Positions 1 through 64,000 of a stretch of 64,000 nucleotides of DNA are shown here, in pieces. The notes under the pieces are model-generated. The model did no database searches and was not told the DNA's origin. It was given only the letters and a program-made list of their open reading frames with translations. Within the stretch, counting starts at the first letter, position 1, and the number at the start of each line of letters is the position of its first letter. The position numbers and the translations under genes were made by a program. Origin of the DNA: Nitrospira sp. (GTDB lineage: Bacteria; Nitrospirota; Nitrospiria; Nitrospirales; Nitrospiraceae); assembly GCA_005116965.1 (NCBI GenBank), contig SWDG01000025.1:16344-80343 (forward strand), given 5' to 3'.

Positions 1-154
1 TCGGCACCAGGTCCAGCGTCTGGACGATGAGCTAGTGGAGACAAGTCCGAGGAGGTTAACTAACCCAGAAAACGCGCCCCAGCCGGACCCTCACCGAGAA
101 GGGGCTCAGACGCCTACCAACGAAACAATTGAATTTAAAGCGAATATTAGACAC

Positions 155-244
155 GGAGGGGTGACGGAGCGGCCGAACGTGCCGGTCTTGAAAACCGGAG
201 ATGGGGTAACTCATCCGCGAGTTCAAATCTCGCCCCCTCCGCCA
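155..244 (+). tRNA. tRNA-Ser (anticodon TGA)
   Basis: A complete class II tRNA. The acceptor stem GGAGGGG (155-161) pairs with CCCCTCC (234-240), followed by discriminator G and an encoded CCA. The anticodon stem CCGGT/ACCGG encloses the loop CTTGAAA, giving anticodon TGA (189-191). The long variable arm expected for serine tRNA is present. A reading frame runs through it by chance. Confidence 0.96.
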
Positions 245-313
245 TATATCTGTAGGACCTTCGCTCACAAGACCCTCTGGTGTCATCGCTTGAAGAAAGG
301 CTGGTCACCGAAA

Positions 314-550
314 ATGACCCAGGCCGTGACTTATAAGGGATTCACCATTCAACCTGCGCTTCGGCAGCTCGTGGATACCGGCCAATGGGAATTGAATGTC
401 TTTATTTCATGGACCACTGAGGACGAGGAGGACAGTCGGCATTTCGTGAAGACTGGTCGGTATGCAACTGAGGATGAAGCGACGGTCCAGTGCATAACCT
501 ATGGTCAACAGATCGTGGACGGCCAGGTTCCCGGCTCATCGGTTGGTTAA
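314..550 (+). CDS. small uncharacterised protein (78 aa)
   Basis: I do not recognise a named family. The protein starts MTQAVTYKGF and is rich in acidic and aromatic residues, without a signal peptide or membrane segment, so it is probably cytosolic. The frame stays open upstream through the tRNA-Ser gene. I therefore chose the internal ATG at 314, the first start after the tRNA. The composition (alternating charged and hydrophobic residues, Trp in the core) looks like a real alpha/beta domain, not a chance frame. The next frame begins inside or just before its stop, which suggests translational coupling. Confidence 0.6.
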   Translation: MTQAVTYKGFTIQPALRQLVDTGQWELNVFISWTTEDEEDSRHFVKTGRYATEDEATVQCITYGQQIVDGQVPGSSVG

Positions 551-962
551 TACCACCAACCATCCGAATAGTCAGCGCTCACGGAGGCACGTCATACGAC
601 TCGCTCTGGCTCTGCTTTTCACCCTTTTGAGCGCTTGTGCCGATCTCAAACCCGATCAGGCTTCGAATCCAACTGGCAGTCTATCAAACCAGGAACGTGA
701 GGCACTGCATCGGCAGGCTCGTGACGATGCGCAACAGTCTCGCGAACGGTACATCGCGACCACCCGGCCCGCTCTTCAACTGAAGTTTTCACAGGAATAC
801 CCCACCATGAACGAAGCAGACCTTGAACTCCTGGTCAATGATGCGTTGGAGAAGGGGTTGCGATCGGCGGCTGGGCACCAAGCGGATGGTCCCATCAGGC
901 AGCCCCAAATGGATTGTATGTCTTCCTCATGGAGAAATTCTGCTTTTTCAAATTGCTGTTAG
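501..962 (+). CDS. putative small lipoprotein, start uncertain
   Basis: The frame contains a hydrophobic stretch ending in LLSAC, a fair lipobox, so the product is probably exported and lipid-anchored after cleavage before Cys. The mature part is polar, with a helical, Arg/Gln/Glu-rich segment. The ATG at 501 lies well inside the preceding gene. A TTG at 543 overlaps its stop by 8 nt and leaves a short n-region, so it may be the true start. The C-terminus is low complexity and could reflect a late frameshift. No family is recognised. Confidence 0.5.
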   Translation: MVNRSWTARFPAHRLVNTTNHPNSQRSRRHVIRLALALLFTLLSACADLKPDQASNPTGSLSNQEREALHRQARDDAQQSRERYIATTRPALQLKFSQEYPTMNEADLELLVNDALEKGLRSAAGHQADGPIRQPQMDCMSSSWRNSAFSNCC

Positions 963-1082
963 CGAACATTATGCGCAAGGACTTACTTGATGCAGTCTAT
1001 GTGGGGACAGAAAAGAACAGACAGCGAGAGGATGTAATTGGAGATCGTAACAGCTGACCCGGTACAAGTGATGGAGGAATCC

Positions 1083-1391
1083 ATGGACAGTGGGAAATGT
1101 GGGATCGATCCGATTACAATTCAGACCATACGGCAATGTCTAGAAAAGCAATTTTCAGGCGTAACGTTCAGTCAGAATATCAGGCCGACGTTTGTCTTTC
1201 ACCACGGCGTCGAGAAGCACTCTTGGCACGTGGTCTTTAACGAGCAGTTTTTAGCTGACCACATGGCCATCGAGGAGTTGGAGCATTTTGTAGAGAGCAA
1301 GGTGATCTCGAAGGTCCTCAAGAATCCAGGGAAACGAATTCAGATTTCGAAGTTTGGAGACATCACTGTCGAAGAGAAAAATCCATCGTAG
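1083..1391 (+). CDS. small uncharacterised protein (102 aa)
   Basis: The start was chosen at ATG 1083 because GGAGG (1073-1077) lies five bases upstream. A longer frame from TTG 1038 has no such site. The product begins MDSGKCGIDP and has a predicted alpha/beta pattern with a helix around IEELEHFVESKVI and no export signal. I recognise no motif. It stands alone between the lipoprotein and another small frame on the same strand. Confidence 0.6.
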   Translation: MDSGKCGIDPITIQTIRQCLEKQFSGVTFSQNIRPTFVFHHGVEKHSWHVVFNEQFLADHMAIEELEHFVESKVISKVLKNPGKRIQISKFGDITVEEKNPS

Positions 1392-1537
1392 GTATACAGC
1401 GGCTTGACAGGAATGCGCCTAGATCGACACGCGATGCGCATGCTACCGAATGGCATCTGTAACCGACAGACCATCGCCAGCCAAACTGGCTGGGAGATGC
1501 GAATGTTGGCACCACACCGTCAACCCACGAGGACATC

Positions 1538-1756
1538 ATGGCCAACTACCCGCAACAGATACCATTCCAACGGTTACTGGTTCGATTTGTCTCGACGTCC
1601 ACGCCGATCGAACGGCATCTGCTGGCCGGCAAGCAGCTCACGGACACCGAACGTGATGTGATCTATAACACCGTACTCATCCTTCAAGCGGCGTTAGAAG
1701 TGTGGCAGAAAAAGCACAGCAGATCTCCGCGGAAAAGACCTCGTCATGATCATTAA
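1538..1756 (+). CDS. small uncharacterised protein (72 aa)
   Basis: It begins MANYPQQIPF behind an AGGA box four bases before the ATG. The middle, TDTERDVIYNTVLILQAAL, is a plausible amphipathic helix, and the tail is strongly basic (KKHSRSPRKRPRHDH), which could bind nucleic acid or membrane. No family is recognised. Two overlapping frames on the same strand are less protein-like and were left out. Confidence 0.5.
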   Translation: MANYPQQIPFQRLLVRFVSTSTPIERHLLAGKQLTDTERDVIYNTVLILQAALEVWQKKHSRSPRKRPRHDH

Positions 1757-1890
1757 TGGTCATGACGCTGGCGCGAGCCAACGGTTTTGGTACCGGGCGT
1801 TTCGAGACCCACCGTCCTATTCCAATGCCAGCACTCGGAGGAGGAACAGTTGATCCAGCAGCTCACCGCGAACATGTACAGGAGTCAGCC

Positions 1891-2448
1891 ATGAAGACAA
1901 GTCTCGCGATGCTCATGAGCATGTGCGCACTGATCCTGGCAAGCTGTGCAGGAATAGAGTCGAGACAGCCCCTGCACACTGTTGCGTCGGTGGACCTCGC
2001 CCGTTACGCCGGAACGTGGTATGAGATTGCGCGGCTCCCCATGTGGTTTCAGCGCCACTGCATCGACTCCAAGGCCGTCTATACGATTCGTCCTGATGGC
2101 ACGATCGGCGTGCACAACGAATGCGTGACCGATACCGGGGGGCTCGATCAAGTCGACGGTATCGCGACGATAGTGGATACACACACGAATGCGAAACTGG
2201 CCGTCACGTTCGACAATTTCTTCGCGCGGCTTGTGGGCCCGTCCAGAGACGGTAACTATTGGATCCTCGATCTCGACCCGGATTATCAGACGGCTGTTGT
2301 CGGCACGCAGAACCGCCGCTATCTCTGGATACTATCCCGCAGCCCACATCTTGACGATGTGACCTACCAACGTGTGGTCGGGAAAGCTCAGCAACTTGGC
2401 TTTCCCGTTTCAGACCTGATCCGAGCGAAACGCCGCTCACCCATGTAA
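1891..2448 (+). CDS. blc: outer-membrane lipocalin (Blc-like)
   Basis: A bacterial lipocalin, a lipid- or fatty-acid-binding eight-stranded barrel anchored in the outer membrane. The ATG at 1891 has AGGAG just upstream and starts MKTSLAML. A signal sequence ends in the lipobox LILASC. The first structurally conserved region of lipocalins is visible as YAGTWYEIARLPMWFQ, followed by the Cys-containing strand typical of Blc (NECVTD) and the late WILSRSP motif. At 185 aa it is the usual length. The longer upstream frame from 1756 adds a non-signal segment and is not used. Confidence 0.92.
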   Translation: MKTSLAMLMSMCALILASCAGIESRQPLHTVASVDLARYAGTWYEIARLPMWFQRHCIDSKAVYTIRPDGTIGVHNECVTDTGGLDQVDGIATIVDTHTNAKLAVTFDNFFARLVGPSRDGNYWILDLDPDYQTAVVGTQNRRYLWILSRSPHLDDVTYQRVVGKAQQLGFPVSDLIRAKRRSPM

Positions 2449-2549
2449 CGGCCGTGATGCGCGCAGACTGCCCAGTTGACACTCGCCTCTCCACCACGTA
2501 GGTTTTCCATTTTTTCAACCTCGCACTGACTCAACCGGACACGCACACC

Positions 2550-3095
2550 ATGGACTGGTCGTTACTCATCGGCCTTCTGACGTTCATCATCTGCACAGGA
2601 GCAGGGATATACTTTTGGCGTGGATTCGTTGATCGACTGAGGAACGACTTCCGGGCTGAGCAGCCCGCTCTGCGCATCACCAACCTCTCGGCGTTCCACG
2701 CCGGAGATGTCATCACACTGACGCCTGACTTGGAGAACGTCGGGCAAGGAGTCGCGTACGATTGCGTGCTTCAGCTCAGCGGATGGGAGGGCAGTTTTTC
2801 GGTCAAAGCCCTGTATCCTCATGGGCCTCGGTATCACAAGCACTCAATCCCCATCGTGCTGGGGCCGGCCACACCGATCCGCGTGAAACCACTCAGCCGG
2901 TGCTATTTGAGATTAGTCTGCCGTGATCGCTGGGAGCAGCCGTACGAATATTGGTATCCCGTGACCCAAGTAGAGAATCTGAACACTCGCCTGTATGACG
3001 TTCACATCAACCTTGCACAACCTGAACTGACTGAGCCGAACCCATCTCTCTGGAAAATATGGAAACTCCTTCGGAAGATTTCTGCCCATGATTGA
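2550..3095 (+). CDS. membrane-anchored protein of unknown function (181 aa)
   Basis: An N-terminal transmembrane helix (about residues 4-24, LLIGLLTFIICTGAGIYFW) is followed by a soluble domain of mostly beta pattern. That domain may be Ig-like: the segment GDVITLTPDLENVGQGVAYDCVLQL resembles a CARDB-type adhesion fold. No enzyme motif is visible. The ATG at 2550 is the first start after the lipocalin, but I see no clear ribosome site. Confidence 0.6.
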   Translation: MDWSLLIGLLTFIICTGAGIYFWRGFVDRLRNDFRAEQPALRITNLSAFHAGDVITLTPDLENVGQGVAYDCVLQLSGWEGSFSVKALYPHGPRYHKHSIPIVLGPATPIRVKPLSRCYLRLVCRDRWEQPYEYWYPVTQVENLNTRLYDVHINLAQPELTEPNPSLWKIWKLLRKISAHD

Positions 3096-3352
3096 CCTGA
3101 CAAGACCGGCATCCTTTCCAGGCGCGGACGACAGTTCCGTAGGGATGGGATCACGCTGGATGGGCAATTCCTGGCCTTCACCGGTTTGAACGCCGAGGAG
3201 CGATACCAGGCCCCCTTGAACCCTTGCATTCTGAATTCCTGAACCGTACCATTTACTCCACCATCACAGGGGATAGCCGTGCTCATGAGGACCCCTGTAA
3301 GACTTCAGCGAGCCGTTCGACTGACACACGTAACCAATGAAGGAGAGCCCCG

Positions 3353-3772
3353 ATGCCACCTACAGTTCAGATCGATCCAATCGTGAAGATCACGAAGACT
3401 GATGAGGAATGGAAGAAACAACTGCCCCCCGCCGCCTATCGTGTCTTGCGGCATGAAGATACAGAGAGAGCATTCGTCAACGCACTGCATGACAACCATG
3501 AGTCAGGGATCTATTACTGCGCCGGCTGTGACTTACCGCTCTTCTCATCCGAGCACAAGTTTGACAGCCGTACCGGTTGGCCCAGCTTCTGGCAGCCGAT
3601 CGATCCACGCGTAATCGAAACTCACACCGATTCCAAATTCTTCATGTCCAGAACGGAAGCCCATTGCGCGCGATGTGAGGGCCACCAGGGCCACGTCTTT
3701 AAAGATGGGCCGAGGCCCACCGGCCTGCGGTACTGTATCAACGGTGTCGCGTTGAAATTCGTGGCCGGCTGA
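3353..3772 (+). CDS. msrB: peptide-methionine (R)-S-oxide reductase MsrB
   Basis: Reduces methionine-R-sulfoxide in damaged proteins. Two CxxC pairs that bind structural zinc are present (CAGC near residue 47 and CARC near residue 101), with the family block RTGWPSFW and the catalytic Cys in RYCING close to the C-terminus. The active site usually reads RYCINS, so the Gly is a mild variant. AAGGAG precedes the ATG by seven bases. At 139 aa it is a single-domain cytosolic form, without an MsrA fusion or signal peptide. Confidence 0.95.
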   Translation: MPPTVQIDPIVKITKTDEEWKKQLPPAAYRVLRHEDTERAFVNALHDNHESGIYYCAGCDLPLFSSEHKFDSRTGWPSFWQPIDPRVIETHTDSKFFMSRTEAHCARCEGHQGHVFKDGPRPTGLRYCINGVALKFVAG

Positions 3773-3919
3773 TCGGTACGACTCATTACCATCTTCCTCT
3801 CGATCACAGGGGTTCCCGCCCACCACAGCGCACACCCTGCCGTGGCTCGAGCCCCACTGGCACTCCGCCGTTCATTCACGGTACAATCCTCCACCACGGA
3901 TCATCAAGGCAACGTTGCG

Positions 3920-5200
3920 ATGTTCTCCCGCATACTACCGTACACATTTCTTGGGCTGGCTCCGCTGCTTCTTTCGTGCAGTGAGTCATCCAGCCTATTC
4001 AGCTCGAAAACATCCCCTTGTTCTCTTTTGACAGTTGCAGACGTGGAACGGGTGCTTGGAGAACCAGTTCAGGAGGGGACCCTGGCTGATCCAACAACCT
4101 GTCTCTTCAAAGCCCACCGGAATGCGGGAAATGCCGTCACGATCCAGCTGGACAAAGCACCTGGTACGGACCGACGGGCATGGTTCAATAAAGAGCGTCT
4201 GCGCCGCGACAGCTATCTTGTTCCAGGCCTGGGCGATGGAGCGGTGCGAATTGACTCCTCTCCGACCCTGTCCCGGCTGACCTTCATGCATAGAGACGCG
4301 TTTGTGACCGTGATCGTCTCTTCGACCCAACAGAAACAACTTGGTGAATCGGTCACCCAATTGAGCAGGACCGCCGCAACCCGATACGGCGCATCCTTGA
4401 CGGCCACGCTCCCTCCCTCCGCCCCACCCTCCATGTCTGACCGTGGAACCCACACTGAGACCGTCGCTCCACCGGCCCCCGTCACGCTCACACAAACACG
4501 TCATGCCCCGTCAGGTACCCAGCTCGGACCAAAGAAAGCGACGTCGTTTGATCCGACGAGCCTGGTTGGAACCTGGCATACGCATCTCACACAAGGGACG
4601 ACCCAGCACGACCTGCTCCTCATCATTCAGCCCAATCTCACGTGGTCACTCTCATCCATGATGCAGTTTGACGGAATTTTGAATGCTGAAGCAGGTCTGT
4701 GGTCACTTGAGCGAGCCAACACGTTCAAGGGCCTTGGATGGAAAGGGACCTACCGCAAGGCGACGTCCAAATCGTTCACGAGTACCGGCAGTGTTCAGGC
4801 GACCTGGACAAGACTGTCGATCGATCAAAACCCCGCGCGCATTCCAGCCGAGCTCTGGAAACTCCGACAGGACGCCACCAGCATACCGGTTTTTCAACTC
4901 AAGACTGTTGATTCTGATCTCGTCGGCCAATGGGAGGGATCCGGTACCTATGCCGGAGGTTCCGCCTCCTTCGTGTGGCTCATCAAACCCTCCGCCGCGA
5001 CTGATCTGCTGATTGTCAATACGCTGCGCGGGACCGTGCACACCAAAGACGGCATCCCACAACTCCAACCTGTTCAAAAGCAGCACCAACGCGTCAGCGT
5101 CATCGCCTTCCATGACCGAGGATTTACCACGGCGGATGGGAAGACCAACCTCCGATGGACCAAGGTTCGTTCTGAACCGACGGAAGACCGTCAACTGTAG
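3920..5200 (+). CDS. large lipoprotein with DUF3558-like N-terminal part
   Basis: The ATG at 3920 gives a signal sequence ending LLLSC, a lipobox. The mature N-terminus has CSLLTVADVERVLGEPV and a later Cys in TTCLFKA, a pattern like the DUF3558/sensor-domain lipoproteins of other bacteria. A Pro/Thr/Ser-rich linker (about residues 165-210) leads to two beta-rich C-terminal units. Both carry a VGTW/VGQW motif (LVGTWHTH and LVGQWEGS), so they are probably duplicated lipocalin-like domains. No catalytic residue can be named. A longer upstream frame is open but lacks export logic. Confidence 0.65.
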   Translation: MFSRILPYTFLGLAPLLLSCSESSSLFSSKTSPCSLLTVADVERVLGEPVQEGTLADPTTCLFKAHRNAGNAVTIQLDKAPGTDRRAWFNKERLRRDSYLVPGLGDGAVRIDSSPTLSRLTFMHRDAFVTVIVSSTQQKQLGESVTQLSRTAATRYGASLTATLPPSAPPSMSDRGTHTETVAPPAPVTLTQTRHAPSGTQLGPKKATSFDPTSLVGTWHTHLTQGTTQHDLLLIIQPNLTWSLSSMMQFDGILNAEAGLWSLERANTFKGLGWKGTYRKATSKSFTSTGSVQATWTRLSIDQNPARIPAELWKLRQDATSIPVFQLKTVDSDLVGQWEGSGTYAGGSASFVWLIKPSAATDLLIVNTLRGTVHTKDGIPQLQPVQKQHQRVSVIAFHDRGFTTADGKTNLRWTKVRSEPTEDRQL

Positions 5201-5246
5201 CGATCCCCTCTTTGGTCGCGTAGCCTTTCGAAAAGGATCCCCTCTC

Positions 5247-6140
5247 ATGGCAGACACAAAAGCTCGCATCGGATTCGTCGGTGTAGGTCGGATGGGGGCC
5301 AATATGGCCAGACGCCTGAAGGATCACGGGTACCGCATCGCGGCAGTTCAGGATCGTCATGCCACCGCATCGCAGTCGCTGGCACTTGAACTGGATTCGG
5401 AAGCAGCCGCGTCACCGGCGCGGGTCGCGGAAATATCCGATATCGTCATCACCGTCGTATCGGACGACGCGGCGATGCGGGACATTTATGCGGAGATGGA
5501 CGCAACCAGCCTGATGGCCCACGCGAAAGATCGACTGTTTATCAACTGTGCGACTCTTACGCCGGCGCTTCACATCGACATCGAACAGGCCGTTGAACGG
5601 CAGGGTGGTGCAGCCCTTGAAGCCTGTATGGCAAGCAGTATCACCCAGGCTCGGCAGGGCACCCTGTATCTCATGTGTGGGGGCAAGCAGAACGTGTTCA
5701 ACCGGGCTCGCCCGGTGCTGAACAGCCTCGGTACGATCGTACGATATATCGGCCCAGCTGGAGAAGCGGCAACAGTGAAAGCGCTCGTGAACATGGTGAT
5801 GAACAGCAATACCGCCGCGCTGGCTGAAGGGTTAGGACTGGGGAAGGCACTGGGAATTGATCTGACTCTCCTGCGCGAGGTATTCAGTCAAACCGGAGCT
5901 GCCTCGCGAGTACTGGAAACAGATGGAGAAGATATGCAGCTCCGTGCGCACGACTGTTACTTTTCAGCAGCCCACGCCGCGAAAGACTCGGCCATCGCGC
6001 TCGACTTGGCCAAAGGAGCCGGCCTCTCCCTACCACTCGCACAGGCAACATTGAACCAATATCGACGATTGATTGAATTGGGCAAAGGTGATCTGGATAA
6101 ATCTGCGATTGCCGAACTGACGTTCCCTGATCGGCTCTGA
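5247..6140 (+). CDS. NAD(P)-dependent beta-hydroxyacid dehydrogenase (HIBADH/GarR family)
   Basis: Oxidises a short 3-hydroxyacid, or in some members reduces a small aldehyde acid; the exact substrate cannot be read. The Rossmann fold starts at once with GFVGVGRMGANMARRL (GxGxxG). The substrate loop and catalytic Lys lie in GEAATVKALVNMVM near residue 175, and the C-terminal helical domain contains KDSAIALDLAKGAG. The start was taken at ATG 5247 behind AAAGGA; the 375-residue frame would include antisense-like sequence inside the preceding gene. At 297 aa it is standard length. Confidence 0.88.
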   Translation: MADTKARIGFVGVGRMGANMARRLKDHGYRIAAVQDRHATASQSLALELDSEAAASPARVAEISDIVITVVSDDAAMRDIYAEMDATSLMAHAKDRLFINCATLTPALHIDIEQAVERQGGAALEACMASSITQARQGTLYLMCGGKQNVFNRARPVLNSLGTIVRYIGPAGEAATVKALVNMVMNSNTAALAEGLGLGKALGIDLTLLREVFSQTGAASRVLETDGEDMQLRAHDCYFSAAHAAKDSAIALDLAKGAGLSLPLAQATLNQYRRLIELGKGDLDKSAIAELTFPDRL

Positions 6141-6449
6141 TTGCCAGCAACCTTCAGCTCATTGCAGGAATCTCGCTGTGCAAGGAAGGAGCACCACTGT
6201 CCTCCAAACCCTACGCTAGGGTTCCACGCATAGAACTGGTTGATATCCTGAATGTTGTGTCAGTCACATGGAAAATCAGACGATCCCCTCGTTCTCTACA
6301 ACCTTCACAGGTGAAAACACTAACAGTCCGTGTAGCAAGCTAACAAACTGATTTCATTGAAAGATTTAGTTGATCTCTATTGGTACGGATGATGCCACAT
6401 CTCCTTACGTAACATTTGGCCCACATGAGCCTTCAACCTGGAGGGCGTA
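6141..6449. other. intergenic region, nothing certain
   Basis: No convincing frame, RNA gene or strong hairpin is visible. It leads into the 27-residue membrane microprotein and may hold its promoter. Confidence 0.4.
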
Positions 6450-6533
6450 ATGACGTATATCGTGGGACTGCTATCGTTTGTACTGTTGTTCGCCCTGGGA
6501 GTCGGAGCTGCCTTCATCGTGACGAGCCTGTGA
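6450..6533 (+). CDS. 27-aa single-helix membrane microprotein
   Basis: A tiny frame behind a good ribosome site (GGAGGG at 6440-6445, four bases before ATG). The product is almost entirely one hydrophobic helix (VGLLSFVLLFALGVGAAFIV) with a minimal soluble end. Its size and shape recall the small helper subunits of respiratory complexes (CydX, CcoQ type), but no sequence identity to a named one can be claimed. It stands alone between two intergenic stretches. A similar 27-residue frame occurs at 34489. Confidence 0.5.
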   Translation: MTYIVGLLSFVLLFALGVGAAFIVTSL

Positions 6534-6804
6534 TGGCATAACCACAAGCAGGCAGCCCACTCATTCAGAAACCACTCGGCCAGAGTATCCATCGCAGAGA
6601 GGTCGGCTCTCAGCTTGATGCTTGCTTGAGCGCACTCAAAAGAATGCCTGATCTCTTTATTGCCTGCTATGATAAGGAATTGGATCGGCAAAAAACTGAT
6701 GTTGAGAAGTTCCGGAGGGACACCACAGCTCTAACAAATCCCACGGAGGGTCAACGGCCAGAATTACAGAACAACCGCTCGACTCTTGACGTAACATCAA
6801 GCTG

Positions 6805-7377
6805 TTACATGAAGAACCGTCGAACCTGTTCCTGAGGGACACAACCAACGAGCAAATCCCCGTCCGGAGATACGAGGAGGGGAACTCCATTTTGACCCGT
6901 TGCATGCCAAGCTGTTTCCCATTTCTGCGCAACGACCTGGTTCTCCCCATCAATATCTTCAGTGAAATATTCTCCCGCCAACTGCTTCAACACAAGCGGA
7001 TCGGAAATATCTCGACCATCGCACCAAAAGGCACGGTAGGTTCGCTGAACAAAGTCCATTCCGTTCTGTAAATCCTTTCGCAAGAGCGCAACCGCTTGTT
7101 CAATCGCCGGCAGGGTATTGGGCTTTCCAGGCGGCAATGCAATTGGCAATCCCGGCGCCAATCGCTGCACCATGGCAACTTCGTGCCGCAATTCCGCCCC
7201 CAACGAGCCCTCCCACGGTTTCATGGGACGGGGCAACTGCGGTGCATGCTGAACCCCACGCCACTCGCACCGGCCGACCACACCCATCTCGTGCAGCCGT
7301 TCATGCAGTGCATAACAAAATGGGCAATTAAAATCGCCATAGAGCAGAAATCGATCAGATGCAGGAGTGGAATTCAT
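6805..7377 (-). CDS. DsbA-family thioredoxin-fold oxidoreductase
   Basis: A 190-residue thioredoxin-fold protein of the DsbA / 2-hydroxychromene-2-carboxylate isomerase / FrnE group. The active-site motif CPFC lies near residue 18 after the first beta strand (FLLYGDFNCPFC). A helical insertion follows, and the cis-Pro loop is in NGVPLLVSPDG near residue 164. No signal peptide is visible, so a cytosolic FrnE-like dithiol role is more likely than a periplasmic one. It is a single gene, with the sensor kinase next to it on the same strand. Confidence 0.8.
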   Translation of the reverse strand: MNSTPASDRFLLYGDFNCPFCYALHERLHEMGVVGRCEWRGVQHAPQLPRPMKPWEGSLGAELRHEVAMVQRLAPGLPIALPPGKPNTLPAIEQAVALLRKDLQNGMDFVQRTYRAFWCDGRDISDPLVLKQLAGEYFTEDIDGENQVVAQKWETAWHATGQNGVPLLVSPDGDLLVGCVPQEQVRRFFM

Positions 7378-7508
7378 GACGACACTGTACCGAAGTGGCG
7401 AGAGAGAGTCTAGCCCTAGATATACCGCTATAGAGCGTAAGAAAGTTCCGATGAATCAAAACTTTCAGACAGCAATCAGCCCACACGGTTCTTCGATGTT
7501 TGGTGGAA

Positions 7509-9443
7509 TCAGGAGTTGGCTTGTTGTAACAGCTCTTGAAGACTTGCACGAAGTATCGGCAACGTCAACGGCTTCGTCATGACTTTATCCATCCCAGCTT
7601 GGTGACACTTCTGGGCATCTTCATCGGAGGCATGGCCAGTGAGAGCCATGATGGGCAGATGGCTCGGTGTCCCTTCTTCGCGACGACGAACTTCTCGCGT
7701 GGCTTCATACCCATCCATCTCCGGCATCTCACAATCCATCAGGACAACGTTATACACTGTTCGAGTGATTGCTTCCACCGCTTCACGGCCCGTGCGAGCA
7801 ATTTCGACATGACAACCGAGCTTCTGCAAAAATTTGCAGGCCACCACCTGATTGATCTCATTATCATCCGCAACCAGTACTCGCAGAGGTCCGACCTGTT
7901 CTCCCATACTACGTTGATCCGTTCCCAAAGAAGATGCGGAGGCATCCCGATGTATCGCGGGCAAAAGATTGGTGGTGTAGGCGAATGTACTGCCCTGGCC
8001 AATCGAGCTCTCGACCGTAATGGCACCGCCCATCAGCTGGACAAGCTGATTACAGATCATGAGACCAAGTCCGGTTCCACCAAATTTTCTTGTCGTCGAT
8101 GCATCGGCTTGTGCATAGGCCTGAAAGAGACGTGCTTGCTGTTCAGGCGTCATCCCAATACCGGTATCCTGAATGCGCCACTGCAGAACGACTGAGTCCG
8201 ATCCCTCCATCCGTCCCTGTTTCAAGGAGACCGAGACCGTCACCCGTCCTCGTTCGGTGAATTTGATCGCATTTCCAACAAGATTAAAAAGAATCTGTCT
8301 CAACCTGATCGGATCCCCGCGGAACTCTCCTGGTACGTCAGGATCAATCTGCACTGAAACGGTGAGACCTTTCTTGGAGGCCAACCCCTTCGTCAATGTT
8401 GTCACGTCACAGATCAGTGATCGCAGGTTCACATTGGCCACTTCCAACGTCATCTTGCCGGCTTCAATTTTTGAAAAATCGAGAATGTCGTTCACCAGCG
8501 TCAGTAACGCATCCGCAGAACGATGCATCGTCTCGATGAGCTCCCGCTGCTGGTCGGTCAATGATGTGTCTTTAAGGAGCTGCGTGCACCCCAGTACCCC
8601 ATTCATCGGAGTCCGAAGTTCATGGCTCATGGTGGCGAGAAAGATGCCCTTTGCCCGCGTCGACTCCTCAGCCGCTTCTTTCGCTCGACGCAAGGCCACA
8701 TCGGACGTGATATCAAGCCCATAGGCACGAACGAGTTTCAATTCCTCAAGGGGAAAGAACGACCAGGCAATAACCCGATCAGCCACGACATGTTCAACCC
8801 GCATGAGAGCGGAATTGGTCGTGAGACATTCCTGCAACATGGCCGGTAGAACAGCCGGAAACATCACTTCGATCCCGGCTTCGAGTAGCCCACATTGAGC
8901 CATTAGATTGAGCATGCCGGTGTTGGCATACAGCATGGCACCCGTCGCATCAAACTCCACAATAGGATTCGGCGCATCCTCGGCCAGCCGTGCGGCGCGT
9001 TGCACATCTCTCTGAATCTCCATGGCATCGGTCAGATCACGGACCAGGACCATGCCACCGACTGGCACGCCCTGTTGGGTTCTGGGCCAGAACGAGAGCG
9101 AGAGCTCAAACTGAGTCCCATCCTCTCGATCCCAAAAGTGGGAAGGGATCACGACAAGCTCGCCGGTATTCACCATCCGCGTGAATGGACACTGGGTCGC
9201 CTCACTCTCGCCCGATGTGAAGCATCCAATAAGATCGTGAAACCCCAGTCCAATCACATCGCGTGTTTGCCCGACAAGTTGCTGGGCCACAGGATTCAGG
9301 AACAGAATGCGATTGTCGTGATCCAAGAAGAAGATGGCCTCCGGAACCGCCTCCAGGATCAGGCTCGTCTCCTCTCCTACCAGCACACGTGATTGCCCGG
9401 TCTTGGGTTGGGAATCAGAGGTTGAGGTGTTAAAGGCAGACAT
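7509..9443 (-). CDS. PAS-PAS hybrid sensor histidine kinase with receiver domain
   Basis: A soluble hybrid kinase of 644 aa. Two PAS domains (about 25-140 and 150-250) precede the dimerisation domain with phospho-acceptor His274 in SHELRTP. The ATPase domain shows the N box (Asn391), DTGIG (426-430) and GGTGLG (455-460). A C-terminal receiver (about 520-640) has the acidic pair Asp526/Asp527, phospho-acceptor Asp570 in LMDCEMP and Lys in TKPL. No transmembrane segment is seen, so it senses an internal signal. There is no cognate regulator beside it and no HPt domain, so its output partner is elsewhere. Confidence 0.95.
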   Translation of the reverse strand: MSAFNTSTSDSQPKTGQSRVLVGEETSLILEAVPEAIFFLDHDNRILFLNPVAQQLVGQTRDVIGLGFHDLIGCFTSGESEATQCPFTRMVNTGELVVIPSHFWDREDGTQFELSLSFWPRTQQGVPVGGMVLVRDLTDAMEIQRDVQRAARLAEDAPNPIVEFDATGAMLYANTGMLNLMAQCGLLEAGIEVMFPAVLPAMLQECLTTNSALMRVEHVVADRVIAWSFFPLEELKLVRAYGLDITSDVALRRAKEAAEESTRAKGIFLATMSHELRTPMNGVLGCTQLLKDTSLTDQQRELIETMHRSADALLTLVNDILDFSKIEAGKMTLEVANVNLRSLICDVTTLTKGLASKKGLTVSVQIDPDVPGEFRGDPIRLRQILFNLVGNAIKFTERGRVTVSVSLKQGRMEGSDSVVLQWRIQDTGIGMTPEQQARLFQAYAQADASTTRKFGGTGLGLMICNQLVQLMGGAITVESSIGQGSTFAYTTNLLPAIHRDASASSLGTDQRSMGEQVGPLRVLVADDNEINQVVACKFLQKLGCHVEIARTGREAVEAITRTVYNVVLMDCEMPEMDGYEATREVRRREEGTPSHLPIMALTGHASDEDAQKCHQAGMDKVMTKPLTLPILRASLQELLQQANS

Positions 9444-9654
9444 GATGCGCGAGTCCGGATTGTTTTAGCTCTCCAACCTATCGGTCGAACGAAGGTCCGT
9501 CTGTAGTATGGATAGACACGATTCCTGGAGTACGGCATGGGATGCAGTCAGTTGATAGCCGTTGATACACAGGCCGCTGCGGAGCTTAAGTTCTTCCTGG
9601 ACAAACCGATAAGACTCTCGACAAGGCGTACTAGATCATCCAACGGAGGTGTCT

Positions 9655-10008
9655 ATGATATCCGCCATACACACCGCATTCTCAGGCCTGGCTGCCTTCG
9701 GCAAACAGATCGAGGTCGTTGCACACAATGTCGCCAACGTCAATACGGACGGGTTTAAGAAATCCCAAACGGAGTTCATCGAAATACCTAGCGGTGGGGT
9801 CCTCCCTGTGGTCGAGAAAGATGACTCCTCCGGCCCAACGGTTCTTCGCGACAGCGGTGGGAATCAAACCACGGTCGAACTCTCGAATGTTGAGCTTGGT
9901 GAGGAAGCGGTGCAGCAGATCCTGGCTCAACGGAGTTTTGAAGCAAATCTCCAAACCTTACGAGCAGGAAATGCGCTACTCGGCAGTATCCTGGACATCA
10001 AGAAGTAG
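9655..10008 (+). CDS. flagellar basal-body rod protein, FlgC-like, orphan
   Basis: The start was set at ATG 9655 with GGAGGT four bases upstream, rather than the GTG inside that site. The N-terminal rod motif is clear (ISAIHTAFSGLAAFGKQIEVVAHNVANVNTDGFKK), as is the C-terminal helix shared by rod, hook and hook-filament proteins (QQILAQRSFEANLQTLRAGN). At 117 aa it is shorter than usual FlgC (about 135-150), with a reduced middle domain. No other flagellar gene is nearby. It could be a displaced flgC or a rod-domain protein with another role. Confidence 0.8.
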   Translation: MISAIHTAFSGLAAFGKQIEVVAHNVANVNTDGFKKSQTEFIEIPSGGVLPVVEKDDSSGPTVLRDSGGNQTTVELSNVELGEEAVQQILAQRSFEANLQTLRAGNALLGSILDIKK

Positions 10009-10072
10009 CAGGGGTTGTACCGATGGGCTCAAGGCATAGCATTCACGGCTGTCACTATGCTATGTCGAGCCC

Positions 10073-12247
10073 ATGGCGTCTCCCCGTGTCCTCTTATTGC
10101 TTCCCCCTTTGACTCAGCTCAACACCCCGTACCCATCTACTGCCTACCTAACCGGGTTTCTTCAGTCTCGCAATATTGCCGTTGAGCAGGCGGATCTCGG
10201 CATTGAGATGGTGCTGCGCCTCTTCAGTCCCGAAGGACTACGACATATCTTCCAGCAACTGCACGGCCTGGAACGCTCCCTTCCCAGGGAAGCCCTCGGC
10301 ATGATGAGGGCCGAACACTCCTACGTGGGCATGATCGGACCGGTCGTCGCTTTCTTACAGGGCAAACGCTCCGACCTTGCTTCGTACTTGATTCAACCCG
10401 GAGTATTGCCTCAGGGCCCACGATTCCGAGGGCGTAAGACATTCGCGCGCGCGGTGTCAGTGGAGGATAGAGCCAAACAATGGGCGACGTTCTTCCTCGA
10501 AGATCTCGCCGATTTGGTGCAAGCCACGATTACGCCGCACTTCGCCTTGAGCCGCTATGCCGAGCAGATCGGACGCAGCGCCTCATCGTTTGATCACATC
10601 GCCGCTGCCTTGGCGGAACCACCGAGTGTGACTGATGAATGGCTGCTAGATGTATTCTGGGAACACGTCAACCGAGTCAACCCCTCGCTAATCGGTCTCT
10701 CCATACCATTTCCGGGTAATCTCTATGGGGCATTCCGCATCGCAAAGGCGCTCAAGCAGCAGCGCCCTGATCTTCCGGTAGCCATCGGTGGCGGCTATGT
10801 GAACACGGAATTGCGCCGGGTTACTGACCCACGAGTGTTCGACTATGTCGACTTTATTACACTCGACAACGGCGAACGGCCGCTCCTCTCCTTAATTGAA
10901 CATCTGTCCGGTGTGCGCCATCGCCAATCGCTGTGCCGCACGATGTATCGCCACAAAGATCAGGTGATCTATGCGGATGATCCCTCGTCAGGCGACTTCA
11001 CGATGAACGATATCGGCTGTCCAACCTATCGAGGCCTGACGCTGGATCGCTACCTGACCATTCTAGACAGCACCAACCCCATGCATCGTCTCTGGTCGGA
11101 AGGCCACTGGAATAAACTGACCGTGGCACACGGCTGTTATTGGAAGCAATGCACGTTCTGTGATGTGGGACTGAACTACATCAGTCGCTACGAAATGACA
11201 CCGACCGAGCGGCTCATCCAGCAGATCGAACAACTCGTCGCCGAGACGGGACGAACAGGGTTTCACTTTGTAGACGAGGCCGCTCCACCTGCCGCACTGA
11301 AGGCATTGGCTCTCGCCCTCCTGGAACGACGGATGTCTATTACCTGGTGGGGCAATATCCGGTTCGAGACCGCCTTTTCACCGGACCTGTGCCGCCTTCT
11401 CTCCGCCTCTGGCTGCATTGCCGTCACAGCAGGACTCGAAGCCGCATCAGACCGACTATTAGACAACATGAAGAAAGGCATCACCGTCGATCAGACTGCA
11501 CTGGTCGCTGCTGGGTTCAAGGATGCCGGTATCCTGATCCACGCCTATCTCATGTATGGGTGTCCATCGGAGACGATTCAGGAAACTGTCGATTCACTCG
11601 AACGTGTCCGCCAACTTATTGCAGCAGATCTCCTTCAATCAGCCTTTTGGCACCGCTTCACGGTAACAGCCCACAGCCCAGTGGGACTGGATCCCTCTGC
11701 CCATGAGTTGCGCATTCTTGGGCCAGAATTCCGAGGCTTCGCGGAGAATGACCTTCTGCATCACGACGACCGCGCAGAAACACCAGCCTGGCTTAGTGAA
11801 GGGCTCAGACGATCGCTCTTGAACTATCTTGAACGACGTGGACTCGATCTCGATGTCCGTCAGTGGTTCGAGTATGAGGCACCTCGTCCTCAGGTATCTT
11901 CCTCATGGCTCAGCCGCTTGCTCAAGAAACGGACGAGTGATGACCATTCAGACTTGGAACGACGTGTGGTCTGGCTTGGTGGAGCCGTGACTTGTGAACG
12001 CATCGGAAAGAGATCAACGCTCACTCTGACAGGTGGCCGGAAGGATCACGTCATCACCCTGCCGGAACCAAAGGCTCAATGGTTGGAGCAATTGATTCGA
12101 GAGGCTACCCCCCAGCAAGCATGCCGGACTTATCCGCATATGCGGGAGGCTTGCCAACGGTTTCCTGGCGCGGAATCAACGTTCAACGCCTTCCTGGCCA
12201 CCCCTTCGTGGAAAAAGATTCGCAACGCAGGCCTCGTGCTTGTATAG
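10073..12247 (+). CDS. B12-binding radical SAM protein of unknown reaction
   Basis: The N-terminus is a cobalamin-binding Rossmann-like domain as in BchE-type enzymes (VLLLLPPLTQLNTPYPSTAYL, then GLSIPFPGN and AIGGGYVNTELRR). The radical SAM domain begins about residue 350 with CYWKQCTFC, which ligates a 4Fe-4S cluster. The first spacing is four residues instead of the common three, a variant known in this subgroup. A GG-containing SAM segment and HAYLMYGCPSET follow. The C-terminal 150 residues are unassigned. At 724 aa it is long for the group. It is monocistronic, so context gives no substrate. Confidence 0.85.
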   Translation: MASPRVLLLLPPLTQLNTPYPSTAYLTGFLQSRNIAVEQADLGIEMVLRLFSPEGLRHIFQQLHGLERSLPREALGMMRAEHSYVGMIGPVVAFLQGKRSDLASYLIQPGVLPQGPRFRGRKTFARAVSVEDRAKQWATFFLEDLADLVQATITPHFALSRYAEQIGRSASSFDHIAAALAEPPSVTDEWLLDVFWEHVNRVNPSLIGLSIPFPGNLYGAFRIAKALKQQRPDLPVAIGGGYVNTELRRVTDPRVFDYVDFITLDNGERPLLSLIEHLSGVRHRQSLCRTMYRHKDQVIYADDPSSGDFTMNDIGCPTYRGLTLDRYLTILDSTNPMHRLWSEGHWNKLTVAHGCYWKQCTFCDVGLNYISRYEMTPTERLIQQIEQLVAETGRTGFHFVDEAAPPAALKALALALLERRMSITWWGNIRFETAFSPDLCRLLSASGCIAVTAGLEAASDRLLDNMKKGITVDQTALVAAGFKDAGILIHAYLMYGCPSETIQETVDSLERVRQLIAADLLQSAFWHRFTVTAHSPVGLDPSAHELRILGPEFRGFAENDLLHHDDRAETPAWLSEGLRRSLLNYLERRGLDLDVRQWFEYEAPRPQVSSSWLSRLLKKRTSDDHSDLERRVVWLGGAVTCERIGKRSTLTLTGGRKDHVITLPEPKAQWLEQLIREATPQQACRTYPHMREACQRFPGAESTFNAFLATPSWKKIRNAGLVLV

Positions 12248-12337
12248 CGCTCTCTTTCTTTCTATTCGCCCATTAACAGCCAAACATCAACTCCACAGTG
12301 CCACGAGGGGACTGTTCAATAAGGAAGACAAAAAGAA

Positions 12338-12370
12338 GGAGCCGGAATCCACGTTGTGGATTCCGGCTCC
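12338..12370 (-). terminator. rho-independent terminator of the porin gene
   Basis: A perfect 14-bp stem (12338-12351 with 12357-12370) with a 5-base loop. On the minus strand it is followed by TTCTTTTTG. It lies just beyond the end of the porin gene read leftwards and may also stop the radical SAM transcript from the other side. Confidence 0.85.
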
Positions 12371-12476
12371 TAATTGAAGCACATTCAGTCCTTCTCCGGT
12401 AACCTACCCAATAACCAAACTCCCTGCGCACGATCGACTATTCTCAAGAAGCCAATTCGAGACCATACCATCCGAG

Positions 12477-13751
12477 TTAGTACTGCAGCTGCAACGCGAC
12501 GTGGAACGAATCGACCTTGTTGCCGGTCGCATTCGGCCCAAAGTTGTTGAATGGCCCCTTGGTTTCCAAATCGCCGTACCGGCCATAGACAGAAACGCGA
12601 GCATTGTGCCCGGAGATGATGTAGTTTAGACCATACTCCCACTCCTGTCGCATGGCACTATACAGCGGATCGATACTGACGAACCGCACATAGGGCTGAA
12701 ACCGTCCAATGCCGACCTCATGCGGAATCAGGTACAACCCGTACACGGTCCAGGAATGGCCATTGAACATACAGAAACAATCCCCACCGGCAAAGGCTCC
12801 CGTCCCGTAGTTGGCCCAGTACCGCTTGAATTCCGCATTGAACGTAAACACGCCCATATTGTTCGGCATCAACTTTTCCACCAAGAGGTCGACGGTCGCC
12901 CCGGTGAAATCACTGCGCCCCAACGTGGGAGAACCCGCGCCATCTTTTTGATGGATCACGTTGCCCGAAATCGCCACGATATCTCCCGCCGTCCCATAAT
13001 AGGTCCCGGAGGTGTAGTAGCCGGGGTTGTTTTCATCGTTCAAGAGGTTCCATTGCAGACGACCGGCATATAACAGGCTGCCGGTGTTGTTCGGTCCCCC
13101 GCGCGCCCCTGTGAACACCGACGCCACGTACAACAAGTGGGTCCCGAAGGGATGGATTTTGCCGAAGAAGACCGCACCGTTGTCACGACCATAGAGCCCC
13201 GCCTGCCCGCCAGTCGCGCCATTGGGACCGCTGGGGAAGTTGCCGCTAAAATCTGCGGAGTTGAACGGCGTCCGGAAGCCATCGAAGGTCGCATGGTAGA
13301 ACGGCCCGTTCAATTCACCGCGCTCACTCGGCACCAAGGTGCGTCCCACCCACAGGTTGACCGTCTCGCTGATCTCGAATTTCCCGATCGCGTCGAGCAA
13401 CCCGATATTGGAGTTGCCACCAAACTGGCCGCCCGTGCCGGTCCCCCCGACCCCGCAGTTAAAACATTCGGTGTTGAAGGTGAACTTCACATACTTGTGG
13501 ATCTGCCCATCGATGTAGATACGCGCATTGTTGATGTTGAAATCGTTGCTGTAATGGCCCCCGGCCGCCCCCTCTTGGCTGTTGAAACTGGAACGGATCC
13601 CCATCCCGACGGAAATCCACTTGTCATCATCGGCTTTGATCATGCCACCAGCATAAGCACTCGGCAGCGTGGATCCCAGTCCAGCCACCAGCGCCGCCAT
13701 GGCCCCAGCAACTACAAACCGTTTCCACCGCCTCGTAAGATGTTCCTTCAT
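12477..13751 (-). CDS. outer-membrane beta-barrel porin
   Basis: The ATG at 13751 follows a GGGAGGG box and opens a classical signal peptide (MKEHLTRRWKRF, hydrophobic core, cleavage after SAYA). The mature protein has alternating strands rich in aromatic and Gly residues and ends in LQLQY, a C-terminal Tyr as expected for BAM-assembled barrels. At 424 aa it is porin-sized and resembles the phosphate-selective / carbohydrate porin type, but the substrate is unknown. Unusually, the mature chain carries Cys pairs (CFNC about residue 112, CFC about residue 330), which are rare in barrels. It has its own terminator and is probably monocistronic. Confidence 0.8.
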   Translation of the reverse strand: MKEHLTRRWKRFVVAGAMAALVAGLGSTLPSAYAGGMIKADDDKWISVGMGIRSSFNSQEGAAGGHYSNDFNINNARIYIDGQIHKYVKFTFNTECFNCGVGGTGTGGQFGGNSNIGLLDAIGKFEISETVNLWVGRTLVPSERGELNGPFYHATFDGFRTPFNSADFSGNFPSGPNGATGGQAGLYGRDNGAVFFGKIHPFGTHLLYVASVFTGARGGPNNTGSLLYAGRLQWNLLNDENNPGYYTSGTYYGTAGDIVAISGNVIHQKDGAGSPTLGRSDFTGATVDLLVEKLMPNNMGVFTFNAEFKRYWANYGTGAFAGGDCFCMFNGHSWTVYGLYLIPHEVGIGRFQPYVRFVSIDPLYSAMRQEWEYGLNYIISGHNARVSVYGRYGDLETKGPFNNFGPNATGNKVDSFHVALQLQY

Positions 13752-14376
13752 ACTGATGCCCTCCCTTGTGAGTATTAAGAAACCACTGCCCACCTGCACT
13801 GATATCCAAAAACGTATACAACCAGGAAGTTGGCGGCGAGTATGCCTAAGTGCTCGAAAGATAGCAAGAAACTTTTCTCTACTTGCTTCCACATGTCACA
13901 AATATACATATGTATTTCTGCCTGTCCATGTAAATACAGAAAGCGATCAGGTGGGATACTGATGTGGTTTTCACCTGCGCACCTCAGCATACCCTGCGCA
14001 GATCGCGTGCAAACCGCATCGTCACTGACTCGTTTTTCATTTGTCACCATACGTACCTTTACTCGCCTACGTAGAATGCCCCCGCTGTGACGCGGTGGAA
14101 GAAGCGCACCGAGTCTCCTCTGCCTAGTCGGCCAGGGCCATTTGGCAGCGTGCCGACACCTTGTCGAAAGGAGAACAGGTTTCGGCTAGTTTCGCCAAAG
14201 AAACCAAGCCGACCACTGCTGTAAAGGCATAGGCTCGACCGGTGTCAAGCAATCCTTGTACCCCAGATTCTATGTACGTGGCGATTCTACCGTCCGACAG
14301 AATTAGGAGACGGATAACTCTGAGGTTTATGCCTACACGTAGAAATATTGGAGGAGGTAACTCATAGATAAATAAG
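13752..14376. other. intergenic region upstream of the porin gene
   Basis: About 625 bases between the divergent side of the porin gene and the peroxiredoxin terminator. Frames here are short and have atypical composition. The part near 13880-13930 is AT-rich and could carry the porin promoter. I see no RNA gene. Confidence 0.4.
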
Positions 14377-14413
14377 AGCCAGGCAGAAGAAGCTCATCAT
14401 CCTCTGCCTGGCT
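14377..14413 (-). terminator. terminator of the peroxiredoxin gene
   Basis: An 11-bp inverted repeat (AGCCAGGCAGA, 14377-14387, with its complement at 14403-14413) lies 24 bases past the peroxiredoxin stop. On the minus strand it is followed by the T-rich TCTTATTTATC. Confidence 0.75.
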
Positions 14414-14436
14414 TTCTTCAGTACACCGGTAGGAGC

Positions 14437-15072
14437 CTATCGGTTCGGCTGAGGAGTGTAGCGGAGATACGGCTTCACAGTCGTGAAGCCTTTAGGAAAC
14501 AGTTGTTGTGCTTCTGCATCACCCACTGCGGGTGTAATGATGCAATCTTCACCATCTTTCCAATTCGCCGGAGTGGCGACCTTGTATTTCGAGGTCAGTT
14601 GAAGCGAGTCGATCACTCGCAACAACTCATCGAAGTTCCGTCCGCAGGAAGCGGGATACGTCAAGGTAAGTTTGACCTTTTTGTCCGGACCGACAATAAA
14701 GACCGATCGCACCGTCATATTGTCGATGGCGTTGGGATGGATCATATCGTACAGTGTTGCGACCTTCTTATCCGGATCGGCGATGATGGGGTAATTCATC
14801 GTCGTCTTTTGCGTTTCGTTGATATCGTTGATCCAGCCTTTGTGGGAATCCATCGGATCCACACTAACCGCAATCACTTTCACGCCCCGCTTCTTGAACT
14901 CCGGCGAGATTTTGGCCACAGTCCCCAGTTCCGTCGTGCATACCGGAGTGTAGTCCTTGGGGTGAGAAAACAGAATCCCCCACCCGTTGCCCAGCCATTC
15001 GTGAAAATTGATCGTGCCCTCTGTCGTCTCTGCCGTAAAGTTTGGCGCGTCATCGCCCAGCCGTATTGCCAT
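14437..15072 (-). CDS. 1-Cys peroxiredoxin (Prx6 class)
   Basis: Reduces hydrogen peroxide and alkyl hydroperoxides in the cytosol. The peroxidatic Cys lies in the family motif DYTPVCTTE near residue 45. The Prx6-type C-terminal extension is present (ANWKDGEDCIITPAV, then KPYLRYTPQP). At 211 aa it matches Prx6 enzymes, which lack the canonical resolving Cys. An AGGAGG box sits just before the ATG. It is flanked by its own terminator, so it is a single-gene unit. Confidence 0.95.
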   Translation of the reverse strand: MAIRLGDDAPNFTAETTEGTINFHEWLGNGWGILFSHPKDYTPVCTTELGTVAKISPEFKKRGVKVIAVSVDPMDSHKGWINDINETQKTTMNYPIIADPDKKVATLYDMIHPNAIDNMTVRSVFIVGPDKKVKLTLTYPASCGRNFDELLRVIDSLQLTSKYKVATPANWKDGEDCIITPAVGDAEAQQLFPKGFTTVKPYLRYTPQPNR

Positions 15073-15327
15073 GAGATACCTCCTTGTGTCGTGATCACCT
15101 TCAAGTATCGTTGTACCTTACTGTGTCCCATCAGATGAGTTCAAGGGGGGCACGTCTTAAAACGTCGGCGGTCTGACATCGCACGACAAGCTGCAGTACT
15201 TGGGGAAAGGCATTCCACCCACCTTGGCCATGACGGCTGACAGGCGACATTCAGCACTGCCCCCGACTCAAGTTTCTCAATAGCCTTGCCGATATGGCTC
15301 ACGAGAACCTTCATGAAGGAGCCGAAT

Positions 15328-15693
15328 ATGGACAGCACAGATACATCGCGCACAAAACTCCATATTTCCAAAGACCCAATGTACCTCATGCTCCGCGAAG
15401 GCTGTATCAAAGAGTTCAACGTCAAGAAAGCTTCCGGGGACAAATGCGACCTTCGAGGCTGCGATCTGCGCGGTCTTGACCTTCGAGGCTTGGATGCCAA
15501 CGGGCTGGATTTCAGCGACTGCTATTTTCGGCAATCCGACTTGCGTGGGATCGATTTGAGTAAAGCTAATATGGATGGGGCCAGCATCAACGCTTGTAAG
15601 ATCTCAGGCGTCCTCTTCCCCCGAGAACTCAGTGCGCCGGAGATTGAACTCTCCCTCTTACATGGGACACGCATGCGGTACGGGGTAACATAA
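15328..15693 (+). CDS. pentapeptide-repeat protein
   Basis: A short right-handed quadrilateral beta-helix protein. At least nine A(D/N)LXX-type pentapeptides run through CDLRGCDLRGLDLRGLDANG and on to LRGIDLSKANMDGASI. The start was set at ATG 15328 because GGAG lies six bases upstream; two earlier in-frame starts lack a site. At 121 aa it has a folded N-terminal cap and no export signal. Such proteins may mimic DNA or serve as scaffolds; the role here is unknown. Confidence 0.8.
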   Translation: MDSTDTSRTKLHISKDPMYLMLREGCIKEFNVKKASGDKCDLRGCDLRGLDLRGLDANGLDFSDCYFRQSDLRGIDLSKANMDGASINACKISGVLFPRELSAPEIELSLLHGTRMRYGVT

Positions 15694-15762
15694 CAGACGG
15701 CTCACGCCTCAGCAGCGTCTGTCATCCCGTGAAGCGTATCTCCTTTCCTCAATCCTGAGTTC

Positions 15763-15830
15763 CAAGTTGCACGTTCAAAGTTTCAGGTTGCGGGAAAGCC
15801 AGAACTTGAAACCTGAAACTCGAAACCGTT
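15763..15830. repeat. degenerate inverted repeat, intergenic
   Basis: An 11-bp inverted repeat (15779-15789 and 15810-15820) is embedded in AAGTT/CAAGT-type low-complexity sequence. Less ordered sequence of similar style occurs at 41395-41465. It looks like a dispersed intergenic repeat; it has no T-run that would make it a clear terminator. Confidence 0.4.
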
Positions 15831-15860
15831 GGCCGATACACGTAACTGAAAGGTGGACAT

Positions 15861-18794
15861 TTAAGAGCCAGCAGAGAGGGATAACGGAGTCCGCACCTTC
15901 TCATGACCAGACTCAGCAGCGCCCGTATCGAGAAGAATGACTCGTTCCTCTGTGAGCGTTCCACCCTCTAGGAGATGATGGCGGATCGCCTCGGCGCGCT
16001 GGTGGGCCAGCGCCTCTAATTCGCTCGGAGAAATTTGGATGGCCACCGCGAGTTTTCGCTTCATGTCTTCCACGGTCGGCTGTGTGGGTTCCGCCGGTGT
16101 CACTGATGGATCAGACGCAGGAAGCTTCGCATACAGTTTTTCCACCAACCGTTGCTCTTCTTTTGGCGACAGTTCTTCCTGATCTGGCTTCTTCTCGCCA
16201 TTCATCGCGAACAGCTGCTCTCGAAGTTTCATCGTTTGAAGCACCGCCACATCACGCATCGCATCGGTCGTTCCCGTGATATCGAGTCGGAGTCCTGCCC
16301 GCTCATCCAACGCCTTCTCCAAGGCTTCAAGCTTTGTCAGTTCCGCATCAGCCAGCAAGGCGCTCCCGGGTTGAAATTCGATAAATTGAAGATCTTCCTC
16401 GCTCCCACCACCTGGCACGAGCTTTCCCATCAGCGCAAACGGCGACGCGACGACCTTTCCGAGCAGATTGAGCAACGTCGAAATCACTACCTTGCCATAC
16501 TTGAAATCCGGATCGTTCAGATTGCCCCGGATCGGCATGTCGATCTCAATGACCCCTTTGCGATCCTTCAACAATCCTACAAGAAGCGGCACCGGCAATG
16601 ACGTGGCATCTGGACTGTTGGTCTTGTCGCCAAATGTCAGTTGATCAACATGCACGAGATTTTCCGCTTCCAGCACTTTTTGTGAGACCTTATACTTCAA
16701 ATCAAGCGAGAGCTTGCCCTTGGACAATCCGTAGCCGGCATATTTGCCGCTGTACGAACCAACCGGCGTCAGGTCCATTCCGCCCAGGGTAATAACCAAG
16801 TCGGTGAAGGCGTCCTCGCTCAGTGGATTGATCTTTCCGACGATGTTAAGTCGCGCCGCCCGACCGATCCTGCCCGTGAGATCGACATCGGCTTTCTTTA
16901 GTTGCTTGGACGATAACCCTTTGATGGTTCCTCCAAACTCCGTCAGGCTGGTCTTCACGTTCGGTTCGATGGACCGGTCTTCAAATCTTGCTGCCAGCTT
17001 GACCAACTTGACCTGGTCGATCGTCACAGGCACGGGCTCCGCCGCTTTAGCAGGCGACTTCTCACCTTCAGGTTCTTTAGCAGCCGCCTGATCTCCGGGT
17101 GGAGGCGAGGCTACCAGTTGAGACACATTGAGTTGCCCGTCGGCTTCCACCACCATCTGCATAAACGGTTCTTGCCAGACCACTTCGGCGATTTTCACAG
17201 CGGTCGGCTCCACATCCAACGCTATGCGGTTCACCGCCAACCCCTTCCAGGTCACGACATTGTCAAACTCTTTGCGATCGACAACGGCCAACTGATTGAC
17301 CGCGAGATCACCCTGAAACCGAAGTAGGGGCTCATTCGGGTGTTCTTTGGCAAAGTGCAGTGTCCCTCTGAGATCGATGGCTCCATCCTGCACGTCGGCA
17401 TTGAGAAACCGATCGAGATAGGGCTGAAATGGCTGAATATCAAGGTGCTCCAACTTGAGAGCGGCATCAACGATCAATGGCTCGACCGTGACTTTCCCCT
17501 GAACACCAATCGTTCCCGTCTCATTCAGTTTCAACGACAGATCCACCGGCAACGGTTTTTTGAAGGGAATCTGGACATCTTTCACCGTGAGATTCATCGC
17601 CGACACATCGACATGACCAGGTCTCGAGAGCGTCCGATCCTCGAACGCGGCCCGATAGTTCCGTAGGGCAATTTCGTCAACAGCAATGGTCCAAGGCTTT
17701 GGTGCTTTCTCGGGCTTGGCCTTTGCTGTCGTGGGTGTTGGGGTCACCTCATTTCCACCGATCGGCGTAAAGAGCGGTTGATAGTTGATTACGCCATTCG
17801 ATTCCATCCACGCGTCGAATCGCGCATCGGCTGAATGCACCTTCAAGACATCGACGGTCTGCCTTTGTAGATCCAGCTGAATCCCTTCCACGTCAAAACT
17901 CGGAATATTCACAACCGGTTCGAGCCCACCCCGTTCCATAATGGCAAGATTCTGGATCGACACCTTTCCGTTCTTCACAGTTGCCTGAGGAGCCTGACCG
18001 CGAAGATCAAAATGGTACGACGCAGAGAGGCCAAGGGTGCCCTGTGGAATGTCGAACTGAAACAAGTCGTGCACGGCTTGATACAACGTCTTGAGTTTGA
18101 TTCCGGACAAAGTCAGCCTTCCATCAGACTCCACCGGTTCCAGAAAGATGGTCCCCTCCCACGAGATCTTTTCACCCTTTCCGATCTCCGCTGTGAACGC
18201 ATGGGCACTCTCGCCTCCCTCAGCCTGAACCGTACTGAAGTTGCGCAACACGATCTCAAACGGTACCACGTCGATCACCACCGGCCGCGCCTTTGAATCA
18301 TCTCGATATTCAATGATGCCTTGTCCGATCTCCAGGAGATCGATCTGCACCGGCATCATCTTCTTCGGTTCGCCTGTTGGTTGAGCAGGAGGTTGAGGTG
18401 CCTCATCCGAAGGAGGAACCAACGACATCAGATTCAGCTTACCCTCACGATTGACCTTGGCCGCCACGAACGGCATGGCGAGACGGATCTCGTCGAACGC
18501 GACTTTTTGCAAGAACAGCGTTGTCACACGCAGATTCACGAATAACTCCTCGAACCCCAGCATGGCAGTCTGGTCTTGCGTTCGTACCTCTAACCCATTG
18601 AGACGGAGCGAGAGCGCGAACGGATTGAAGGCGGCATCCCGCAACAGGATCGGATGCTTGATTTGCTCCGAGGCGGTGGGAACGACGTACGATGTAATCA
18701 GATAGGGAACGAGCACGAAGCCGACAAGCGAATAGAGCGCAATGAGACCTACCAGCGTACCGATCAGAACCCGCGGACGAAGCAGCCGACGCAT
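15861..18794 (-). CDS. DUF748 / AsmA-like envelope protein (977 aa)
   Basis: A giant envelope protein with one N-terminal transmembrane helix (about residues 9-31, VLIGTLVGLIALYSLVGFVLV), then repeated AsmA-like beta modules. It ends in a C-terminal region typical of DUF748 proteins (FQPGSALLADAELTKLEALEKAL). Family knowledge links AsmA-type proteins to lipid traffic between membranes; a role here is inferred. Two Pro/Ala/Lys-rich linkers separate the modules. The start was taken at ATG 18794, directly before the membrane helix and after an AAGGGG box. It is monocistronic. Confidence 0.82.
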   Translation of the reverse strand: MRRLLRPRVLIGTLVGLIALYSLVGFVLVPYLITSYVVPTASEQIKHPILLRDAAFNPFALSLRLNGLEVRTQDQTAMLGFEELFVNLRVTTLFLQKVAFDEIRLAMPFVAAKVNREGKLNLMSLVPPSDEAPQPPAQPTGEPKKMMPVQIDLLEIGQGIIEYRDDSKARPVVIDVVPFEIVLRNFSTVQAEGGESAHAFTAEIGKGEKISWEGTIFLEPVESDGRLTLSGIKLKTLYQAVHDLFQFDIPQGTLGLSASYHFDLRGQAPQATVKNGKVSIQNLAIMERGGLEPVVNIPSFDVEGIQLDLQRQTVDVLKVHSADARFDAWMESNGVINYQPLFTPIGGNEVTPTPTTAKAKPEKAPKPWTIAVDEIALRNYRAAFEDRTLSRPGHVDVSAMNLTVKDVQIPFKKPLPVDLSLKLNETGTIGVQGKVTVEPLIVDAALKLEHLDIQPFQPYLDRFLNADVQDGAIDLRGTLHFAKEHPNEPLLRFQGDLAVNQLAVVDRKEFDNVVTWKGLAVNRIALDVEPTAVKIAEVVWQEPFMQMVVEADGQLNVSQLVASPPPGDQAAAKEPEGEKSPAKAAEPVPVTIDQVKLVKLAARFEDRSIEPNVKTSLTEFGGTIKGLSSKQLKKADVDLTGRIGRAARLNIVGKINPLSEDAFTDLVITLGGMDLTPVGSYSGKYAGYGLSKGKLSLDLKYKVSQKVLEAENLVHVDQLTFGDKTNSPDATSLPVPLLVGLLKDRKGVIEIDMPIRGNLNDPDFKYGKVVISTLLNLLGKVVASPFALMGKLVPGGGSEEDLQFIEFQPGSALLADAELTKLEALEKALDERAGLRLDITGTTDAMRDVAVLQTMKLREQLFAMNGEKKPDQEELSPKEEQRLVEKLYAKLPASDPSVTPAEPTQPTVEDMKRKLAVAIQISPSELEALAHQRAEAIRHHLLEGGTLTEERVILLDTGAAESGHEKVRTPLSLSAGS

Positions 18795-19014
18795 GTAACC
18801 TAGCCCCTTGGAGGATGAATCTGAAGAGCAAACTATAGGTGACGCGACCGTGGAATGTCTACAGGGAGATAGCTGCCTGGCCAGGGAAATTATTAGGGAA
18901 TGCAACGCGCGGTGGCTGGCAGCGAGCGAGTCTACCTAAGGGAAGGAAAAAGATTCTTGCGGTGTGTATCCCATCGTCTCAATAGAAACAGCACTGCCAC
19001 GAGCGAGCTTGCAG

Positions 19015-19091
<77 letters not shown>

Positions 19092-19587
19092 ATTATCCAA
19101 ATGCTGAGTTGGCAATAAAAGACGACCGTTAGCTCTATTACTCAGCACTAAATTCTAGCTAGTGTGAAGGGGAAGGCAGGTCTCCGTCAAGTAGAACGGC
19201 AACGGCTGAGCGTGAGACTTCATTACTTTGATGATTATCGACTCCGAACCGCGAACACATCGATCACATCGGTTACGTCATGGTGAATCGAATTCGATTC
19301 AAGGTGTATCTCTTTAGGTTCACCACCAATCTCCCGTCCTCATGTCACTAAGATGAATTCTGTAAAATGGAACACGCTATATCAGCGCGACTGTCCAGCT
19401 GTTTCGCGCATTGCTGCAAGCACCAGCATTGCTGTTGCCGTCAGTGGCCTACACCTTGCTTATGCAAACAAAACAAGGAGTACGCTCACCAAGCAGAAGA
19501 TGGTGATGCGTCGCAACACCAGCGAGCGTACATCTAAGTGTCGCCGATTCGGTGCATTCGTTAACCAATACAGAAGGAGGTTTTCAC
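19092..19587. other. intergenic region between tRNA-Arg and the accessory zone
   Basis: A plus-strand frame from 19353 crosses this region, but its composition (many Arg, Ser, Thr, His) and its overlap with the well-supported gene at 19588 argue against it. No other signal is seen. Confidence 0.4.
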
Positions 19588-19905
19588 ATGCCACCCATCA
19601 TTACCGTTCCAGCTGCCAACGGAGCGTCGCACACGACAGCGTACAACTTTGTCCCCACCAATGCGCACGGAACCCACCCAGCCATATCAAACATCAGTCA
19701 GTGGAAGGTCACCGTCACAACTGCCATCTCCGGTGGAGGAACATTAAAGACACAAACCACATGGAAGACAGTCCCCATCTCAACATGCCTTGTGACTGGC
19801 TTACCTGCAGACAATGGCTTCTATTACTGTCAGGTAATATATCGAAAATCAGACGGCAGCACATGGGTGGGAACGAGCAATTATTTCAGGTCTCAGCCAT
19901 CGTAA
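19588..19905 (+). CDS. uncharacterised 105-aa beta-rich protein
   Basis: A perfect AGGAGG (19575-19580) stands seven bases before the ATG, so it is probably well expressed. The sequence is Thr/Ser/Gly-rich with alternating hydrophobics, and has two Cys (ISTCLV and YYCQV). That Cys and YYC pattern looks like a single immunoglobulin or fibronectin-type fold with one disulfide. There is no signal peptide. No family is recognised. The IS110 element lies immediately downstream. Confidence 0.6.
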   Translation: MPPIITVPAANGASHTTAYNFVPTNAHGTHPAISNISQWKVTVTTAISGGGTLKTQTTWKTVPISTCLVTGLPADNGFYYCQVIYRKSDGSTWVGTSNYFRSQPS

Positions 19906-19989
19906 GCATTCGGACACAGTCTGCCAGATTGACTACAACATGCACGTTAAGGAAAGCCATATAGCTCAAAGGAGACGGTATGAATTGAG

Positions 19990-20239
19990 TTGCCACAGCG
20001 ATGTGGACTGGGGACAGTGCTCTTCAGGGTAGATAGGTTGCAGGGCGTATGTTGTGTTGAGGCCCCGTCGAGACTGCACACGGCGGGTGATCTCGTAAAG
20101 GAGACTACTCGCCCTGTCTACCGAATGGCCGCCGTGAGGCCCGCACGTGTCCCGTGCGGTGATCTCGAATAGGAGTGTGGAGCCATCCGCCTGACGCATC
20201 TGCCCCGGATTCATCCACTCATACCGAAAGGACTCGACG
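19990..20239 (+). ncRNA. candidate IS110 bridge RNA region
   Basis: The upstream flank of the transposase folds well. GGTAGA (20028-20033) pairs with TCTACC (20117-20122), and directly inside CAGGGCG (20041-20047) pairs with CGCCCTG (20110-20116). A second perfect 7-bp hairpin is CCGCACG (20141-20147) with CGTGCGG (20153-20159). A ten-base motif GGTGATCTCG occurs twice, at 20086-20095 and 20158-20167, each followed within eight bases by AGGAG. IS110-group elements are known to encode a bridge RNA in this position, with one target-binding and one donor-binding loop. The assignment is by position and fold only. Confidence 0.45.
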
Positions 20240-21274
20240 ATGAAACGCTATCTCGGGATCGACCTCCACACCAATAGCTTCACCTGCTGTTATTTGCACG
20301 CCGACGGGCACGAGACGATCCGCACCTGGCCGTTGCAGGGCGGTGGGTTGGAGCAGTTTATCCAAGGCGTGCACGCGGGGGATGAGGTCGCCCTTGAGGC
20401 GACGGGCAACGCCGCCTATTTTTGCAAGACCGTGGAACCGTTTGTCGCGCGCGTCGTGGTGATCGCGCCGTGGCAGTTCGAGGTGATCCGCCGGTCGGTG
20501 AAAAAGACCGACAAGCATGATGCACGGGCCATCGCCCTGTTCTTGTCCAAGGACATGCTGCCCGAAGCCCGTATCAAGAGCGAAGCACACGTGCAGTTGG
20601 CGTCACTCATCACGACACGGGACCAGCTGGTGAAGCTGCGCGTGTCCTTGCTGGGCAAGGTGCACGGCCTGTTCGTGCGCCACGGGTTGAAGGTCAGACG
20701 TGAGGTGCTGACCAGCCAGGCCGGGTTTACGCGGGAAGTGGCTGGGCGTAACTGGAGCCCGCTGGAATGCGCGGAGCTGGCGGTGATCGACGACCAGATG
20801 CAGAGCTTGCACCGGAACATCAAACGGCTGGAAAAAGAGATCGCGGCCTTTGCCAAAACGTTGCCGGGCTATGACAACCTGATCTCCATCAAGGGGATCG
20901 GGCCGCTCTCGGTGGCCGTGATGCTGACGCATATTGGCGCGATCGAAGATTTTAAAAACACCGGTAAGCTGGCCGCCTACTTCGGCATTGTCCCGCGTGT
21001 CAGTCAGTCAAATGAAACAAGCAACAGCGGGCACATCACCAAGCGAGGCAACAAACTGGCCCGCACCACGCTCGTGCAATGCACCCTGATCGCAATCCGG
21101 TACAGCCCGTACCTGCGTGGGTTCTACGAAAGCCTTAAAACACGGCGGGGAACGGGCAAGGCGATCATCGCCACCGCCAGAAAACTGCTCAACACCATCT
21201 TCCACACCCTCAAAAATAACTGGGTGTTCGAAGATTTTCCCAATTTCAAACTTTTAGCTTGCAACCAATCATAG
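20240..21274 (+). CDS. IS110-family transposase, intact
   Basis: A 344-residue DEDD recombinase. The N-terminal RuvC-like domain shows GIDLHTN (Asp near residue 8), the Glu in LEATGNA and KTDKHDARAIA, where the last acidic residues lie. The C-terminal Tnp_20 domain has SIKGIGPLSVAVMLTHIG, the helix-hairpin-helix-like block, and the catalytic-Ser region FGIVPRVSQSNETSNSGHITKRGN. AAAGGA precedes the ATG. No frameshift or stop is present, so it is potentially active. Confidence 0.95.
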   Translation: MKRYLGIDLHTNSFTCCYLHADGHETIRTWPLQGGGLEQFIQGVHAGDEVALEATGNAAYFCKTVEPFVARVVVIAPWQFEVIRRSVKKTDKHDARAIALFLSKDMLPEARIKSEAHVQLASLITTRDQLVKLRVSLLGKVHGLFVRHGLKVRREVLTSQAGFTREVAGRNWSPLECAELAVIDDQMQSLHRNIKRLEKEIAAFAKTLPGYDNLISIKGIGPLSVAVMLTHIGAIEDFKNTGKLAAYFGIVPRVSQSNETSNSGHITKRGNKLARTTLVQCTLIAIRYSPYLRGFYESLKTRRGTGKAIIATARKLLNTIFHTLKNNWVFEDFPNFKLLACNQS

Positions 21275-21282
21275 GAGGCACC

Positions 21283-21621
21283 ATGTTAGAAGATGCAGTG
21301 AGTGACGCACATCGAGTGATACAGGACAGCTATGAGATCGTCCTGGATTCCACGGCTCATGATGTTCGGCGGGTCTGGGTCAGGTTTGGAACCTTGGGAA
21401 AAGAAGCTGAAGAGCATACGTGGGATTTACTCACCGGACCATTTCAGCTCCAAACGGGTCTCACAAAGAAGCAGGTGATAAAGATCTATGACAGTCAACT
21501 TCCGGCCCCCGCCGTCAGGTGCTACTACCAAATGCTGTGTGAAATCGATGACGAGCACGGCGAACATGAGACGCTCATGACAGCTCCAAGATTGCTTACC
21601 GAGACAAATGGGGCGCTGTAA
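21283..21621 (+). CDS. uncharacterised 112-aa protein next to the IS
   Basis: Its ribosome site GGAGG overlaps or abuts the transposase stop, and the ATG lies eight bases after that stop, so readthrough expression from the element is possible. The protein is acidic and soluble, with a beta-strand-rich N-terminal half (SYEIVLDSTAHDVRRVWVRFG) and Cys in RCYYQMLCEI. No family is recognised. Confidence 0.55.
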   Translation: MLEDAVSDAHRVIQDSYEIVLDSTAHDVRRVWVRFGTLGKEAEEHTWDLLTGPFQLQTGLTKKQVIKIYDSQLPAPAVRCYYQMLCEIDDEHGEHETLMTAPRLLTETNGAL

Positions 21622-21681
21622 TTGTCCTATTTCACCGGCACGAGCAGGTTCTATCTGCATACCCAGTGACAGCGGATAGCA

Positions 21682-21722
21682 GAAGGAGGGGGAACGGTTT
21701 TTCGTTGGTGCCGCCCTCCTTC
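21682..21722 (+). other. stem-loop downstream of the small gene
   Basis: GAAGGAGGG (21682-21690) is complementary to CCCTCCTTC (21714-21722). No T-run follows, so termination is possible but not certain. Confidence 0.35.
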
Positions 21723-21956
21723 GCATGTCCTGCACTGCTCCGCTCGATTATTCATCTTGACACCCCGTCGAGAGCGACTAGCCCTTCTGCCTTCTTGCTG
21801 CAGCCGACGTCTTTGGCATTTCCAAAATAGAATCAAAGTCACAGGGACATACACTCTGGCTCTTTGTGAAGCTGACAAAGAGAGAGGTAGTGTGCTAGAA
21901 ACCACCACGTGCGTACGCTCGTCGTGCAATCGCACCTGCTAGACGAAAACGGAATT

Positions 21957-24761
21957 ATGCGAGTCGTAGCACCAGAGCTTCACCTGACGCAGTCAAGTAC
22001 TCCCCCGACTCCACCCGTAGGCCACTCCAGATGGAGAGGCTGTATTCTTCTGATGATGGTGTTGTCTCTGCCGAGCCCCTGGTGCGCACAAGGGCTTGCT
22101 CAAACGGCACCTCCCATTACACCGTCAGGGCTCACTACGCAGGTCGATCTCTCCTCGACTCCACCGACTGGAAGAATGCAGTACGACATCACCGGTGGAA
22201 CCAGAGCAGGTACAAACCTGTTTCACAGCTTCGGCATCTTCAATGTCCCCACAGGCGTCATCGCAAACTTTCTGAACGACACCAGCTTGGATACGACGAC
22301 TATCCTCAGCCGTGTCACCGGGGGACAGACCTCCACGATTTTCGGCACCATTCAAACCAGCGGGTTTGGGCAGGCCAATTTCTTCCTGATGAATCCGGCG
22401 GGTATTGTGGTTGGCCCAACGGCATCGCTGAACGTGGGAGGATCGGTCGCCTTTACGACAGCAGCCTACCTGCGCTTCGCCGACAATGGTCGATTCCATG
22501 CCGTTCCTAATGCAGCGGCAGACGCGCTGCTGTCGACGGCGCCTGTCGCCGCCTACGGGTTCTTGAGTGCCAATCCCGGTACCATCACCATCCAGGGCAG
22601 CGAACTGATTGCGTCAGAGATCTCGTTGGTTGGAAGAAACATCGCCATTGGACCCGACGCTCGGGATAACGGCACGGTCCAACGAGCACAACTCTCCGCA
22701 CCGAACGGCACCATTCGGTTGGCCAGCGGAGTATCCCCCGGAGAATTCGATGCCATCACGCTTCAGTCTGTTCCGAACCTGGACGGAGCTTCATTTACGT
22801 CGTTCGGGTCCATCGTCTTGGCACCAGACTCAACCGTCAATGTCCGCGAGACGAGCACGGTTTCAATTCGGGGAGGCCAATTTCTCCTGAATGTGAGCGA
22901 TGCGACACTCAGCACCGCTGAGATCCCTGAGCCTCCTGGAACTGTTGTGCTCAACAACGCCAGTCGCATGGAATCCGCCACCTTCGGCACTGAGTCTGGC
23001 GCCGGCGTCCACATCATTTCGGAAGAGAGTGTAGCCCTGCGCGCAAATTCCTCGATCGCCGCAAGGACAATGGGCGCTGGAAGCGGGGGACATGTCAGTG
23101 TCACGGCACCCACCATTCTATTGCAGGCCGAATCGAACATCGTGACTGCCACTGGAGGACGCGGTGCCGCAGGAAATGTAGATCTTCAAGGGAATCAGAT
23201 TACCCTCGCGACGAACAGTTCTGTTCTCACAGGCTCACAAGCCGAAGGACGTGGAGGAGACATCACGATTCGAGGACTCGCCGGAACAGAGAGTCACGCA
23301 CAGGATGTAACCCTGTCTGACGCCAGCCGACTCGTGAGTGAAACTCTTGGTGACGGCGTCAATACCCAAGGGCCGGCCGGACAGATATTGATCAGAACGG
23401 AACGACTGAGCCTCAGTGGTGCCAGCCAGCTGAACAGCACCTCGCGCGGCAGCACGGGAGCCGCGGGCAACATTTCAGTCAGGGCGACCGATTCCATGAG
23501 AGTTTCCGGATCCGGCACACAACTCATCAGCAACAGTATGGAGTTTTCGTCCGGTGATGCCGGACACATTTCTGTCAGTACTCCTTTGGCCCTTGTTGAG
23601 AAAGGCGGCACCATCTCCAGCACGACAAGCCTCACCGGAAACGCCGGTCCGATTACGATTACCGCCAACCGCCTTCAGCTGCTGTCTGGCGGAAGAGTGA
23701 CCAGTCGCAGTCTGGTGGAGTTTCCCGAAACGCCCCCGACTGGTTCAGCCGGCACAGTGACGGTCCACGGGCTTACGCATTCCGTTGAATCCATCCAGAT
23801 TGACGGGTCCGGCAGTGGCATCTTCACGGATACGCAAGGGCAAGGCTTAGGCGGCACGATCACGCTTCGCGCGAACACCATTACCCTCGACACAGGCGGT
23901 ACAATCTCCACCGAAACAAGCGGGACCAGTCCCACCGCGACCGGTGGCTCAATCCTCATTCACGCAACAGATCAGGTCTCGCTGGCCAATCAGGCCTCGA
24001 TCAGGGCCGGCAGTACAGGAACAACCGCCGGCAATGCGGGTGACGTCACGCTCAATGCTGGCCATCAATTGGAAGTGCGAGACGGCTCTTCCATCACTAC
24101 AGCTACCGAGTCGCCACAGGCAAATGGAGGCAATATCACCATTCAGGCCATCGACCAGGTCCGGTTCGTGGATAGCACCCTCAGCACCTCAGTTCGTGGC
24201 ACCGACGGCAGCGGCGGGAACATCTTCATCGATCCCAAGGTGGTGGTCTTACAAGGGAGCGAGGTCACTGCGAAGGCCATCGGGGGGGCCGGTGGAAACA
24301 TTGTGTTCGTCACTCCCCTGTTCTTGGCTGACTCTACCAGCGTCGTAAGCGCCTCCTCACAACGCGGCCCCAGTGGCACCGTGACGATTCAATCGCCGAC
24401 ATCAAATTTGAGTAGCGCGGTTGGTCAACTCGTGTCCAAAATTACGCCGCCTCAGATCCTCATACAAAACCGCTGCGTTACGTCGACTCCTGGTGCACAG
24501 AGCACCTTTATCTTCGCTGGACGGGATACCCTCCCCGCCGAACCAGGCGGATGGATCAAGAGCCCAGTCGCCATGAACCACTGGACCGGAGAGAACACGG
24601 AGCATGCCTCTGGCCTCATCGTGCGAAACCGAGGATCCAAGTCATCGCCATCACTGGCTACACAAAAAGACAACGCCACCGTGCTATCGCTCCGACGGCT
24701 GACGCAGCCAGGTTTCTTAGTGCAAACATTTGCAAGCGGCTCCACAGACTGCTCTTCCTAA
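21957..24761 (+). CDS. filamentous haemagglutinin-type exoprotein (TpsA-like)
   Basis: A two-partner-secretion exoprotein. After an extended signal region (ILLMMVLSLPSPW...AQGLAQ) comes the haemagglutination-activity N-terminal domain, with TNLFHSFGIFNVPTG, ANFLNDTS, RVTGGQTSTIFGTIQ and FFLMNPAGIVVGP, the NPxG-like block that defines TpsA proteins. A long beta-helix of Gly/Ser/Thr-rich repeats follows, with QI/VSLANQ-type units, and a Cys-containing tail. At about 934 aa it is small for the family. The start is uncertain (GTG at 21909 or ATG at 21957). No TpsB transporter gene is in the window. Confidence 0.88.
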   Translation: MRVVAPELHLTQSSTPPTPPVGHSRWRGCILLMMVLSLPSPWCAQGLAQTAPPITPSGLTTQVDLSSTPPTGRMQYDITGGTRAGTNLFHSFGIFNVPTGVIANFLNDTSLDTTTILSRVTGGQTSTIFGTIQTSGFGQANFFLMNPAGIVVGPTASLNVGGSVAFTTAAYLRFADNGRFHAVPNAAADALLSTAPVAAYGFLSANPGTITIQGSELIASEISLVGRNIAIGPDARDNGTVQRAQLSAPNGTIRLASGVSPGEFDAITLQSVPNLDGASFTSFGSIVLAPDSTVNVRETSTVSIRGGQFLLNVSDATLSTAEIPEPPGTVVLNNASRMESATFGTESGAGVHIISEESVALRANSSIAARTMGAGSGGHVSVTAPTILLQAESNIVTATGGRGAAGNVDLQGNQITLATNSSVLTGSQAEGRGGDITIRGLAGTESHAQDVTLSDASRLVSETLGDGVNTQGPAGQILIRTERLSLSGASQLNSTSRGSTGAAGNISVRATDSMRVSGSGTQLISNSMEFSSGDAGHISVSTPLALVEKGGTISSTTSLTGNAGPITITANRLQLLSGGRVTSRSLVEFPETPPTGSAGTVTVHGLTHSVESIQIDGSGSGIFTDTQGQGLGGTITLRANTITLDTGGTISTETSGTSPTATGGSILIHATDQVSLANQASIRAGSTGTTAGNAGDVTLNAGHQLEVRDGSSITTATESPQANGGNITIQAIDQVRFVDSTLSTSVRGTDGSGGNIFIDPKVVVLQGSEVTAKAIGGAGGNIVFVTPLFLADSTSVVSASSQRGPSGTVTIQSPTSNLSSAVGQLVSKITPPQILIQNRCVTSTPGAQSTFIFAGRDTLPAEPGGWIKSPVAMNHWTGENTEHASGLIVRNRGSKSSPSLATQKDNATVLSLRRLTQPGFLVQTFASGSTDCSS

Positions 24762-25484
24762 CTGTCCATACTTGAGACACACGCTCTTCACGGTGTGGGG
24801 CGCTCAGATGATGTACGGCGTATCCATTTAGATTCAGTCTGAATCTTTTTCGATTCACATTCCCCTTCGCCACGCGCCCCCAGACAGATACTCCAGGCCA
24901 AACTAAAAACAACGTGATACTCATAACCTACGTATTTTCAACAGGTATCGACGTTTTCCGCCTATTGTCACCTGCGTGGCTCGTCTTTTGCTGATGCTGG
25001 CAAAGAACAGAGCCACTTACCCCTGAAAGTAGGTATGGGTTTGGTAGAGCAGACACATCTTGGACACTGCCATGCGATTCAACGTTCTGAAACCGCGATT
25101 GCTGACATCCACTAGGCCTGACATAGCCGAACGGAAGGATATGGGAACGACCGGGCGAATACGCACCAACAAAAGCACGGAGAGCGGAATTACAACCTAG
25201 TCCAAATGGCCCTATGAAAACAGGATAAATTGGGATACTAAGGCGTGACCATTGATAGAGCCAAAAGATACTGTTGAAACTTCTTAGTTAAAACATTCTT
25301 GAGCAGGCGATAAAGGAAAGTGGAATCATCGTAAAAGGCGCTGTTCAAAAGACGCAACAGAAATACTATCGCGCGTCTCGATGAAGACGCGCGGGAATTT
25401 CGAAATAGACATTTGGTTAAGTCAGATGCTTGGCCATACAAGCAGCGCTGGGAACAGCTCTCCGGGTGAGGAGGTCAGATTCAA
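24762..25484. other. long intergenic region with one perfect hairpin
   Basis: About 720 bases with no convincing gene. The right part is AT-richer than its surroundings. A perfect 9-bp stem CGCGCGTCT/AGACGCGCG (25370-25378, 25385-25393) lies 90 bases before the next gene, without a T-run. Confidence 0.4.
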
Positions 25485-25832
25485 GTGAAAGGTCTGATTG
25501 GGATACTCTTGCTAGTTTTCCTTACGAGCACTCAACCTGCCATAGCAGGATACAGTTCCGGGTATCCAGACGATATACGACTGTGGGCTCAAGCCACACC
25601 AAACTACGCTCCCGATGAACTACTTGTTAGTTTTCAAAATGGTGTGCCGCTGTCACGGATCAATGCAATCAATGGATCGCTCAACACTCAAATCATTTCA
25701 ACATTGCTACCCGGGAGATTGTATTTAATTAAGATCCCAACGGGTAAGACGTTAGAAGAGATTCGACAGGCCTATGCCTCATTGCCCGACGTAAAATCCG
25801 TCGACCTTAACTACTTGATTAGGCCTGAATAG
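25485..25832 (+). CDS. secreted free-standing subtilase-propeptide-like protein
   Basis: GTG start with GAGGAGGT nine bases upstream. A signal peptide (KGLIGILLLVFLTSTQPAIA) is followed by a domain that reads like the N-terminal prodomain of fervidolysin-type subtilases: DELLVSFQNGVPLSRINAING, a middle LYLIKIPTGKTLEEIRQAYASLPDV, and KSVDLNYLIRPE. The protein stops where a protease catalytic domain should begin. In subtilases this domain acts as chaperone and inhibitor, so a periplasmic inhibitor role is inferred. A second protein of similar design follows 28 bases later. Codon use is AT-richer than in the neighbouring genes. Confidence 0.7.
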   Translation: MKGLIGILLLVFLTSTQPAIAGYSSGYPDDIRLWAQATPNYAPDELLVSFQNGVPLSRINAINGSLNTQIISTLLPGRLYLIKIPTGKTLEEIRQAYASLPDVKSVDLNYLIRPE

Positions 25833-25860
25833 AATAACTTTCTCCTAGGGAGCAATAATC

Positions 25861-26406
25861 ATGACCAAGAAGCAGGCTACAAGGCTACTACTTGCCACCA
25901 TTATAGCGACATTCGCTACAGCTACCGCTGATGCAGACCCAAAGAAAATCGCGACCGAACAACCACCATTACAAGCAGAAATAATAGAAGGCGAAATTCT
26001 AGTTGAGTATAAAAATGATACCTTACCTCCGCTAGTTGTTCGTCCTGATGTTAGACCCAACAATATTCCGACACAAATTAGTCTAAACAATACCCCGCCA
26101 CCTGCAGGCCTTCCTCTTGACAATAAAATCCAGACTTCCCACTTCATGTTAAATCAGCTCATGAAGGGCCGGACAGACAAGATGAATGAGGTTGCAAAAG
26201 ATATACAAAAACGACTCCCCATCATGGTTAGATCAAACTATCCAGCACTTGGCGTTCAACTCTGGAAAATAGATAAAGGGAAGATAATGGCGGATGTTAT
26301 TGCGTCCTTGCTGAAAGAGCCTTCCGTTAGAAGAGTTTCACCCAATTACAAAATCTATCCAGAAAATTGCCCTCACTTTGAAATCCAAAGAAAGATAAAA
26401 AGATAA
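25861..26406 (+). CDS. second secreted propeptide-like protein (181 aa)
   Basis: It begins MTKKQATRLLLATIIATFATATADA, a signal peptide, behind AGGGAG. The first strand of a subtilase-type prodomain is visible as GEILVEYKNDTLPP. After a Pro-rich, Lys-rich insert of about 70 residues, the second half resumes with GVQLWKIDKGKIMADVIASLLKEP and SVRRVSPNYKIYPE, the same ending as in its neighbour. Thus the prodomain fold appears split by an insert. There is no catalytic domain. It is probably co-transcribed with the preceding gene and equally AT-rich, suggesting joint acquisition. Confidence 0.62.
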   Translation: MTKKQATRLLLATIIATFATATADADPKKIATEQPPLQAEIIEGEILVEYKNDTLPPLVVRPDVRPNNIPTQISLNNTPPPAGLPLDNKIQTSHFMLNQLMKGRTDKMNEVAKDIQKRLPIMVRSNYPALGVQLWKIDKGKIMADVIASLLKEPSVRRVSPNYKIYPENCPHFEIQRKIKR

Positions 26407-26825
26407 GTTCGAATCTAGACAACACTGGGGTGCGCTAAAGGTTCGATACTGGTGGGCAGAAGTTCAATGGCGAGAACACCTCAACTGCTAACCATGAATA
26501 GAATGTTGGTATTGGAAGCGTTACCTCGCTCCAACCTGCCCTGCTTTTTTTCATGCGGGGCTATCCCCGCACGGCATGAAGGACCTCTCTTCCCCGCATC
26601 TCTTTTCGATTTAGCCTAACGACCGAACCCCTGAACTTTCCTCACAACTTTCTCAACTTTCCAACTGTTCCTCTTCGGCATCGCCGTTGCTCAAGCACTA
26701 AGTCAACAGGCCATGGGCACCAAGACTGAAAAGGAGGTGATGAACGCGTGAACGCCCTGACGCCTGTCAGCCTGGAACTTTAGGACTTCAACTTTCACAC
26801 TTTGAACAATGAGGAGGATTTCATC
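26407..26825. other. intergenic region with hairpin and mini-cistron
   Basis: It contains a 7-bp hairpin TGCGGGG/CCCCGCA (26554-26571) and, at 26731-26740, AAGGAGGTGA, a ten-base perfect complement to the usual 16S 3' end. That site is followed by a GTG at 26748 and only eleven codons (VNALTPVSLEL, stop at 26783). The stretch at 26630-26670 is low-complexity ACTTTC-rich DNA. Confidence 0.5.
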
Positions 26826-27626
26826 ATGCAACCGAGCGCATCACAGGTAGCATCAGGAAATATCGCCCCCATGATCAAGGGGCCAGAGAAAGCTACGAAG
26901 GAGGTCATTGTCCTGGCCGGAGTCGTCCTCTTCCTTGGAGGATTGCTTGCCACAGCGTGGCTCTATAGCCAAACCGGCGACCAGGTAACGGCTTCTCTCG
27001 CCACGGAGGAGGTCGAGCATGCCAGCGTCCCTGGCTTGCTCAAGAAATCCTCAGCTCTTCACCAGACCGGGGCGTCATCCACCCATTCCGCCCAGATCAC
27101 GGCTCCGGTCCTATCGACCCCGGAGATTATTCATGCCGATGTCTACTTCGAAGTCGGGCGGAAGGGATTGACCGACGAAGGGAAAGCTCAACTCACCGCA
27201 CAAGCCGCCATGCTGAAACAACATGAAGACTACGGTGTGCTGATCCAGGGCTATACCGACCAGCAGGGGTCGGTAAGCTACAACAAACAGTTGGGGATGA
27301 AGCGGGCGGACACGGTCAAAGCTGAATTGGTGAATACCGGCATCGCCGAGCACCGAATCAAGACTGTGAGCTTAGGCGAAGAAGGTGTGCTGTGTGTGGA
27401 TAGCAGCGATGTCTGCCGGCACATGAATCGACGGGTGCATCTCGAAGTCCGCAAGATCGGCCAAGAACATATGGTAATGCCATCCGCCCCGACCACTCCG
27501 TCCGATTCGTCCGAGACCAACATCGACCCGTCATCCACCATGGGTGAGGGTAGCACGACGGAAGAGAGCCTTCCTCCCTCATGGTCCGAGCCAGCCCTCA
27601 TTCCTAAGCCTACAAAGGGCAGGTAA
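26826..27626 (+). CDS. OmpA-family protein, single membrane anchor (PdsO-like)
   Basis: The ATG at 26826 has GAGGAGG eight bases upstream. One transmembrane helix (VIVLAGVVLFLGGLLATAWLY, about residues 28-48) leads to a linker and then a C-terminal OmpA peptidoglycan-binding domain: IIHADVYFEVGRKGLTDEG, GYTDQQGSVSYNKQLGMKRADTV and NRRVHLEV. The domain has an inserted Cys pair (CVDSSDVC). A Ser/Thr/Pro-rich tail ends the 266 aa. OmpA-family proteins of this design (PdsO) accompany Gram-negative sortases, and a sortase-like frame lies directly downstream. Confidence 0.8.
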   Translation: MQPSASQVASGNIAPMIKGPEKATKEVIVLAGVVLFLGGLLATAWLYSQTGDQVTASLATEEVEHASVPGLLKKSSALHQTGASSTHSAQITAPVLSTPEIIHADVYFEVGRKGLTDEGKAQLTAQAAMLKQHEDYGVLIQGYTDQQGSVSYNKQLGMKRADTVKAELVNTGIAEHRIKTVSLGEEGVLCVDSSDVCRHMNRRVHLEVRKIGQEHMVMPSAPTTPSDSSETNIDPSSTMGEGSTTEESLPPSWSEPALIPKPTKGR

Positions 27627-27635
27627 TTAATCGGT

Positions 27636-27671
27636 GAGGCTTGGGGACGACCTCAGTCATCCCCAAGCCTC
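27636..27671 (+). terminator. strong stem-loop after the OmpA-like gene
   Basis: A perfect 12-bp stem (27636-27647 with 27660-27671) and a 12-base loop lie ten bases past the stop. No U-tract follows, so it may be a weak or protein-assisted terminator, or an RNA-stabilising structure. Confidence 0.5.
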
Positions 27672-27689
27672 TGCTGCTGTACTCACCCT

Positions 27690-28243
27690 CTCTAATATAA
27701 CCAGACGAGGACATCCTGCTCAACGAATCGCTCCTGGCAGGAAACTGCCGTGCTCTCCAGACCGTCGCGCGCTTGATCGTCACTTCCAAGAGAATCGATC
27801 TGGTCCTATTGAACGGCGCGTATAGCCGCGCGCTCGCCTTCGGCCCTGGCCATGTCGAATCCAGCCTGTTACCCAGTTCAGGCGGCACGACGATCCTCAC
27901 CGGCCATTGCAATACACACTTTCGTTTCTTGAATGAATCGACTCGTGAGGATGAACTCGTGATCCAAACGGCAAGTGGGAACGAACTGCGCTACATGGTG
28001 GAAGAGCGCCGCATCGTGGATTCGCAATCCGGAACCATTACACTCGATCACTCACAGACGAGGCTCCTCCTCGTCACCTGCTACCCGTTTGATACGATGA
28101 TGCCTGGTGGGCCATTGAAGTACATGGTGGTTGCAGAAGCGAGATGGCGACACAAGGATCAGGCCAGTAGAGCATCCCGAACGTTCGCGTCCAAATCGGT
28201 TCACTCTGTGTCTATTGAAGAGCGTGTGCCTACAAACACTTAG
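27690..28243 (+). pseudogene. truncated Gram-negative (class GN) sortase
   Basis: Starting from TTG 27773, the sequence matches the core of proteobacterial GN sortases: LVLLNGAYSRALAFGPGH, ILTGHCNTHFRFL with the catalytic His (residue 45), and LLLVTCYPFD with the catalytic Cys (residue 103). The expected catalytic Arg in GPLRY is Lys (residue 116, GPLKY). The N-terminal membrane anchor and linker are absent: an in-frame TAA lies near 27700, and a Trp-containing fragment like the usual N-terminal linker (RSWQETA) appears in another frame at about 27726. It is either a decayed gene or a short variant; decay is more likely. Confidence 0.6.
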
Positions 28244-28793
28244 TCTCACCATAGGTTTTCGAAATGATTTATTCCTTGCCAGACACGAGGCGTTCCATCA
28301 GAAGCGAGCGGGCCTACGCCTTGACCGATGGAATAGAGACTCTCACAAACCGTTCCCCCCTCAGAAAAGGATACGATTGTGCCTGCGACCAGCCATTTGG
28401 CTCTGGCCTTGAGAAATTGGTCTCTGGATCTTTTCCCCCATCCACTGGAGCCGTCTTTTCTTCTTTATCCCCTTGACAGAGACGAAACCTTGCTCCTGTT
28501 GGTGAGAGCCATCATCCCCAGAAAAGTGTCGAACCTGTGGATAGCCATGGGATTACTAACAAGATCTCCGCTACCAGCGAGGCCTGATTGAGTGATCTCA
28601 AGAAATATTTCTAGGAATATGCAAGAAAGTAAGGAACTTAGATATGTACCACCATTACTGGTGGTATCATCGCATCGTGGCGGATGCCTAAAAAATGGGC
28701 GATTTGATGAATCCACACGCCATTCGCGCTATCTTTCGTAGAATACCGTGACTTGTTCACAATGTTATCCACAGAAGATGTGGAATGAGATTT
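28244..28793. other. intergenic region with DnaA-box-like sites
   Basis: It holds a perfect DnaA box TTATCCACA (28765-28773), a one-mismatch box TTGTTCACA twelve bases before it (28753-28761), and an inverted TGTGGATAG (28536-28544). Between them is an AT-rich stretch (28595-28650) with the palindrome AGAAATATTTCT (28601-28612) and a 7-bp hairpin (28647-28666). No coding frame is convincing. Confidence 0.45.
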
Positions 28794-29285
28794 CTATCTG
28801 TGGCGAGCAGGCCTCGTGGATTTCCATTTCCACGGCGGGATGGGATTAGGCTCGGACCACAGGCCTGTCCCTGCGGCTCTGGCCAGCTCTTCCATATCTT
28901 TCAGGGCTTGATCGCCGGACCCTCCTGGATGCACCCAGGCCAGTCCTTCCTTGACCAGCTCATGGGCCATCTGTCGTCCATCCGGTAGTAGGATATCGAC
29001 GGTCATCCGACCTTGCCGATCCCGCTTCAAGTCTGGCACGACCACTTCACGGTTGGCGATATAGGCAGCTGTGGCACGTTTCGCCTGTTTCCCATAGGGC
29101 TGTTTCAGCTCGGGACAATCCACCCCGCGAAGATACACTATATCCCTTCGGCCTTGATGGTAGATGGTGAGACGATCTCCTTCGTGGACGATCAAGACCC
29201 GCGCGACGAAGTCGGCCTCGGCAAGCGCAGGAGCGATGATGGCCGATACCAGCACCAGGCCAATGGTGATGCAACGCGTCATCAT
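28794..29285 (-). CDS. secreted thermonuclease-family (SNase) nuclease
   Basis: Calcium-dependent staphylococcal-nuclease fold, cutting DNA or RNA. The start was taken at ATG 29285, which gives a signal peptide (MMTRCITIGLVLVSAIIAPALA). The active-site residues are in place: Asp in HEGDRLTI, Arg, Asp and Glu in LRGVDCPEL, and the second Arg in DRQGRMTVDI. The C-terminal SNase helix (AHELVKEGLAWVH) is intact. A longer frame upstream adds 38 residues without signal character. At 163 aa it is standard for bacterial secreted SNases. Confidence 0.88.
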   Translation of the reverse strand: MMTRCITIGLVLVSAIIAPALAEADFVARVLIVHEGDRLTIYHQGRRDIVYLRGVDCPELKQPYGKQAKRATAAYIANREVVVPDLKRDRQGRMTVDILLPDGRQMAHELVKEGLAWVHPGGSGDQALKDMEELARAAGTGLWSEPNPIPPWKWKSTRPARHR

Positions 29286-29673
29286 GACTGCATATGCTAC
29301 CGCCAGCAGCCCATTCGACCAATCATTTCTGAGTTTTACTACAGCGCGGCGTCCCGCTTTGAGTACAGATACAAGATGGCCTTGCGAGGAATGCGTCAAA
29401 CCCTCACGACCCTCCTGTCGGCTGACGGTCCTGCCCTCCCCGAGTGCCCAGGGTAGCTATTCCTGTATACACCTGTTAGGATGTCGCTGTTTCAGTGCGG
29501 AGGGCCTCGCATGAAACACGAATTTCAACGGCCTGTCACCGATGTTGTTCCTGCCGAGAATCTGATCGGAAGTCTGACCTGAGCCGTTTACCAACTACGT
29601 CTTCGGCCCTCTCCTTCCCCTCTGAAGTCCTTCTCGTGTCTCGGACAATGTCATTTTGGAAGGAGGAACCCCC
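29286..29673. other. intergenic region before the RRM gene
   Basis: Divergent promoter region of the nuclease and RRM genes. Short plus-strand frames overlap each other and look random. No hairpin of note. Confidence 0.35.
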
Positions 29674-30006
29674 ATGGGTTCAAAATTGTATGTCGGCGGA
29701 TTGCCCTACTCGGCAACCGAATCTCAACTCACCAGCCTGTTTGCGGAGCACGGCACGGTCGAATCGGCCCGCGTGATCGCGGACAAGTTCACGGGTCAAT
29801 CACGTGGATTCGGCTTCGTTGAAATGTCGACCGCCGAGGAAGCCAAGGCAGCCATCACTGCCCTGAACGGGTCACAGATGGACGGACGGTCATTGACCGT
29901 GAATGAAGCCAAGCCAATGGAGCCACGTTCCGGCGGTGGTGCGGGTGGAGGCGGCTCACGATTCGGTGGAGGTGGTGGTGGTGGGCGCGACCGCAACCGC
30001 TATTAA
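29674..30006 (+). CDS. glycine-rich RRM RNA-binding protein
   Basis: A single RNA-recognition motif with RNP2 (KLYVGGLPY, residues 4-12) and RNP1 (SRGFGFVEM, near residue 44), followed by a Gly-rich, Arg-rich tail (GGGGGGGRDRNRY). The family resembles cyanobacterial cold-induced Rbp proteins and is probably involved in RNA chaperoning under stress. An AGGAGG box lies seven bases before ATG. At 110 aa it is typical. A strong terminator follows. Confidence 0.95.
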   Translation: MGSKLYVGGLPYSATESQLTSLFAEHGTVESARVIADKFTGQSRGFGFVEMSTAEEAKAAITALNGSQMDGRSLTVNEAKPMEPRSGGGAGGGGSRFGGGGGGGRDRNRY

Positions 30007-30034
30007 TCCCGATACACATTCTGCCTGAATACGA

Positions 30035-30070
30035 AAGGGGCGCTTCACTCGAAGCGCCCCTTCAATTCTT
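30035..30070 (+). terminator. terminator of the RRM gene
   Basis: AAGGGGCGCTTC pairs perfectly with GAAGCGCCCCTT (12 bp, loop ACTC), followed by CAATTCTTTC. The left side has only a short A-run, so it works mainly on the plus strand. Confidence 0.85.
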
Positions 30071-30106
30071 TCGGAATGCCGTTTGCGTGGAACCTAACTC
30101 CTACGC

Positions 30107-30451
30107 TTATCCCCACGTACGGTGGACTTCGCTCACCTGCTCACCACCCTCAGTCTTGGCAATCACCCAGACCACATCATCAGGGATGGATACGACTTTG
30201 AGCTTCGCAGCATGCCCATCGGCAGCTTCCCGAAGTTCTTCCACTACACAAACCAGGCTCTCATCATCCCGCGGAATGAGCTTCCCATACTGATTCAGGC
30301 TCGGTTCCCGTGGCCCAGCTGCCTGAGGCCAATAGGACCCGCGATCCGTCTCCGCCAGCGCCTGCGGCTGACCTAGTTCACGCAGCCGAATCAGTGCCTT
30401 GTGGCTGATGCAGAATTCATCATAGCTCCGGTTGATCACGATTCGCTTCAT
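30107..30451 (-). CDS. uncharacterised 114-aa protein
   Basis: It begins MKRIVINRSYDEFCISH after a GAGGGAG box. A middle part DDESLVCVVEELREAADG and the ending VSIPDDVVWVIAKTEGGEQVSEVHRTW form a convincing alpha/beta domain. No membrane segment or signal. Proteins with this opening (strand, then SHKALIRLRELG) look like a conserved hypothetical family, but I cannot name it. The CsbD-like gene lies upstream on the same strand. Confidence 0.65.
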   Translation of the reverse strand: MKRIVINRSYDEFCISHKALIRLRELGQPQALAETDRGSYWPQAAGPREPSLNQYGKLIPRDDESLVCVVEELREAADGHAAKLKVVSIPDDVVWVIAKTEGGEQVSEVHRTWG

Positions 30452-30504
30452 GTTCGCTCCCTCAGAAAATACGGTCGTTTTCCTGCCGCCGAATAACTGT
30501 TCAC

Positions 30505-30747
30505 CTACACCGCCGGGGCTGCATCTTTATATCCGATATAGTTCCCCGTCCAATGCGAGTAGCGACGGTTCGCCCATGTCGCCACCTCATCTTTCTGGAG
30601 CTCCCCATACCGCTTCTGGATGACTGTCTCGAACCTGTAAAGATCTCCTTTAATTTCGATGAGATCAGCCTCCGTGATGTTCACCCACTTGGCCTTGAGC
30701 GGCGTTTTGAGTTGCTCCCAGAATTGCCCGAATTGCTCCTTATTCAT
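30505..30747 (-). CDS. CsbD-like stress protein (80 aa)
   Basis: A small helical protein of the CsbD type: MNKEQFGQFWEQLKTPLKAKW, then TEADLIEIKGDLYRFETVIQKRYG, matching the W-K...DL..I.G....Q..YG pattern. The start was taken at ATG 30747, where AAGGAG lies six bases upstream; the longer frame lacks a site. CsbD family members are general-stress proteins of unknown mechanism. Confidence 0.75.
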   Translation of the reverse strand: MNKEQFGQFWEQLKTPLKAKWVNITEADLIEIKGDLYRFETVIQKRYGELQKDEVATWANRRYSHWTGNYIGYKDAAPAV

Positions 30748-31265
30748 ATGGACTCCTTGGTGAGAAGATGAGGTCTCCACTCCTCTCGACGACAAGACGC
30801 CTCCGGCGTGCTCAGTAGAGAGACGAACGTGGAAACTCAGGCGCAGAAGCGGCGACGACCGGGGAATCAGACGCGCACGAACGGCATGGGAAGGAATCGC
30901 GCGAGGGATAAGATAGTCAGCGATGGCTTAGTACGTCATCCTAATAGCCTACAAGGCAGACTCAGGCTCTGTCAACGGAGACAAAGACGGGAAACACTCG
31001 CCCTTGACCAGGCTCTCATCAGGGCGTAGGGTGAGCACTGTACTCCCCGACCGCCTTCGTTTCGGAGGTGGTGCCCATGGTCTTTCGTCGAACTGAAATC
31101 CAACTGAGCAGAAACGGCACGTGTGGCCTTCTCTTCAGTTCGTTCCTCAGCAATCAGCTTGCCAGATTCCCTTCACCTCCAGTCTTTGTACGCGTGAGCC
31201 CAACGACCCTATTCCGATGTGACACGTCGCGTCCCTGCAATTGTCCAAGATGGTGAGAAGTCGCT
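30748..31265. other. intergenic region, no clear gene
   Basis: Several overlapping short frames with Arg/Ser-rich composition, none with a proper ribosome site. It probably contains the promoter of the CsbD-like gene on one side and of the regulator unit on the other. Confidence 0.35.
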
Positions 31266-31370
31266 ATGCCATCTCGCTACAACACCATCGATATCATTGT
31301 GGGTCACGTGAAGTACTTGCGGGACAAGATGCGAGTCAACTCTGAAACGAGGCGGCAAACCATGAAGTAG
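31266..31370 (+). CDS. possible 34-aa protein upstream of the regulator
   Basis: MPSRYNTIDIIVGHVKYLRDKMRVNSETRRQTMK reads as a basic amphipathic helix and has a GAGAAG box before its ATG. It ends sixteen bases before the response regulator, so it could be its leader cistron. No family is known and it may be chance. Confidence 0.35.
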   Translation: MPSRYNTIDIIVGHVKYLRDKMRVNSETRRQTMK

Positions 31371-31386
31371 CAGCGAGGGCAATCCT

Positions 31387-32106
31387 ATGACCGGCGAAAT
31401 GAAGGCGCTTCTTCGCCGCCAAGGAAACACCGGATCTCGTATCGATCGTGGCGTACACCCGAGGTCCATCCGACTGCTCATTGCTGAGACTCAACGACTG
31501 ATCAGACAAAGCCTGCGGCTGCTTCTGGAGCGAGAGCAAGATGTCGCCAGTGTGATTGAAGCGACGGATGGGCATGAGGCTTATCGCTTAGCACTGGAGC
31601 ATAAACCCGATATCGTCCTCCTCGACATCGACATGCCAGATCTCGACGTGGAGTTGGTGGCAAAACGCATCCATCACCGCTTGCCAAACACCAGAATCCT
31701 GCTGTTAGCCCGGTACGATGAAGACTCCCGGATAGTGGGAGCTATGCAAGCGGGAGCGTTTGGCTACATCCTCAAGGATACCGACTGGACGGACTTCCTC
31801 TGCATTATTAGGGCTGCCGCTCACGGAGAGCAGGCCGCATCGCCCGTGATGCCTGACCATGTCGTGCGAGCCGTTCCCGGTGCCGTTAAACATCCTCATG
31901 CTGAACACGGCAACTTGATCGCCAGCTTAACTGACCGAGAACAAGAGATACTGGCATGCGCCGCAGCCGGCCGAAGTAACAAGGAAATGGCCGACCAGCT
32001 CTGCGTCTCAGTCGAGACCGTCAAAACACACTTGCATCATATCTATCAAAAGCTCTCCGTCGGTGGCCGTGTCGAAGCCATTCTCACCTACCTCCGGGCT
32101 CAGTAA
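31387..32106 (+). CDS. LuxR/NarL-type response regulator
   Basis: The N-terminal receiver domain (about 28-145) has phospho-acceptor Asp in VLLDIDMPD near residue 80 and the switch Lys in YILKDTD. The usual acidic pair after the first strand is replaced by Glu-Thr (LLIAETQR), so metal binding may be altered. The C-terminal LuxR helix-turn-helix (about 175-238) is intact: LTDREQEILACAAAGRSNKEMADQL, then SVETVKTHLHHIYQKL. No kinase is adjacent. At 239 aa it carries a 25-residue N-terminal extension. Confidence 0.92.
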   Translation: MTGEMKALLRRQGNTGSRIDRGVHPRSIRLLIAETQRLIRQSLRLLLEREQDVASVIEATDGHEAYRLALEHKPDIVLLDIDMPDLDVELVAKRIHHRLPNTRILLLARYDEDSRIVGAMQAGAFGYILKDTDWTDFLCIIRAAAHGEQAASPVMPDHVVRAVPGAVKHPHAEHGNLIASLTDREQEILACAAAGRSNKEMADQLCVSVETVKTHLHHIYQKLSVGGRVEAILTYLRAQ

Positions 32107-32506
32107 CCATCCCGTTTTCAGGCGGCTTCGCTCTCACCCAATCCGTGTAGGCCACGAATCCTTCCTCTGATTTTTCCCTCTCGGACATTCCCTTTCCGCT
32201 TCATATCCGCAGTCTGTCGCTCTCGATGTGTGCCCAATGCGTGCCGATTCGCTATCATGGTTCTTGATATGGTATTCTTGATCAGTACGCACCCCGTTCT
32301 TCGCGCCTCCCTTCTCAGACCGCATTCGCGCGAACGATACCCTGGCGTAGGAATACCGTTACCTAATCCGCTAGCTGCTTGGCGGTAACGGTTCCTGGCA
32401 TATGCGTACGACAGGCCACACGTTTGCGGTCATTCCTAACTGAAGCAGGTCCGTACTCCCGCATCCCAGTACTCCCTGCCCTTGCAGTGAACCGGAAGGA
32501 GTCCCG
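32107..32506. other. intergenic region with weak inverted repeat
   Basis: A 9-bp inverted repeat ACCGTTACC/GGTAACGGT (32355-32363, 32384-32392) is the only structure seen. It lies between the regulator and a small gene and could be a regulatory or termination element. Confidence 0.35.
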
Positions 32507-32803
32507 ATGAGCCGTCTGAATCTACAACCTCTGATGACGTTTTCTGATGGGTCATATTTGGCAATCAGCACGGAATGTTCAAAGGAAGGTCACTTCTCGT
32601 GCTCAGTCTATACCGTCCTAGAAGAAGGGGATCGCACAGCCTTCCGCAACATTGCCAGCCACTTTCTCTCCGCATCCACCTGCTTGACAGCCCAAGAACA
32701 GGCCTATAGTTACACCCTCCGACTCTACCCTCGTGCAGCCGAGTCCATGAAGAAACCGCCGTACTTAATCTGGCATGGACCACAATCGTCAGAGCGCTCG
32801 TGA
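32507..32803 (+). CDS. uncharacterised 98-aa protein
   Basis: AAGGAG precedes the ATG by six bases. The sequence begins MSRLNLQPLMTFSDGSYLAI and contains three Cys (TECSK, FSCSVY, TCLT) and a helix AQEQAYSYTLRLYP. It is soluble, with no export signal. No family is recognised. It is one of several small proteins in this accessory stretch. Confidence 0.55.
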   Translation: MSRLNLQPLMTFSDGSYLAISTECSKEGHFSCSVYTVLEEGDRTAFRNIASHFLSASTCLTAQEQAYSYTLRLYPRAAESMKKPPYLIWHGPQSSERS

Positions 32804-33347
32804 CCTATCCTCTTAATTAAGCATGAGAGAACGCGTTCACACGAGCCATCTGGCAGGGACACAAGTCAGGCATCCGTGAACAACAGTGCACCACGCTGGG
32901 CAGACTCTCGCCGGTGATCTTTGATCCACACCAACGGCTTGGGGTGCTCATTGATCGTGCGCCAAGGTGGACCTTGATGGCAACCGCGTCCCGATTTAAT
33001 CCTCAGTCAGCAGAGCGAACCAGCATCCAGTAAGGTTCAGCGACGAGGCACGGGGCGGGGCGATAGGATTCGCAATCTAGATCGGCATATGGTAGAGTAC
33101 GGCTATAGGAGTCCTGAACCTCGCGCTCCTCCCTCCCTGTTTCGTTTCTGCGCGATTGTATTGATCAGTCTATGGCGAGCTTGTCGGACAACAACCTTTG
33201 TGTTCAAGGCATGAGTGGACGCGACGGAGGCTCCGATATCGACGTCGTCACGACCCTTCACCGTCACATGAAACACTGGAGCCCGGTGCAGGCTAAACAG
33301 GCCCTACTTGAGCAACCTTGTGCCCTCGCATCTAGGAGAAGACACAG
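32804..33347. other. intergenic region, possible 46-aa frame
   Basis: About 540 bases. One frame (33211-33351, MSGRDGGSDIDVVTTLHRHM...) is open but has no good ribosome site. No RNA gene or strong hairpin is visible. Confidence 0.35.
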
Positions 33348-33380
33348 ATGAATACCCACAATCAAAGTGATCGTCTATGA
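33348..33380 (+). CDS. possible 10-codon leader overlapping the next start
   Basis: MNTHNQSDRL, preceded by AGGAGAAG (33334-33341) seven bases upstream. Its stop TGA (33378-33380) overlaps the ATG of the following gene in an ATGA junction. The following gene has no ribosome site of its own, so translation is likely coupled through this leader. Confidence 0.45.
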   Translation: MNTHNQSDRL

Positions 33381-33763
33381 GTACCACTAAAACGAATCAA
33401 CAGCCATCCGTTGAGCGTTGGGTCCGCATCCCAGACGGTACGAAAGTACGTCATCGCTCGGAGGCCTATGATGGGGTCATTGACGGCTTAACGGAGATCG
33501 TCTCTGGATCGGAACGTAACCCGGACGGGAAAACGCAGTATCGCGTGAATGTGGGCGACAGTACACGACTGCTCGTCACAGAGAATCACCTCAATATTCT
33601 GGTTGACAACAAAAATATGGTTCTCCTCGCTCGTGAATCCGAACTTTATCGCCGCTCGGTCACCGACCGGCTCCGAGCGGTTTTTTCGGAAGATCGGTTC
33701 GTCACGACTGGAGGCAAAGTGCCTGCATCTAAAGTGCCTGCGTCTATCGAGAAGTCGCAGTGA
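33377..33763 (+). CDS. uncharacterised 128-aa protein
   Basis: It starts MSTTKTNQQPSVERWVRIPDGTKV. The middle is beta-rich (YRVNVGDSTRLLVTENHLNILV), like a small barrel or SH3-type domain, followed by a helical, Arg-rich segment. The C-terminus carries a short duplication KVPAS-KVPAS. No signal peptide or known family. It appears to be translated by coupling to the ten-codon leader. Confidence 0.6.
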   Translation: MSTTKTNQQPSVERWVRIPDGTKVRHRSEAYDGVIDGLTEIVSGSERNPDGKTQYRVNVGDSTRLLVTENHLNILVDNKNMVLLARESELYRRSVTDRLRAVFSEDRFVTTGGKVPASKVPASIEKSQ

Positions 33764-33824
33764 GTGAAAGATGGATATCCTACTACCCATTTCATAGGTT
33801 TCAATCTTAGACGATGGAGAAGCA

Positions 33825-34094
33825 ATGAATACATCATGGGGGACCAAAGCCCCACACCGGCGGAAGCGAGCTATTCTTCGAACCAAGGTCCGTTGGGAAA
33901 TGCTGGGACTTCAAGATCCTACCCAGTCGTCATTGGCACCGTCGATTGAGGACATTCGTCGCCAGATCACGTCCGCCGCAAGTCAGGGATTAAGCCCTGA
34001 TACACTCTCTCGCTCTCGCGAGAAAGAGGGACGCCAAAAACCTGGGTCCAAGGCGTCGACGGCTCCCCGCAAGCGCGGTACCACCTCGCAATAG
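33825..34094 (+). CDS. small basic protein (89 aa)
   Basis: ATG with GGAGA upstream. The product is strongly basic and partly disordered: HRRKRAILRTKVRWEML, then a helical IEDIRRQITSAASQGL and a Lys/Arg/Ser-rich tail. This suggests nucleic-acid binding, but no motif is recognised. It lies 38 bases before a second small basic protein with an unusual start. Confidence 0.5.
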   Translation: MNTSWGTKAPHRRKRAILRTKVRWEMLGLQDPTQSSLAPSIEDIRRQITSAASQGLSPDTLSRSREKEGRQKPGSKASTAPRKRGTTSQ

Positions 34095-34132
34095 CTTGAC
34101 CTAGGCGTGTCGCGCCTAAGAAGGAGGACATC

Positions 34133-34318
34133 ATCGGAGGAACAGGCAAAACCACACCCGCTAAACGGGACCGTGAGAAAGCACGTCTGCAGAAGCAACG
34201 GGACAAGGAAGAGCGCCGTGTGCAACGGAAGGCCGCCAAAGTCAACCGTCCTGAGCAAGAGGGTGAAGACCCTGACCTCGCGGGCTTACAATGGGGGCCT
34301 CAAGATCCGCTCTATTAA
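34133..34318 (+). CDS. 61-aa basic/acidic small protein with an ATC start
   Basis: A perfect AAGGAGG (34121-34127) stands five bases before ATC at 34133. The frame then reads GGTGKTTPAKRDREKARLQK, a charged helix of KQRDKEERRVQRKAAKVNR, and ends EDPDLAGLQWGPQDPLY. This Lys/Arg helix plus EDPDLAGxQWGPQ tail looks like a widespread small-protein type. The frame has no ATG, GTG or TTG after its upstream stop at 34097. A second ATC lies one codon earlier. The start is therefore ATC (or the gene is broken there). Confidence 0.6.
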   Translation: MGGTGKTTPAKRDREKARLQKQRDKEERRVQRKAAKVNRPEQEGEDPDLAGLQWGPQDPLY

Positions 34319-34488
34319 TGGACAGTCTGCACGTGGCATGATCTCCTCGGGAATGCCTGCTGACCGTAGCTCACTGAATCGAGGCCGTATGTTCTGAACT
34401 AGTACCTGACTCAGCACGGACAGGTTGCTCCATAAGGAGTCAGCATGTCGATGAGATAACTATCCCACTAAAATGATAAGGAGAAATC

Positions 34489-34572
34489 ATGGACGTCAAT
34501 ACCATCACATTTTTTTTTTTATTTATTGCGCTCGGGATCGGCGGTGTGATCGTATATCTAAAGGGCAAGTAG
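34489..34572 (+). CDS. 27-aa single-helix membrane microprotein with poly-T
   Basis: AAGGAG (34478-34483) stands five bases before the ATG. The product MDVNTITFFFLFIALGIGGV... ends YLKGK: one transmembrane helix with a basic end on the cytosolic side, the layout of small respiratory helper subunits. The codons for FFFL form a run of eleven T (34510-34520), where polymerase slippage would shift the frame. It has the same length as the microprotein at 6450. Confidence 0.55.
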   Translation: MDVNTITFFFLFIALGIGGVIVYLKGK

Positions 34573-34937
34573 CTTCACTCGTGCGATCCGTTCATTGCTG
34601 ACGATCTATTTTCTGATCAATGGCATCAGACTAGCAATGGTCTCACAATGATCGGCTCGCACTCCCCGGATAAGCCTCCACGACCCTAGAGGGGTGGTTC
34701 GTTCGGTTTGTTGGCCTTACTCTCCAAAGCAGGCTTTTCTTCTCCAAGAATGTGGAGACCACTCGCTCCACATTTCTCACTAACTTCATCGTTGCGACTT
34801 GCCGCAGAGGCAAACACCCTACACACGGCACCGGCAAGTTATTTCAGATAGAAATGAGAACCATGGGAGAGGTTTATCCACCGACGTCAATGACGAGACG
34901 ACGAAGAAGGATCGGTGGTATGGTACGAAATACGGTG
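34573..34937. other. intergenic region before tRNA-Thr
   Basis: No convincing gene. A one-mismatch DnaA-like TTATCCACC occurs near 34876. Confidence 0.35.
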
Positions 34938-35013
34938 TGGAGCCGGCGACCCGGATTGAACGGGCGACCTGCGGTTTACGAAACCGCTGCTCTACCAACT
35001 GAGCTACGCCGGC
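34938..35013 (-). tRNA. tRNA-Thr (anticodon CGT)
   Basis: Reverse strand. The acceptor GCCGGCG/CGCCGGC is followed by T and an encoded CCA. The anticodon stem GCGGT/ACCGC with loop TTCGTAA gives CGT. Confidence 0.96.
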
Positions 35014-35111
35014 ACCTGGGTGAGACAGACGGGGGGAGTGAATCTCAGTCGGGCATGATAACGGCCACCGACGAGCCTGTCAATAAAGCAGATTGGACTC
35101 ACCCAATATTC

Positions 35112-37154
35112 CTATGGCCCAATCAGCATTGGCTTGGGGCCTGCGACTGATGAATCAGCAGGAAGGTGTGGGGGCTTCTGTATCGGATCAGGTTTTGGGT
35201 TATGGCCTCTCGCCATCGGATGGATTCGCACCATGCCTCCCCGCCCAGTCGCGGGTAAACACAGCGCATCTTGTTTGTTCCCGAATTGTTCACGCGCCAC
35301 CAGAGCCGCCTGTCCACGGGCATAGGTGCAGAGTTCACCGGCGATGACCGTTCCATCTCGATCCACATCAGCCAGACCTTGCAACCCCCTTAACAGATGG
35401 TAGGTAAACAACCCATGCTTGCCTTCGTCATACGGATCGGCTTCTTGCAAGCTTCGATTACCCACCATCCACATCTCCACATCTTTCCGAGCCTCGCGGA
35501 CAGGGGATTCCCAGGCAGGCGAAGGAATGTCGGCAAGACCAGCGCCAGGAGATGGGTCCATCGAGACATCAAACATCAGAATCGCCCGCCGGATGGGCAA
35601 TCGATAGAGCGCTTCCTGAAGGCGGGCAAGTGGATACAGCTGCTGCTTCGCCTCTGAGAGTGTCCCATCATAGGGCACAAGCGAGATCGCACCGGTCCCG
35701 CCATCAACGAGTCCTCGCCCGGCAAAAAATATATACACAACGGTCTCTTTGTCCGCCCGCTTTCGAAGCCATTGCTCAAACGTGTCTTCCAGGTCCCGTT
35801 CAAGGGCCTGTCGGTCGAGCAATATACGGATACGCTCGCCTGGAACACCGCCGATAATACGCAGATATTCAGCCATGACTTCCGCGTCGTGGCGCGCATA
35901 CTTGACCGCCGGCATCTGTTCGTCTCGAAACGTCCCGATGCCGATCGAAATGATGATGGCCTTCGGCTGATGAAACGCCGCCAGAGAATTCGGCAGGTTG
36001 TCGACATTCGGAACCAGAGCCGAATTGATGCCTCTGGGTTTGACCCCAAAACGAAAGACCTTGGGTGGCGGAACGGACGTCACCGGACTAGTCGTCCGCA
36101 AGTTCAGCGTTAATTCTCCCTGGAGGGCCTCTTGAGAGGCAGTCACCCGCTGTGTCATCGAGGTCCGTTTAATCTCTCCCGATTGGAGCATACCGAGGTG
36201 GACTTCAGAGGGAAACAGGGCCACTAAGTCGGTTTTTCCTTCAACCATGACCATCACATCTTTCGCCTCTCCCATGCCTTCGTTTTTGACTTCAACTTGG
36301 ATCGTGAGGGATTCGTCAGGCTGGAGGAATTGGTCTCCGTTTCCATCTCGGATAATGGCACGAAAGCTCAGTTGCGCCGACTCACCTGTCGTGCTCGAAG
36401 CCACCTGCGGTGGTTTTCCCGTTGTCTCCCCCACCGTGGGGAGCGACGCGACAAGGTTCGCTGTCGATGGCTCCAAGGATGGGCCTGGACGTGTCGCCAC
36501 CGGAACCCATGTGTCTCTTCGAGCGGCGTATTCCCGGATCTGTACCGATTGCCCAATCTGTTGAGCTAATCCGTTGGTTGCCGAGTCAATGGCGTCTTGA
36601 ACTATCGCCGCCACCCCCTCTACCTGACAGAGCTGTTGGCCAACCGTTACCGTACCATGGCCGGTACCTTCGAACTTCTTATTGAAGAGTAACGTTCCGT
36701 CACGCGCCAAAAACACCATTTCAATTCCCACCATGGCCTTTGCTGGAAAGGTGCCAGGCGTTTGCGTTGGAACGGCAAGCTCGATCCGCCTCACTCCCAC
36801 TCCAACTTCAACCACCCCGTCTGAGGCGATGGGTTCATCCGCGTGACTCTGGGCCGCGACACCGGTAAAGACTCCCATCAACTTCTTTGGAATGGAGGTG
36901 ACAAGCGCGTCCGTCAGGGGTAATGATCTCGTCTCGCCACAACCATCGTGGTAGGGCACCTCAGCCGTGGTCACACTGGGCGAGAACCAGATCACCGGCG
37001 TCAGTGGAATCGGTTGAGTACTGACCGGTTCCTTCCCTCGCTTGAGCAGCGAACAGCCGACACCTGAGAGGACAAGGATCAGTACCACGCAGGAGGCAAT
37101 CACGTGGAGGTATGACTGGAAATAGCCAGTCAGTATGGGTTGTAGCTTCTTCAC
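35112..37154 (-). CDS. caspase-fold (C14-like) membrane protein, catalytic pair replaced
   Basis: GTG start; an N-terminal hydrophobic segment (about 17-34) ends LSGVGC, a possible lipobox, so it is an envelope protein. The N-terminal half (about 50-200) is a beta-rich domain of unknown type, followed by a CARDB/Ig-like segment (about 260-370). The caspase-fold domain occupies about 398-640. The His of the usual SGHG is Arg480 (FFAGRG), and the Cys of the usual DAC is Ser531 (MFDVSM). Both catalytic residues are therefore replaced and proteolysis is unlikely; a binding or scaffold role is inferred. At 680 aa it is an intact gene, not a decayed one. Confidence 0.82.
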   Translation of the reverse strand: MKKLQPILTGYFQSYLHVIASCVVLILVLSGVGCSLLKRGKEPVSTQPIPLTPVIWFSPSVTTAEVPYHDGCGETRSLPLTDALVTSIPKKLMGVFTGVAAQSHADEPIASDGVVEVGVGVRRIELAVPTQTPGTFPAKAMVGIEMVFLARDGTLLFNKKFEGTGHGTVTVGQQLCQVEGVAAIVQDAIDSATNGLAQQIGQSVQIREYAARRDTWVPVATRPGPSLEPSTANLVASLPTVGETTGKPPQVASSTTGESAQLSFRAIIRDGNGDQFLQPDESLTIQVEVKNEGMGEAKDVMVMVEGKTDLVALFPSEVHLGMLQSGEIKRTSMTQRVTASQEALQGELTLNLRTTSPVTSVPPPKVFRFGVKPRGINSALVPNVDNLPNSLAAFHQPKAIIISIGIGTFRDEQMPAVKYARHDAEVMAEYLRIIGGVPGERIRILLDRQALERDLEDTFEQWLRKRADKETVVYIFFAGRGLVDGGTGAISLVPYDGTLSEAKQQLYPLARLQEALYRLPIRRAILMFDVSMDPSPGAGLADIPSPAWESPVREARKDVEMWMVGNRSLQEADPYDEGKHGLFTYHLLRGLQGLADVDRDGTVIAGELCTYARGQAALVAREQFGNKQDALCLPATGRGGMVRIHPMARGHNPKPDPIQKPPHLPADSSVAGPKPMLIGP

Positions 37155-37239
37155 GTTGTGGTTATACCGAATTCACACTGGCGTCACAACCGGGGGGAGC
37201 CGCATTGACAGCCCATTTCCCCTGGGCTAAGGTCGCGGC

Positions 37240-38130
37240 ATGTCTGGTCCGCCCGCGTCATCATCCGCTTCCTCTAGAATTTCTTGGTCTGCGCTTGCCC
37301 GATTAATCCGGCTGCCAAACCAGACTGGTACCTATCTCTTACTCCTGCCTACGCTATGGAGCCTCGTGCTGGCCACCCGAGGGATTCCTCCCCCTCACCT
37401 CTTAGTTATTTTCATCGGCGGATCGTTCCTCATGAGAAGCGCTGGCGTCATAATGAACGATTTAGCGGATGAAACATTTGACAAGCAAGTCGCACGGACC
37501 AAGACGCGTCCATTGGCTTCTGGCGAATTGTCACGCCGCCATGCGCTGATCCTACTCAGCCTGCTGCTTGTCGTGGCGGCAAGCCTTCTGTTCTTCCTTC
37601 TGCCGATCGTAACCTGGCTCGCCCCGGTCGCGGTCTTTCTTGCCGCCCTCTACCCATACTCCAAACGATGGATCCACATCCCACAAGCCATGCTTGGCAT
37701 TGCGTTCGGCTGGGGAACGATCATGGCCTGGGCTGCAGTGCGAGGACAATTGGAGAGCTCAGCGTGGTGTCTCTTTGGAGCAACCGCCGCCTGGGCCATA
37801 GCCTATGACACGATCTACGCGATCCAAGACCAGGAGGATGATCGACGCGTTGGGGTCAAGTCCGCCGCCCTGTACTTTGGGGCTTTGGTTCACCAAGGCG
37901 TGGGATTGGCGTTCAGTATCATGCTGGCGTGCTTGATCGCCGCAGGGTGGTTTGCTCAGCTCAGGTGGCCATATTATGCAGCGCTATTGGGCGTGTCGGT
38001 ATTTTTCATACTACAGGTCATGCGCCTGCGGAGGCCGATGACACCGACTCACGCGTTCGCCATGTTTCGCGCACACGTTTGGGCAGGCGCTGCCATCCTT
38101 CTCGGATTACTCGTCGGGTTAGTGGGTTAG
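37240..38130 (+). CDS. UbiA-family polyprenyltransferase
   Basis: Attaches a polyprenyl chain to an aromatic quinone precursor in the membrane. Both Asp-rich motifs that bind Mg-diphosphate are present: NDLADETFD near residue 75 and DTIYAIQDQEDD near residue 190. Eight to nine hydrophobic helices follow the UbiA pattern, and the opening LIRLPNQTGTYLLLLPTLWSL is characteristic. In a menaquinone organism the role would be MqnP/MenA-like rather than true UbiA. It ends four bases into the convergent cytochrome gene. Confidence 0.88.
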   Translation: MSGPPASSSASSRISWSALARLIRLPNQTGTYLLLLPTLWSLVLATRGIPPPHLLVIFIGGSFLMRSAGVIMNDLADETFDKQVARTKTRPLASGELSRRHALILLSLLLVVAASLLFFLLPIVTWLAPVAVFLAALYPYSKRWIHIPQAMLGIAFGWGTIMAWAAVRGQLESSAWCLFGATAAWAIAYDTIYAIQDQEDDRRVGVKSAALYFGALVHQGVGLAFSIMLACLIAAGWFAQLRWPYYAALLGVSVFFILQVMRLRRPMTPTHAFAMFRAHVWAGAAILLGLLVGLVG

Positions 38131-39152
38131 GGCTTTTCGACCGGCTTCTCGGCTACAGGTTCAGACTTTGGCGCCCGTAAAGTGGCTACATACATCGTCA
38201 CAGCTTTAGCATCCGCATCATTCAAACCCAAGGCCGGCATTCGCGTGTGCGCATCCATCGCCTGTGGATTCTTGAGCCAACGATACACCCACGTGGCATT
38301 CAAGCGAAATCCAGCTCGATCCAACGCGGGACCGATCTTACCACCTTCACCGCCGACATTGTGGCACCCGTTGCAGCCATACTTATTTTCATAGAGTTGT
38401 TTGCCACGATCGACCAATTTTGCAACGTCTGCAGGCTTAGCCGTTAGATCGGGCCTAGGAATACTGAGTCCCTTTCCCGCTCTCGTAGAGAAATTGTTGA
38501 GGGCGACCTGGGTCACATCCATCTCTTTCTTGGCTTGCCCCATCGCTGCCTGTTCAGCCGCATAGGCCGATTCATCCACATCGACATCTTTCTTCAACTG
38601 CTCGCTCTTCCGCTCCGCTTCGTCGCTGGCTTTCTTCTCGGCGGCTTCGTAGGCCTGCTTGGCCTGTTCAAACTTGGCCTGTGCAGTCTTCAGTCCCTCT
38701 TCCAAGGAGGTCTTGCGTGCCGCGACGTTAAACTCCATCTTCGCCCCATGCAACGTGCGCACATATCCAACGATTGACCAGAGTTCATCCTCAGAGAGCG
38801 TATATTTAAAGGTCGGCATTGTGGGCACGGCAAAGTCGTCGTCTCCGATCGTATCTCCACCTTCCTCACTGGTGTCCAGCATGTCCCGCGAGATGGTCGC
38901 AAAGAGTTCCTCATCCTTGAACGTGCTCATTTCTGACTTATTAGACAAATCCTTGGGCTTTGGATCGGGCATAGCCGACCAATTAAACCCTTCGTTTTGC
39001 TTCCCGCTCTCGCCGTGACAATCGCTGCAATAGTGGGTATAGAGTTCATGGCCACGCTTTTCCTGTTCGTTGGCGCAGCCACCGGTGATGAAAGCCATGC
39101 CTCCGATCACTCCCACTGCCAATCCTATGATACCCAGCCTTGGCGCCTTCAT
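38127..39152 (-). CDS. dihaem cytochrome c lipoprotein
   Basis: Two haem c sites: CSDCH near residue 40 and CNGCH near residue 255. The signal sequence ends GGC as a lipobox, so it is anchored at the periplasmic face. Between the two cytochrome domains is a Lys/Glu/Ala-rich coiled coil (about 150-215). ATG 39152 was chosen two bases after the upstream stop; a GTG at 39158 would overlap that stop. It is the last gene of the respiratory cluster and probably passes electrons to or from it. Confidence 0.88.
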   Translation of the reverse strand: MKAPRLGIIGLAVGVIGGMAFITGGCANEQEKRGHELYTHYCSDCHGESGKQNEGFNWSAMPDPKPKDLSNKSEMSTFKDEELFATISRDMLDTSEEGGDTIGDDDFAVPTMPTFKYTLSEDELWSIVGYVRTLHGAKMEFNVAARKTSLEEGLKTAQAKFEQAKQAYEAAEKKASDEAERKSEQLKKDVDVDESAYAAEQAAMGQAKKEMDVTQVALNNFSTRAGKGLSIPRPDLTAKPADVAKLVDRGKQLYENKYGCNGCHNVGGEGGKIGPALDRAGFRLNATWVYRWLKNPQAMDAHTRMPALGLNDADAKAVTMYVATLRAPKSEPVAEKPVEKP

Positions 39153-39154
39153 GC

Positions 39155-39982
39155 TCACTGCCCTTTCTTGAGTTTTCGGATCAGGACAAACTGAAATCCC
39201 AAGCCCAATGCAGCAGCGATCGCCGCGTACATATAGCCGGAATAATCAGGCGGGGCATCGGCTCGGAAATACCACCAAGACGAGACCGCTTTTTGAGACC
39301 CCTTTTCAACCAACTCGCCGACGGCATCTTTTCGTCCGTCCCATACTGCAAAGGAGATACTCATGAATTGTCCAGCCGTAATTTGCACATCCTCATCAGC
39401 ATGCCCGGTCAACAATTTCCTTGAAAATACGACTTTCCATGTCCCGTTTGAATAGACGCCCTTGGCTGTCACATCCTGATGTTCTTGTGGCTTTAATGTC
39501 CCAAAACCTTTCGCACTCATGTCGATGGCCTTGCCGGTCTTATTTTTCCAGAACCAAATATTGACCGGCCCGCCTTCTACCTGGAGCATTGGCTGGCCAT
39601 GGGCGAAATGTGCCTTCTTATCACCCACCATAAACTCCAGTGCTGCTGCGTCATCGGGATCCTGAGTAGGATCGGCATATTCCACCAGCACCGCCACTTG
39701 TGTACCGTCATGCAAGGCACGCACGCTTACATCCTTCACAGTCACTTCCTGAATACGATTCTGCCAATGGACTTGCGGTGACATTGGAAACGTCGCAGGC
39801 GGCGCACTGCTCCAGACTGCCGCGCTTGGATCATCTACGGGTACGGCCCCAGTCAGAAGCGTCGCTCGAACCGAGACACTCTCTTGTGCATAGCCAAGCG
39901 ATGCTCCACCAATAATCATGGCTGCGATTGCTGCCGTTCCATCCCGCAAAACCCGTTTCATGATGCGATTCGCCGGTTTCAT
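39155..39982 (-). CDS. membrane-anchored haem b protein (ethylbenzene dehydrogenase gamma-type)
   Basis: Signal peptide (RDGTAAIAAMIIGGASLGYA), then an EB_dh beta-sandwich as found in the gamma subunits of DMSO-reductase-type enzymes. Recognisable blocks are VSVRALHDGTQVAVLVEYADPTQD, VNIWFWKN, WKVVFSRKLLTG and SISFAVWDGRKDAVGE. A C-terminal transmembrane helix (GYMYAAIAAALGLGFQFVLI) anchors it. It binds one haem b in relatives. No catalytic molybdenum subunit is encoded nearby. It sits between cytochrome c genes in the same operon. Confidence 0.85.
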   Translation of the reverse strand: MKPANRIMKRVLRDGTAAIAAMIIGGASLGYAQESVSVRATLLTGAVPVDDPSAAVWSSAPPATFPMSPQVHWQNRIQEVTVKDVSVRALHDGTQVAVLVEYADPTQDPDDAAALEFMVGDKKAHFAHGQPMLQVEGGPVNIWFWKNKTGKAIDMSAKGFGTLKPQEHQDVTAKGVYSNGTWKVVFSRKLLTGHADEDVQITAGQFMSISFAVWDGRKDAVGELVEKGSQKAVSSWWYFRADAPPDYSGYMYAAIAAALGLGFQFVLIRKLKKGQ

Positions 39983-40034
39983 GCTGTCCTCGTGCTCCCT
40001 CCACAACTAGATCGATCCACGCTGTTCTTTCCTG

Positions 40035-40751
40035 CTACTCCCAGGTTCGTGGGGATTGATGCGCACCGTCGTACTCACCTAAGATAATCTTCCAAATCCA
40101 TTCATCGGGCAACTCGACTTCCCAACGAGGCATAGCGGACTTCCATGGTGCACCTTCAATCGGAAGACCGACGCCGCCCTTTTTGATGCGCCAGAATAGA
40201 TAGCTTTCTTGCAACATGGCAATCGTCGTGGGGTCGGCAAAATTGGCAGGGGCCGGAATGAATCCACGAGCCGCCGGCCCCTTCCCGTCAAAGTTTCCAC
40301 CATGACAGGGTGAGCAATAGGCGGCATAAAAGCCCTTCCCCTGCATAATATTGTCAGGAGTCTTAGGAACGGGATTTGACAGGCCTGTATATTCGCCTGG
40401 CGGTGCTGGATGAATCGTTCGGCTTTCCGTTGGAGGGAGGTCGCTCACTGCCGTACTTCCGTATGTTTGCCAGCCCACCAGCAACGGAAACAGAATGAAC
40501 ACCCCATAGCGAAGTGCTTGCAGACCGCCGATGTTCTCTCCGGTCAGAAATCGTTGAATCGGATTCCAGAAGGCATCCTTCGATTCACCGCTCACTGTTT
40601 CAAACATGAAAATGCCGCCTGCAGTCAGCAAGAGATACAGAAATATGAGGCTGGAGGGAAGGGGGGCAGAGCCAGGTATGTTAGGCAACCCAAACTTCAG
40701 AAAGGCATACATGGCGACCATGAGAATGATTGGCTTCCCTAACGCTCCCAT
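40035..40751 (-). CDS. membrane-bound monohaem cytochrome c (3 helices)
   Basis: Three N-terminal transmembrane helices (about 7-23, 32-52, 78-95) precede a periplasmic cytochrome c domain with CSPCH near residue 149 and an axial Met candidate in SAMPRWEVELP. At 238 aa it resembles the membrane cytochromes of alternative complex III or cbb3-type chains in layout only. An ATG behind GGAGGAAGG follows the neighbouring cytochrome by 15 bases, so the pair is surely co-transcribed. Confidence 0.88.
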   Translation of the reverse strand: MGALGKPIILMVAMYAFLKFGLPNIPGSAPLPSSLIFLYLLLTAGGIFMFETVSGESKDAFWNPIQRFLTGENIGGLQALRYGVFILFPLLVGWQTYGSTAVSDLPPTESRTIHPAPPGEYTGLSNPVPKTPDNIMQGKGFYAAYCSPCHGGNFDGKGPAARGFIPAPANFADPTTIAMLQESYLFWRIKKGGVGLPIEGAPWKSAMPRWEVELPDEWIWKIILGEYDGAHQSPRTWE

Positions 40752-40766
40752 AACAATCCTTCCTCC

Positions 40767-41390
40767 CTAATTCGTGTGTGCGTCGGCAACAAGCGCAGCT
40801 TGCGCGGCCTTCACCGGCGCAGACGGGGCCTTCCCAGGGATATCGAGCTCCGACGTGCTGACAGAGATCGGCTCCCCGCTCATTTGCTGCAGAAACGCGA
40901 TAATGGCCAATATTTCATTCTTCGAAAGTCCGATCGGATCCTTATTGATAGCTGGCATCGTGGCTGGATAGTCCTTCGGCACGCCACCATGGCGGTAATC
41001 CTTATACACGAACGCCTGGGGATCCGTTAGGCTTTCAAAGAGGAAATCCTTGCTCAACTTAGCGCCGATTCCCTTCAAATCCGGACAACGGGCGGATTCA
41101 CTTGGCCCGATGGAATGACACAGTGCACATTGGCCTTTGCTGAAGAAGACCGTCTGGCCGATGGCAGCAATATCAGTCGGTGTCTTGATATTGGCAATAT
41201 CGATCTTTTCCTCGGCAGGAGGCAGAGAGGCCAGCTGGGGTACGGCAAGCGACATCAGTGCAAACAACCCCAGCACGATGGCAACGAATCCCGTCACCCT
41301 CACAAACACGGCCTTGATGAACAAGAGGATCAGAATGCCGATCCCAATGATGGACAGTGCGATTAATTGTAGTTGTGCGACTTCACTCAT
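40767..41390 (-). CDS. membrane-bound monohaem cytochrome c (2 helices)
   Basis: Two transmembrane helices at the N-terminus (about 7-25 and 33-51) are followed by a cytochrome c domain with CALCH near residue 91 and an axial Met candidate in YPATMPAINKD. GAGGG lies just before the ATG. At 207 aa, it forms a pair with the next cytochrome gene and follows bd-like subunit B by about 80 bases of repeat-like sequence. Confidence 0.88.
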   Translation of the reverse strand: MSEVAQLQLIALSIIGIGILILLFIKAVFVRVTGFVAIVLGLFALMSLAVPQLASLPPAEEKIDIANIKTPTDIAAIGQTVFFSKGQCALCHSIGPSESARCPDLKGIGAKLSKDFLFESLTDPQAFVYKDYRHGGVPKDYPATMPAINKDPIGLSKNEILAIIAFLQQMSGEPISVSTSELDIPGKAPSAPVKAAQAALVADAHTN

Positions 41391-41469
41391 GGGCCCTCGA
41401 ATGTTAAGTGCTGAGTTCTTAGTTTTTCGTTCTGGACTTAAAACTCACAATCAAAAATCAAAATTATCT

Positions 41470-43302
41470 CTATCTCTGTGACCGCTCTTCTGGAGCCCCT
41501 CCGGCCATCGCAGGAATGCCGTGCGGCAGCTCTCCCTTCCCCTGTCCTGGAGCCGTTTTGTACTTATCGCCCATAGTCGCGACCCAAAAGATAAACGCCA
41601 CGATAAGGCAGAAGGAAAACGTACAGAAGGCCATAATAAACGACGCGCTGCCCAACGCCGGCGAATAGGCATAGGGCGAGGTATCGCGCATGACTCCGTA
41701 CACATGCCAGTGGACACGGGACGAGGACCGCGCATAGCCCATCAAGGTCATGAGGAGAATGACCATGATGGCATTGAGAACCAAGGAATACCCAGCGCGT
41801 GGCGGCATGCCCCCCCACACCATCTCTGTCGTTGTTTTTGCGCTCTTGAGCAACAGCGCCGTCAACGGCGTGATCGTCAGAATCACAAAGATGACGATCA
41901 GCACTTGAGACGTAGAGAAATAATTGATGCGGACAATCGCCGGCACGAAATACCCCCAGACGCCGAGGACGATGACCGCAAGGCTGGCCAACACCAACAC
42001 GGCACCCATGACCGCTTTCGCTAGCTTCGCCCACCCGGCTGTATCCTGTTTCCCTGCCCGCCAATACATCACGAAGCTCATGAAGGTAATAAGAATCATG
42101 AGGTTCGACACCGTCATTTTTGCCGACATGACTCCCAAGACTCCAAGTAATGGGTGGTGGGCTCCTCCCATTTTCTGGGCCTCTTCAATGCTGGCCACAA
42201 GGGAGTGCGGGGTCATCCACACGGCAAGACACAGCAACAGACTGACTAACATCATCAACATGGCTCGGCGATATTTACCCTCTGACCCGGGAATTCGATA
42301 GGTAATCCCCAGCCAAAAATAATAGTTCGAGCCGAGGAACAGGACACCGATCAACATGGCCTGGAGAATGAAGAGCCAGGACAGAAATCCTCCCATCAGG
42401 GTAATGCCCATCTGCTGGTTGTACTGGTAGATTTCCCGCATGAGCCAATAGCCGGCAAACGGGAGGGCCAGCAGACCGAACACACCGATAAAGTTGCCGA
42501 CATACCCCATCCAATCGTAATGTTCTCGCTCTTCAGGACTCTTCACCGATAAATACCGGACACCGGCATAGGCCCCGCAGATATAACCTCCAAGGACGAC
42601 GTTCGCGATAAGGCGATGGATGTTGATCGGCCACCAGGTTGGATTCCACGTTGCCGCCCAGGCCCTCTCAAAGGCGGTCCCGTCTGCAAGCACAACCGGG
42701 CTGGACTGGAACGTAGCCCAGGCATTGGGGATAATCATAATGAATAAGGCAAAGAAGTTCAGGAGAAACCCGAGAAACACATGCAAGGTCTTCTTCCTGC
42801 CATCCTGCATGGCATCCCACCCATACCAATACAGATACAGCGTCGCCGTTTCTAATAAGAACAGGAGGCAATAGAGCAAGAAGGAGGGGAAAAAGACGTC
42901 TGTCAAATAATTCATCAGTTTGGGGTAGAACGCCACCAATAGAAACAACAGAATGCCACCAAACAACGCGGTGGTCGAATAGGCGGAAGTCAGGAGCTTG
43001 GTAAACTCCTTGGCGAGCTTGTCATAACGCTTCTCGCCTCCCCTCCAGGCAATGACTTCGCACAGCCAGGCAAACATTGGCACACCTAAAACGAACCCGG
43101 CCAATAAGAGATGCAACTGGGCAACGATCCAAACAAGATTCCGACTGCCGACGTAAGGAATATCGCGATACTCTGTAGGACCCGCAGTTGTTCCCTCGGC
43201 TGCAATCCCGACTGAAGGAAGGGCTAGCCATCCCGCCATCAACAAGAGACCTGCGAGCCATTCGCCGTGACTCCCGACGGCCCGGAGAGCTCGTTGAACC
43301 AT
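41470..43302 (-). CDS. cytochrome bd-like oxidase membrane subunit B
   Basis: A 610-residue polytopic protein with about 14 transmembrane helices, related distantly to CydA. His64 in QLHLLLAGF and His229 in NIHRLIANVVLGGY are candidate haem ligands, and the block ETATLYLYWYGWD is shared with its paralogue downstream. ATG 43302 behind AAGGGG opens a signal-like helix. No CydB is present. Nitrospira genomes are known to use such bd-like proteins as candidate terminal oxidases. The function here is inferred from that and from the bc cluster. Confidence 0.82.
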   Translation of the reverse strand: MVQRALRAVGSHGEWLAGLLLMAGWLALPSVGIAAEGTTAGPTEYRDIPYVGSRNLVWIVAQLHLLLAGFVLGVPMFAWLCEVIAWRGGEKRYDKLAKEFTKLLTSAYSTTALFGGILLFLLVAFYPKLMNYLTDVFFPSFLLYCLLFLLETATLYLYWYGWDAMQDGRKKTLHVFLGFLLNFFALFIMIIPNAWATFQSSPVVLADGTAFERAWAATWNPTWWPINIHRLIANVVLGGYICGAYAGVRYLSVKSPEEREHYDWMGYVGNFIGVFGLLALPFAGYWLMREIYQYNQQMGITLMGGFLSWLFILQAMLIGVLFLGSNYYFWLGITYRIPGSEGKYRRAMLMMLVSLLLCLAVWMTPHSLVASIEEAQKMGGAHHPLLGVLGVMSAKMTVSNLMILITFMSFVMYWRAGKQDTAGWAKLAKAVMGAVLVLASLAVIVLGVWGYFVPAIVRINYFSTSQVLIVIFVILTITPLTALLLKSAKTTTEMVWGGMPPRAGYSLVLNAIMVILLMTLMGYARSSSRVHWHVYGVMRDTSPYAYSPALGSASFIMAFCTFSFCLIVAFIFWVATMGDKYKTAPGQGKGELPHGIPAMAGGAPEERSQR

Positions 43303-43345
43303 ACTAACCCCTTGCTGTATGACCCTCACCTCATCACCTCGTAAG

Positions 43346-44350
43346 TTACGGTTTCGTCTTGGCAGAGGAGTCCTTAGCCTTTTCACTTTCGGTCTTCCCC
43401 TTGCCCTTTTCTTTTTGATCTATTGTGGCGACCTTTTGCTGCTCCATCGCCCCAATTTGTGCCGCAAGCGTCGCAATACGCTGAGTACTGCTGTTCAACG
43501 ACTCGACCGGCTTGAAGACCGGCTCGACCCGTATGTCAGGCTTTTTACAGCATTCATGCGGATGGGGAGTCGTCACAGGAAGTATCGACCAAAACATCAG
43601 CGAGAACACGACGCCCACACCAGCCAACGACGTCAACATCAGCCCTTGATCGGTCGGCACCCGCATTAAATCCCAACGGGTAATGAGCCCTTGATAATTT
43701 TCAGACACCGGACGGGCAATTTCCGCCATGCGTCGAATGCTCTGCCCAAGAATGGAAATCCCGATGACCGACAAAACGATCAAGACTGCGGACGAAATAG
43801 ATCCCCAAATCGTGAGCTCAAGACCGATTCGTTCCGCAATAGGAAGACCTGTATCGAAAAGGTGTCTCATGCTTTCCATTTCGGCCATCGAGTGCGACGC
43901 AGCGATGGAAATTTCCGTAACCCGGCTGACAATACACCAGAGGAGCGGAAAAAAGAAAGTCCCAATGAGCGCTGCCCTCCACCAAATCGCAAAGCCAAGA
44001 CCATCATAGGGTGGCTCTTTCCGAAGTCGTTCCAAGAAGAACGTTCTCCCAACCAGTCCCAGCGCCCAAATGTCGACCGGAATCGACATCCCAAAAATAA
44101 TCGGCAGACCAATCCCTTCACCAAACTGCCCCTCAAACATGGCAATGATGATGGGAACGGCGAAGACGGTCATGGGACTGGCAAATAATATCAAGAAGGC
44201 AAGACCGAACCTTCCTTCAAAATGCGCCAAACCCATCGTCATGGCAAGCACCGCAAACACCGCCTTAATCGGAATCCCAGTCCAACAGGCAGACCAAAGG
44301 ATGCTGAACCCGATCTTCGTCGGAGACATCGATTCGCGATCTTCAGCCAT
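43346..44350 (-). CDS. multi-helix membrane protein of the respiratory cluster, unknown
   Basis: About six to seven transmembrane helices, a periplasmic or cytosolic Cys-Cys pair (HECCKKPD) and a Lys/Glu-rich C-terminal coil (about 300-334). No haem motif. It lies between cytochrome b and bd-like subunit B in an uninterrupted operon, so it is probably a structural subunit or assembly factor of that complex. I recognise no family. Confidence 0.7.
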   Translation of the reverse strand: MAEDRESMSPTKIGFSILWSACWTGIPIKAVFAVLAMTMGLAHFEGRFGLAFLILFASPMTVFAVPIIIAMFEGQFGEGIGLPIIFGMSIPVDIWALGLVGRTFFLERLRKEPPYDGLGFAIWWRAALIGTFFFPLLWCIVSRVTEISIAASHSMAEMESMRHLFDTGLPIAERIGLELTIWGSISSAVLIVLSVIGISILGQSIRRMAEIARPVSENYQGLITRWDLMRVPTDQGLMLTSLAGVGVVFSLMFWSILPVTTPHPHECCKKPDIRVEPVFKPVESLNSSTQRIATLAAQIGAMEQQKVATIDQKEKGKGKTESEKAKDSSAKTKP

Positions 44351-44368
44351 GGCTAATCTATCCTAGGA

Positions 44369-45496
44369 CTAATCCAAAAACTCTCGGTTAATCACCGATG
44401 CAACCGTGAACAAGAGAATGAAAACCATGATCGCAATCCAGCTGATGAGGGCAATCGGTCGCTTGAAAATATTCCGCTCGGGATCCTTGTCGATGAACGG
44501 GAGCGCGACAAGCAATACCATGAAGGCAACCGGCAACGCCACCGCCCCCATAAATTGACCGAACTCACCCGCGAACAATTTCAACCGGAGCAGCTGGAAG
44601 TAAAACAGAAAGTACCATTCAGGTTCAGGATGATAGTCCCCTGGGTCTGGCGCAGCCTCGTCTAATAGGACGACCGGTTCCCAAAGAGCCAAGGCGCAGA
44701 TACTGACGAAGACGAACGCCATCCCGACCATGTCTTTCCAAATCTGACGGGGAAAGAAGTAGTCGGTCTTCGCCTTGAGCTCTTCCACTGTACCGGTAAA
44801 GGGTCCAGCGGGAGCGGCCACGCGAAACAGAAAGAGATGGAGTCCGGCGAGGGCCATAAGTGCAGCAGGGAGAACCATCACGTGCAGGACGAAGAATCGG
44901 CTCAATGTCATCTGCCCAGGAGTGGGGCCCCCTTTCAGAAATCGAGCAATAAAATCGCCGATAACGGGGGTCTTATCCAAAATTTCGACACCAACCGTCG
45001 TCGCCCAGAACGCCCGCTGGTCCCAAGGCAAGAGATAGCCTGTAAATCCGAAGGTGATCACCACACCGAATAGGGCCAGCCCGACGATCCAGAGTAACTC
45101 TCGAGGCTTTTTATACGCGCCCCAGAGAAATACCTGCGACATGTGGGCGATCACACAGACCACCATCGCACTGGACCCCCAAAAATGGTAGCCCAGGAGG
45201 AACCAGCCATAATCAACGTCGTGAATAATATATTGCGTACTGGCCCAGGCGTGGTCTGCCGTCGGCACATAATAGAACATCAGCAACGTGCCCGTCAGCG
45301 CCTGCATCGCAAAGATGAACAACAGGATAGAGCCGAACACATAGGCCCAACGAGACCCACCAGGAAGCGGCTCATTGAGCATCTTGGCCTGCATTTCCTT
45401 GAGGCCAACACGTTCGTCTAGGAAAGCGACAAGCCTTTCGATCGCGCTGGGCTGATGATCGGAAATCGTTGCAGGGGATGAATGCTTACTATCCAT
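44369..45496 (-). CDS. cytochrome b of a bc/b6f-type quinol oxidase
   Basis: Full-length cytochrome b in one chain (375 aa from ATG 45496; a TTG at 45511 overlaps the Rieske stop). The four haem-binding histidines are His104, His118, His205 and His220. The second pair is separated by 14 residues, as in b6f, the first by 13. The Qo-site motif PEWY occurs at 292-295. The helix pattern covers both the N-terminal haem part and the C-terminal subunit IV-like part. It oxidises quinol and feeds the Rieske protein encoded upstream. Confidence 0.95.
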   Translation of the reverse strand: MDSKHSSPATISDHQPSAIERLVAFLDERVGLKEMQAKMLNEPLPGGSRWAYVFGSILLFIFAMQALTGTLLMFYYVPTADHAWASTQYIIHDVDYGWFLLGYHFWGSSAMVVCVIAHMSQVFLWGAYKKPRELLWIVGLALFGVVITFGFTGYLLPWDQRAFWATTVGVEILDKTPVIGDFIARFLKGGPTPGQMTLSRFFVLHVMVLPAALMALAGLHLFLFRVAAPAGPFTGTVEELKAKTDYFFPRQIWKDMVGMAFVFVSICALALWEPVVLLDEAAPDPGDYHPEPEWYFLFYFQLLRLKLFAGEFGQFMGAVALPVAFMVLLVALPFIDKDPERNIFKRPIALISWIAIMVFILLFTVASVINREFLD

Positions 45497-45507
45497 ATCG
45501 GCAGCTT

Positions 45508-46443
45508 TCAAATGATCCGAATTTGCGACTTCGTACCGGCCTTGAACTCCATATCGATGACCTCAACCTCTCCCCCTGCAGAAACCCTCACAGGCAATGC
45601 GTCAAGAGCGCGCGGGGCCGGGCCATCGAGCACTTTTCCCGCAGCATCATAAATACTGAGATGGCACGGACAGAGAAAGACTTGTCCAAGCGTTTTATGC
45701 TGTCGCCACTTGAACGCACACCCTAAATGCGGGCACTTGCCGGAGAACGCGAGGTAGGGAACATCTTTCTTGTTGGTCCAGATGGTCTTTCCTTTGGCAT
45801 CACGGAATTCGGCGTCCTTGCCTTGATAGACTTTCCCTAGAAGCTCTGGAGTGGCCTGTAACACCCAGACATTTTTATCGACTTCAGCCTCTGGCATGTA
45901 GGCTTCTTTGACCTTTTTCTTGTACTTAAACTGCACACCAACATCTTCTTGCTTGATCTTGCTGACATTCCCCACTTTCAGCCATTCATTGTCGAAATCG
46001 GCATACATCGGCTTCATGAGAAAGCGGAGAATCGGATAGGCAATGGGAAGACCGATCAAAAACCCAATGACATTGGTAAAATTCATGAAAAACGTGCGGC
46101 GTTTAACACTTTTCTCCAGATCCGGCAGAGGAACCAACACCTCACCCGGGGTCACATGGATATGGTCTTCGAGATGTGAGATCTCCACTTCATGCGTGGT
46201 GACATAGTCATCTCGTTTAAAGGGAGGTAACGCCAAGATCTCCGTTGACGGCGTACGCAACTGCACTAGATCGTCCGTCACAACCTGGACCTGGCCCATG
46301 GCAACTTGTCGCTCACCGCTCCCATTCACCGATACCACGATGTGGCTGATTTCATGGGAAAGGGGATCAAGCACGACTTTCGTGACTTCACCGATGTCGA
46401 GGTCGGTGCACCGGACCTTGGATTTCAGCTTCGGTTGCAGCAT
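45508..46443 (-). CDS. PRC-barrel / Rieske 2Fe-2S fusion protein
   Basis: A two-domain protein. Residues 1-95 read as a PRC-barrel (KVRCTDLDIGEVTKVVLDPLSHEISHIVV). A membrane helix follows at about 120-142 (FTNVIGFLIGLPIAYPI), then the Rieske domain. Cluster ligands are Cys237, His239, Cys258 and His261, with disulfide Cys242-Cys260 (CPHLGC, CPCHLS; the second motif has Leu where Gly is usual). Its ATG overlaps the upstream cytochrome stop by one base and its stop overlaps the next start. The N-terminal PRC domain is unusual for Rieske subunits. Confidence 0.92.
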   Translation of the reverse strand: MLQPKLKSKVRCTDLDIGEVTKVVLDPLSHEISHIVVSVNGSGERQVAMGQVQVVTDDLVQLRTPSTEILALPPFKRDDYVTTHEVEISHLEDHIHVTPGEVLVPLPDLEKSVKRRTFFMNFTNVIGFLIGLPIAYPILRFLMKPMYADFDNEWLKVGNVSKIKQEDVGVQFKYKKKVKEAYMPEAEVDKNVWVLQATPELLGKVYQGKDAEFRDAKGKTIWTNKKDVPYLAFSGKCPHLGCAFKWRQHKTLGQVFLCPCHLSIYDAAGKVLDGPAPRALDALPVRVSAGGEVEVIDMEFKAGTKSQIRII

Positions 46444-47243
46444 TAGTTTTTCTTGATCGGCTTGGGGGTATTCACCGAGGCATTCTTGAACGTCCCTAGC
46501 CAGGCAGCAAGAGCCTGCATTTCTTTGGGGTCCATCAGATCTTTAAACTTGTTGGGCATGATGCCCTTCTGCCATTCCTTCTCATACCCCTCGGCCATAA
46601 AACTCTTGGGGTTCCCAATTTTCTCTTGAATCTCATCGACCGTTAACAACGTGCCGATATTATCCAATTCAGGGCCTCGCTTCTTTCCACCCTCACCCCG
46701 AAGCTTATGACAGTTGTAACATTCTTGCAGTTGCCACTGCTCCTCGCCCACCTTCATGAAATCACCTGCGCTCGCACTGGCTGCGGCAGGGGGTTTCTCC
46801 CCAGCCGGAGGCGTCGACGCGGCCTGACCTCCGCCAATCCCCTTCAGCCGATCCTCAAGCGCTTTGACTTGTGCATCGAGAGCCTTCACCCGAGCAATCA
46901 GTTCATCCGCCTTCCCCTGTGCTGAGTGCTTTCGCTCCTTCTCAAGAAGTTTGTTGATTTTTGCCTTTTCGTCTTCTGGATTAAACTGCGGTAACAACGA
47001 GGGCCCAACTACATAAACGGTAATCAGGAGGACCCAAAACACCACGACGGAAATAAGGGACTTCCCACCACTCATGGCTCCGATCGGCTGCGCGTCAAGC
47101 AGCATGAAGATGATCGCCCCGATCAGTGCGATGACCAAGAACAGCACTTGAAAGTCAGCCGGCACTGCCTGCGATCGCGCGATACCAACCAACACTCCAC
47201 CGACCGCCAATCCAATACCTAGTTTTTTGAATATATTCCCCAT
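46443..47243 (-). CDS. membrane-bound cytochrome c with coiled coil
   Basis: Two or three transmembrane helices (about 8-25, 32-50, 65-82), a coiled coil (about 92-138, EKAKINKLLEKERK...ARVKALDAQVKALEDRL), a Pro/Ala linker and a C-terminal cytochrome c domain with CYNCH near residue 176. The axial Met is in GIMPNKFKD. At 266 aa, it lies directly before the Rieske gene (1-base overlap), so it is the c-type subunit of the bc module. Confidence 0.9.
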   Translation of the reverse strand: MGNIFKKLGIGLAVGGVLVGIARSQAVPADFQVLFLVIALIGAIIFMLLDAQPIGAMSGGKSLISVVVFWVLLITVYVVGPSLLPQFNPEDEKAKINKLLEKERKHSAQGKADELIARVKALDAQVKALEDRLKGIGGGQAASTPPAGEKPPAAASASAGDFMKVGEEQWQLQECYNCHKLRGEGGKKRGPELDNIGTLLTVDEIQEKIGNPKSFMAEGYEKEWQKGIMPNKFKDLMDPKEMQALAAWLGTFKNASVNTPKPIKKN

Positions 47244-47282
47244 GCGAATTCCCGTTGCCTCAGTAAGTGTCTTACACTGTGA

Positions 47283-48995
47283 TTACTTGGCTGCGACGGG
47301 GACTGGACTCCCCTCAGGCTCTCGGGCCCTCGAAACAGAAGGCCGAAGAGCGACCAGCACAGCGAGACTGACGATGGCAATAAAGAAAACGGTGATCGCT
47401 GTAATCCAGCCAGCCGAATAGGAGAGCGTCGGCGTAAATGACTCCGCCGACAAGTCCGACACCAAGCTATAGGCATGGAAATACTTCTTCAGCAACGACC
47501 GCACGGCTCCCATCAAGCCCATGATCCACGTTGAGGTAAACGCCAAGAAAATCAGAACGAACTGCGAGACAAAATCGATTTTCCCCCAGAGGATCGTGCC
47601 TTGCTTGATTGTTCGGTTATACAGGACGAAGTTGACAACCGTCACGAATACCAGCGTCAAAATTGCAGACAGCTTTGCTGGCATCGACGACAAAAAATCC
47701 CACCCTTCAGGCAGTTTCAGCTCATCGGGCATATCGGTTCCCGTCGCCACAAATCCGGCAGGAGTCAGCCACACCGCGTCGCTCGCGAGCATGACGATAA
47801 AGCCGATCTTGATGACAGTCCGCGCAGAGACAGTCATTGGAATGAACCGACCGAACAGAAATGGCGACAGTGCAAGAGGCAGCAGGAACGCCAACGACAT
47901 TGGATCGGGAATCCAATATTTATTCATCACCCACATGGTGACGGGAAGGAGAGCGACGAGAACGATCGGAGCCAGAATGGTCATCCGCACATTTTGGGCT
48001 CCTTCGATTCGTTTGACACTGAGCCAACTGTAATAGTTGATTCCCAAGAACAGAAGCCCGATCATCACTCCCTGCATTTCAAAAAACATGGACAGCTGGT
48101 CGGCCATCATGTACGGGCAAAATGAAAAATCGTAATCGCACATTTCGTAGGCCAGCAAGAGCCCTGTGAACGGCTGCAACAGCGAGCCACCCACTGCAAT
48201 CCAGATGGCAGCAAAACCCATCCAATCATAGTAGGCTCTCTCCTCCTGCGTCTTCGCCGCCATGTACATATAGGCAGCGATCATCCCGGCAATGAACCCA
48301 CCGAACGCTACATTCCCATCGATTCGGTGAAGACTCAGAGGAAACCAACTTTGGTTCGCAATCTTATCCCACAAGGTAGCCGCGGCGATAAAATCCTGGG
48401 GCGAAACCCCCTCGGCTTTCGGCGGGGTATTCATGAACGATGTGGGACCGTTGATCACGAACAAGATCAGCAAACACACGAGATTCAAGACCACGCCCAG
48501 CGCGATATGACGCCCCTTCTTTTCACCTTTCCACACATCCCACGTATAGAGATAGGCATACATGAGGATGGTCTCGGCGATAAACAACGCCGGATATAAA
48601 ATTGCAAACACTACATAAAATTGATTGATGAACGATGTGGTGAACTGCGGATAGGCCGCAAGGAGGACGAAAACAAAGAAGCCGCCGGTCACCGCCGTCA
48701 TACTGAAGAGAATGACCGTGACCTTGGTGATCTCTTTAGCCAAGCGGTCATACCGTGGGTCCTGCTTACGATATCCCAACCATTCCGAAATGACGACAAA
48801 GATTGGCGCACCGAGGATGAACGCGGCGAACAAGATATGGAGCTGAGCGACGATCCATACAGCCGTTCGATTACCGGTGTACGGAAACTCCACCGAAGAC
48901 GCCCCAACTTCCTGAGCGTAGACATTGGTGACAGCTGCCACACACAGCGAGAACAACACCATGAGAGCCAGGAGACCGCTCGACAGTTTTTTCAC
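47283..48995 (-). CDS. cytochrome bd-like oxidase membrane subunit A
   Basis: A 570-residue membrane protein, paralogue of subunit B in the same operon. It shares VWIVAQLHILFAAFILG (His53), ETILMYAYLYTWD and SLHRIDGNVAFGG (His223). The GTG start is preceded by GAGG and opens a signal-like helix ending TNVYAQ. About 14 helices are predicted. No CydB partner is present. It leads the main operon and is followed by the cytochrome c and Rieske genes. Confidence 0.82.
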   Translation of the reverse strand: MKKLSSGLLALMVLFSLCVAAVTNVYAQEVGASSVEFPYTGNRTAVWIVAQLHILFAAFILGAPIFVVISEWLGYRKQDPRYDRLAKEITKVTVILFSMTAVTGGFFVFVLLAAYPQFTTSFINQFYVVFAILYPALFIAETILMYAYLYTWDVWKGEKKGRHIALGVVLNLVCLLILFVINGPTSFMNTPPKAEGVSPQDFIAAATLWDKIANQSWFPLSLHRIDGNVAFGGFIAGMIAAYMYMAAKTQEERAYYDWMGFAAIWIAVGGSLLQPFTGLLLAYEMCDYDFSFCPYMMADQLSMFFEMQGVMIGLLFLGINYYSWLSVKRIEGAQNVRMTILAPIVLVALLPVTMWVMNKYWIPDPMSLAFLLPLALSPFLFGRFIPMTVSARTVIKIGFIVMLASDAVWLTPAGFVATGTDMPDELKLPEGWDFLSSMPAKLSAILTLVFVTVVNFVLYNRTIKQGTILWGKIDFVSQFVLIFLAFTSTWIMGLMGAVRSLLKKYFHAYSLVSDLSAESFTPTLSYSAGWITAITVFFIAIVSLAVLVALRPSVSRAREPEGSPVPVAAK

Positions 48996-49375
48996 GATGC
49001 CTCGCCCCCTACTTTAAGAACATACTCAAGAATATTAGCCCCACTCTTACTATACATAAATATACCCAGCGAGAGCTTCACGTAACAACCTGAGCTTCAG
49101 TGACTATATCGACAAGATACCTAGCACTCTTCAGATGCGACCAAGTACCCTATAGAACATTGAAGGCCAGGCCCCACACAAATTGTCAACAGATATGAAC
49201 TTACTGGCCAACCGAGCATCGCAAATTTCCTAGCCGTTATCTAGGAAATTCCTGAACAATGCACGAAAAACCAGAAGCCCGATTCATCGGCTTAGATGCG
49301 CGATCAAGAAATAGACTTCCGAATGCCGACGACGTGAATACATTCCATCAGCAGCAACCCCTGCGATCCTAGTAC
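48996..49375. promoter_or_regulatory. leader region of the respiratory operon with palindrome
   Basis: About 380 bases upstream of bd-like subunit A. A perfect 10-bp inverted repeat, AATTTCCTAG (49224-49233) and CTAGGAAATT (49241-49250), with a 7-base spacer, could be an operator or the terminator of the preceding cytochrome gene. An AT-rich stretch at 49040-49065 (TATACATAAATATA) may be the promoter. Confidence 0.45.
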
Positions 49376-49864
49376 TCACTTCGCACCAACCTCACTCCAC
49401 TGCTTCTTCTCTTCATTCCAGATCTTTCCGGACAGTGCAAAATTCCGTTCATACAGCACGAGCTTCCATCGGTCCTCTTCGGAAAGCTTGCTCTTCCAAC
49501 CTCGCATCTTGGTATTCGACACCCCCTCTGAAATACGCCAGAACCACACGGAATCTGAATAAAGCTTCATGCGCTCAGGGTTTCTAAAATCCGTGGCACC
49601 CGCCTTTACCGGTTTCCCGTCTTTCCCATGGCAACTGGCACAGTTCACATCGGGATTTTTCTCACCTATGTACAACTTCCTTCCCTCCTCAAGCTTCTGA
49701 GAATCCCCCCACCAATCTGCCGGCATACGCTTATCAGCATATTCAGCAGGAGCTGGAGGTGGCGGCACAATCGGCCCTTCTCCGCCTTGCTCTCCACCAC
49801 AACTCGATAATAGTCCGAGACCGATAACCAACAGAACATGAATCAATCTTATCCTGATATTCAT
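49376..49864 (-). CDS. cytochrome c lipoprotein (monohaem)
   Basis: Signal sequence ending LLSSC, a lipobox, then a Pro-rich linker and a cytochrome c domain with CASCH near residue 76 and Met candidates in NTKMRGWKSKLSE. At 162 aa. It precedes the main operon by about 380 bases and is on the same strand, so it may be the soluble-domain electron carrier of the complex or a separately regulated partner. Confidence 0.88.
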   Translation of the reverse strand: MNIRIRLIHVLLVIGLGLLSSCGGEQGGEGPIVPPPPAPAEYADKRMPADWWGDSQKLEEGRKLYIGEKNPDVNCASCHGKDGKPVKAGATDFRNPERMKLYSDSVWFWRISEGVSNTKMRGWKSKLSEEDRWKLVLYERNFALSGKIWNEEKKQWSEVGAK

Positions 49865-49932
49865 GACGATCTCTCACTCTGTCATTAGGGAAGATCCTCG
49901 CCAAGACGACGCGGCTGAAAAAGTGGCGGACA

Positions 49933-49981
49933 AACAAAAAAACGCTTCCGCCGAGGTATCCCACCTCTAACAAAAGCGTTC
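49933..49981 (-). terminator. terminator after the Cna-B/CarboxypepD-like gene
   Basis: Stem AACGCTT/AAGCGTT (49941-49947, 49974-49980) with an inner GAGGT/ACCTC, followed on the minus strand by TTTTTTTG. Confidence 0.75.
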
Positions 49982-50077
49982 TGACTACAATTTCGTCGGC
50001 AGCTCTGCACTAAGGCCCCGCCACACATAAACCGATTCGGCGAGACACTCTGTAGCCCCCAAGGCCGTCATCGGCGA

Positions 50078-50650
50078 TTATGATTTTCTCTTTCCCTGCG
50101 ACTTCACCCTGCCTCGTTCTCGCTTCCGCTGAGAACGGACCAGCTTCATCCCGATAACACCTCCAGCTACTGCAACCACCGCCCCGCCGCCCCACCAAAT
50201 CCATACAGGAGGCCCACTCACCTCACAACCAGTTCCAAAATTAACGCGGATTTTGCGGTCACTTTCTAAGTCTTTTTGGTCGAATTCAACCTTAAGGTGT
50301 TGCTGCTCCCCTCTCGCCTCTACCAAAAGGGGATCACCAAAATTGTCATTGTGCAGATGAAACATCGCTTTATAGTAGCCATCTCCATCCGTCCGCACAA
50401 CCTGACCGTATGAAATCTTGGTGTCCTTGACAAGAACGTCTGCACTCGACATCCCCTTCCCATCAGGTCCGCATACATACCCCTCGACCATGAAACGATG
50501 GTCCGCTTCATGCGTGGCTAGAGCCACCTGTGAAAACATTACGCTCATTACGAGACAGCAACTCAGGACGGACAGTGCCGCTAAAATTCGACTAGCAAGC
50601 TTCGAACTTGACCGCTGACTCGTCGCTCGCTCTTTTGAAGAAATACTCAC
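50078..50650 (-). CDS. secreted beta-sandwich protein with C-terminal membrane anchor
   Basis: GTG start and a signal sequence (about 20-45). The mature part is a carboxypeptidase-regulatory/Cna-B-like beta domain (FMVEGYVCGPDGKGMSSADVLVKD ... TDGDGYYKAMFHLH), typical of surface or periplasmic proteins. A C-terminal membrane helix (PPVWIWWGGGAVVAVAGGVIGM) with a Lys/Arg-rich tail anchors it. No enzymatic motif. It lies between the respiratory and hopanoid regions. Confidence 0.68.
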   Translation of the reverse strand: MSISSKERATSQRSSSKLASRILAALSVLSCCLVMSVMFSQVALATHEADHRFMVEGYVCGPDGKGMSSADVLVKDTKISYGQVVRTDGDGYYKAMFHLHNDNFGDPLLVEARGEQQHLKVEFDQKDLESDRKIRVNFGTGCEVSGPPVWIWWGGGAVVAVAGGVIGMKLVRSQRKRERGRVKSQGKRKS

Positions 50651-50797
50651 TCGCTATATAACAAGCACACTAGGATTCGGGCAGGCGTTTCTAACACAGC
50701 ACTCCACCTTTGTCAACGAAAAGGGTGGTGATTTCGCTGACACACAAAGGTTTTTCGCAATTTTTATTTTTCAGAATTAGCGGAGTTCGCAGGAGCT

Positions 50798-51190
50798 TCA
50801 GAGATAGCCCTTCGTACGCGTGACCGCCTCAATTTTCGCGGACTCAGTTCGCCGCTCGGACTCTTTTTTTGACACCCAAGTCTCCCATGATTTTCCGTTT
50901 GCCGTGTCTTCCCCGGTGAAGGCAATCGTGGCGATACCAGAGTACGGAATGCGCTGAGCATCGGGACGGTCTGAGGAAAATAACTCTAGATACGAATCAG
51001 TCGCACCGACATGTCGATTATAGATATATCCGGTGACCGATTCGCCAGAACGGAGCGTTAATGTCACATCACCACGATAGTCGAACGCGAGTTCGACAGC
51101 TTCTGTTATTTCCGCAGTAGATCTCGGCGTAAAAAGACGCCCTTCGAGAGAATCGGTCATACTCGCGATATGATTTTTTGTGTCAGTCAT
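50798..51190 (-). CDS. uncharacterised 130-aa protein next to hpnH
   Basis: A soluble protein with a helix (STAEITEAVELAF) followed by a small beta barrel (GDVTLTLRSGESVTGYIYNRH, then PDAQRIPYSGIATIAFTG), a fold like Sm or PRC-type barrels. The tail is Lys/Glu-rich. It follows hpnH by about 130 bases on the same strand; a link to hopanoid metabolism is inferred from position only. Confidence 0.6.
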   Translation of the reverse strand: MTDTKNHIASMTDSLEGRLFTPRSTAEITEAVELAFDYRGDVTLTLRSGESVTGYIYNRHVGATDSYLELFSSDRPDAQRIPYSGIATIAFTGEDTANGKSWETWVSKKESERRTESAKIEAVTRTKGYL

Positions 51191-51319
51191 GGTGAGGTTC
51201 TCGTTCGTGACGTCTATTTTGTGAAGCGCTGTCCACCCTGATGAATTAGGGATAACGCTCGCTCGCCTCGCGGCGAAGCCGAGGGCCTCGCTGAGTCGAA
51301 GCGGGCTTCACAAGCACTG

Positions 51320-52336
51320 CTATCGCGAGGTAGGCGATAATGTCAGCTTGGCCGTCCGAACAAATCCAGAAGCCGTACTAAATGTATCTTCGACTGCGGA
51401 GGCCTCATAGCCACAATGAACCATACAATCGGCGCACTTTTCATTTCGACCAGTTCCGTACTTCTCCCACTCCGTCAACTCCATCAACTCCCGGAAGGTC
51501 GTGGTATACCCCTCTTGGAGTAAATAGCAGGGCTTCTGCCATCCAAACACATTATACGTTGGATTCCCCCAGGGTGTACATTCGTACTGACGGCGCCCCA
51601 TAAGAAAATCTAAAAACAGCGGCGATTGGTTGAACTGCCAACCTGGCTTGGGGCGAGCAAGGATCTTTGAGAAAAGCTCTTGAGTCCGTTCCCGCTTCAA
51701 AAAGTGTTGCTGATCTGGAGCTTTTTGATAACTATACCCTGGAGAGATAGTCATCCCCTCGACGCCGAGGGCCATCATTTCATCAAAAAATGTTCTGACC
51801 CGCTCTGGATTCGCATCGTCAAATAAGGTGGTGTTGGTCGTCACACGATGACCACGCTTGAGCGCCGCCTTGATCGCCTTGACTGCCACCTCATACACCC
51901 CATCGCGACAGACAGCCAAATCATGCTCATCCTTGAGCCCATCCATGTGGATACTGAAGGTCAAGTATTTCGAAGGCTGATATTCGTCCAGCTTCCGCTC
52001 CAAGAGGATGGCGTTCGTGCAGAGATAAATATACTTCTTCCGATCTACCAAGCCCTGTACGATCGTTGCGATTTCAGGATGAATGAGTGGTTCACCCCCA
52101 GGAATACTCACCATGGGCGCTCCGCATTCCTCCGCCGCCGCCCAGCATTGTTCAGGGGTTAACCGCTTGTCGAGGACATGATCAGGATACTGAATCTTCC
52201 CACAACCTGCGCAGGCTAGGTTACACCGAAAGAGCGGTTCAAGCATCAGCACCAAGGGATATCGCTTCACTCCCTTTAACTTCTGGGAGAGCACATACGT
52301 CGCCACTGTATACATTTGGGAAATCGGAACAGCCAT
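51320..52336 (-). CDS. hpnH: adenosyl-hopene transferase HpnH (radical SAM)
   Basis: Adds 5'-deoxyadenosine to hopene (diploptene) as the first step of extended hopanoid synthesis. The radical SAM cluster motif is CNLACAGC near residue 38, with the family opening SQMYTVATYVLSQKLKGVKRYPLVLMLEPLFRC. The GGEP motif for SAM is SIPGGEPLIH, and C-terminal cysteines (CADCMVHCGYE) may hold a further site. ATG 52336 was chosen over the upstream start because GGAG lies six bases before it. At 338 aa it is standard length. Confidence 0.95.
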   Translation of the reverse strand: MAVPISQMYTVATYVLSQKLKGVKRYPLVLMLEPLFRCNLACAGCGKIQYPDHVLDKRLTPEQCWAAAEECGAPMVSIPGGEPLIHPEIATIVQGLVDRKKYIYLCTNAILLERKLDEYQPSKYLTFSIHMDGLKDEHDLAVCRDGVYEVAVKAIKAALKRGHRVTTNTTLFDDANPERVRTFFDEMMALGVEGMTISPGYSYQKAPDQQHFLKRERTQELFSKILARPKPGWQFNQSPLFLDFLMGRRQYECTPWGNPTYNVFGWQKPCYLLQEGYTTTFRELMELTEWEKYGTGRNEKCADCMVHCGYEASAVEDTFSTASGFVRTAKLTLSPTSR

Positions 52337-52766
52337 TCCGTTCTCCTTCACTCGCTCGCGTTGTTGTTCTTACAACCCTGTATATATGAGCAGCTACGAG
52401 TCGTAGCCGCACTTTGGAAGCACATCAATGGTCGCGATTGTAACATCTCACCGAAGACGCGTCAATTTCTAGGGCTTCCACGCATAACACAGTCGATGGG
52501 AACAATCCCATCACTCCACCTGCAGATCAGCTCCAAACGTAAGCGCGATCTTGGTGAATCTTTGGAAACTGTATCCCGTGACGAGGAGAAGGACCTTTGA
52601 TGTAATCTGGATCCTCGTGCCCACGCGTTGGAGAATGCCTCCATTTGCAGCTCCCCTTAACCAAGGATCTAAATGATACGCCAATGAGAACACCGGAGAC
52701 GCTTTCCCGCTAGCGACCATGACGAATAGAGCTATGAAGAGCCAGTAGGTCCGCAGAAGGTTGGTA
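52337..52766. other. intergenic region between hpnH and tRNA-Cys
   Basis: Only short overlapping frames. No gene is supported. Confidence 0.35.
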
Positions 52767-52841
52767 TGGAGGCGCCGAGCGGGTTCGAACCGCTGCATCG
52801 CAGTTTTGCAGACTGCTCCCTTACCACTTGGGTACGGCGCC
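52767..52841 (-). tRNA. tRNA-Cys (anticodon GCA)
   Basis: Reverse strand. The acceptor GGCGCCG/CGGCGCC is followed by T and an encoded CCA. The anticodon stem GCAGT/ACTGC with loop CTGCAAA gives GCA. Confidence 0.96.
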
Positions 52842-52966
52842 TCAGAGGTCGGCATTATAGTCGCTTCGTTTTCTAGAACACAACACGCGCTCACCCAATT
52901 TTCAGTCAAAAAGATAACTTTGCTGAACATCGGAACCAGCGCTTAACAAAACTCTGCCATGCGGTC

Positions 52967-54313
52967 TCATGTCTCCCTGACCACATGGGATGAGCTGGAG
53001 CGCGTGCAGTTAGGCTGCACGCTTGGATAGCCCCAACTGCCTCTACTGCTGAGAAGCAATCCATACAGGATTAACATTGCGATACCGAGATGATGGTAGC
53101 TCTTCAGCGCTTCCCACCTCGCCGAACCCACGACTTCATAGTTCAGCACCATAGTCAGCACCACATACACTGCCAACATGATGTATCCCAAACGACTCAA
53201 CCCGCCGCTCACCTGAGCTGCTGCCGCGACGACGACACAGGCCGCTGGGATCAGCCATACCAGGTGCTGATCCCAGGTAATAGGAGAGAATAATAAGGCC
53301 AAGACCAAGGTTCCGGCGCAATCCCGTGCCCACGTCGGATCTCCTGGCCCTTGAAACGCGCGGCGACTTAACCACGCAAATACACCAAGCAGGCTAATCG
53401 CGGCAATCCCAACGATGCCGTTCGCAACAGGGGACGGCAGATCTAATACTGGTTGATATCCTGGATCCACCTGTCGAAGCCGATGAGTCGGCGGATATGT
53501 CACCAGATACCGTAACAAGGTATGGCGGAGCGAGAGGTTTGCCTTCTGAAGTTCATTTTCTTGCCGACCCTCTGCCTGCCGATCAAGTACGGATAATACG
53601 GCATTCCTAGTCCATTCCGTGTGGTGCTCCCACCAACTCGTGGGTCCCATATAGAGAACAGGCAACAGAACCCACAAGATCGTCGCAAACACCGTGTACG
53701 AGGCGACTCGCCATTGCCGTTTCCAAAGAAACAGCAGCACGAAGAGCGCCGGAGTAATCTTGAGCACGATGCCAAACCCAACCAAAGCTGCTCCCAGCCG
53801 TTCTTTCCCAACCCATATCGCGTAGATTCCGCCGGTCAGGATTCCCAACAGGATGAGATGTGGGCCGCCGTCATCAAGATCATTCAAGATAAATTGCAGC
53901 GTCAACAACCCTGCACCGATACCGACCAAGAGCCGGCTCCACACGTTCGCGTCTGATCTGCCACACAACATGCGGTGGAACAACATGATGGTGATGACTA
54001 AGCATCCGATAGCGACGGCATAGCGCAGAGCTAAGCTCGGGTTTCTATCCAGAATGAGCAAGGGAGCGAAATAGATGCCGGTGGTTGGCAAATACATGTA
54101 GCAGTAGTCATTGGCGTAGAGATAATCCCCTGTGAGAAAGCGTCGTCCGATCTCACGATGGATATCGATGTCACGAAAGTGAAATGACCTCCCGAAGGAG
54201 ATGATGTAGCCATGCACCATCGCCGCAATCGCGAGACTGAGCTTCACCAGTTTCACAAAGAGAACGGATCTGACGAAGTCATTGAGCCGGTGAATGATCG
54301 GTTTTGATTCCAT
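52967..54313 (-). CDS. GT87-family (DUF2029) polyprenyl-linked mannosyltransferase-like protein
   Basis: A 448-residue membrane glycosyltransferase with about ten helices. The acidic catalytic motif after the first helix is HFRDIDIHREIGRRFLTGDYLY, and later family blocks include YLPTTGIYFAPLL, VLKITPALFVLLFLWKRQW and LALLFSPITWDQHLVWLIP. Such enzymes use lipid-linked sugars to glycosylate envelope glycans or lipids. In this neighbourhood it may modify hopanoids or cell-wall lipids; that is an inference. It is probably monocistronic. Confidence 0.78.
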   Translation of the reverse strand: MESKPIIHRLNDFVRSVLFVKLVKLSLAIAAMVHGYIISFGRSFHFRDIDIHREIGRRFLTGDYLYANDYCYMYLPTTGIYFAPLLILDRNPSLALRYAVAIGCLVITIMLFHRMLCGRSDANVWSRLLVGIGAGLLTLQFILNDLDDGGPHLILLGILTGGIYAIWVGKERLGAALVGFGIVLKITPALFVLLFLWKRQWRVASYTVFATILWVLLPVLYMGPTSWWEHHTEWTRNAVLSVLDRQAEGRQENELQKANLSLRHTLLRYLVTYPPTHRLRQVDPGYQPVLDLPSPVANGIVGIAAISLLGVFAWLSRRAFQGPGDPTWARDCAGTLVLALLFSPITWDQHLVWLIPAACVVVAAAAQVSGGLSRLGYIMLAVYVVLTMVLNYEVVGSARWEALKSYHHLGIAMLILYGLLLSSRGSWGYPSVQPNCTRSSSSHVVRET

Positions 54314-54422
54314 GGTTCACCGGCACCAATACATGACCCTTAGAGAACACATCAATGGTTTCTTTTGCAGAAGAACCCTGGAGCTAGATTACGTAGGTGA
54401 GAAGAGGCCTTAACAGCAACCG

Positions 54423-55607
54423 TTACCTGCGGGGCAAGACCGGTATTTCTCTTCCAAGCGTTGAGAGATGATCCGACTGAGGGATAAGGGGTTCCCAACC
54501 GTTTTCCGTTGAAGACGAGGTAGGTGCACCGTTCCCTTCCGCCTCTTTTTCCTTAGCAAGCTGCTCCACTTCCTCAATGAGTGTATCCATTAATTCTTCC
54601 ATGGGAACCTTGCGGACAAGCTTACCCTTCTTGAACAAAATACCTTTGCCCTCACCGCCGGCGATCCCGATGTCGGCCTCTTTGCCCTCTCCAATGCCAT
54701 TCACAACACAGCCGAGCACCGACACGTTCAACGGGGTCTTAATGTGGCCAAGTTTCTTTTCCAGCTCGTTCGCCATGCGCACGACGTCGATCTCCACACG
54801 TCCGCACGTCGGACAGGCGATCACGTTGATCCCACGATGCCGTAGTTCCAAAGACTTCAGGATTTCGAACCCGACTTTGACTTCTTCGACGGGGTCCGCC
54901 GCCAACGACACTCGCAATGTGTCTCCGATGCCTTGGGACAACAAGTAGCCGAGCCCAATCGACGATTTCACAGCGCCAGTCATGGCCGTGCCAGCTTCTG
55001 TAATGCCGATGTGCAGAGGATAATCGGACTGCATCGCAAAGAGCCAGTAGGCATCGATGGCGTGCTTGACGTCTGAGGCCTTGAGCGACACCTTCATATT
55101 GGTAAAGCCGACGTCCTCCAGCGCATGCACCGCGTTGAGCGCTGATTCGGAAAGCGCTTCAGGCGAAGGCCATCCGTATTTTTCCAACAACGGCCGTTCG
55201 AGCGAGCCTCCGTTGACGCCGACTCGAATCGGAATGCCATGATCATTGACCGCTTTGATTACTTCTTCAACTTTCCACCAGGTGCCGATGTTACCGGGAT
55301 TGATGCGGACGCAATCGACGACTGCGGCAGCTTTCAAGGCAAGGCGGTGATCGAAGTGAATGTCCGCGATCAACGGCACCGTCATCGCTGCTTTGATCTG
55401 AGGCAGGACTGCGGCGGCTTCCTCGTCCGGCACAGCCACACGGATAATTTCACAACCGGCGGCTTCAAGCTGGTGAATCTGTGCAACCGTCGTGGCCACA
55501 TCGCGTGTGTCTGTCGAACACATGGATTGCACGGACACAGGAGCATCGCCTCCGACCTTCACCGTGCCGACCAAAATCTGTCGAGTTTTTCGCCTTGCGA
55601 TATGCAT
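54423..55607 (-). CDS. ispG: 4-hydroxy-3-methylbut-2-enyl diphosphate synthase IspG
   Basis: Sixth step of the MEP isoprenoid pathway, converting MEcPP to HMBPP with a 4Fe-4S cluster. Family blocks: VSVQSMCSTDTRDVA, ADIHFDHRLAL, RINPGNIGTWWKV, and the cluster cysteines in ACPTCGRVEIDV and SVLGCVVNGIGEG. At about 394 aa it is the short bacterial form. ATG 55607 starts MHIARRKTRQI; the frame stays open to 55670, where it would overlap the dxs end by 23 bases, so the start is not certain. A 33-residue tail is extra. Confidence 0.95.
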   Translation of the reverse strand: MHIARRKTRQILVGTVKVGGDAPVSVQSMCSTDTRDVATTVAQIHQLEAAGCEIIRVAVPDEEAAAVLPQIKAAMTVPLIADIHFDHRLALKAAAVVDCVRINPGNIGTWWKVEEVIKAVNDHGIPIRVGVNGGSLERPLLEKYGWPSPEALSESALNAVHALEDVGFTNMKVSLKASDVKHAIDAYWLFAMQSDYPLHIGITEAGTAMTGAVKSSIGLGYLLSQGIGDTLRVSLAADPVEEVKVGFEILKSLELRHRGINVIACPTCGRVEIDVVRMANELEKKLGHIKTPLNVSVLGCVVNGIGEGKEADIGIAGGEGKGILFKKGKLVRKVPMEELMDTLIEEVEQLAKEKEAEGNGAPTSSSTENGWEPLIPQSDHLSTLGREIPVLPRR

Positions 55608-55647
55608 CTGCCGTAACTCTCTTACCCCTTTATCCTTAACGCCCCAA

Positions 55648-57591
55648 TCAGCTCCCCTGTTCGTCTCCATGAGGATGGCCGACCAGCGCCGAGCCTGTGA
55701 GTGATGATTTCACAGAGGGTGCTTTGCCGATCACTTCCTTCACACTTTGATAGATCCCTTCAGCCGTCAAACCATACCGTTCCCGCAATAAATCTTGTGG
55801 CCCCTGTTCAATATACCAATCGGGCAGGCCTAGAACCTTTGTCTTCACATCGCTAATCCCGGCCTCTGACAACGTTTCGAGCACCGCAGAACCGAATCCG
55901 CCCATCCTGCACCCCTCTTCGACGGTGACGACGTAGCGAACCCGCCTTGCGACATCCGTGATAAGTTCGTGATCCAGCGGCTTGGCAAATCGAGCGTTCA
56001 CCACGGCAGTAGACACGCCTTCCTTGCTGAGACGCTCGGCGGCTTGATGCGCCTGCCAGACCGACACACCGATTGCGATAATGGCTACGTCCGTCCCGTC
56101 CTTGATCAACTCCCCTTTGCCAAAAGGCAACGCCTGGGCCGCCGCATCCATTGTGACCCCGAGACTGACGCCGCGCGGATAGCGCACGGAAATCGGGCCC
56201 TCATGCTGCACGCACGTCTTCATCATGTGCTGCAATTCATTTTCATCTTTCGGCGCCATGACGACCATGTTGGGAACGTGGCGCATATAGGCGAAGTCGA
56301 AGGCGCCATGATGCGTCGTCCCGTCTTCGGCGACAAGCCCGCCGCGATCGATGCAAAACACGACGGGAAGGTTCTGTGTCGCCACATCGTGCACCACCTG
56401 ATCGTAGGCCCGCTGGAGAAAGGTCGCATACATGACTACAACCGGCTTTATGCCCTGCGTCGCAAGCCCCGCAGCAAACGTCACCGCATGCTGCTCGGCG
56501 ATGCCGACGTCATAGAGACGATCTGGAAATTCTTTTTCAAATGCCGTCAGCCCCGTCCCTTCACACATCGCCGCCGTGATGGCCACAACGCGCTTATCTT
56601 CACGGGCCAACTTGACCAAGGCGTCCATTGCAATCGCCGTGTATGAAGGACGTGCGGCTTTCTTGGCCGGTGCGCCAGTCGACCGAACGAATGGTGGACA
56701 GGCATGGAACCATACCGGATTCTTCATGGCCGGTTCGTAGCCGAGCCCCTTCTTCGTAATGACGTGAAGGAGGACCGGCCCCTTCATCTTCAGCACATTC
56801 TCGATCGTCGGAAGGAGATGCTCAAAGTTGTGGCCGTCGATGGGACCACTGTATTGGAACCCAAGTTCTTCAAAGAGCAATCCCGGGAGAATCACGCCTT
56901 TCGCAAGCTCTTCGGCTCGGCGAGCGAGCTTCTGCATGTCGGAGCCGATGTGAGGAATCTTCCCCAATAGCTGACCGGTCTCTTCACGCATCTTCCCATA
57001 GAACTCGCCGGTAATGGTTCGACTCAGGTAGGCAGAAATGGCTCCGACATTTTTCGAGATCGACATTTGGTTGTCGTTCAAAATCACGAGAAAATCTTTT
57101 CCGAGCCCTCCCGCATGATGCAGCCCTTCCAGCGTCATTCCCGCCGTCATGGCGCCGTCACCGACGACACAGACAACCTTGTTCCTCTGTTTCAACTGCT
57201 CTCTCGCTTCGACCATGCCAAAGGCAGCAGATACTCCGGTCCCCGCATGACCGGCGTTGAAGGTATCGTACTCACTCTCTTCCCGTTTACAAAATCCACT
57301 CAATCCACCGTACTGGCGAAGCGTGTGGAACTGTTCGCGCCGCCCAGTGAGGAGTTTGTGGGTGTATGACTGATTACTGGTGTCCCAGACGATCTTGTCG
57401 GTCGGTGTATCGAGAAGGTATTGCAAGGCGACGGTGAGTTCGACGACGCCTAAATTCGAGGCCAGGTGTCCCCCCACATTTGAGACCGCCCCGATAATCT
57501 GTTCACGAATCTCCTGGCACAATGCCGGGAATTTATCTGGAGACAACCGCTTCAGATCGGCAGGACTATGGATCGTCTTCAGTAGGGACAT
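55648..57591 (-). CDS. dxs: 1-deoxy-D-xylulose-5-phosphate synthase Dxs
   Basis: First, rate-setting step of the MEP pathway (pyruvate plus glyceraldehyde-3-phosphate, thiamine diphosphate). Thiamine-binding GDGAMTAGMT...NDNQMSISKNVGA, the transketolase pyrimidine domain (MCEGTGLTAFEKEFPDRLYDVGIAEQHAVT) and the C-terminal domain are all intact. ATG 57591 with AAGGAG upstream. At 647 aa it is full length. It overlaps or abuts ispG, so the two MEP genes are co-transcribed, supplying IPP for hopanoids and quinones. Confidence 0.97.
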   Translation of the reverse strand: MSLLKTIHSPADLKRLSPDKFPALCQEIREQIIGAVSNVGGHLASNLGVVELTVALQYLLDTPTDKIVWDTSNQSYTHKLLTGRREQFHTLRQYGGLSGFCKREESEYDTFNAGHAGTGVSAAFGMVEAREQLKQRNKVVCVVGDGAMTAGMTLEGLHHAGGLGKDFLVILNDNQMSISKNVGAISAYLSRTITGEFYGKMREETGQLLGKIPHIGSDMQKLARRAEELAKGVILPGLLFEELGFQYSGPIDGHNFEHLLPTIENVLKMKGPVLLHVITKKGLGYEPAMKNPVWFHACPPFVRSTGAPAKKAARPSYTAIAMDALVKLAREDKRVVAITAAMCEGTGLTAFEKEFPDRLYDVGIAEQHAVTFAAGLATQGIKPVVVMYATFLQRAYDQVVHDVATQNLPVVFCIDRGGLVAEDGTTHHGAFDFAYMRHVPNMVVMAPKDENELQHMMKTCVQHEGPISVRYPRGVSLGVTMDAAAQALPFGKGELIKDGTDVAIIAIGVSVWQAHQAAERLSKEGVSTAVVNARFAKPLDHELITDVARRVRYVVTVEEGCRMGGFGSAVLETLSEAGISDVKTKVLGLPDWYIEQGPQDLLRERYGLTAEGIYQSVKEVIGKAPSVKSSLTGSALVGHPHGDEQGS

Positions 57592-57815
57592 AGATGGTCT
57601 CCTTCGTTCTCGCCCCATCGGCAGCAGTCCTACGCACATGACTAATAGGCACCGTGTGTCCAGGTGCTAAATTTTCGTGGATTTTCACACACGAATCACA
57701 TGAAGTCAAGCACTTACGAAAGGTGCCATGGGGGAGCGCCCTCTCTGCTGAACCTTGATATAGATATAAAGGAACCGGACTGTTCTATGTTGGTACGGAC
57801 ACCGGATGGTGTCAG

Positions 57816-59024
57816 TTAGTACGGAAAATCGAGCCCGGCAAAAATGGCTCCTCCTTCTTTGCTGAATCCGTAATCGATCCGTCCCACCACATTAGGCCTG
57901 ATGATTCCACGAAACCCGATACCCGGCGTTATACGATAATCTTTAAAGCTCACGTTCTTGAACGAGTTAAACACCTGTCCGGTATCGATGAACGGCGCAA
58001 TCTCAAAATCCGCCATGACCCCGGCCAGACGCGTGCGCAAAATATGAATCCGCTCCTCAACGCTGAACGAGATAAGTTGTTTGTCGATGTATCGATCGAC
58101 CCCAAAGCCACGCAGATTGCTCTGCCCCCCGAGCGAGCTTTGCTCATAAAACGGAACATCGGTGCCCAGAGTGGCTTGCAATTCTCCACGAATCACCAAG
58201 ATGGCCCGCTTGGACTCGCTCGCAAACATCTTTTTGACTTCGAGCCCATACCGGGAATAAAGCGGATCTGCACCCGGTTTGAAGTTATAGTTCAGCTCGG
58301 CATAGGCCGTGATCGCCGTCCCGTCGGTCGGTGTGACGAGGTTATTACGCGTATCGTAATGGAAGCTGATCCGCTGACCGAGAATCGTCGCGCCCTGCAC
58401 ACCGGGAGCGTCGGGGAAAAGATCCCCCGAAAACGGGAGATCAGTAGCTCCTTGCTGGATCGGTTGCATGTGCCTCAACCGTTGACTGATTGCAATTTGC
58501 GTGACCTCGTTCGCATGAACCCCGAACTTCCAGTTCAACCTCGTCTCAGAAGCCGTATAATTCGTCTGTTGTCCTTCGACGGTGGTCGGACCAAGTCCGA
58601 AAAATCGAACCGTGGCGTTCTTGAAATGCATCGCACTGAGCCCAATGCTATACCGACCATTGCTGAACCCTGGATCAACATAACTCACAAGAAATTTTCG
58701 CTCGATTCGTTCGGTCCAGGACGCAATCCCTCGGAGTTCTTTTCCACCAGGCTCATAATGAAACAGATTAATCGTTCCACGAGTGCCGACGATCGAGTTA
58801 TAGACCACCATCGGCGCAACTAAATACTTGAGATCCCCATCCGGTCCCGTGATCAGGGCCGGCACAATCATCCCGATGTCATTGCCGTCGTTTTTACTGG
58901 AACTCACGGCGGGGATCGGGAAATACTTTACTTCCGCCCCTGCGCGGTCGGAGAAAATGGGAAAGACGCTCCACAACACCAGACAGGCAATACAACGGAC
59001 AAGGCTACGCATACACGTACTCAT
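57816..59024 (-). CDS. outer-membrane beta-barrel (BamA/Omp85 surface-antigen type)
   Basis: Signal peptide (MSTCMRSLVRCIACLVLWSVFP ... AGA), then a barrel of the bacterial surface-antigen family, with SSLGGQSNLRGFGVDRYIDKQL (the conserved RGF box), RISFHYDTRNN and the C-terminal strand ending FPY. There are no POTRA domains, unlike BamA; at 402 aa it is a barrel-only member. It follows mlaC directly (16-base gap), so an outer-membrane role in lipid transport is possible, similar to MlaA function but of a different fold. Confidence 0.82.
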   Translation of the reverse strand: MSTCMRSLVRCIACLVLWSVFPIFSDRAGAEVKYFPIPAVSSSKNDGNDIGMIVPALITGPDGDLKYLVAPMVVYNSIVGTRGTINLFHYEPGGKELRGIASWTERIERKFLVSYVDPGFSNGRYSIGLSAMHFKNATVRFFGLGPTTVEGQQTNYTASETRLNWKFGVHANEVTQIAISQRLRHMQPIQQGATDLPFSGDLFPDAPGVQGATILGQRISFHYDTRNNLVTPTDGTAITAYAELNYNFKPGADPLYSRYGLEVKKMFASESKRAILVIRGELQATLGTDVPFYEQSSLGGQSNLRGFGVDRYIDKQLISFSVEERIHILRTRLAGVMADFEIAPFIDTGQVFNSFKNVSFKDYRITPGIGFRGIIRPNVVGRIDYGFSKEGGAIFAGLDFPY

Positions 59025-59040
59025 GATTCCGCAAACGACG

Positions 59041-59682
59041 TTATGGCGCCTTGAGCTTGTCGGATTTTTTGCGGAGCTGATCGACGAGATCTGAATAAGA
59101 AGAGGCACGAAGAATCTTCGTAAACTGCCCGCGATAGTTGTTCACCAGACTGACTCCGTCCACGACGACGTCATAGACCCGCCAATCATCTGCCTTATTG
59201 ACCAAGCGATAGTCAAGCGGGATCTCCGTCTTTCCCGAAAGCACTTTGGTCCTGACTTCCGCGTACTCTTTCTCCGTTCGTTCATTGAGATACTGCACGC
59301 CTTCGCCAGAATAGGTTTCGACCTTGTCCGCATACGAATTGGTCAGCACCGTCCGAAAGAGATCGACAAATTCTTGTTTCTGCTGATCAGTCAGCTGGTT
59401 CCAGGGAGCCCCGAGCGCCCGTCGAGACATTTCCGTATAGTCAAATCGAGCCGACACCACCTTCTCAAGTAGGTGTCGACGTTCCTCGGACTTCGCCGGT
59501 TGCTTAAGTTCCTTTTCCTTTACGATACGAAGCACTTCATCGATCGTCGATTTCATGGAATCGGTAGGAGGCCCAGCATATCCTGGTGCCGCCACCACTC
59601 CGATGCCGATGACCATCATAAGCACCGTGAACCACGAGCTGCGGCCTCTCCACTTAGTCCACGTATTTCCGATCGCTATCAT
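59041..59682 (-). CDS. mlaC: periplasmic phospholipid-binding protein MlaC
   Basis: Shuttles phospholipids between the outer-membrane unit and the inner-membrane MlaFED complex. Signal peptide ending GYAGP, then the Ttg2D/MlaC fold: FDYTEMSRRALGAPWNQLTDQQKQEFVDLFRTVLTNSYADKV, DYRLVNKADDWRVYDVVVDGVSLVNNYRGQF. ATG 59682 with GAGAGGGG upstream. At 213 aa it is standard. It is part of the mlaE-F-D-C gene row; MlaB is missing. Confidence 0.93.
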   Translation of the reverse strand: MIAIGNTWTKWRGRSSWFTVLMMVIGIGVVAAPGYAGPPTDSMKSTIDEVLRIVKEKELKQPAKSEERRHLLEKVVSARFDYTEMSRRALGAPWNQLTDQQKQEFVDLFRTVLTNSYADKVETYSGEGVQYLNERTEKEYAEVRTKVLSGKTEIPLDYRLVNKADDWRVYDVVVDGVSLVNNYRGQFTKILRASSYSDLVDQLRKKSDKLKAP

Positions 59683-59755
59683 CGCGCCCCTCTCTCCGCC
59701 ACCAATTTTATATTTATGTTCGTCTTTCCCGCCACACCCAACAGACAGAGTCTGG

Positions 59756-60199
59756 TTAGTTGACCTTACCATGAACGTATTGACTCACCAACTCCTCCAA
59801 GTCGAGGCCTGATTCCGTATCACGAATGGCATCTCCCGGTTTCAGAGGGTCTCCCCCTCCTCCCGGCGAGAGCGCAAGGTATTTTTCACCGATGATCCCT
59901 CTAGTTTTAATCGAGGCAATAGTATCGGAATAGAGCTTCGTCCCATTCTGAACCGCCAGCCTCACCATCGCCCGGTCCTCTTTCAGTCTGATTGCCTTGA
60001 CTCGGCCAACCTCAACGCCGGCAACCTCCACAGCCGCTCCGGACTTCAGCCCTGTGGCTGAATTGAACAGCGCATCCACTTCGTAGACATCTCCCCCGAT
60101 GAGTTCCAACTTGCCAAGTTTCATCGAGAGATAGCCCAAACAGACAATCCCGACCAGCACGAAGACCCCGACGATCAGCTCTAACCTGCTTTTCTCCAT
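59756..60199 (-). CDS. mlaD: MCE-domain protein MlaD
   Basis: One N-terminal transmembrane helix (LIVGVFVLVGIVCLGYLSM) and one MCE domain with GLKSGAAVEVAGVEVGRVKAI and ASIKTRGIIGEKYLALSPGG. It forms the hexameric periplasmic lipid channel on MlaE. At 147 aa it is short, lacking a long C-terminal helix. The gene is 12 bases from mlaF. Confidence 0.95.
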   Translation of the reverse strand: MEKSRLELIVGVFVLVGIVCLGYLSMKLGKLELIGGDVYEVDALFNSATGLKSGAAVEVAGVEVGRVKAIRLKEDRAMVRLAVQNGTKLYSDTIASIKTRGIIGEKYLALSPGGGGDPLKPGDAIRDTESGLDLEELVSQYVHGKVN

Positions 60200-60211
60200 T
60201 ATGGCACTCCT

Positions 60212-60970
60212 CTAGACCCCAGACACCACCTTGGTGAGCGGCATGGTCCCGCCAACTGAAATGAATTCTCTGATTTCAGGATCAGACGTCCGTTGAAATT
60301 CTGCCGGCTCTGCCATCACGGCTATTTTCCCATGTTTCAACATCGCAATATAATCTGAAATCCCGAATATCTCTGGAATCTCATGGCTCACCATCACGGC
60401 GGTAAACCCAAACTTCCGCTGCATGCTTGTAATCAGATCATGGATTGACTTGGCCATGAGCGGATCGAGCCCCGTCGTCGGTTCGTCGAAGAGGATAATC
60501 TCCGGTTGCATCACCAACGCACGGGCTAGACCTGCACGTTTCCGCATCCCTCCGCTCAATTCCGCTGGAAACTTGTGTCCCATTCCCGCCAAACCTACCT
60601 GTTCCAGCTTTTCATCGACACGGCTGGCCACATCCGGCCCTTTCATTCGAAGTCGCTCTCTGAGCGGAAAGGCCACGTTTTCGAAAACCGTCAGTGAATC
60701 GAACAGCGCCGCGCCCTGAAACAACATCGCGAACCGTTTGCGCACTTCATTGAGTGCATGGCCGCGGAGCCGAGAAATCTCGACTCCATCAACCCACACT
60801 TCTCCGGAGTCAGGCTGGAGCAAGCCGATCATGTGCTTCAGCAACACGCTCTTGCCTTCCCCACTGCGTCCAATGATCGTCGTGAGTTTCCCTTCTGGTA
60901 CGTCAAGGTCGATACCTCGCAACACCGGTTGTCCTCCCAACATCTTTGTCACACCGACAAGCTTCAGCAT
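60212..60970 (-). CDS. mlaF: ABC transporter ATPase MlaF
   Basis: ATPase of the phospholipid transporter. Walker A GRSGEGKS (residues 34-41), the ABC signature LSGGMRKRAGLARAL, Walker B IILFDEPTTGLDP and the switch His in MVSHEIPEI are all present. At 252 aa it is standard. The start lies two bases after the mlaE stop. Confidence 0.96.
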   Translation of the reverse strand: MLKLVGVTKMLGGQPVLRGIDLDVPEGKLTTIIGRSGEGKSVLLKHMIGLLQPDSGEVWVDGVEISRLRGHALNEVRKRFAMLFQGAALFDSLTVFENVAFPLRERLRMKGPDVASRVDEKLEQVGLAGMGHKFPAELSGGMRKRAGLARALVMQPEIILFDEPTTGLDPLMAKSIHDLITSMQRKFGFTAVMVSHEIPEIFGISDYIAMLKHGKIAVMAEPAEFQRTSDPEIREFISVGGTMPLTKVVSGV

Positions 60971-60972
60971 GG

Positions 60973-61740
60973 TTACATAAACAATGATGTCAGGAAATAG
61001 TCCCAGATGAGAATCAAGACCGACGACAACACGACCGCCTCTGTCGTGGCTGTGCCGAGCCCCTCGGCACTCATCTTGGTGTAAAAGCCTTTATAGCAAC
61101 AGACCCAGCTCACGATCAGACCAAAACTAATGGATTTGAGAATACCGCCATAGACATCTTTCCACTCGACCGCAGCCTCGATGGAGTTCCAATACGAACC
61201 CGCATTCACACCAAGCAGTTCCACCCCAACCAGATGGCCTCCATAGATTCCCACTACGTCGAAGATGGCAACCAACAGAGGCACACCGATCAACCCGGCG
61301 ACAAGTTTCGGAGTAATTAGGTATTGGAGCGGATTGATGGCCATGGTGTCGAGTGCATCGATCTGCTCCGTGATCCGCATAATACCGATCTCCGCCGTGA
61401 TCGCGGAACCAGCGCGCGCCGTCACCATAAGCGCAGCCAAGACCGGCCCAAGCTCGCGAATCATACTGATCGCGACTGCGGAACCCAACAGTCCTTCAGA
61501 CCCAAACTTTCGTAACGTATAGTAGCCTTGCAGCGCCAGAACCATCCCTGTAAAGGCGGCCGTCAGCACGACAACAAACGTCGACTTGTAGCCGATGAAG
61601 TGGAGTTGCTTGATGATTTGCCTGCCCCGTAGCGGTGGACGTGCCAACCAGGAGAAGGATGCCACCATGAAGATCAACATCCGGCCCATTTCCGCCACAT
61701 AGGTAAGAGCCCATCGGCCCAAGAGTGCGAGTAGCGTCAT
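60973..61740 (-). CDS. mlaE: ABC transporter permease MlaE
   Basis: Five to six transmembrane helices of the MlaE/YrbE family, with TAAFTGMVLALQGYYTLRKFG, ELGPVLAALMVTARAGSAITAEIG and ITEQIDALDTMAINP. ATG 61740 was used because it lies next to the hpnG stop (two bases apart); the longer frame of 312 residues would overlap hpnG. At 255 aa it is standard. Confidence 0.95.
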   Translation of the reverse strand: MTLLALLGRWALTYVAEMGRMLIFMVASFSWLARPPLRGRQIIKQLHFIGYKSTFVVVLTAAFTGMVLALQGYYTLRKFGSEGLLGSAVAISMIRELGPVLAALMVTARAGSAITAEIGIMRITEQIDALDTMAINPLQYLITPKLVAGLIGVPLLVAIFDVVGIYGGHLVGVELLGVNAGSYWNSIEAAVEWKDVYGGILKSISFGLIVSWVCCYKGFYTKMSAEGLGTATTEAVVLSSVLILIWDYFLTSLFM

Positions 61741-61742
61741 GG

Positions 61743-62570
61743 TCAAGTCGGCGAGAGTTCCTTCTTCGGTCGCTCGGTCACCATCGCCGCCACATAGCTC
61801 CTGAAAAAGGCCGTCAAGGCCTCTGCTGCGACCAGACTCTGTCGACGGAGCCGGCCAAGACCCAAGAGGCATGAAGGGGCGGCCAAGATCGTCTCGATCC
61901 CTTTCAGCCACCCAGTGGGCCTGAGAAACAGATTGAAGTCAAGTGGAAGATCTTCGTCCAGACGATCCGAAACGGATCGGATGATCACAAAGGGAACCTG
62001 CGCCCGTTGTGCTTGGGCAGCCAAAGCGGAACTTTCCATATCGAGGCCGATGGCCTGAGTACTCAACGCAAACTGTTGCTTTTCTCGGGCACTGCCAATG
62101 ATGTGATCGGTCGAGACAAACCGCCCAATGTGTTCGGACGGCACCAGGGTCTCAACAGACGTCACGGCGAGGTCCCGTTCATCACCCGGCACATCGAGAA
62201 CCTCTGACGGCTCGTCGCCATGATTCCTGCAATACACCACTTCACGGCCTACCAAGAGTGCCCCGATATCCGCTGCGATGAGCGCACAGGCAAACCCCGT
62301 CGATACCACAAGGCTGAACGATTGGTTGTCAAGCACTTGGGCAGCGCTCCGACCCGCTTTTTCAAGACCGACGCCGGTTTGAACTAGCCAATACTCCCTG
62401 TCGCCTACAGTGCACACGAATACAGTGCGACTACCAACTCGACGCTCAACGCCAGGAGGGAACGCCGACTGAACGGCGCTCATTTCCCAAGGGGTGGCGG
62501 CAAAAATGACGATTCGTTTCGATGGCACAGCACTAGATGCGCGTGGGGAAAAAGAATCGGCGTGGGTCAA
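61743..62570 (-). CDS. hpnG: hopanoid-associated nucleoside phosphorylase HpnG
   Basis: Removes adenine from adenosylhopane to give ribosylhopane, following HpnH. It has the purine-nucleoside phosphorylase / MTA-nucleosidase fold: VIFAATPWEMSAVQ, the central VVSTGFACALIA, and the ribose/purine loop IGLDMESSALAAQA with IIRSVSDRLDEDLP. The TTG start at 62570 overlaps the squalene-hopene cyclase stop (TTGA); a GTG at 62528 is an alternative. At 275 aa it is standard. Confidence 0.9.
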   Translation of the reverse strand: MTHADSFSPRASSAVPSKRIVIFAATPWEMSAVQSAFPPGVERRVGSRTVFVCTVGDREYWLVQTGVGLEKAGRSAAQVLDNQSFSLVVSTGFACALIAADIGALLVGREVVYCRNHGDEPSEVLDVPGDERDLAVTSVETLVPSEHIGRFVSTDHIIGSAREKQQFALSTQAIGLDMESSALAAQAQRAQVPFVIIRSVSDRLDEDLPLDFNLFLRPTGWLKGIETILAAPSCLLGLGRLRRQSLVAAEALTAFFRSYVAAMVTERPKKELSPT

Positions 62571-64000
62571 TGCTTGGACCGATACAAGTCAGTGCCTTGA
62601 ATGTGATGCCGCAGCTCGTCGGCCCGTATTTTCCCACGGGAACGGAGATTACGGTACATCGCCAGAGCCCACAGGGGAAAGTACTGACAATACCAATGAT
62701 ACCGAAGATAAAACACGCGTGGAAACCCCGTGCCGGTATGACTAATTTCCTCCCACGATCCATCCTTCATTTGCCAACGAAGGAGGAATTGTACCCCACG
62801 CGCAACACTGAAGGAATCAACCGCATCAGCCGACATCAACGCCATCAACGCCCATGCTGTTTGTGAGGGTGTGCTCTCCCCTTTACCGTGAACCTCACTA
62901 TCGTCCCTATAGGAGAGACAGGACTCACCCCACCCACCGTCAGGATTCTGTTTCGATTCCAACCAGGCAACCGCCCGACGAATATACGGCGCCGAGAGAT
63001 CTTCTCCGATGGCCCTGAGTCCTGCTAAGACAGACCACGTCCCGTAGATATAATTGACACCCCAGCGTCCGTACCAACTGCCGTCTTTCTCCTGCTCTTT
63101 CTTGAGGAACGCTAGTGCCGGTCCGGCAGCTGGATGCGTCTTGTCGTATCCCAATGCGCCGAGCATCTCCAAACAACGCCCGGCCAGATCGGAAGTACTG
63201 GGGTCCAAGAGCGCTTTATGATCGGCGAAGGGGATATAGTTGAAGACGACTCGGTTGTTGTCTTTATCATAGGCACCCCAGCCGCCGTCGGATCCCTGCA
63301 TCGCCAAGACCCAGCGCATCCCGCGGCCAATAGACTCGTTCAGCTCGTCCTCATGACCGGGAATCTTCAATTTCGAGAGCGCCATGATGACCACAGCGGA
63401 ATCATCAACATCCGGATACGATTCATTCTCAAACTGGAAGTACCATCCACCTGGTTTCGCGTTCGGTGAGGAGATGATCCAGTCACCGACAGCCTTGGTT
63501 TGCCGAGACATAAGATACCGGCCTGCTTTTTGGAGCGAAGGATGATCCTGCGGCACTCCCGCTTCAACCAGCGCATTCATAAGCAACGCGGTATCCCAAA
63601 CAGGAGAAAAACAGGGCTGGAGATGGAGAGTGGGAACGGACTCACCATCGACCGTCATGGAATCGTAGACTTCTAATGCCTCGATCTCGCGAAGCGCCTT
63701 GACGACCAGGGGATCATCGGCATCGTACCCTAAGCATTGAAGTGCCATGATGGAATTCGCCATCGCCGGATAGATGGCACCGAGTCCACCGGCCCCTTTA
63801 AGGTGATCCACCATCCAGCAAGCAGCTTTGTGCAGCGCTTTTTCCCGTAACGCCCGCATGGGCATCCGATCATACAGTTTCAGCATCACATCTAATGCCA
63901 CAAAGAAGTTGTGCGGGGTGAACCAGGCCTGATCCTTGTTGAACGGAGGGTATTTCCAATAGCGAACCTCCGGGCGCGGGATGGGGTACAACTCATCGAT
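62567..64000 (-). CDS. shc: squalene-hopene cyclase, 3' part (5' end outside window)
   Basis: Converts squalene to hopene on the inner membrane face. The frame is open to the right edge, so the N-terminal part is missing; about 477 C-terminal residues are visible. The acid catalytic motif DVDD lies at 63401-63412. Several QW motifs are seen (GGWYFQFENE, DGGWGAYDK, DGSWYGRWGVNYIYGTW, DGGWGESCLSYRD, DGSWEEI). The end is EISHTGTGFPRVFYLRYHWYCQYFPLWAL. It overlaps hpnG by four bases. Confidence 0.96.
   Translation of the reverse strand: MDELYPIPRPEVRYWKYPPFNKDQAWFTPHNFFVALDVMLKLYDRMPMRALREKALHKAACWMVDHLKGAGGLGAIYPAMANSIMALQCLGYDADDPLVVKALREIEALEVYDSMTVDGESVPTLHLQPCFSPVWDTALLMNALVEAGVPQDHPSLQKAGRYLMSRQTKAVGDWIISSPNAKPGGWYFQFENESYPDVDDSAVVIMALSKLKIPGHEDELNESIGRGMRWVLAMQGSDGGWGAYDKDNNRVVFNYIPFADHKALLDPSTSDLAGRCLEMLGALGYDKTHPAAGPALAFLKKEQEKDGSWYGRWGVNYIYGTWSVLAGLRAIGEDLSAPYIRRAVAWLESKQNPDGGWGESCLSYRDDSEVHGKGESTPSQTAWALMALMSADAVDSFSVARGVQFLLRWQMKDGSWEEISHTGTGFPRVFYLRYHWYCQYFPLWALAMYRNLRSRGKIRADELRHHIQGTDLYRSKH

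Follow-up and report, generated by a model that had tools for sequence, protein, structure and literature searches.

Two adjacent genes in a Nitrospira sp. genome, here called gA and gB, very probably derive from a two-gene subtilase cassette by loss of the protease part. They lie within a window of 64,000 nucleotides, the term by which we refer to the whole stretch of DNA that was analysed. The two genes have separate ancestries, the cassette is present in relatives, and there is no catalytic domain beside gB. The pair would show a protease gene reduced to its inhibitor part.

gA (25485..25832, + strand; GTG start, 115 aa) is predicted to encode a secreted standalone subtilase prodomain, and gB (25861..26406, + strand; ATG start, 181 aa) is predicted to encode a secreted prodomain from which the catalytic domain is absent. 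Each has a hydrophobic N-terminal signal, judged by eye, and a Shine-Dalgarno-like purine run, read from the sequence, lies 8-10 nt upstream of both starts. The 28-nt gap between the genes (25833..25860, + strand) contains a purine-rich, ribosome-binding-like run, and this spacing is operon-like and matches that of the intact cassettes described below. Both reading frames are open, and each is a gene of its own with no protease domain in its product. An earlier reading of this DNA, made from the sequence only, had proposed that these neighbouring genes encode a signal followed by a subtilase prodomain and no protease, and had suggested comparison with fervidolysin-type prodomain profiles. Its coordinates were right, and both products score above the curated cut-off (21 bits) of the Pfam family PF22148, Fervidolysin_NPro-like. 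gA matches with 38.6 bits (E 1.4e-9; residues 36-109 to profile positions 10-81) and gB with 26 bits (E 1.2e-5; residues 110-162 to profile positions 29-81), the gB match covering just the C-terminal two thirds of the profile. The C-terminus of gA lies 5 residues past the conserved N-Y. The same reading had gB end at PNYKIYPE, which is wrong, as 13-14 further residues follow (ending in NCPHFEIQRKIKR) and form an unrelated tail. It was right to place a Pro-rich insert inside the gB fold: alignments put this stretch between the first strand and the first helix (26017..26154, + strand, approximate limits), and in pairwise and multiple alignments it is about 35-40 residues longer than its counterpart in type II protease prodomains. 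The signal of gA has no lipobox-like Cys. In gB an acidic cap residue is lost, S-P-N replacing E-P-N, and the corresponding protease of locus L125 likewise has S-L-N.

The predicted structure of gA has its elements in the order expected for the prodomain fold; that of gB was unusable (mean pLDDT 32). A Foldseek search with the gA model returned fervidolysin, the PC1/3 prodomain and the subtilisin prosegment at E 0.02-0.13, among other ferredoxin-like folds, with nothing at E 0.001 or better. A VIA search with gA was not discriminating, giving Z of at most 8.0 with ribosomal protein S6 on top and no subtilase prodomain among the best 50 rows. Sequence searches of solved structures with gA, gB and their profiles gave nothing significant, the best relevant match being the subtilisin-like protease 9rk9 (E 0.71 with gA, 0.99 with the gA profile). 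Judged from the model, the prodomain family of gA is not decided by the Foldseek fold search alone.

A profile search of 79 genomes of the genus for PF22148 gave 83 hits, spread over 37 genomes. By their positions, 74 belong to 37 pairs, which occur in 30 genomes, and the remaining 9 are single; 36 of the pairs lie outside the window, in 29 of the 78 other genus genomes. In the genus pairs a standalone prodomain of about 130 aa, usually with a lipoprotein-like signal, lies directly upstream of a full prodomain-subtilase, typically about 800 aa long. Outside the window, the leading frame of each of the 36 pairs is short, at 57-224 aa, and two of these frames are damaged or truncated by a contig end. 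An S8 match follows the second prodomain in 35 of these pairs, and the 36th reaches the contig end still in frame. gA and gB share the arrangement by which such cassettes are recognised, with tens of bases at most between a standalone prodomain gene and a downstream gene whose product begins with a prodomain, and are the only pair of the 37 without S8, which is found neither in gB nor in window positions 19000-31000. We coined the name type I for the genus cassette of standalone prodomain and subtilase with JDVT-CTERM/MrtJ. In the type I protease that we scanned (L042), PF22148 and PF00082 are joined by a JDVT-CTERM sorting signal, and the sorting protease MrtJ scores above cut-off within 3.5 kb downstream in 25 of the 36 pairs, another 5 being at contig ends and the last 6 lacking it. 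The window genome, in contrast, has no MrtJ above cut-off (best score 43.6 bits against a cut-off of 75). A two-gene MrtJ/JDVT unit has been described (PMC11980579), and the part of that description available to us mentions no standalone prodomain gene as a further component. A few genus genomes carry a longer subtilase (frames of 969-1081 aa) that has one prodomain and is not accompanied by a standalone gene.

Standalone prodomains have a fixed C-terminal end. The chain extends past the N-Y by 6 residues in 30 of the 35 distinct standalones, by 5 in three (gA included), by 4 in one and by 12 in one. A PROSITE-like lipobox pattern is present in 29 of the 35, with gA among the 6 that lack it. 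In one set of 29 type I standalones, every member has Lys as its last residue and retains the Glu and Asn caps. The caps are likewise retained in all 52 rows of type I or single-prodomain proteases, which were not deduplicated by genome. The helix-cap residue numbers come from PMC6993865, and their transfer to these prodomains is our own. Most simply, the standalone prodomain of the cassettes may be viewed as a second, often membrane-bound copy of the inhibitor/chaperone.

The closest relatives of gA and gB were found beyond the genus. In a family-wide search PF22148 was present in 47 of 175 genomes, and a second cassette type, type II, was found in other genera of the family at loci L124 (genome G430), L125 (G437) and L126 (G458), where a standalone prodomain adjoins a subtilase of 481-494 aa. 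Identity of gA to the standalone of L125 is 52% (71 aa aligned), to those of L124 and L126 45% and 38%, and to a type I protein of this kind 30%. gB aligns with the protease prodomains of the three loci from the first strand through to the end, with E of about 1e-7 against type II protease prodomains and 0.047 or worse against all others in a 12-sequence set. In a class-wide profile search (269 genomes), strong type II standalone matches occurred only in G458, G430, G000 and G437; type II protease prodomains occurred in the same four and, more weakly, in G111, in which no standalone gene was detected beside the subtilase. The type II cassette of L126 is followed by two caspase-like proteins that resemble each other (2771-5685), the first combining PF00656 with an FGE-sulfatase domain. 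An orphan lipoprotein-like prodomain of 129 aa (PF22148 E 9e-11) was also observed in G464 (L172 4298-4687, - strand), with no subtilase motif in the 9 kb examined around it.

The ancestry of the two genes was analysed with a main tree of 78 prodomain rows, from which duplicates were dropped and the L130 protease row was left out, and with a second tree and AU tests on 31 chosen rows; the prodomain trees rest on 79 alignment columns. In the 78-row tree the type I standalones, the type I protease prodomains and the single-prodomain subtilases form one group each. gA falls within the type II standalones (100/98) as sister to the L125 standalone (100/83), and gB falls within the type II protease-prodomain clade (100/98) next to the prodomain of L125; the 31-row tree agrees on both placements. 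The fork of gB and L125, where long branches meet, has support of 99/71 in the 78-row tree and 98/57 in the 31-row tree. Given only 79 columns and the long gB branch, the exact sister of gB is unsure, and its place on the protease-prodomain side of the tree appears better supported than that sister. gA is, on this phylogeny, an orthologue of the type II standalone partner and comes from an old lineage of standalone prodomains, whose genes as a rule lie before that of a subtilase. Because gB groups with the in-cis prodomains of partner subtilases, the simplest reading is that it is a former in-cis prodomain of this kind, the N-terminal remainder of the protease gene.

Two other accounts of the pair's origin have to be weighed against loss of the protease part. 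The genes are adjacent, have the same orientation and carry the same domain, as would two dedicated inhibitors produced by duplication of one standalone gene. We give duplication almost no credence: a sister relationship of gA and gB is rejected by the AU test (p 0.0014), as is a position of gB within the standalone group (p 0.0023), and gB has the long stretch between strand 1 and helix 1 that is typical of type II protease prodomains. The sequence-only suggestion that both could be dedicated inhibitors is not supported in view of the same placement of gB with the in-cis protease prodomains. The other account is that an assembly or sequencing fault conceals an intact subtilase, which we consider highly improbable. 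Where a catalytic domain would begin there are 395 intergenic bp (26407..26801, no strand assigned) without subtilase similarity, and tblastn with five full subtilases against window positions 19000-31000 found only the prodomain regions above noise and no S8 remnant. The contig (C27, 624 kb) is continuous at gA-gB, and no evidence for an assembly fault was found there. The finding that the earlier reading itself had named as fatal to it, a catalytic domain in an adjacent frame, is not present, and we rule out a frameshifted or displaced one, because the gap to the next gene is too short to hold it in another frame and shows no S8 similarity. A scan for deletion scars near the pair found one near-repeat of 15 nt, one of 14 nt and one inverted pair; these were taken as chance, and repeats flanking a deletion were rejected as a candidate. 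Promoter and terminator scans gave 1 promoter-like site (shuffle mean 3.3) and 5 terminator-like sites (shuffle mean 1.9).

The base composition of the pair differs from that of other window genes. GC content is 45.7% in gA and 41.8% in gB (GC3 of gB 37.9%), compared with 53.9% (sd 2.9; GC3 60.5%) in 41 window ORFs of at least 150 aa, in agreement with the AT-richness relative to neighbours noted from the sequence. A two-partner-secretion (TPS) exoprotein gene (21909..24761, + strand; PF05860 E 7.2e-31) ends 723 bp upstream of gA, and its product is 38.7% identical over 945 aa to the TPS protein of L125. The variable region containing these genes is bounded by a gene for an OmpA-domain protein (26802..27626, + strand), identified by profile match and orthologue comparison, and it also contains an IS110-type transposase gene (20240-21274). 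Orthologues of the OmpA gene (at least 57% identity) are present in 8 congeners, and gA, gB and the TPS gene lie beside none of the 8. No relative of gB was found among the 78 other genus genomes (79 searched), and neither gA nor gB was found in GTDB genome contigs by a short-pattern scan able to catch close relatives only. A phage or plasmid origin was rejected, gA having no match in phage and plasmid records (tblastn) or in viral contigs; PADLOC gave no match for gA, gB or the TPS gene, and PHROGs none for gA or gB.

Three of the five type II loci, those of the window, L125 and L170, have neighbouring TPS genes; the other two are L124 and L126. Such genes are scarce, with 2 in the window genome, 5 in G437 and 2 in G111, and the single TPS matches of G430 and G458 are on contigs other than those of their cassettes. 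Gene order around the TPS gene differs between type II loci, and the linkage with a subtilase outside the window comes from G437 and G111, of one genus, which leaves at most two independent cases. In Bordetella the TPS protein FHA is processed by SphB1, a protease of subtilisin type (PMC6070651), which is comparable in that a subtilase is tied to a TPS exoprotein, as TPS genes flank the type II subtilases of L125 and L170 and the window pair. It differs in being an autotransporter, whereas in the window there is a gene neighbourhood only and no subtilase left, the tblastn search of 19000-31000 showing no active subtilase beside the TPS gene. By analogy with SphB1, processing of the TPS exoprotein may have been a task of the lost protease, a guess from neighbourhood. 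Directly before TPS or TPS-like exoprotein genes we also observed small Cys-rich lipoprotein-like genes in three genomes (L125 8237-8527, L170 2656-3003, L177 9027-9545), of which the L125 product has no Pfam match.

The intact cassette would encode an exported, usually lipoprotein-like standalone prodomain from its first gene and a subtilase with its own prodomain from its second; gA would be the surviving first product in a soluble form, and gB would have arisen when the second gene lost its catalytic domain just past the prodomain. Both would still be exported and, like other subtilase prodomains, which bind the protease face with the C-terminal tail in the active site (PMC6993865), might bind the face of a subtilase with the C-terminal strand in the active-site groove, mimicking a cleaved product. 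A protease elsewhere in the same genome is one conceivable partner, with gA and gB acting in trans as chaperones or inhibitors. An established case is that of Aeromonas sobria, in which ORF2, a separate gene product, is the external chaperone/inhibitor of the propeptide-deficient ASP, its C-terminal end lying at the active site (PMC5638518), and a split pair also exists within the family, at L127 of G309. There a kexin-like subtilase with a P-domain, a lipoprotein-like start and no PF22148 (4429-6708) is followed after 6 bp by a 212-aa lipoprotein-like protein with weak PF22148 (E 2e-4), a split layout like that of ASP/ORF2. In the window genome this arrangement is very unlikely. A profile search found just two S8 hits besides the pair and neither fits, which leaves the earlier suggestion of chaperones for a protease elsewhere with no candidate; at 99.2% completeness in 27 contigs, the assembly could have missed a gene, but this is unlikely. 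The genome search for a subtilase without its own prodomain, proposed in the sequence-only reading, did yield a protein without PF22148 on contig C4 (291 aa, PatA/mycosin-like), but it has no apparent export signal. The other hit, a 415-aa frame on contig C1, has its own N-terminal region and matches S8 positions 51-189 only. It ends beside a transposase-like frame of 263 aa on the opposite strand (L002 571-2610 / L138 5372-7411). The translated stretch beyond shows no GTS motif on the strand of the subtilase frame, which looks to have been cut by an insertion before the catalytic serine. The C4 subtilase gene (L001 1441-2316) adjoins a thioredoxin-like frame and is possibly part of a peptide-modification cluster.

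Since no matching protease was found in the genome, the most likely present role would be inhibition of subtilases from outside, above all the active cassette proteases of relatives, and we tentatively favour retention of gA and gB as inhibitors of this kind, a reading whose chance we put close to even. A foreign target is not a given, since a propeptide may act selectively on the protease to which it belongs (PMC10580911). It is also quite possible, at somewhat less than an even chance, that the pair has the same origin and is a functionless, decaying remnant, which arrived horizontally, lost its protease and has open frames only because the loss was recent. The low GC of both genes, the absence of the pair from the same place in the 8 congeners with the flanking OmpA gene, the failure to find gB in other genus genomes or GTDB contigs, the lack of a cognate protease and the IS110 transposase in the same region are all in keeping with a remnant; the restriction of gB to one of 79 genus genomes, with alien composition and in a variable region, is as expected for a passing insertion. 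Against decay, neither frame has a stop or frameshift, start signals and putative export signals are kept in both, and the branches are no longer than in relatives that still have the protease. The gA branch (0.35) is the shortest of the four type II standalones, the other three having 0.47, 0.53 and 0.86, and that of gB (1.0) compares with 0.79-1.45 in four type II protease prodomains. To judge from frames and branch lengths there is no sign of decay, and these two features are the basis on which present function is suggested, though a recent loss would show the same. A more specific proposal, which we regard as rather doubtful, casts the two genes as an orphan immunity pair. Their products would be secreted antiproteases, gA derived from the standalone prodomain and gB from the in-cis prodomain of a rival's cassette, and would block the secreted subtilase of relatives and shield the neighbouring TPS exoprotein from it. 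The parallel would be with orphan immunity genes that outlive their toxin.

As candidate inhibitors of outside subtilases, gA and gB may be compared with I9-type standalone inhibitors (MEROPS), such as yeast proteinase B inhibitor 2, Pleurotus POIA1, Arabidopsis SPI-1, Toxoplasma MIC5 and Plasmodium SUB1-ProM, which like them are small, exported or separate, protease-free and of the prodomain fold; the gene for SUB1-ProM likewise adjoins subtilase genes (PMC6993865). These inhibitors are eukaryotic and have a known target, whereas gA and gB are bacterial and known from genes alone, and gB comes from a protease's own prodomain. The ASP/ORF2 system is closer in being a bacterial operon with a separate protein in the propeptide role (PMC5638518), but ORF2 has its protease beside it and gA and gB do not. 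A further difference is that the intact cassette proteases of the family keep their own prodomain, the standalone copy being a second one. In the full-text literature, with subscription journals mostly outside coverage, we found no account of such standalone prodomain/subtilase cassettes or of a pair like gA-gB. Standalone propeptide inhibitors and external chaperones are already known; a subtilase gene reduced to the prodomain part, alongside a standalone prodomain, would be new. The intact cassettes are notable in themselves, since a separate, usually lipoprotein-like prodomain accompanies a subtilase that already has one, both in 29 of the 78 other genus genomes and in other genera. This raises the question of whether a membrane-bound spare prodomain keeps an exported protease silent in the periplasm until surface sorting, and the window genome offers a natural protease-minus version of the cassette system. 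Among the type I cassettes, G031:C15 and G075:C14 carry tandem copies, with MrtJ copies that are short or have internal stops beside intact ones.

Follow-up and report, generated by a model that had tools for sequence, protein, structure and literature searches.

The window analysed here is a stretch of 64,000 nucleotides from a Nitrospira sp. contig (SWDG01000025.1, assembly GCA_005116965.1), and eleven open reading frames are present on its minus strand between positions 38127 and 49864. In the order of transcription, they encode a monohaem c-type cytochrome with a lipoprotein-like N-terminus (c1, 49376-49864; Pfam Cytochrome_CBB3, E = 4.8e-8), a CydA-like membrane subunit (bd-like_1, 47283-48995; Cyt_bd_oxida_I, 1.1e-23), a membrane-anchored monohaem cytochrome c (c2, 46443-47243; Cytochrom_C, 5e-10), a Rieske iron-sulfur protein (45508-46443; Rieske, 6e-9), a b6-like cytochrome b (44369-45511; Cytochrome_B, 6.6e-49), an unclassified membrane subunit (43346-44350; no Pfam family), the NIDE0901/OR-N2-like protein bd-like_2 (41470-43386; Cyt_bd_oxida_I, 4e-18), two membrane cytochromes c, namely c3 (40767-41390; recognised by its phmmer match to fused bd-like_2-c domains) and c4 (40035-40751; Cytochrome_CBB3, 1.4e-7), a haem b subunit of the EB_dh/DMSO-reductase type II family with a C-terminal transmembrane segment (alt_nxrC_1, 39155-40006; EB_dh, 1.5e-23), and, as the last gene of the cluster, a dihaem c-type cytochrome (c5, 38127-39158; Cytochrome_CBB3, 2.8e-17, and Cytochrom_C, 1.3e-16). 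One haem motif was found in each of c1-c4 and two in c5. The gene content that an earlier sequence-only reading had described thus agreed with both the open reading frames and their Pfam families.

The intergenic spacing ranged from overlaps of 1-4 bases to gaps of at most 79 bases, and c1 and bd-like_1 were 380 bases apart. Because of this gap, c1 may sit outside the transcript of the other genes. The short overlaps pointed out earlier are present, but some of them depend on the start codon chosen. The likely start of cytochrome b is an internal ATG at 45496, where the alignment of its relatives begins, and with this start a short gap replaces the 4-bp overlap; for bd-like_2, a start at the first GTG gives an overlap of 41 bases. 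Upstream of the cluster lie genes for a CarboxypepD_reg-like protein, an unknown protein and an HpnH-like radical SAM protein, the last being a DUF3463 member that we take to be HpnH. On the other side, a convergent gene for a UbiA-family prenyltransferase (37240-38130, plus strand; UbiA, 1.8e-56) lies outside the complex and was found at the same position in nearly all Nitrospirales loci reaching far enough.

The comparison covered 99 Nitrospirales genomes of the same genus, family or order, the source genome included, and every one of them had both bd-like_1 and bd-like_2. The presence of bd-like genes beside bc genes in relatives, proposed earlier as a check, was confirmed: in 92 of the 99 genomes the two bd-like genes were on one contig at a distance of 5551-5988 bp, and in the other seven they were on different contigs owing to contig breaks. 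Sufficient flanking sequence was available for 40 non-identical loci, and 32 of these had all eleven genes in the same order. In L055 and L059, c3 was fused to bd-like_2, and L059 also had no unclassified gene; c5 was missing from L091, and five loci formed a TO_2-like group. The eleven-gene arrangement is therefore not a matter of chance. In likely Manganitrophaceae (families f6 and f9, a label inferred from gene content and from the description in PMC9040806), bd-like_2 was mostly accompanied by cytochromes c, EB_dh, Mrp-like subunits and a distantly similar Rieske/cytochrome b pair. In more distant Nitrospirota, bd-like_2 was found on short contigs, mostly with c3/c4-like genes and without the Rieske/cytochrome b/bd-like_1 part, which implies that the oxidase half can do without this complex III. 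The joint unit is fixed in Nitrospirales and in a few relatives within the class, and the oxidase part thus has a wider distribution.

The AlphaFold2 model of bd-like_2 (pLDDT 78.6) matched CydA structures along almost the entire chain with Z scores of 21.9-25.6, the best match being 7ose_A (Z 25.6, 351 residues aligned, 3.5 A). Ten cytochrome bd entries stood on top of the structure table, followed by alternative complex III at Z 17.9. The model thus predicts a CydA fold for bd-like_2; that of bd-like_1 is assigned from its Pfam match. The counterparts of E. coli His19 and His186 were His73 and His238 in bd-like_2 (invariant in 38 sequences) and His53 and His223 in bd-like_1 (invariant in 19 sequences), and both were also present in the bd-like_3 and bd-like_4 proteins of the genome. 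The equivalence of His186 and His238 was set by motif and helix order, contrary to the raw alignment: MAFFT paired His186 with His270, which was judged wrong, as His238 is invariant, fits the motif and falls within TM5 of the model. The Glu107 counterpart was also kept in the bd-like proteins. In the alignment with E. coli CydA, no counterpart of the Q-loop (the Lys252/Glu257 region) was observed in the bd-like subunits, and Glu99 and Glu445 were replaced by hydrophobic residues, with the alignment near Glu445 being uncertain. The Met393 position was variable, carrying Met325 in 20 of 38 bd-like_2 sequences, and bd-like_1 had an invariant Met one position after it. Given the loss of Glu99 and Glu445 and the poor conservation of Met393, it is not certain that these proteins bind the haems that an oxygen reductase requires. 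His542 was invariant in bd-like_2 and common to all four bd-like types. A copper site unique to bd-like_2 was also considered and rejected, because the invariant extra residues His375 and His392 occur in bd-like_3/4 as well and only His391 distinguishes bd-like_2.

The OR-N families were reportedly defined by Murali et al. in 2021. NIDE0901-like OR-N2 together with an OR-N1 CydA has been assigned to an OR-N CydAA' oxidase (PMC12342949). The present proteins resemble this enzyme in being CydA-like paired paralogues of NIDE0901-like type without the quinol site (PMC12342949, PMC10839748), the equation with NIDE0901/bd-like_2 following the described gene order (PMC6606698). We take bd-like_2 as the candidate oxygen-reducing, catalytic subunit, and bd-like_1 is probably the published OR-N1 partner. 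Canonical CydAB shares with them the fold and the His19, His186 and Glu107 counterparts, but the bd-like proteins differ from it by the missing Q-loop and Glu445, the unconserved Met393 and a longer chain, and no CydB gene was found within the cluster.

The cytochrome b kept its haem ligands (His109/123 and His210/225) and the PEWY motif invariantly in 21 orthologues, and its helix-D spacing of 15 residues was b6-like. Its best PDB matches were cytochrome b6 and a fused cytochrome b. The four haem histidines, PEWY and the Rieske ligands are shared with cytochrome b6f/bc1. In contrast to b6f, and despite the b6-like helix-D spacing, this cytochrome b is a single chain not split into cytochrome b and subunit IV, and Val occupies the position of Cys35, the residue for haem c_n. 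In the Rieske protein, the cluster ligands CPHLGC and CPCH were invariant in 22 orthologues. The Ser of the potential-raising pair (CPCHxS) was found in 22/22 and the Tyr in 20/22; such a Ser/Tyr pair raises the potential (PMC12954380), which would fit a high-potential chain. A putative PRC-barrel-like domain (approximately residues 1-80) precedes a Tat-like RRxFF motif, a transmembrane anchor and the Rieske domain, and would distinguish the protein from its b6f/bc1 counterparts. The Tat-like motif, RRxF[FL] at approximately residue 115, was present in 22/22 orthologues. If the protein is Tat-exported, the domain lying before this motif must stay cytoplasmic. The earlier description of the protein as 'PRC-Rieske' held in part: a PF05239 match was obtained for 15 of the 22 orthologues at E ≤ 1 (best 7.3e-5), while that of the present protein (E 0.015) fell under the Pfam cut-off, and the domain had no sequence match in the PDB. 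No paper was found that describes a PRC barrel, Rieske and cytochrome b together, which is a weak sign of novelty.

Every Nitrospirales locus read with enough flank had a c1 orthologue at the corresponding position. In the loci compared, c2 was always directly upstream of the Rieske gene, and it is the candidate cytochrome c partner of the Rieske/cytochrome b pair. A phmmer search showed c3 to be a homologue of the cytochrome domain at the C-terminus of bd-like_2-c fusion proteins (E 3e-61 to 2.5e-43), which were found at 11 loci, one of them in the same genus. In a quick tree, 10 of the 11 fused proteins fell into one supported group and one stood apart. In L062 and L072, c-type domains were fused to EB_dh beside bd-like_2, and the L072 protein, which matched c4, contained three c-type domains together with EB_dh. 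The gene set had been described earlier as 'fused'; this is correct for the gene neighbourhood here, but true gene fusions were seen only in these relatives. The EB_dh haem b protein matched TIGR03477 at 7e-31, under the cut-off of that model, and is regarded as NxrC-like. On account of the fusions and the missing quinol site, cytochrome c is the best-supported electron donor to the bd-like subunits, in agreement with published inference (PMC12324825, PMC10839748). The function of a quinol oxidase, which the sequence-only reading had given to the unit, is therefore not upheld. The pair bd-like_1/bd-like_2 is best read as a putative cytochrome-c-oxidising, bd-family oxygen reductase.

For the unclassified subunit, an alignment of 30 orthologues revealed a conserved core of one transmembrane segment and a tail, and an N-terminal transmembrane domain was present in Nitrospirales. 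With its model (pLDDT 73.8) as the query, Foldseek gave PDB matches with E values of 0.45 at best. A c-like open reading frame at the same position in L059 raised the question of a relative of the ATP synthase c-subunit, but the true orthologues had no such match and this candidate was rejected.

The source assembly (3.73 Mb, 99% complete) contains an NXR-alpha-like molybdoenzyme gene below the TIGR03479 cut-off, so that its identification as nitrite oxidoreductase (NXR) is based on family and context. Four bd-like proteins are encoded in the genome, and the two outside the cluster (C6:745000-762000) matched the published arrangement of bd-like_3/4 with alt_nxrC_2. Canonical CydAB is also encoded, separately from the cluster, as cydA followed by a CydB-like frame; the split of cydA is not a frameshift, since a 100-N scaffold gap lies inside it. 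In addition, one weak haem-copper-like protein was found. The cytochrome b of the cluster gave the only PF00033 match in the genome. A Rieske-like frame at C27:163289 was rejected as belonging to a second complex III, as it runs on into a flavodoxin-like protein and has no membrane anchor.

This arrangement is already known. In N. moscoviensis, CIII_1, bd-like_1, bd-like_2, alt_nxrC_1 and several cytochromes c were described by Mundinger et al. in 2019 as one strongly transcribed region (PMC6606698). As described, that cluster has the same components, among them a pair of cytochromes c that separates bd-like_2 from alt_nxrC; it matches the present one gene for gene, and no substantial difference was seen. 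N. moscoviensis is reported to have two complex III copies and an octahaem nitrite reductase-linked Rieske/cytochrome b (PMC6606698), whereas a single PF00033 cytochrome b was found here. Complex III has been modelled in reverse with methyl-plastoquinone at +57 to +59 mV (PMC12324825). Together with the N. moscoviensis description and the OR-N assignment, this means that the present cluster restates a known arrangement. The earlier remark that it is no textbook complex was right, although the arrangement has a published description; the link made in the same reading between the bd-like proteins and a candidate terminal oxidase of Nitrospira is supported.

Hybrid loci were found in two metagenome assemblies. 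Nitrospira sp. RCA (L055, the same record as L083) has the standard cluster and flanks, but a diverged bd-like_2-c fusion stands in place of bd-like_2 and c3, followed by two Mrp-like (Proton_antipo_M) proteins. The GC content of these pump genes was 0.48-0.50 over most of their length, compared with 0.54-0.63 around them. Both proteins keep the TM5 Glu and have Lys at the NuoM Glu407 position, and each lacks some other NuoM/NuoN residues. The same combination was found in L059. Since both are metagenome assemblies, misassembly is possible; against it, the RCA locus does not lie at a contig end, and the same gene order occurs in two lineages. The TO_2 complex of Manganitrophaceae likewise combines a bd-like protein with c-type cytochromes and EB_dh, but has two MrpD-like subunits (PMC9040806), while the present cluster has no Mrp-like pumps. 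The likely TO_2 loci have the bd-like_2-c fusion, and they further differ from the present cluster in having no bd-like_1 and only a distantly similar Rieske/cytochrome b. Mrp-bearing TO_2 complexes were stated to be restricted to Manganitrophaceae (PMC9040806), and L055 and L059 are Mrp-bearing cases outside that restriction.

Taken together, the cluster quite probably encodes the principal high-potential module in the respiration of a Nitrospira, composed of a reversible complex III and a cytochrome-c-fed, bd-family oxygen reductase. Electrons from nitrite oxidoreductase would pass via c4, the haem b protein EB_dh and the dihaem cytochrome c5. Most of them would follow this c/haem b wire to the membrane cytochrome c3, the probable donor to the oxidase, in which bd-like_2, as the candidate catalytic subunit, would act with bd-like_1 to reduce oxygen. 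A minority would run from the c-type cytochromes through c2/Rieske and cytochrome b to quinone, with complex III working in reverse at the expense of the proton motive force; in the forward direction, the same Rieske/b6-like cytochrome b/cytochrome c enzyme would transfer electrons from methyl-plastoquinol to cytochrome c. Reverse flow to quinone, raised as a possibility by the sequence-only reading, has support as such (PMC12324825).

Whether the two halves also form one physical supercomplex is a separate question. A III-IV supercomplex linked to NXR was proposed for N. moscoviensis in 2019 and is a reasonable published hypothesis (PMC6606698). We consider it plausible here, at a little short of evens, as a conserved neighbourhood and joint expression are no proof of association. 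It is quite possible, though we lean somewhat against it, that the products form independent, co-regulated complexes: complex III with c2, an oxidase of bd-like_2, c3, c4, EB_dh and c5, and bd-like_1 with another role. Such a division fits the electron routes given above and excludes the supercomplex; the occurrence of the oxidase half alone in distant Nitrospirota and the 380-bp gap before bd-like_1 speak for it, but order and spacing are kept across Nitrospirales, with the bc genes flanked by bd-like_1 and bd-like_2.

A rather unlikely alternative is a quinol oxidase supercomplex, in which cytochrome b and Rieske oxidise quinol and the electrons travel inside one complex to oxygen by way of the bd-like subunits, as they do in the III-IV supercomplexes of actinobacteria. 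It would use the same genes, and forward flow can work only with both halves; the single cytochrome b of the genome and the strict co-conservation are in its favour. However, some lineages lack this complex III yet possess bd-like_2, joined there to cytochrome c. Reduction of the quinone pool by nitrite (+430 mV) requires an input of energy (PMC12324825), and quinol oxidation is therefore not the main flow on nitrite; it would represent forward operation on H2, formate or storage compounds.

It is very unlikely that the bd-like subunits have no oxygen-reducing activity and instead serve as quinone- or proton-handling partners that aid the reverse flow from nitrite to quinone through complex III, an idea raised for related proteins of Nitrospina and anammox bacteria: the lost Glu99, Glu445 and conserved Met393, the relatives in anaerobic anammox bacteria (PMC3578206), the lower-scoring likeness to alternative complex III membrane subunits and the addition of Mrp-like subunits to the module of some relatives would fit, but both core haem histidines are invariant, most Nitrospirales have no haem-copper oxidase and depend on a cytochrome c oxidase to respire nitrite (PMC10579370), and this genome otherwise offers only the weak haem-copper-like protein and canonical CydAB, whose counterparts in N. 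moscoviensis are weakly expressed on nitrite (PMC6606698).

The reading of a reversible complex III with a cytochrome-c-fed oxidase could be extended to a single physical machine with a PRC-like and, in relatives, pump add-ons, a form not found described; nor were the Rieske PRC-like domain, the bd-like_2-c and EB_dh-c fusions and the hybrid Mrp loci found described in the literature. In such a machine, the PRC-like domain would serve the inner quinone site, by analogy with the H subunit of photosynthetic reaction centres, and two Mrp/Nuo-like subunits would be added from the same operon in Nitrospira sp. RCA and one class relative. We regard this extension, the role of the PRC-like domain included, as unlikely. 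If true, the Mrp/Nuo-like subunits would make it an ion-pumping or ion-driven oxidase/reverse-flow machine.

Nitrospira dominate nitrite oxidation, and the cluster bears on the path of their electrons to oxygen and on the share that is sent uphill for CO2 fixation. The strict eleven-gene unit, the bd-like_2-cytochrome c fusion and the pump-bearing replacement cassette lead to testable predictions on the electron donor, the partner subunits and the energy coupling of this module.

The positional conservation of the genes flanking the eleven-gene cluster was found to be almost equal to that of the cluster itself. These genes were a downstream UbiA prenyltransferase (37240-38130) and three upstream genes (50078-52351) encoding HpnH-like radical SAM, unknown and CarboxypepD_reg-like proteins.

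In Nitrospira sp. RCA (SPAW01000080.1; recorded as both L055 and L083), the cluster was standard apart from a segment of reduced GC at 8992-14822 of L055. There, a diverged fusion of bd-like_2 with cytochrome c took the place of bd-like_2 and the membrane cytochrome c3. After this fusion came two genes for Mrp/Nuo-like antiporter subunits, together with a small ORF. In the class relative L059, outside Nitrospirales, a single operon-like run (3338-17309) comprised bd-like_1, Rieske, cytochrome b and two Mrp-like subunits, along with a bd-like_2-c fusion. Between its cytochrome b and bd-like_2-c, the slot of the unknown membrane gene in Nitrospirales, a 120-aa ORF (8612-8971) matched ATP synthase subunit c (E 7e-14). 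The unknown subunit, of ∼334 aa in the window (43346-44350), was shortened to ∼120 aa in the class relatives L053 and L054, leaving one TM segment and a tail; among the loci read, its N-terminal TM domain was observed in Nitrospirales only. At another locus, L091, the cluster lacked c5, its bd-like_2 and downstream cytochromes were diverged, and a second bd-like module came after it.

Elsewhere in the window's own genome, a canonical cydA (G000:C6:508444-509732) appeared to be split into two frames, the result of a gap of 100 Ns in the scaffold, and was followed by a CydB-like ORF. The only PF00115 match in the genome was a weak haem-copper oxidase-like protein (G000:C5:276091-277230, E 6e-9).

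The Rieske protein (45508-46443) showed, ahead of a Tat-like motif, a PRC-barrel-like domain that was matched in 15 of the 22 orthologues. This domain recalls the H subunit that photosynthetic reaction centres carry on their cytoplasmic side.
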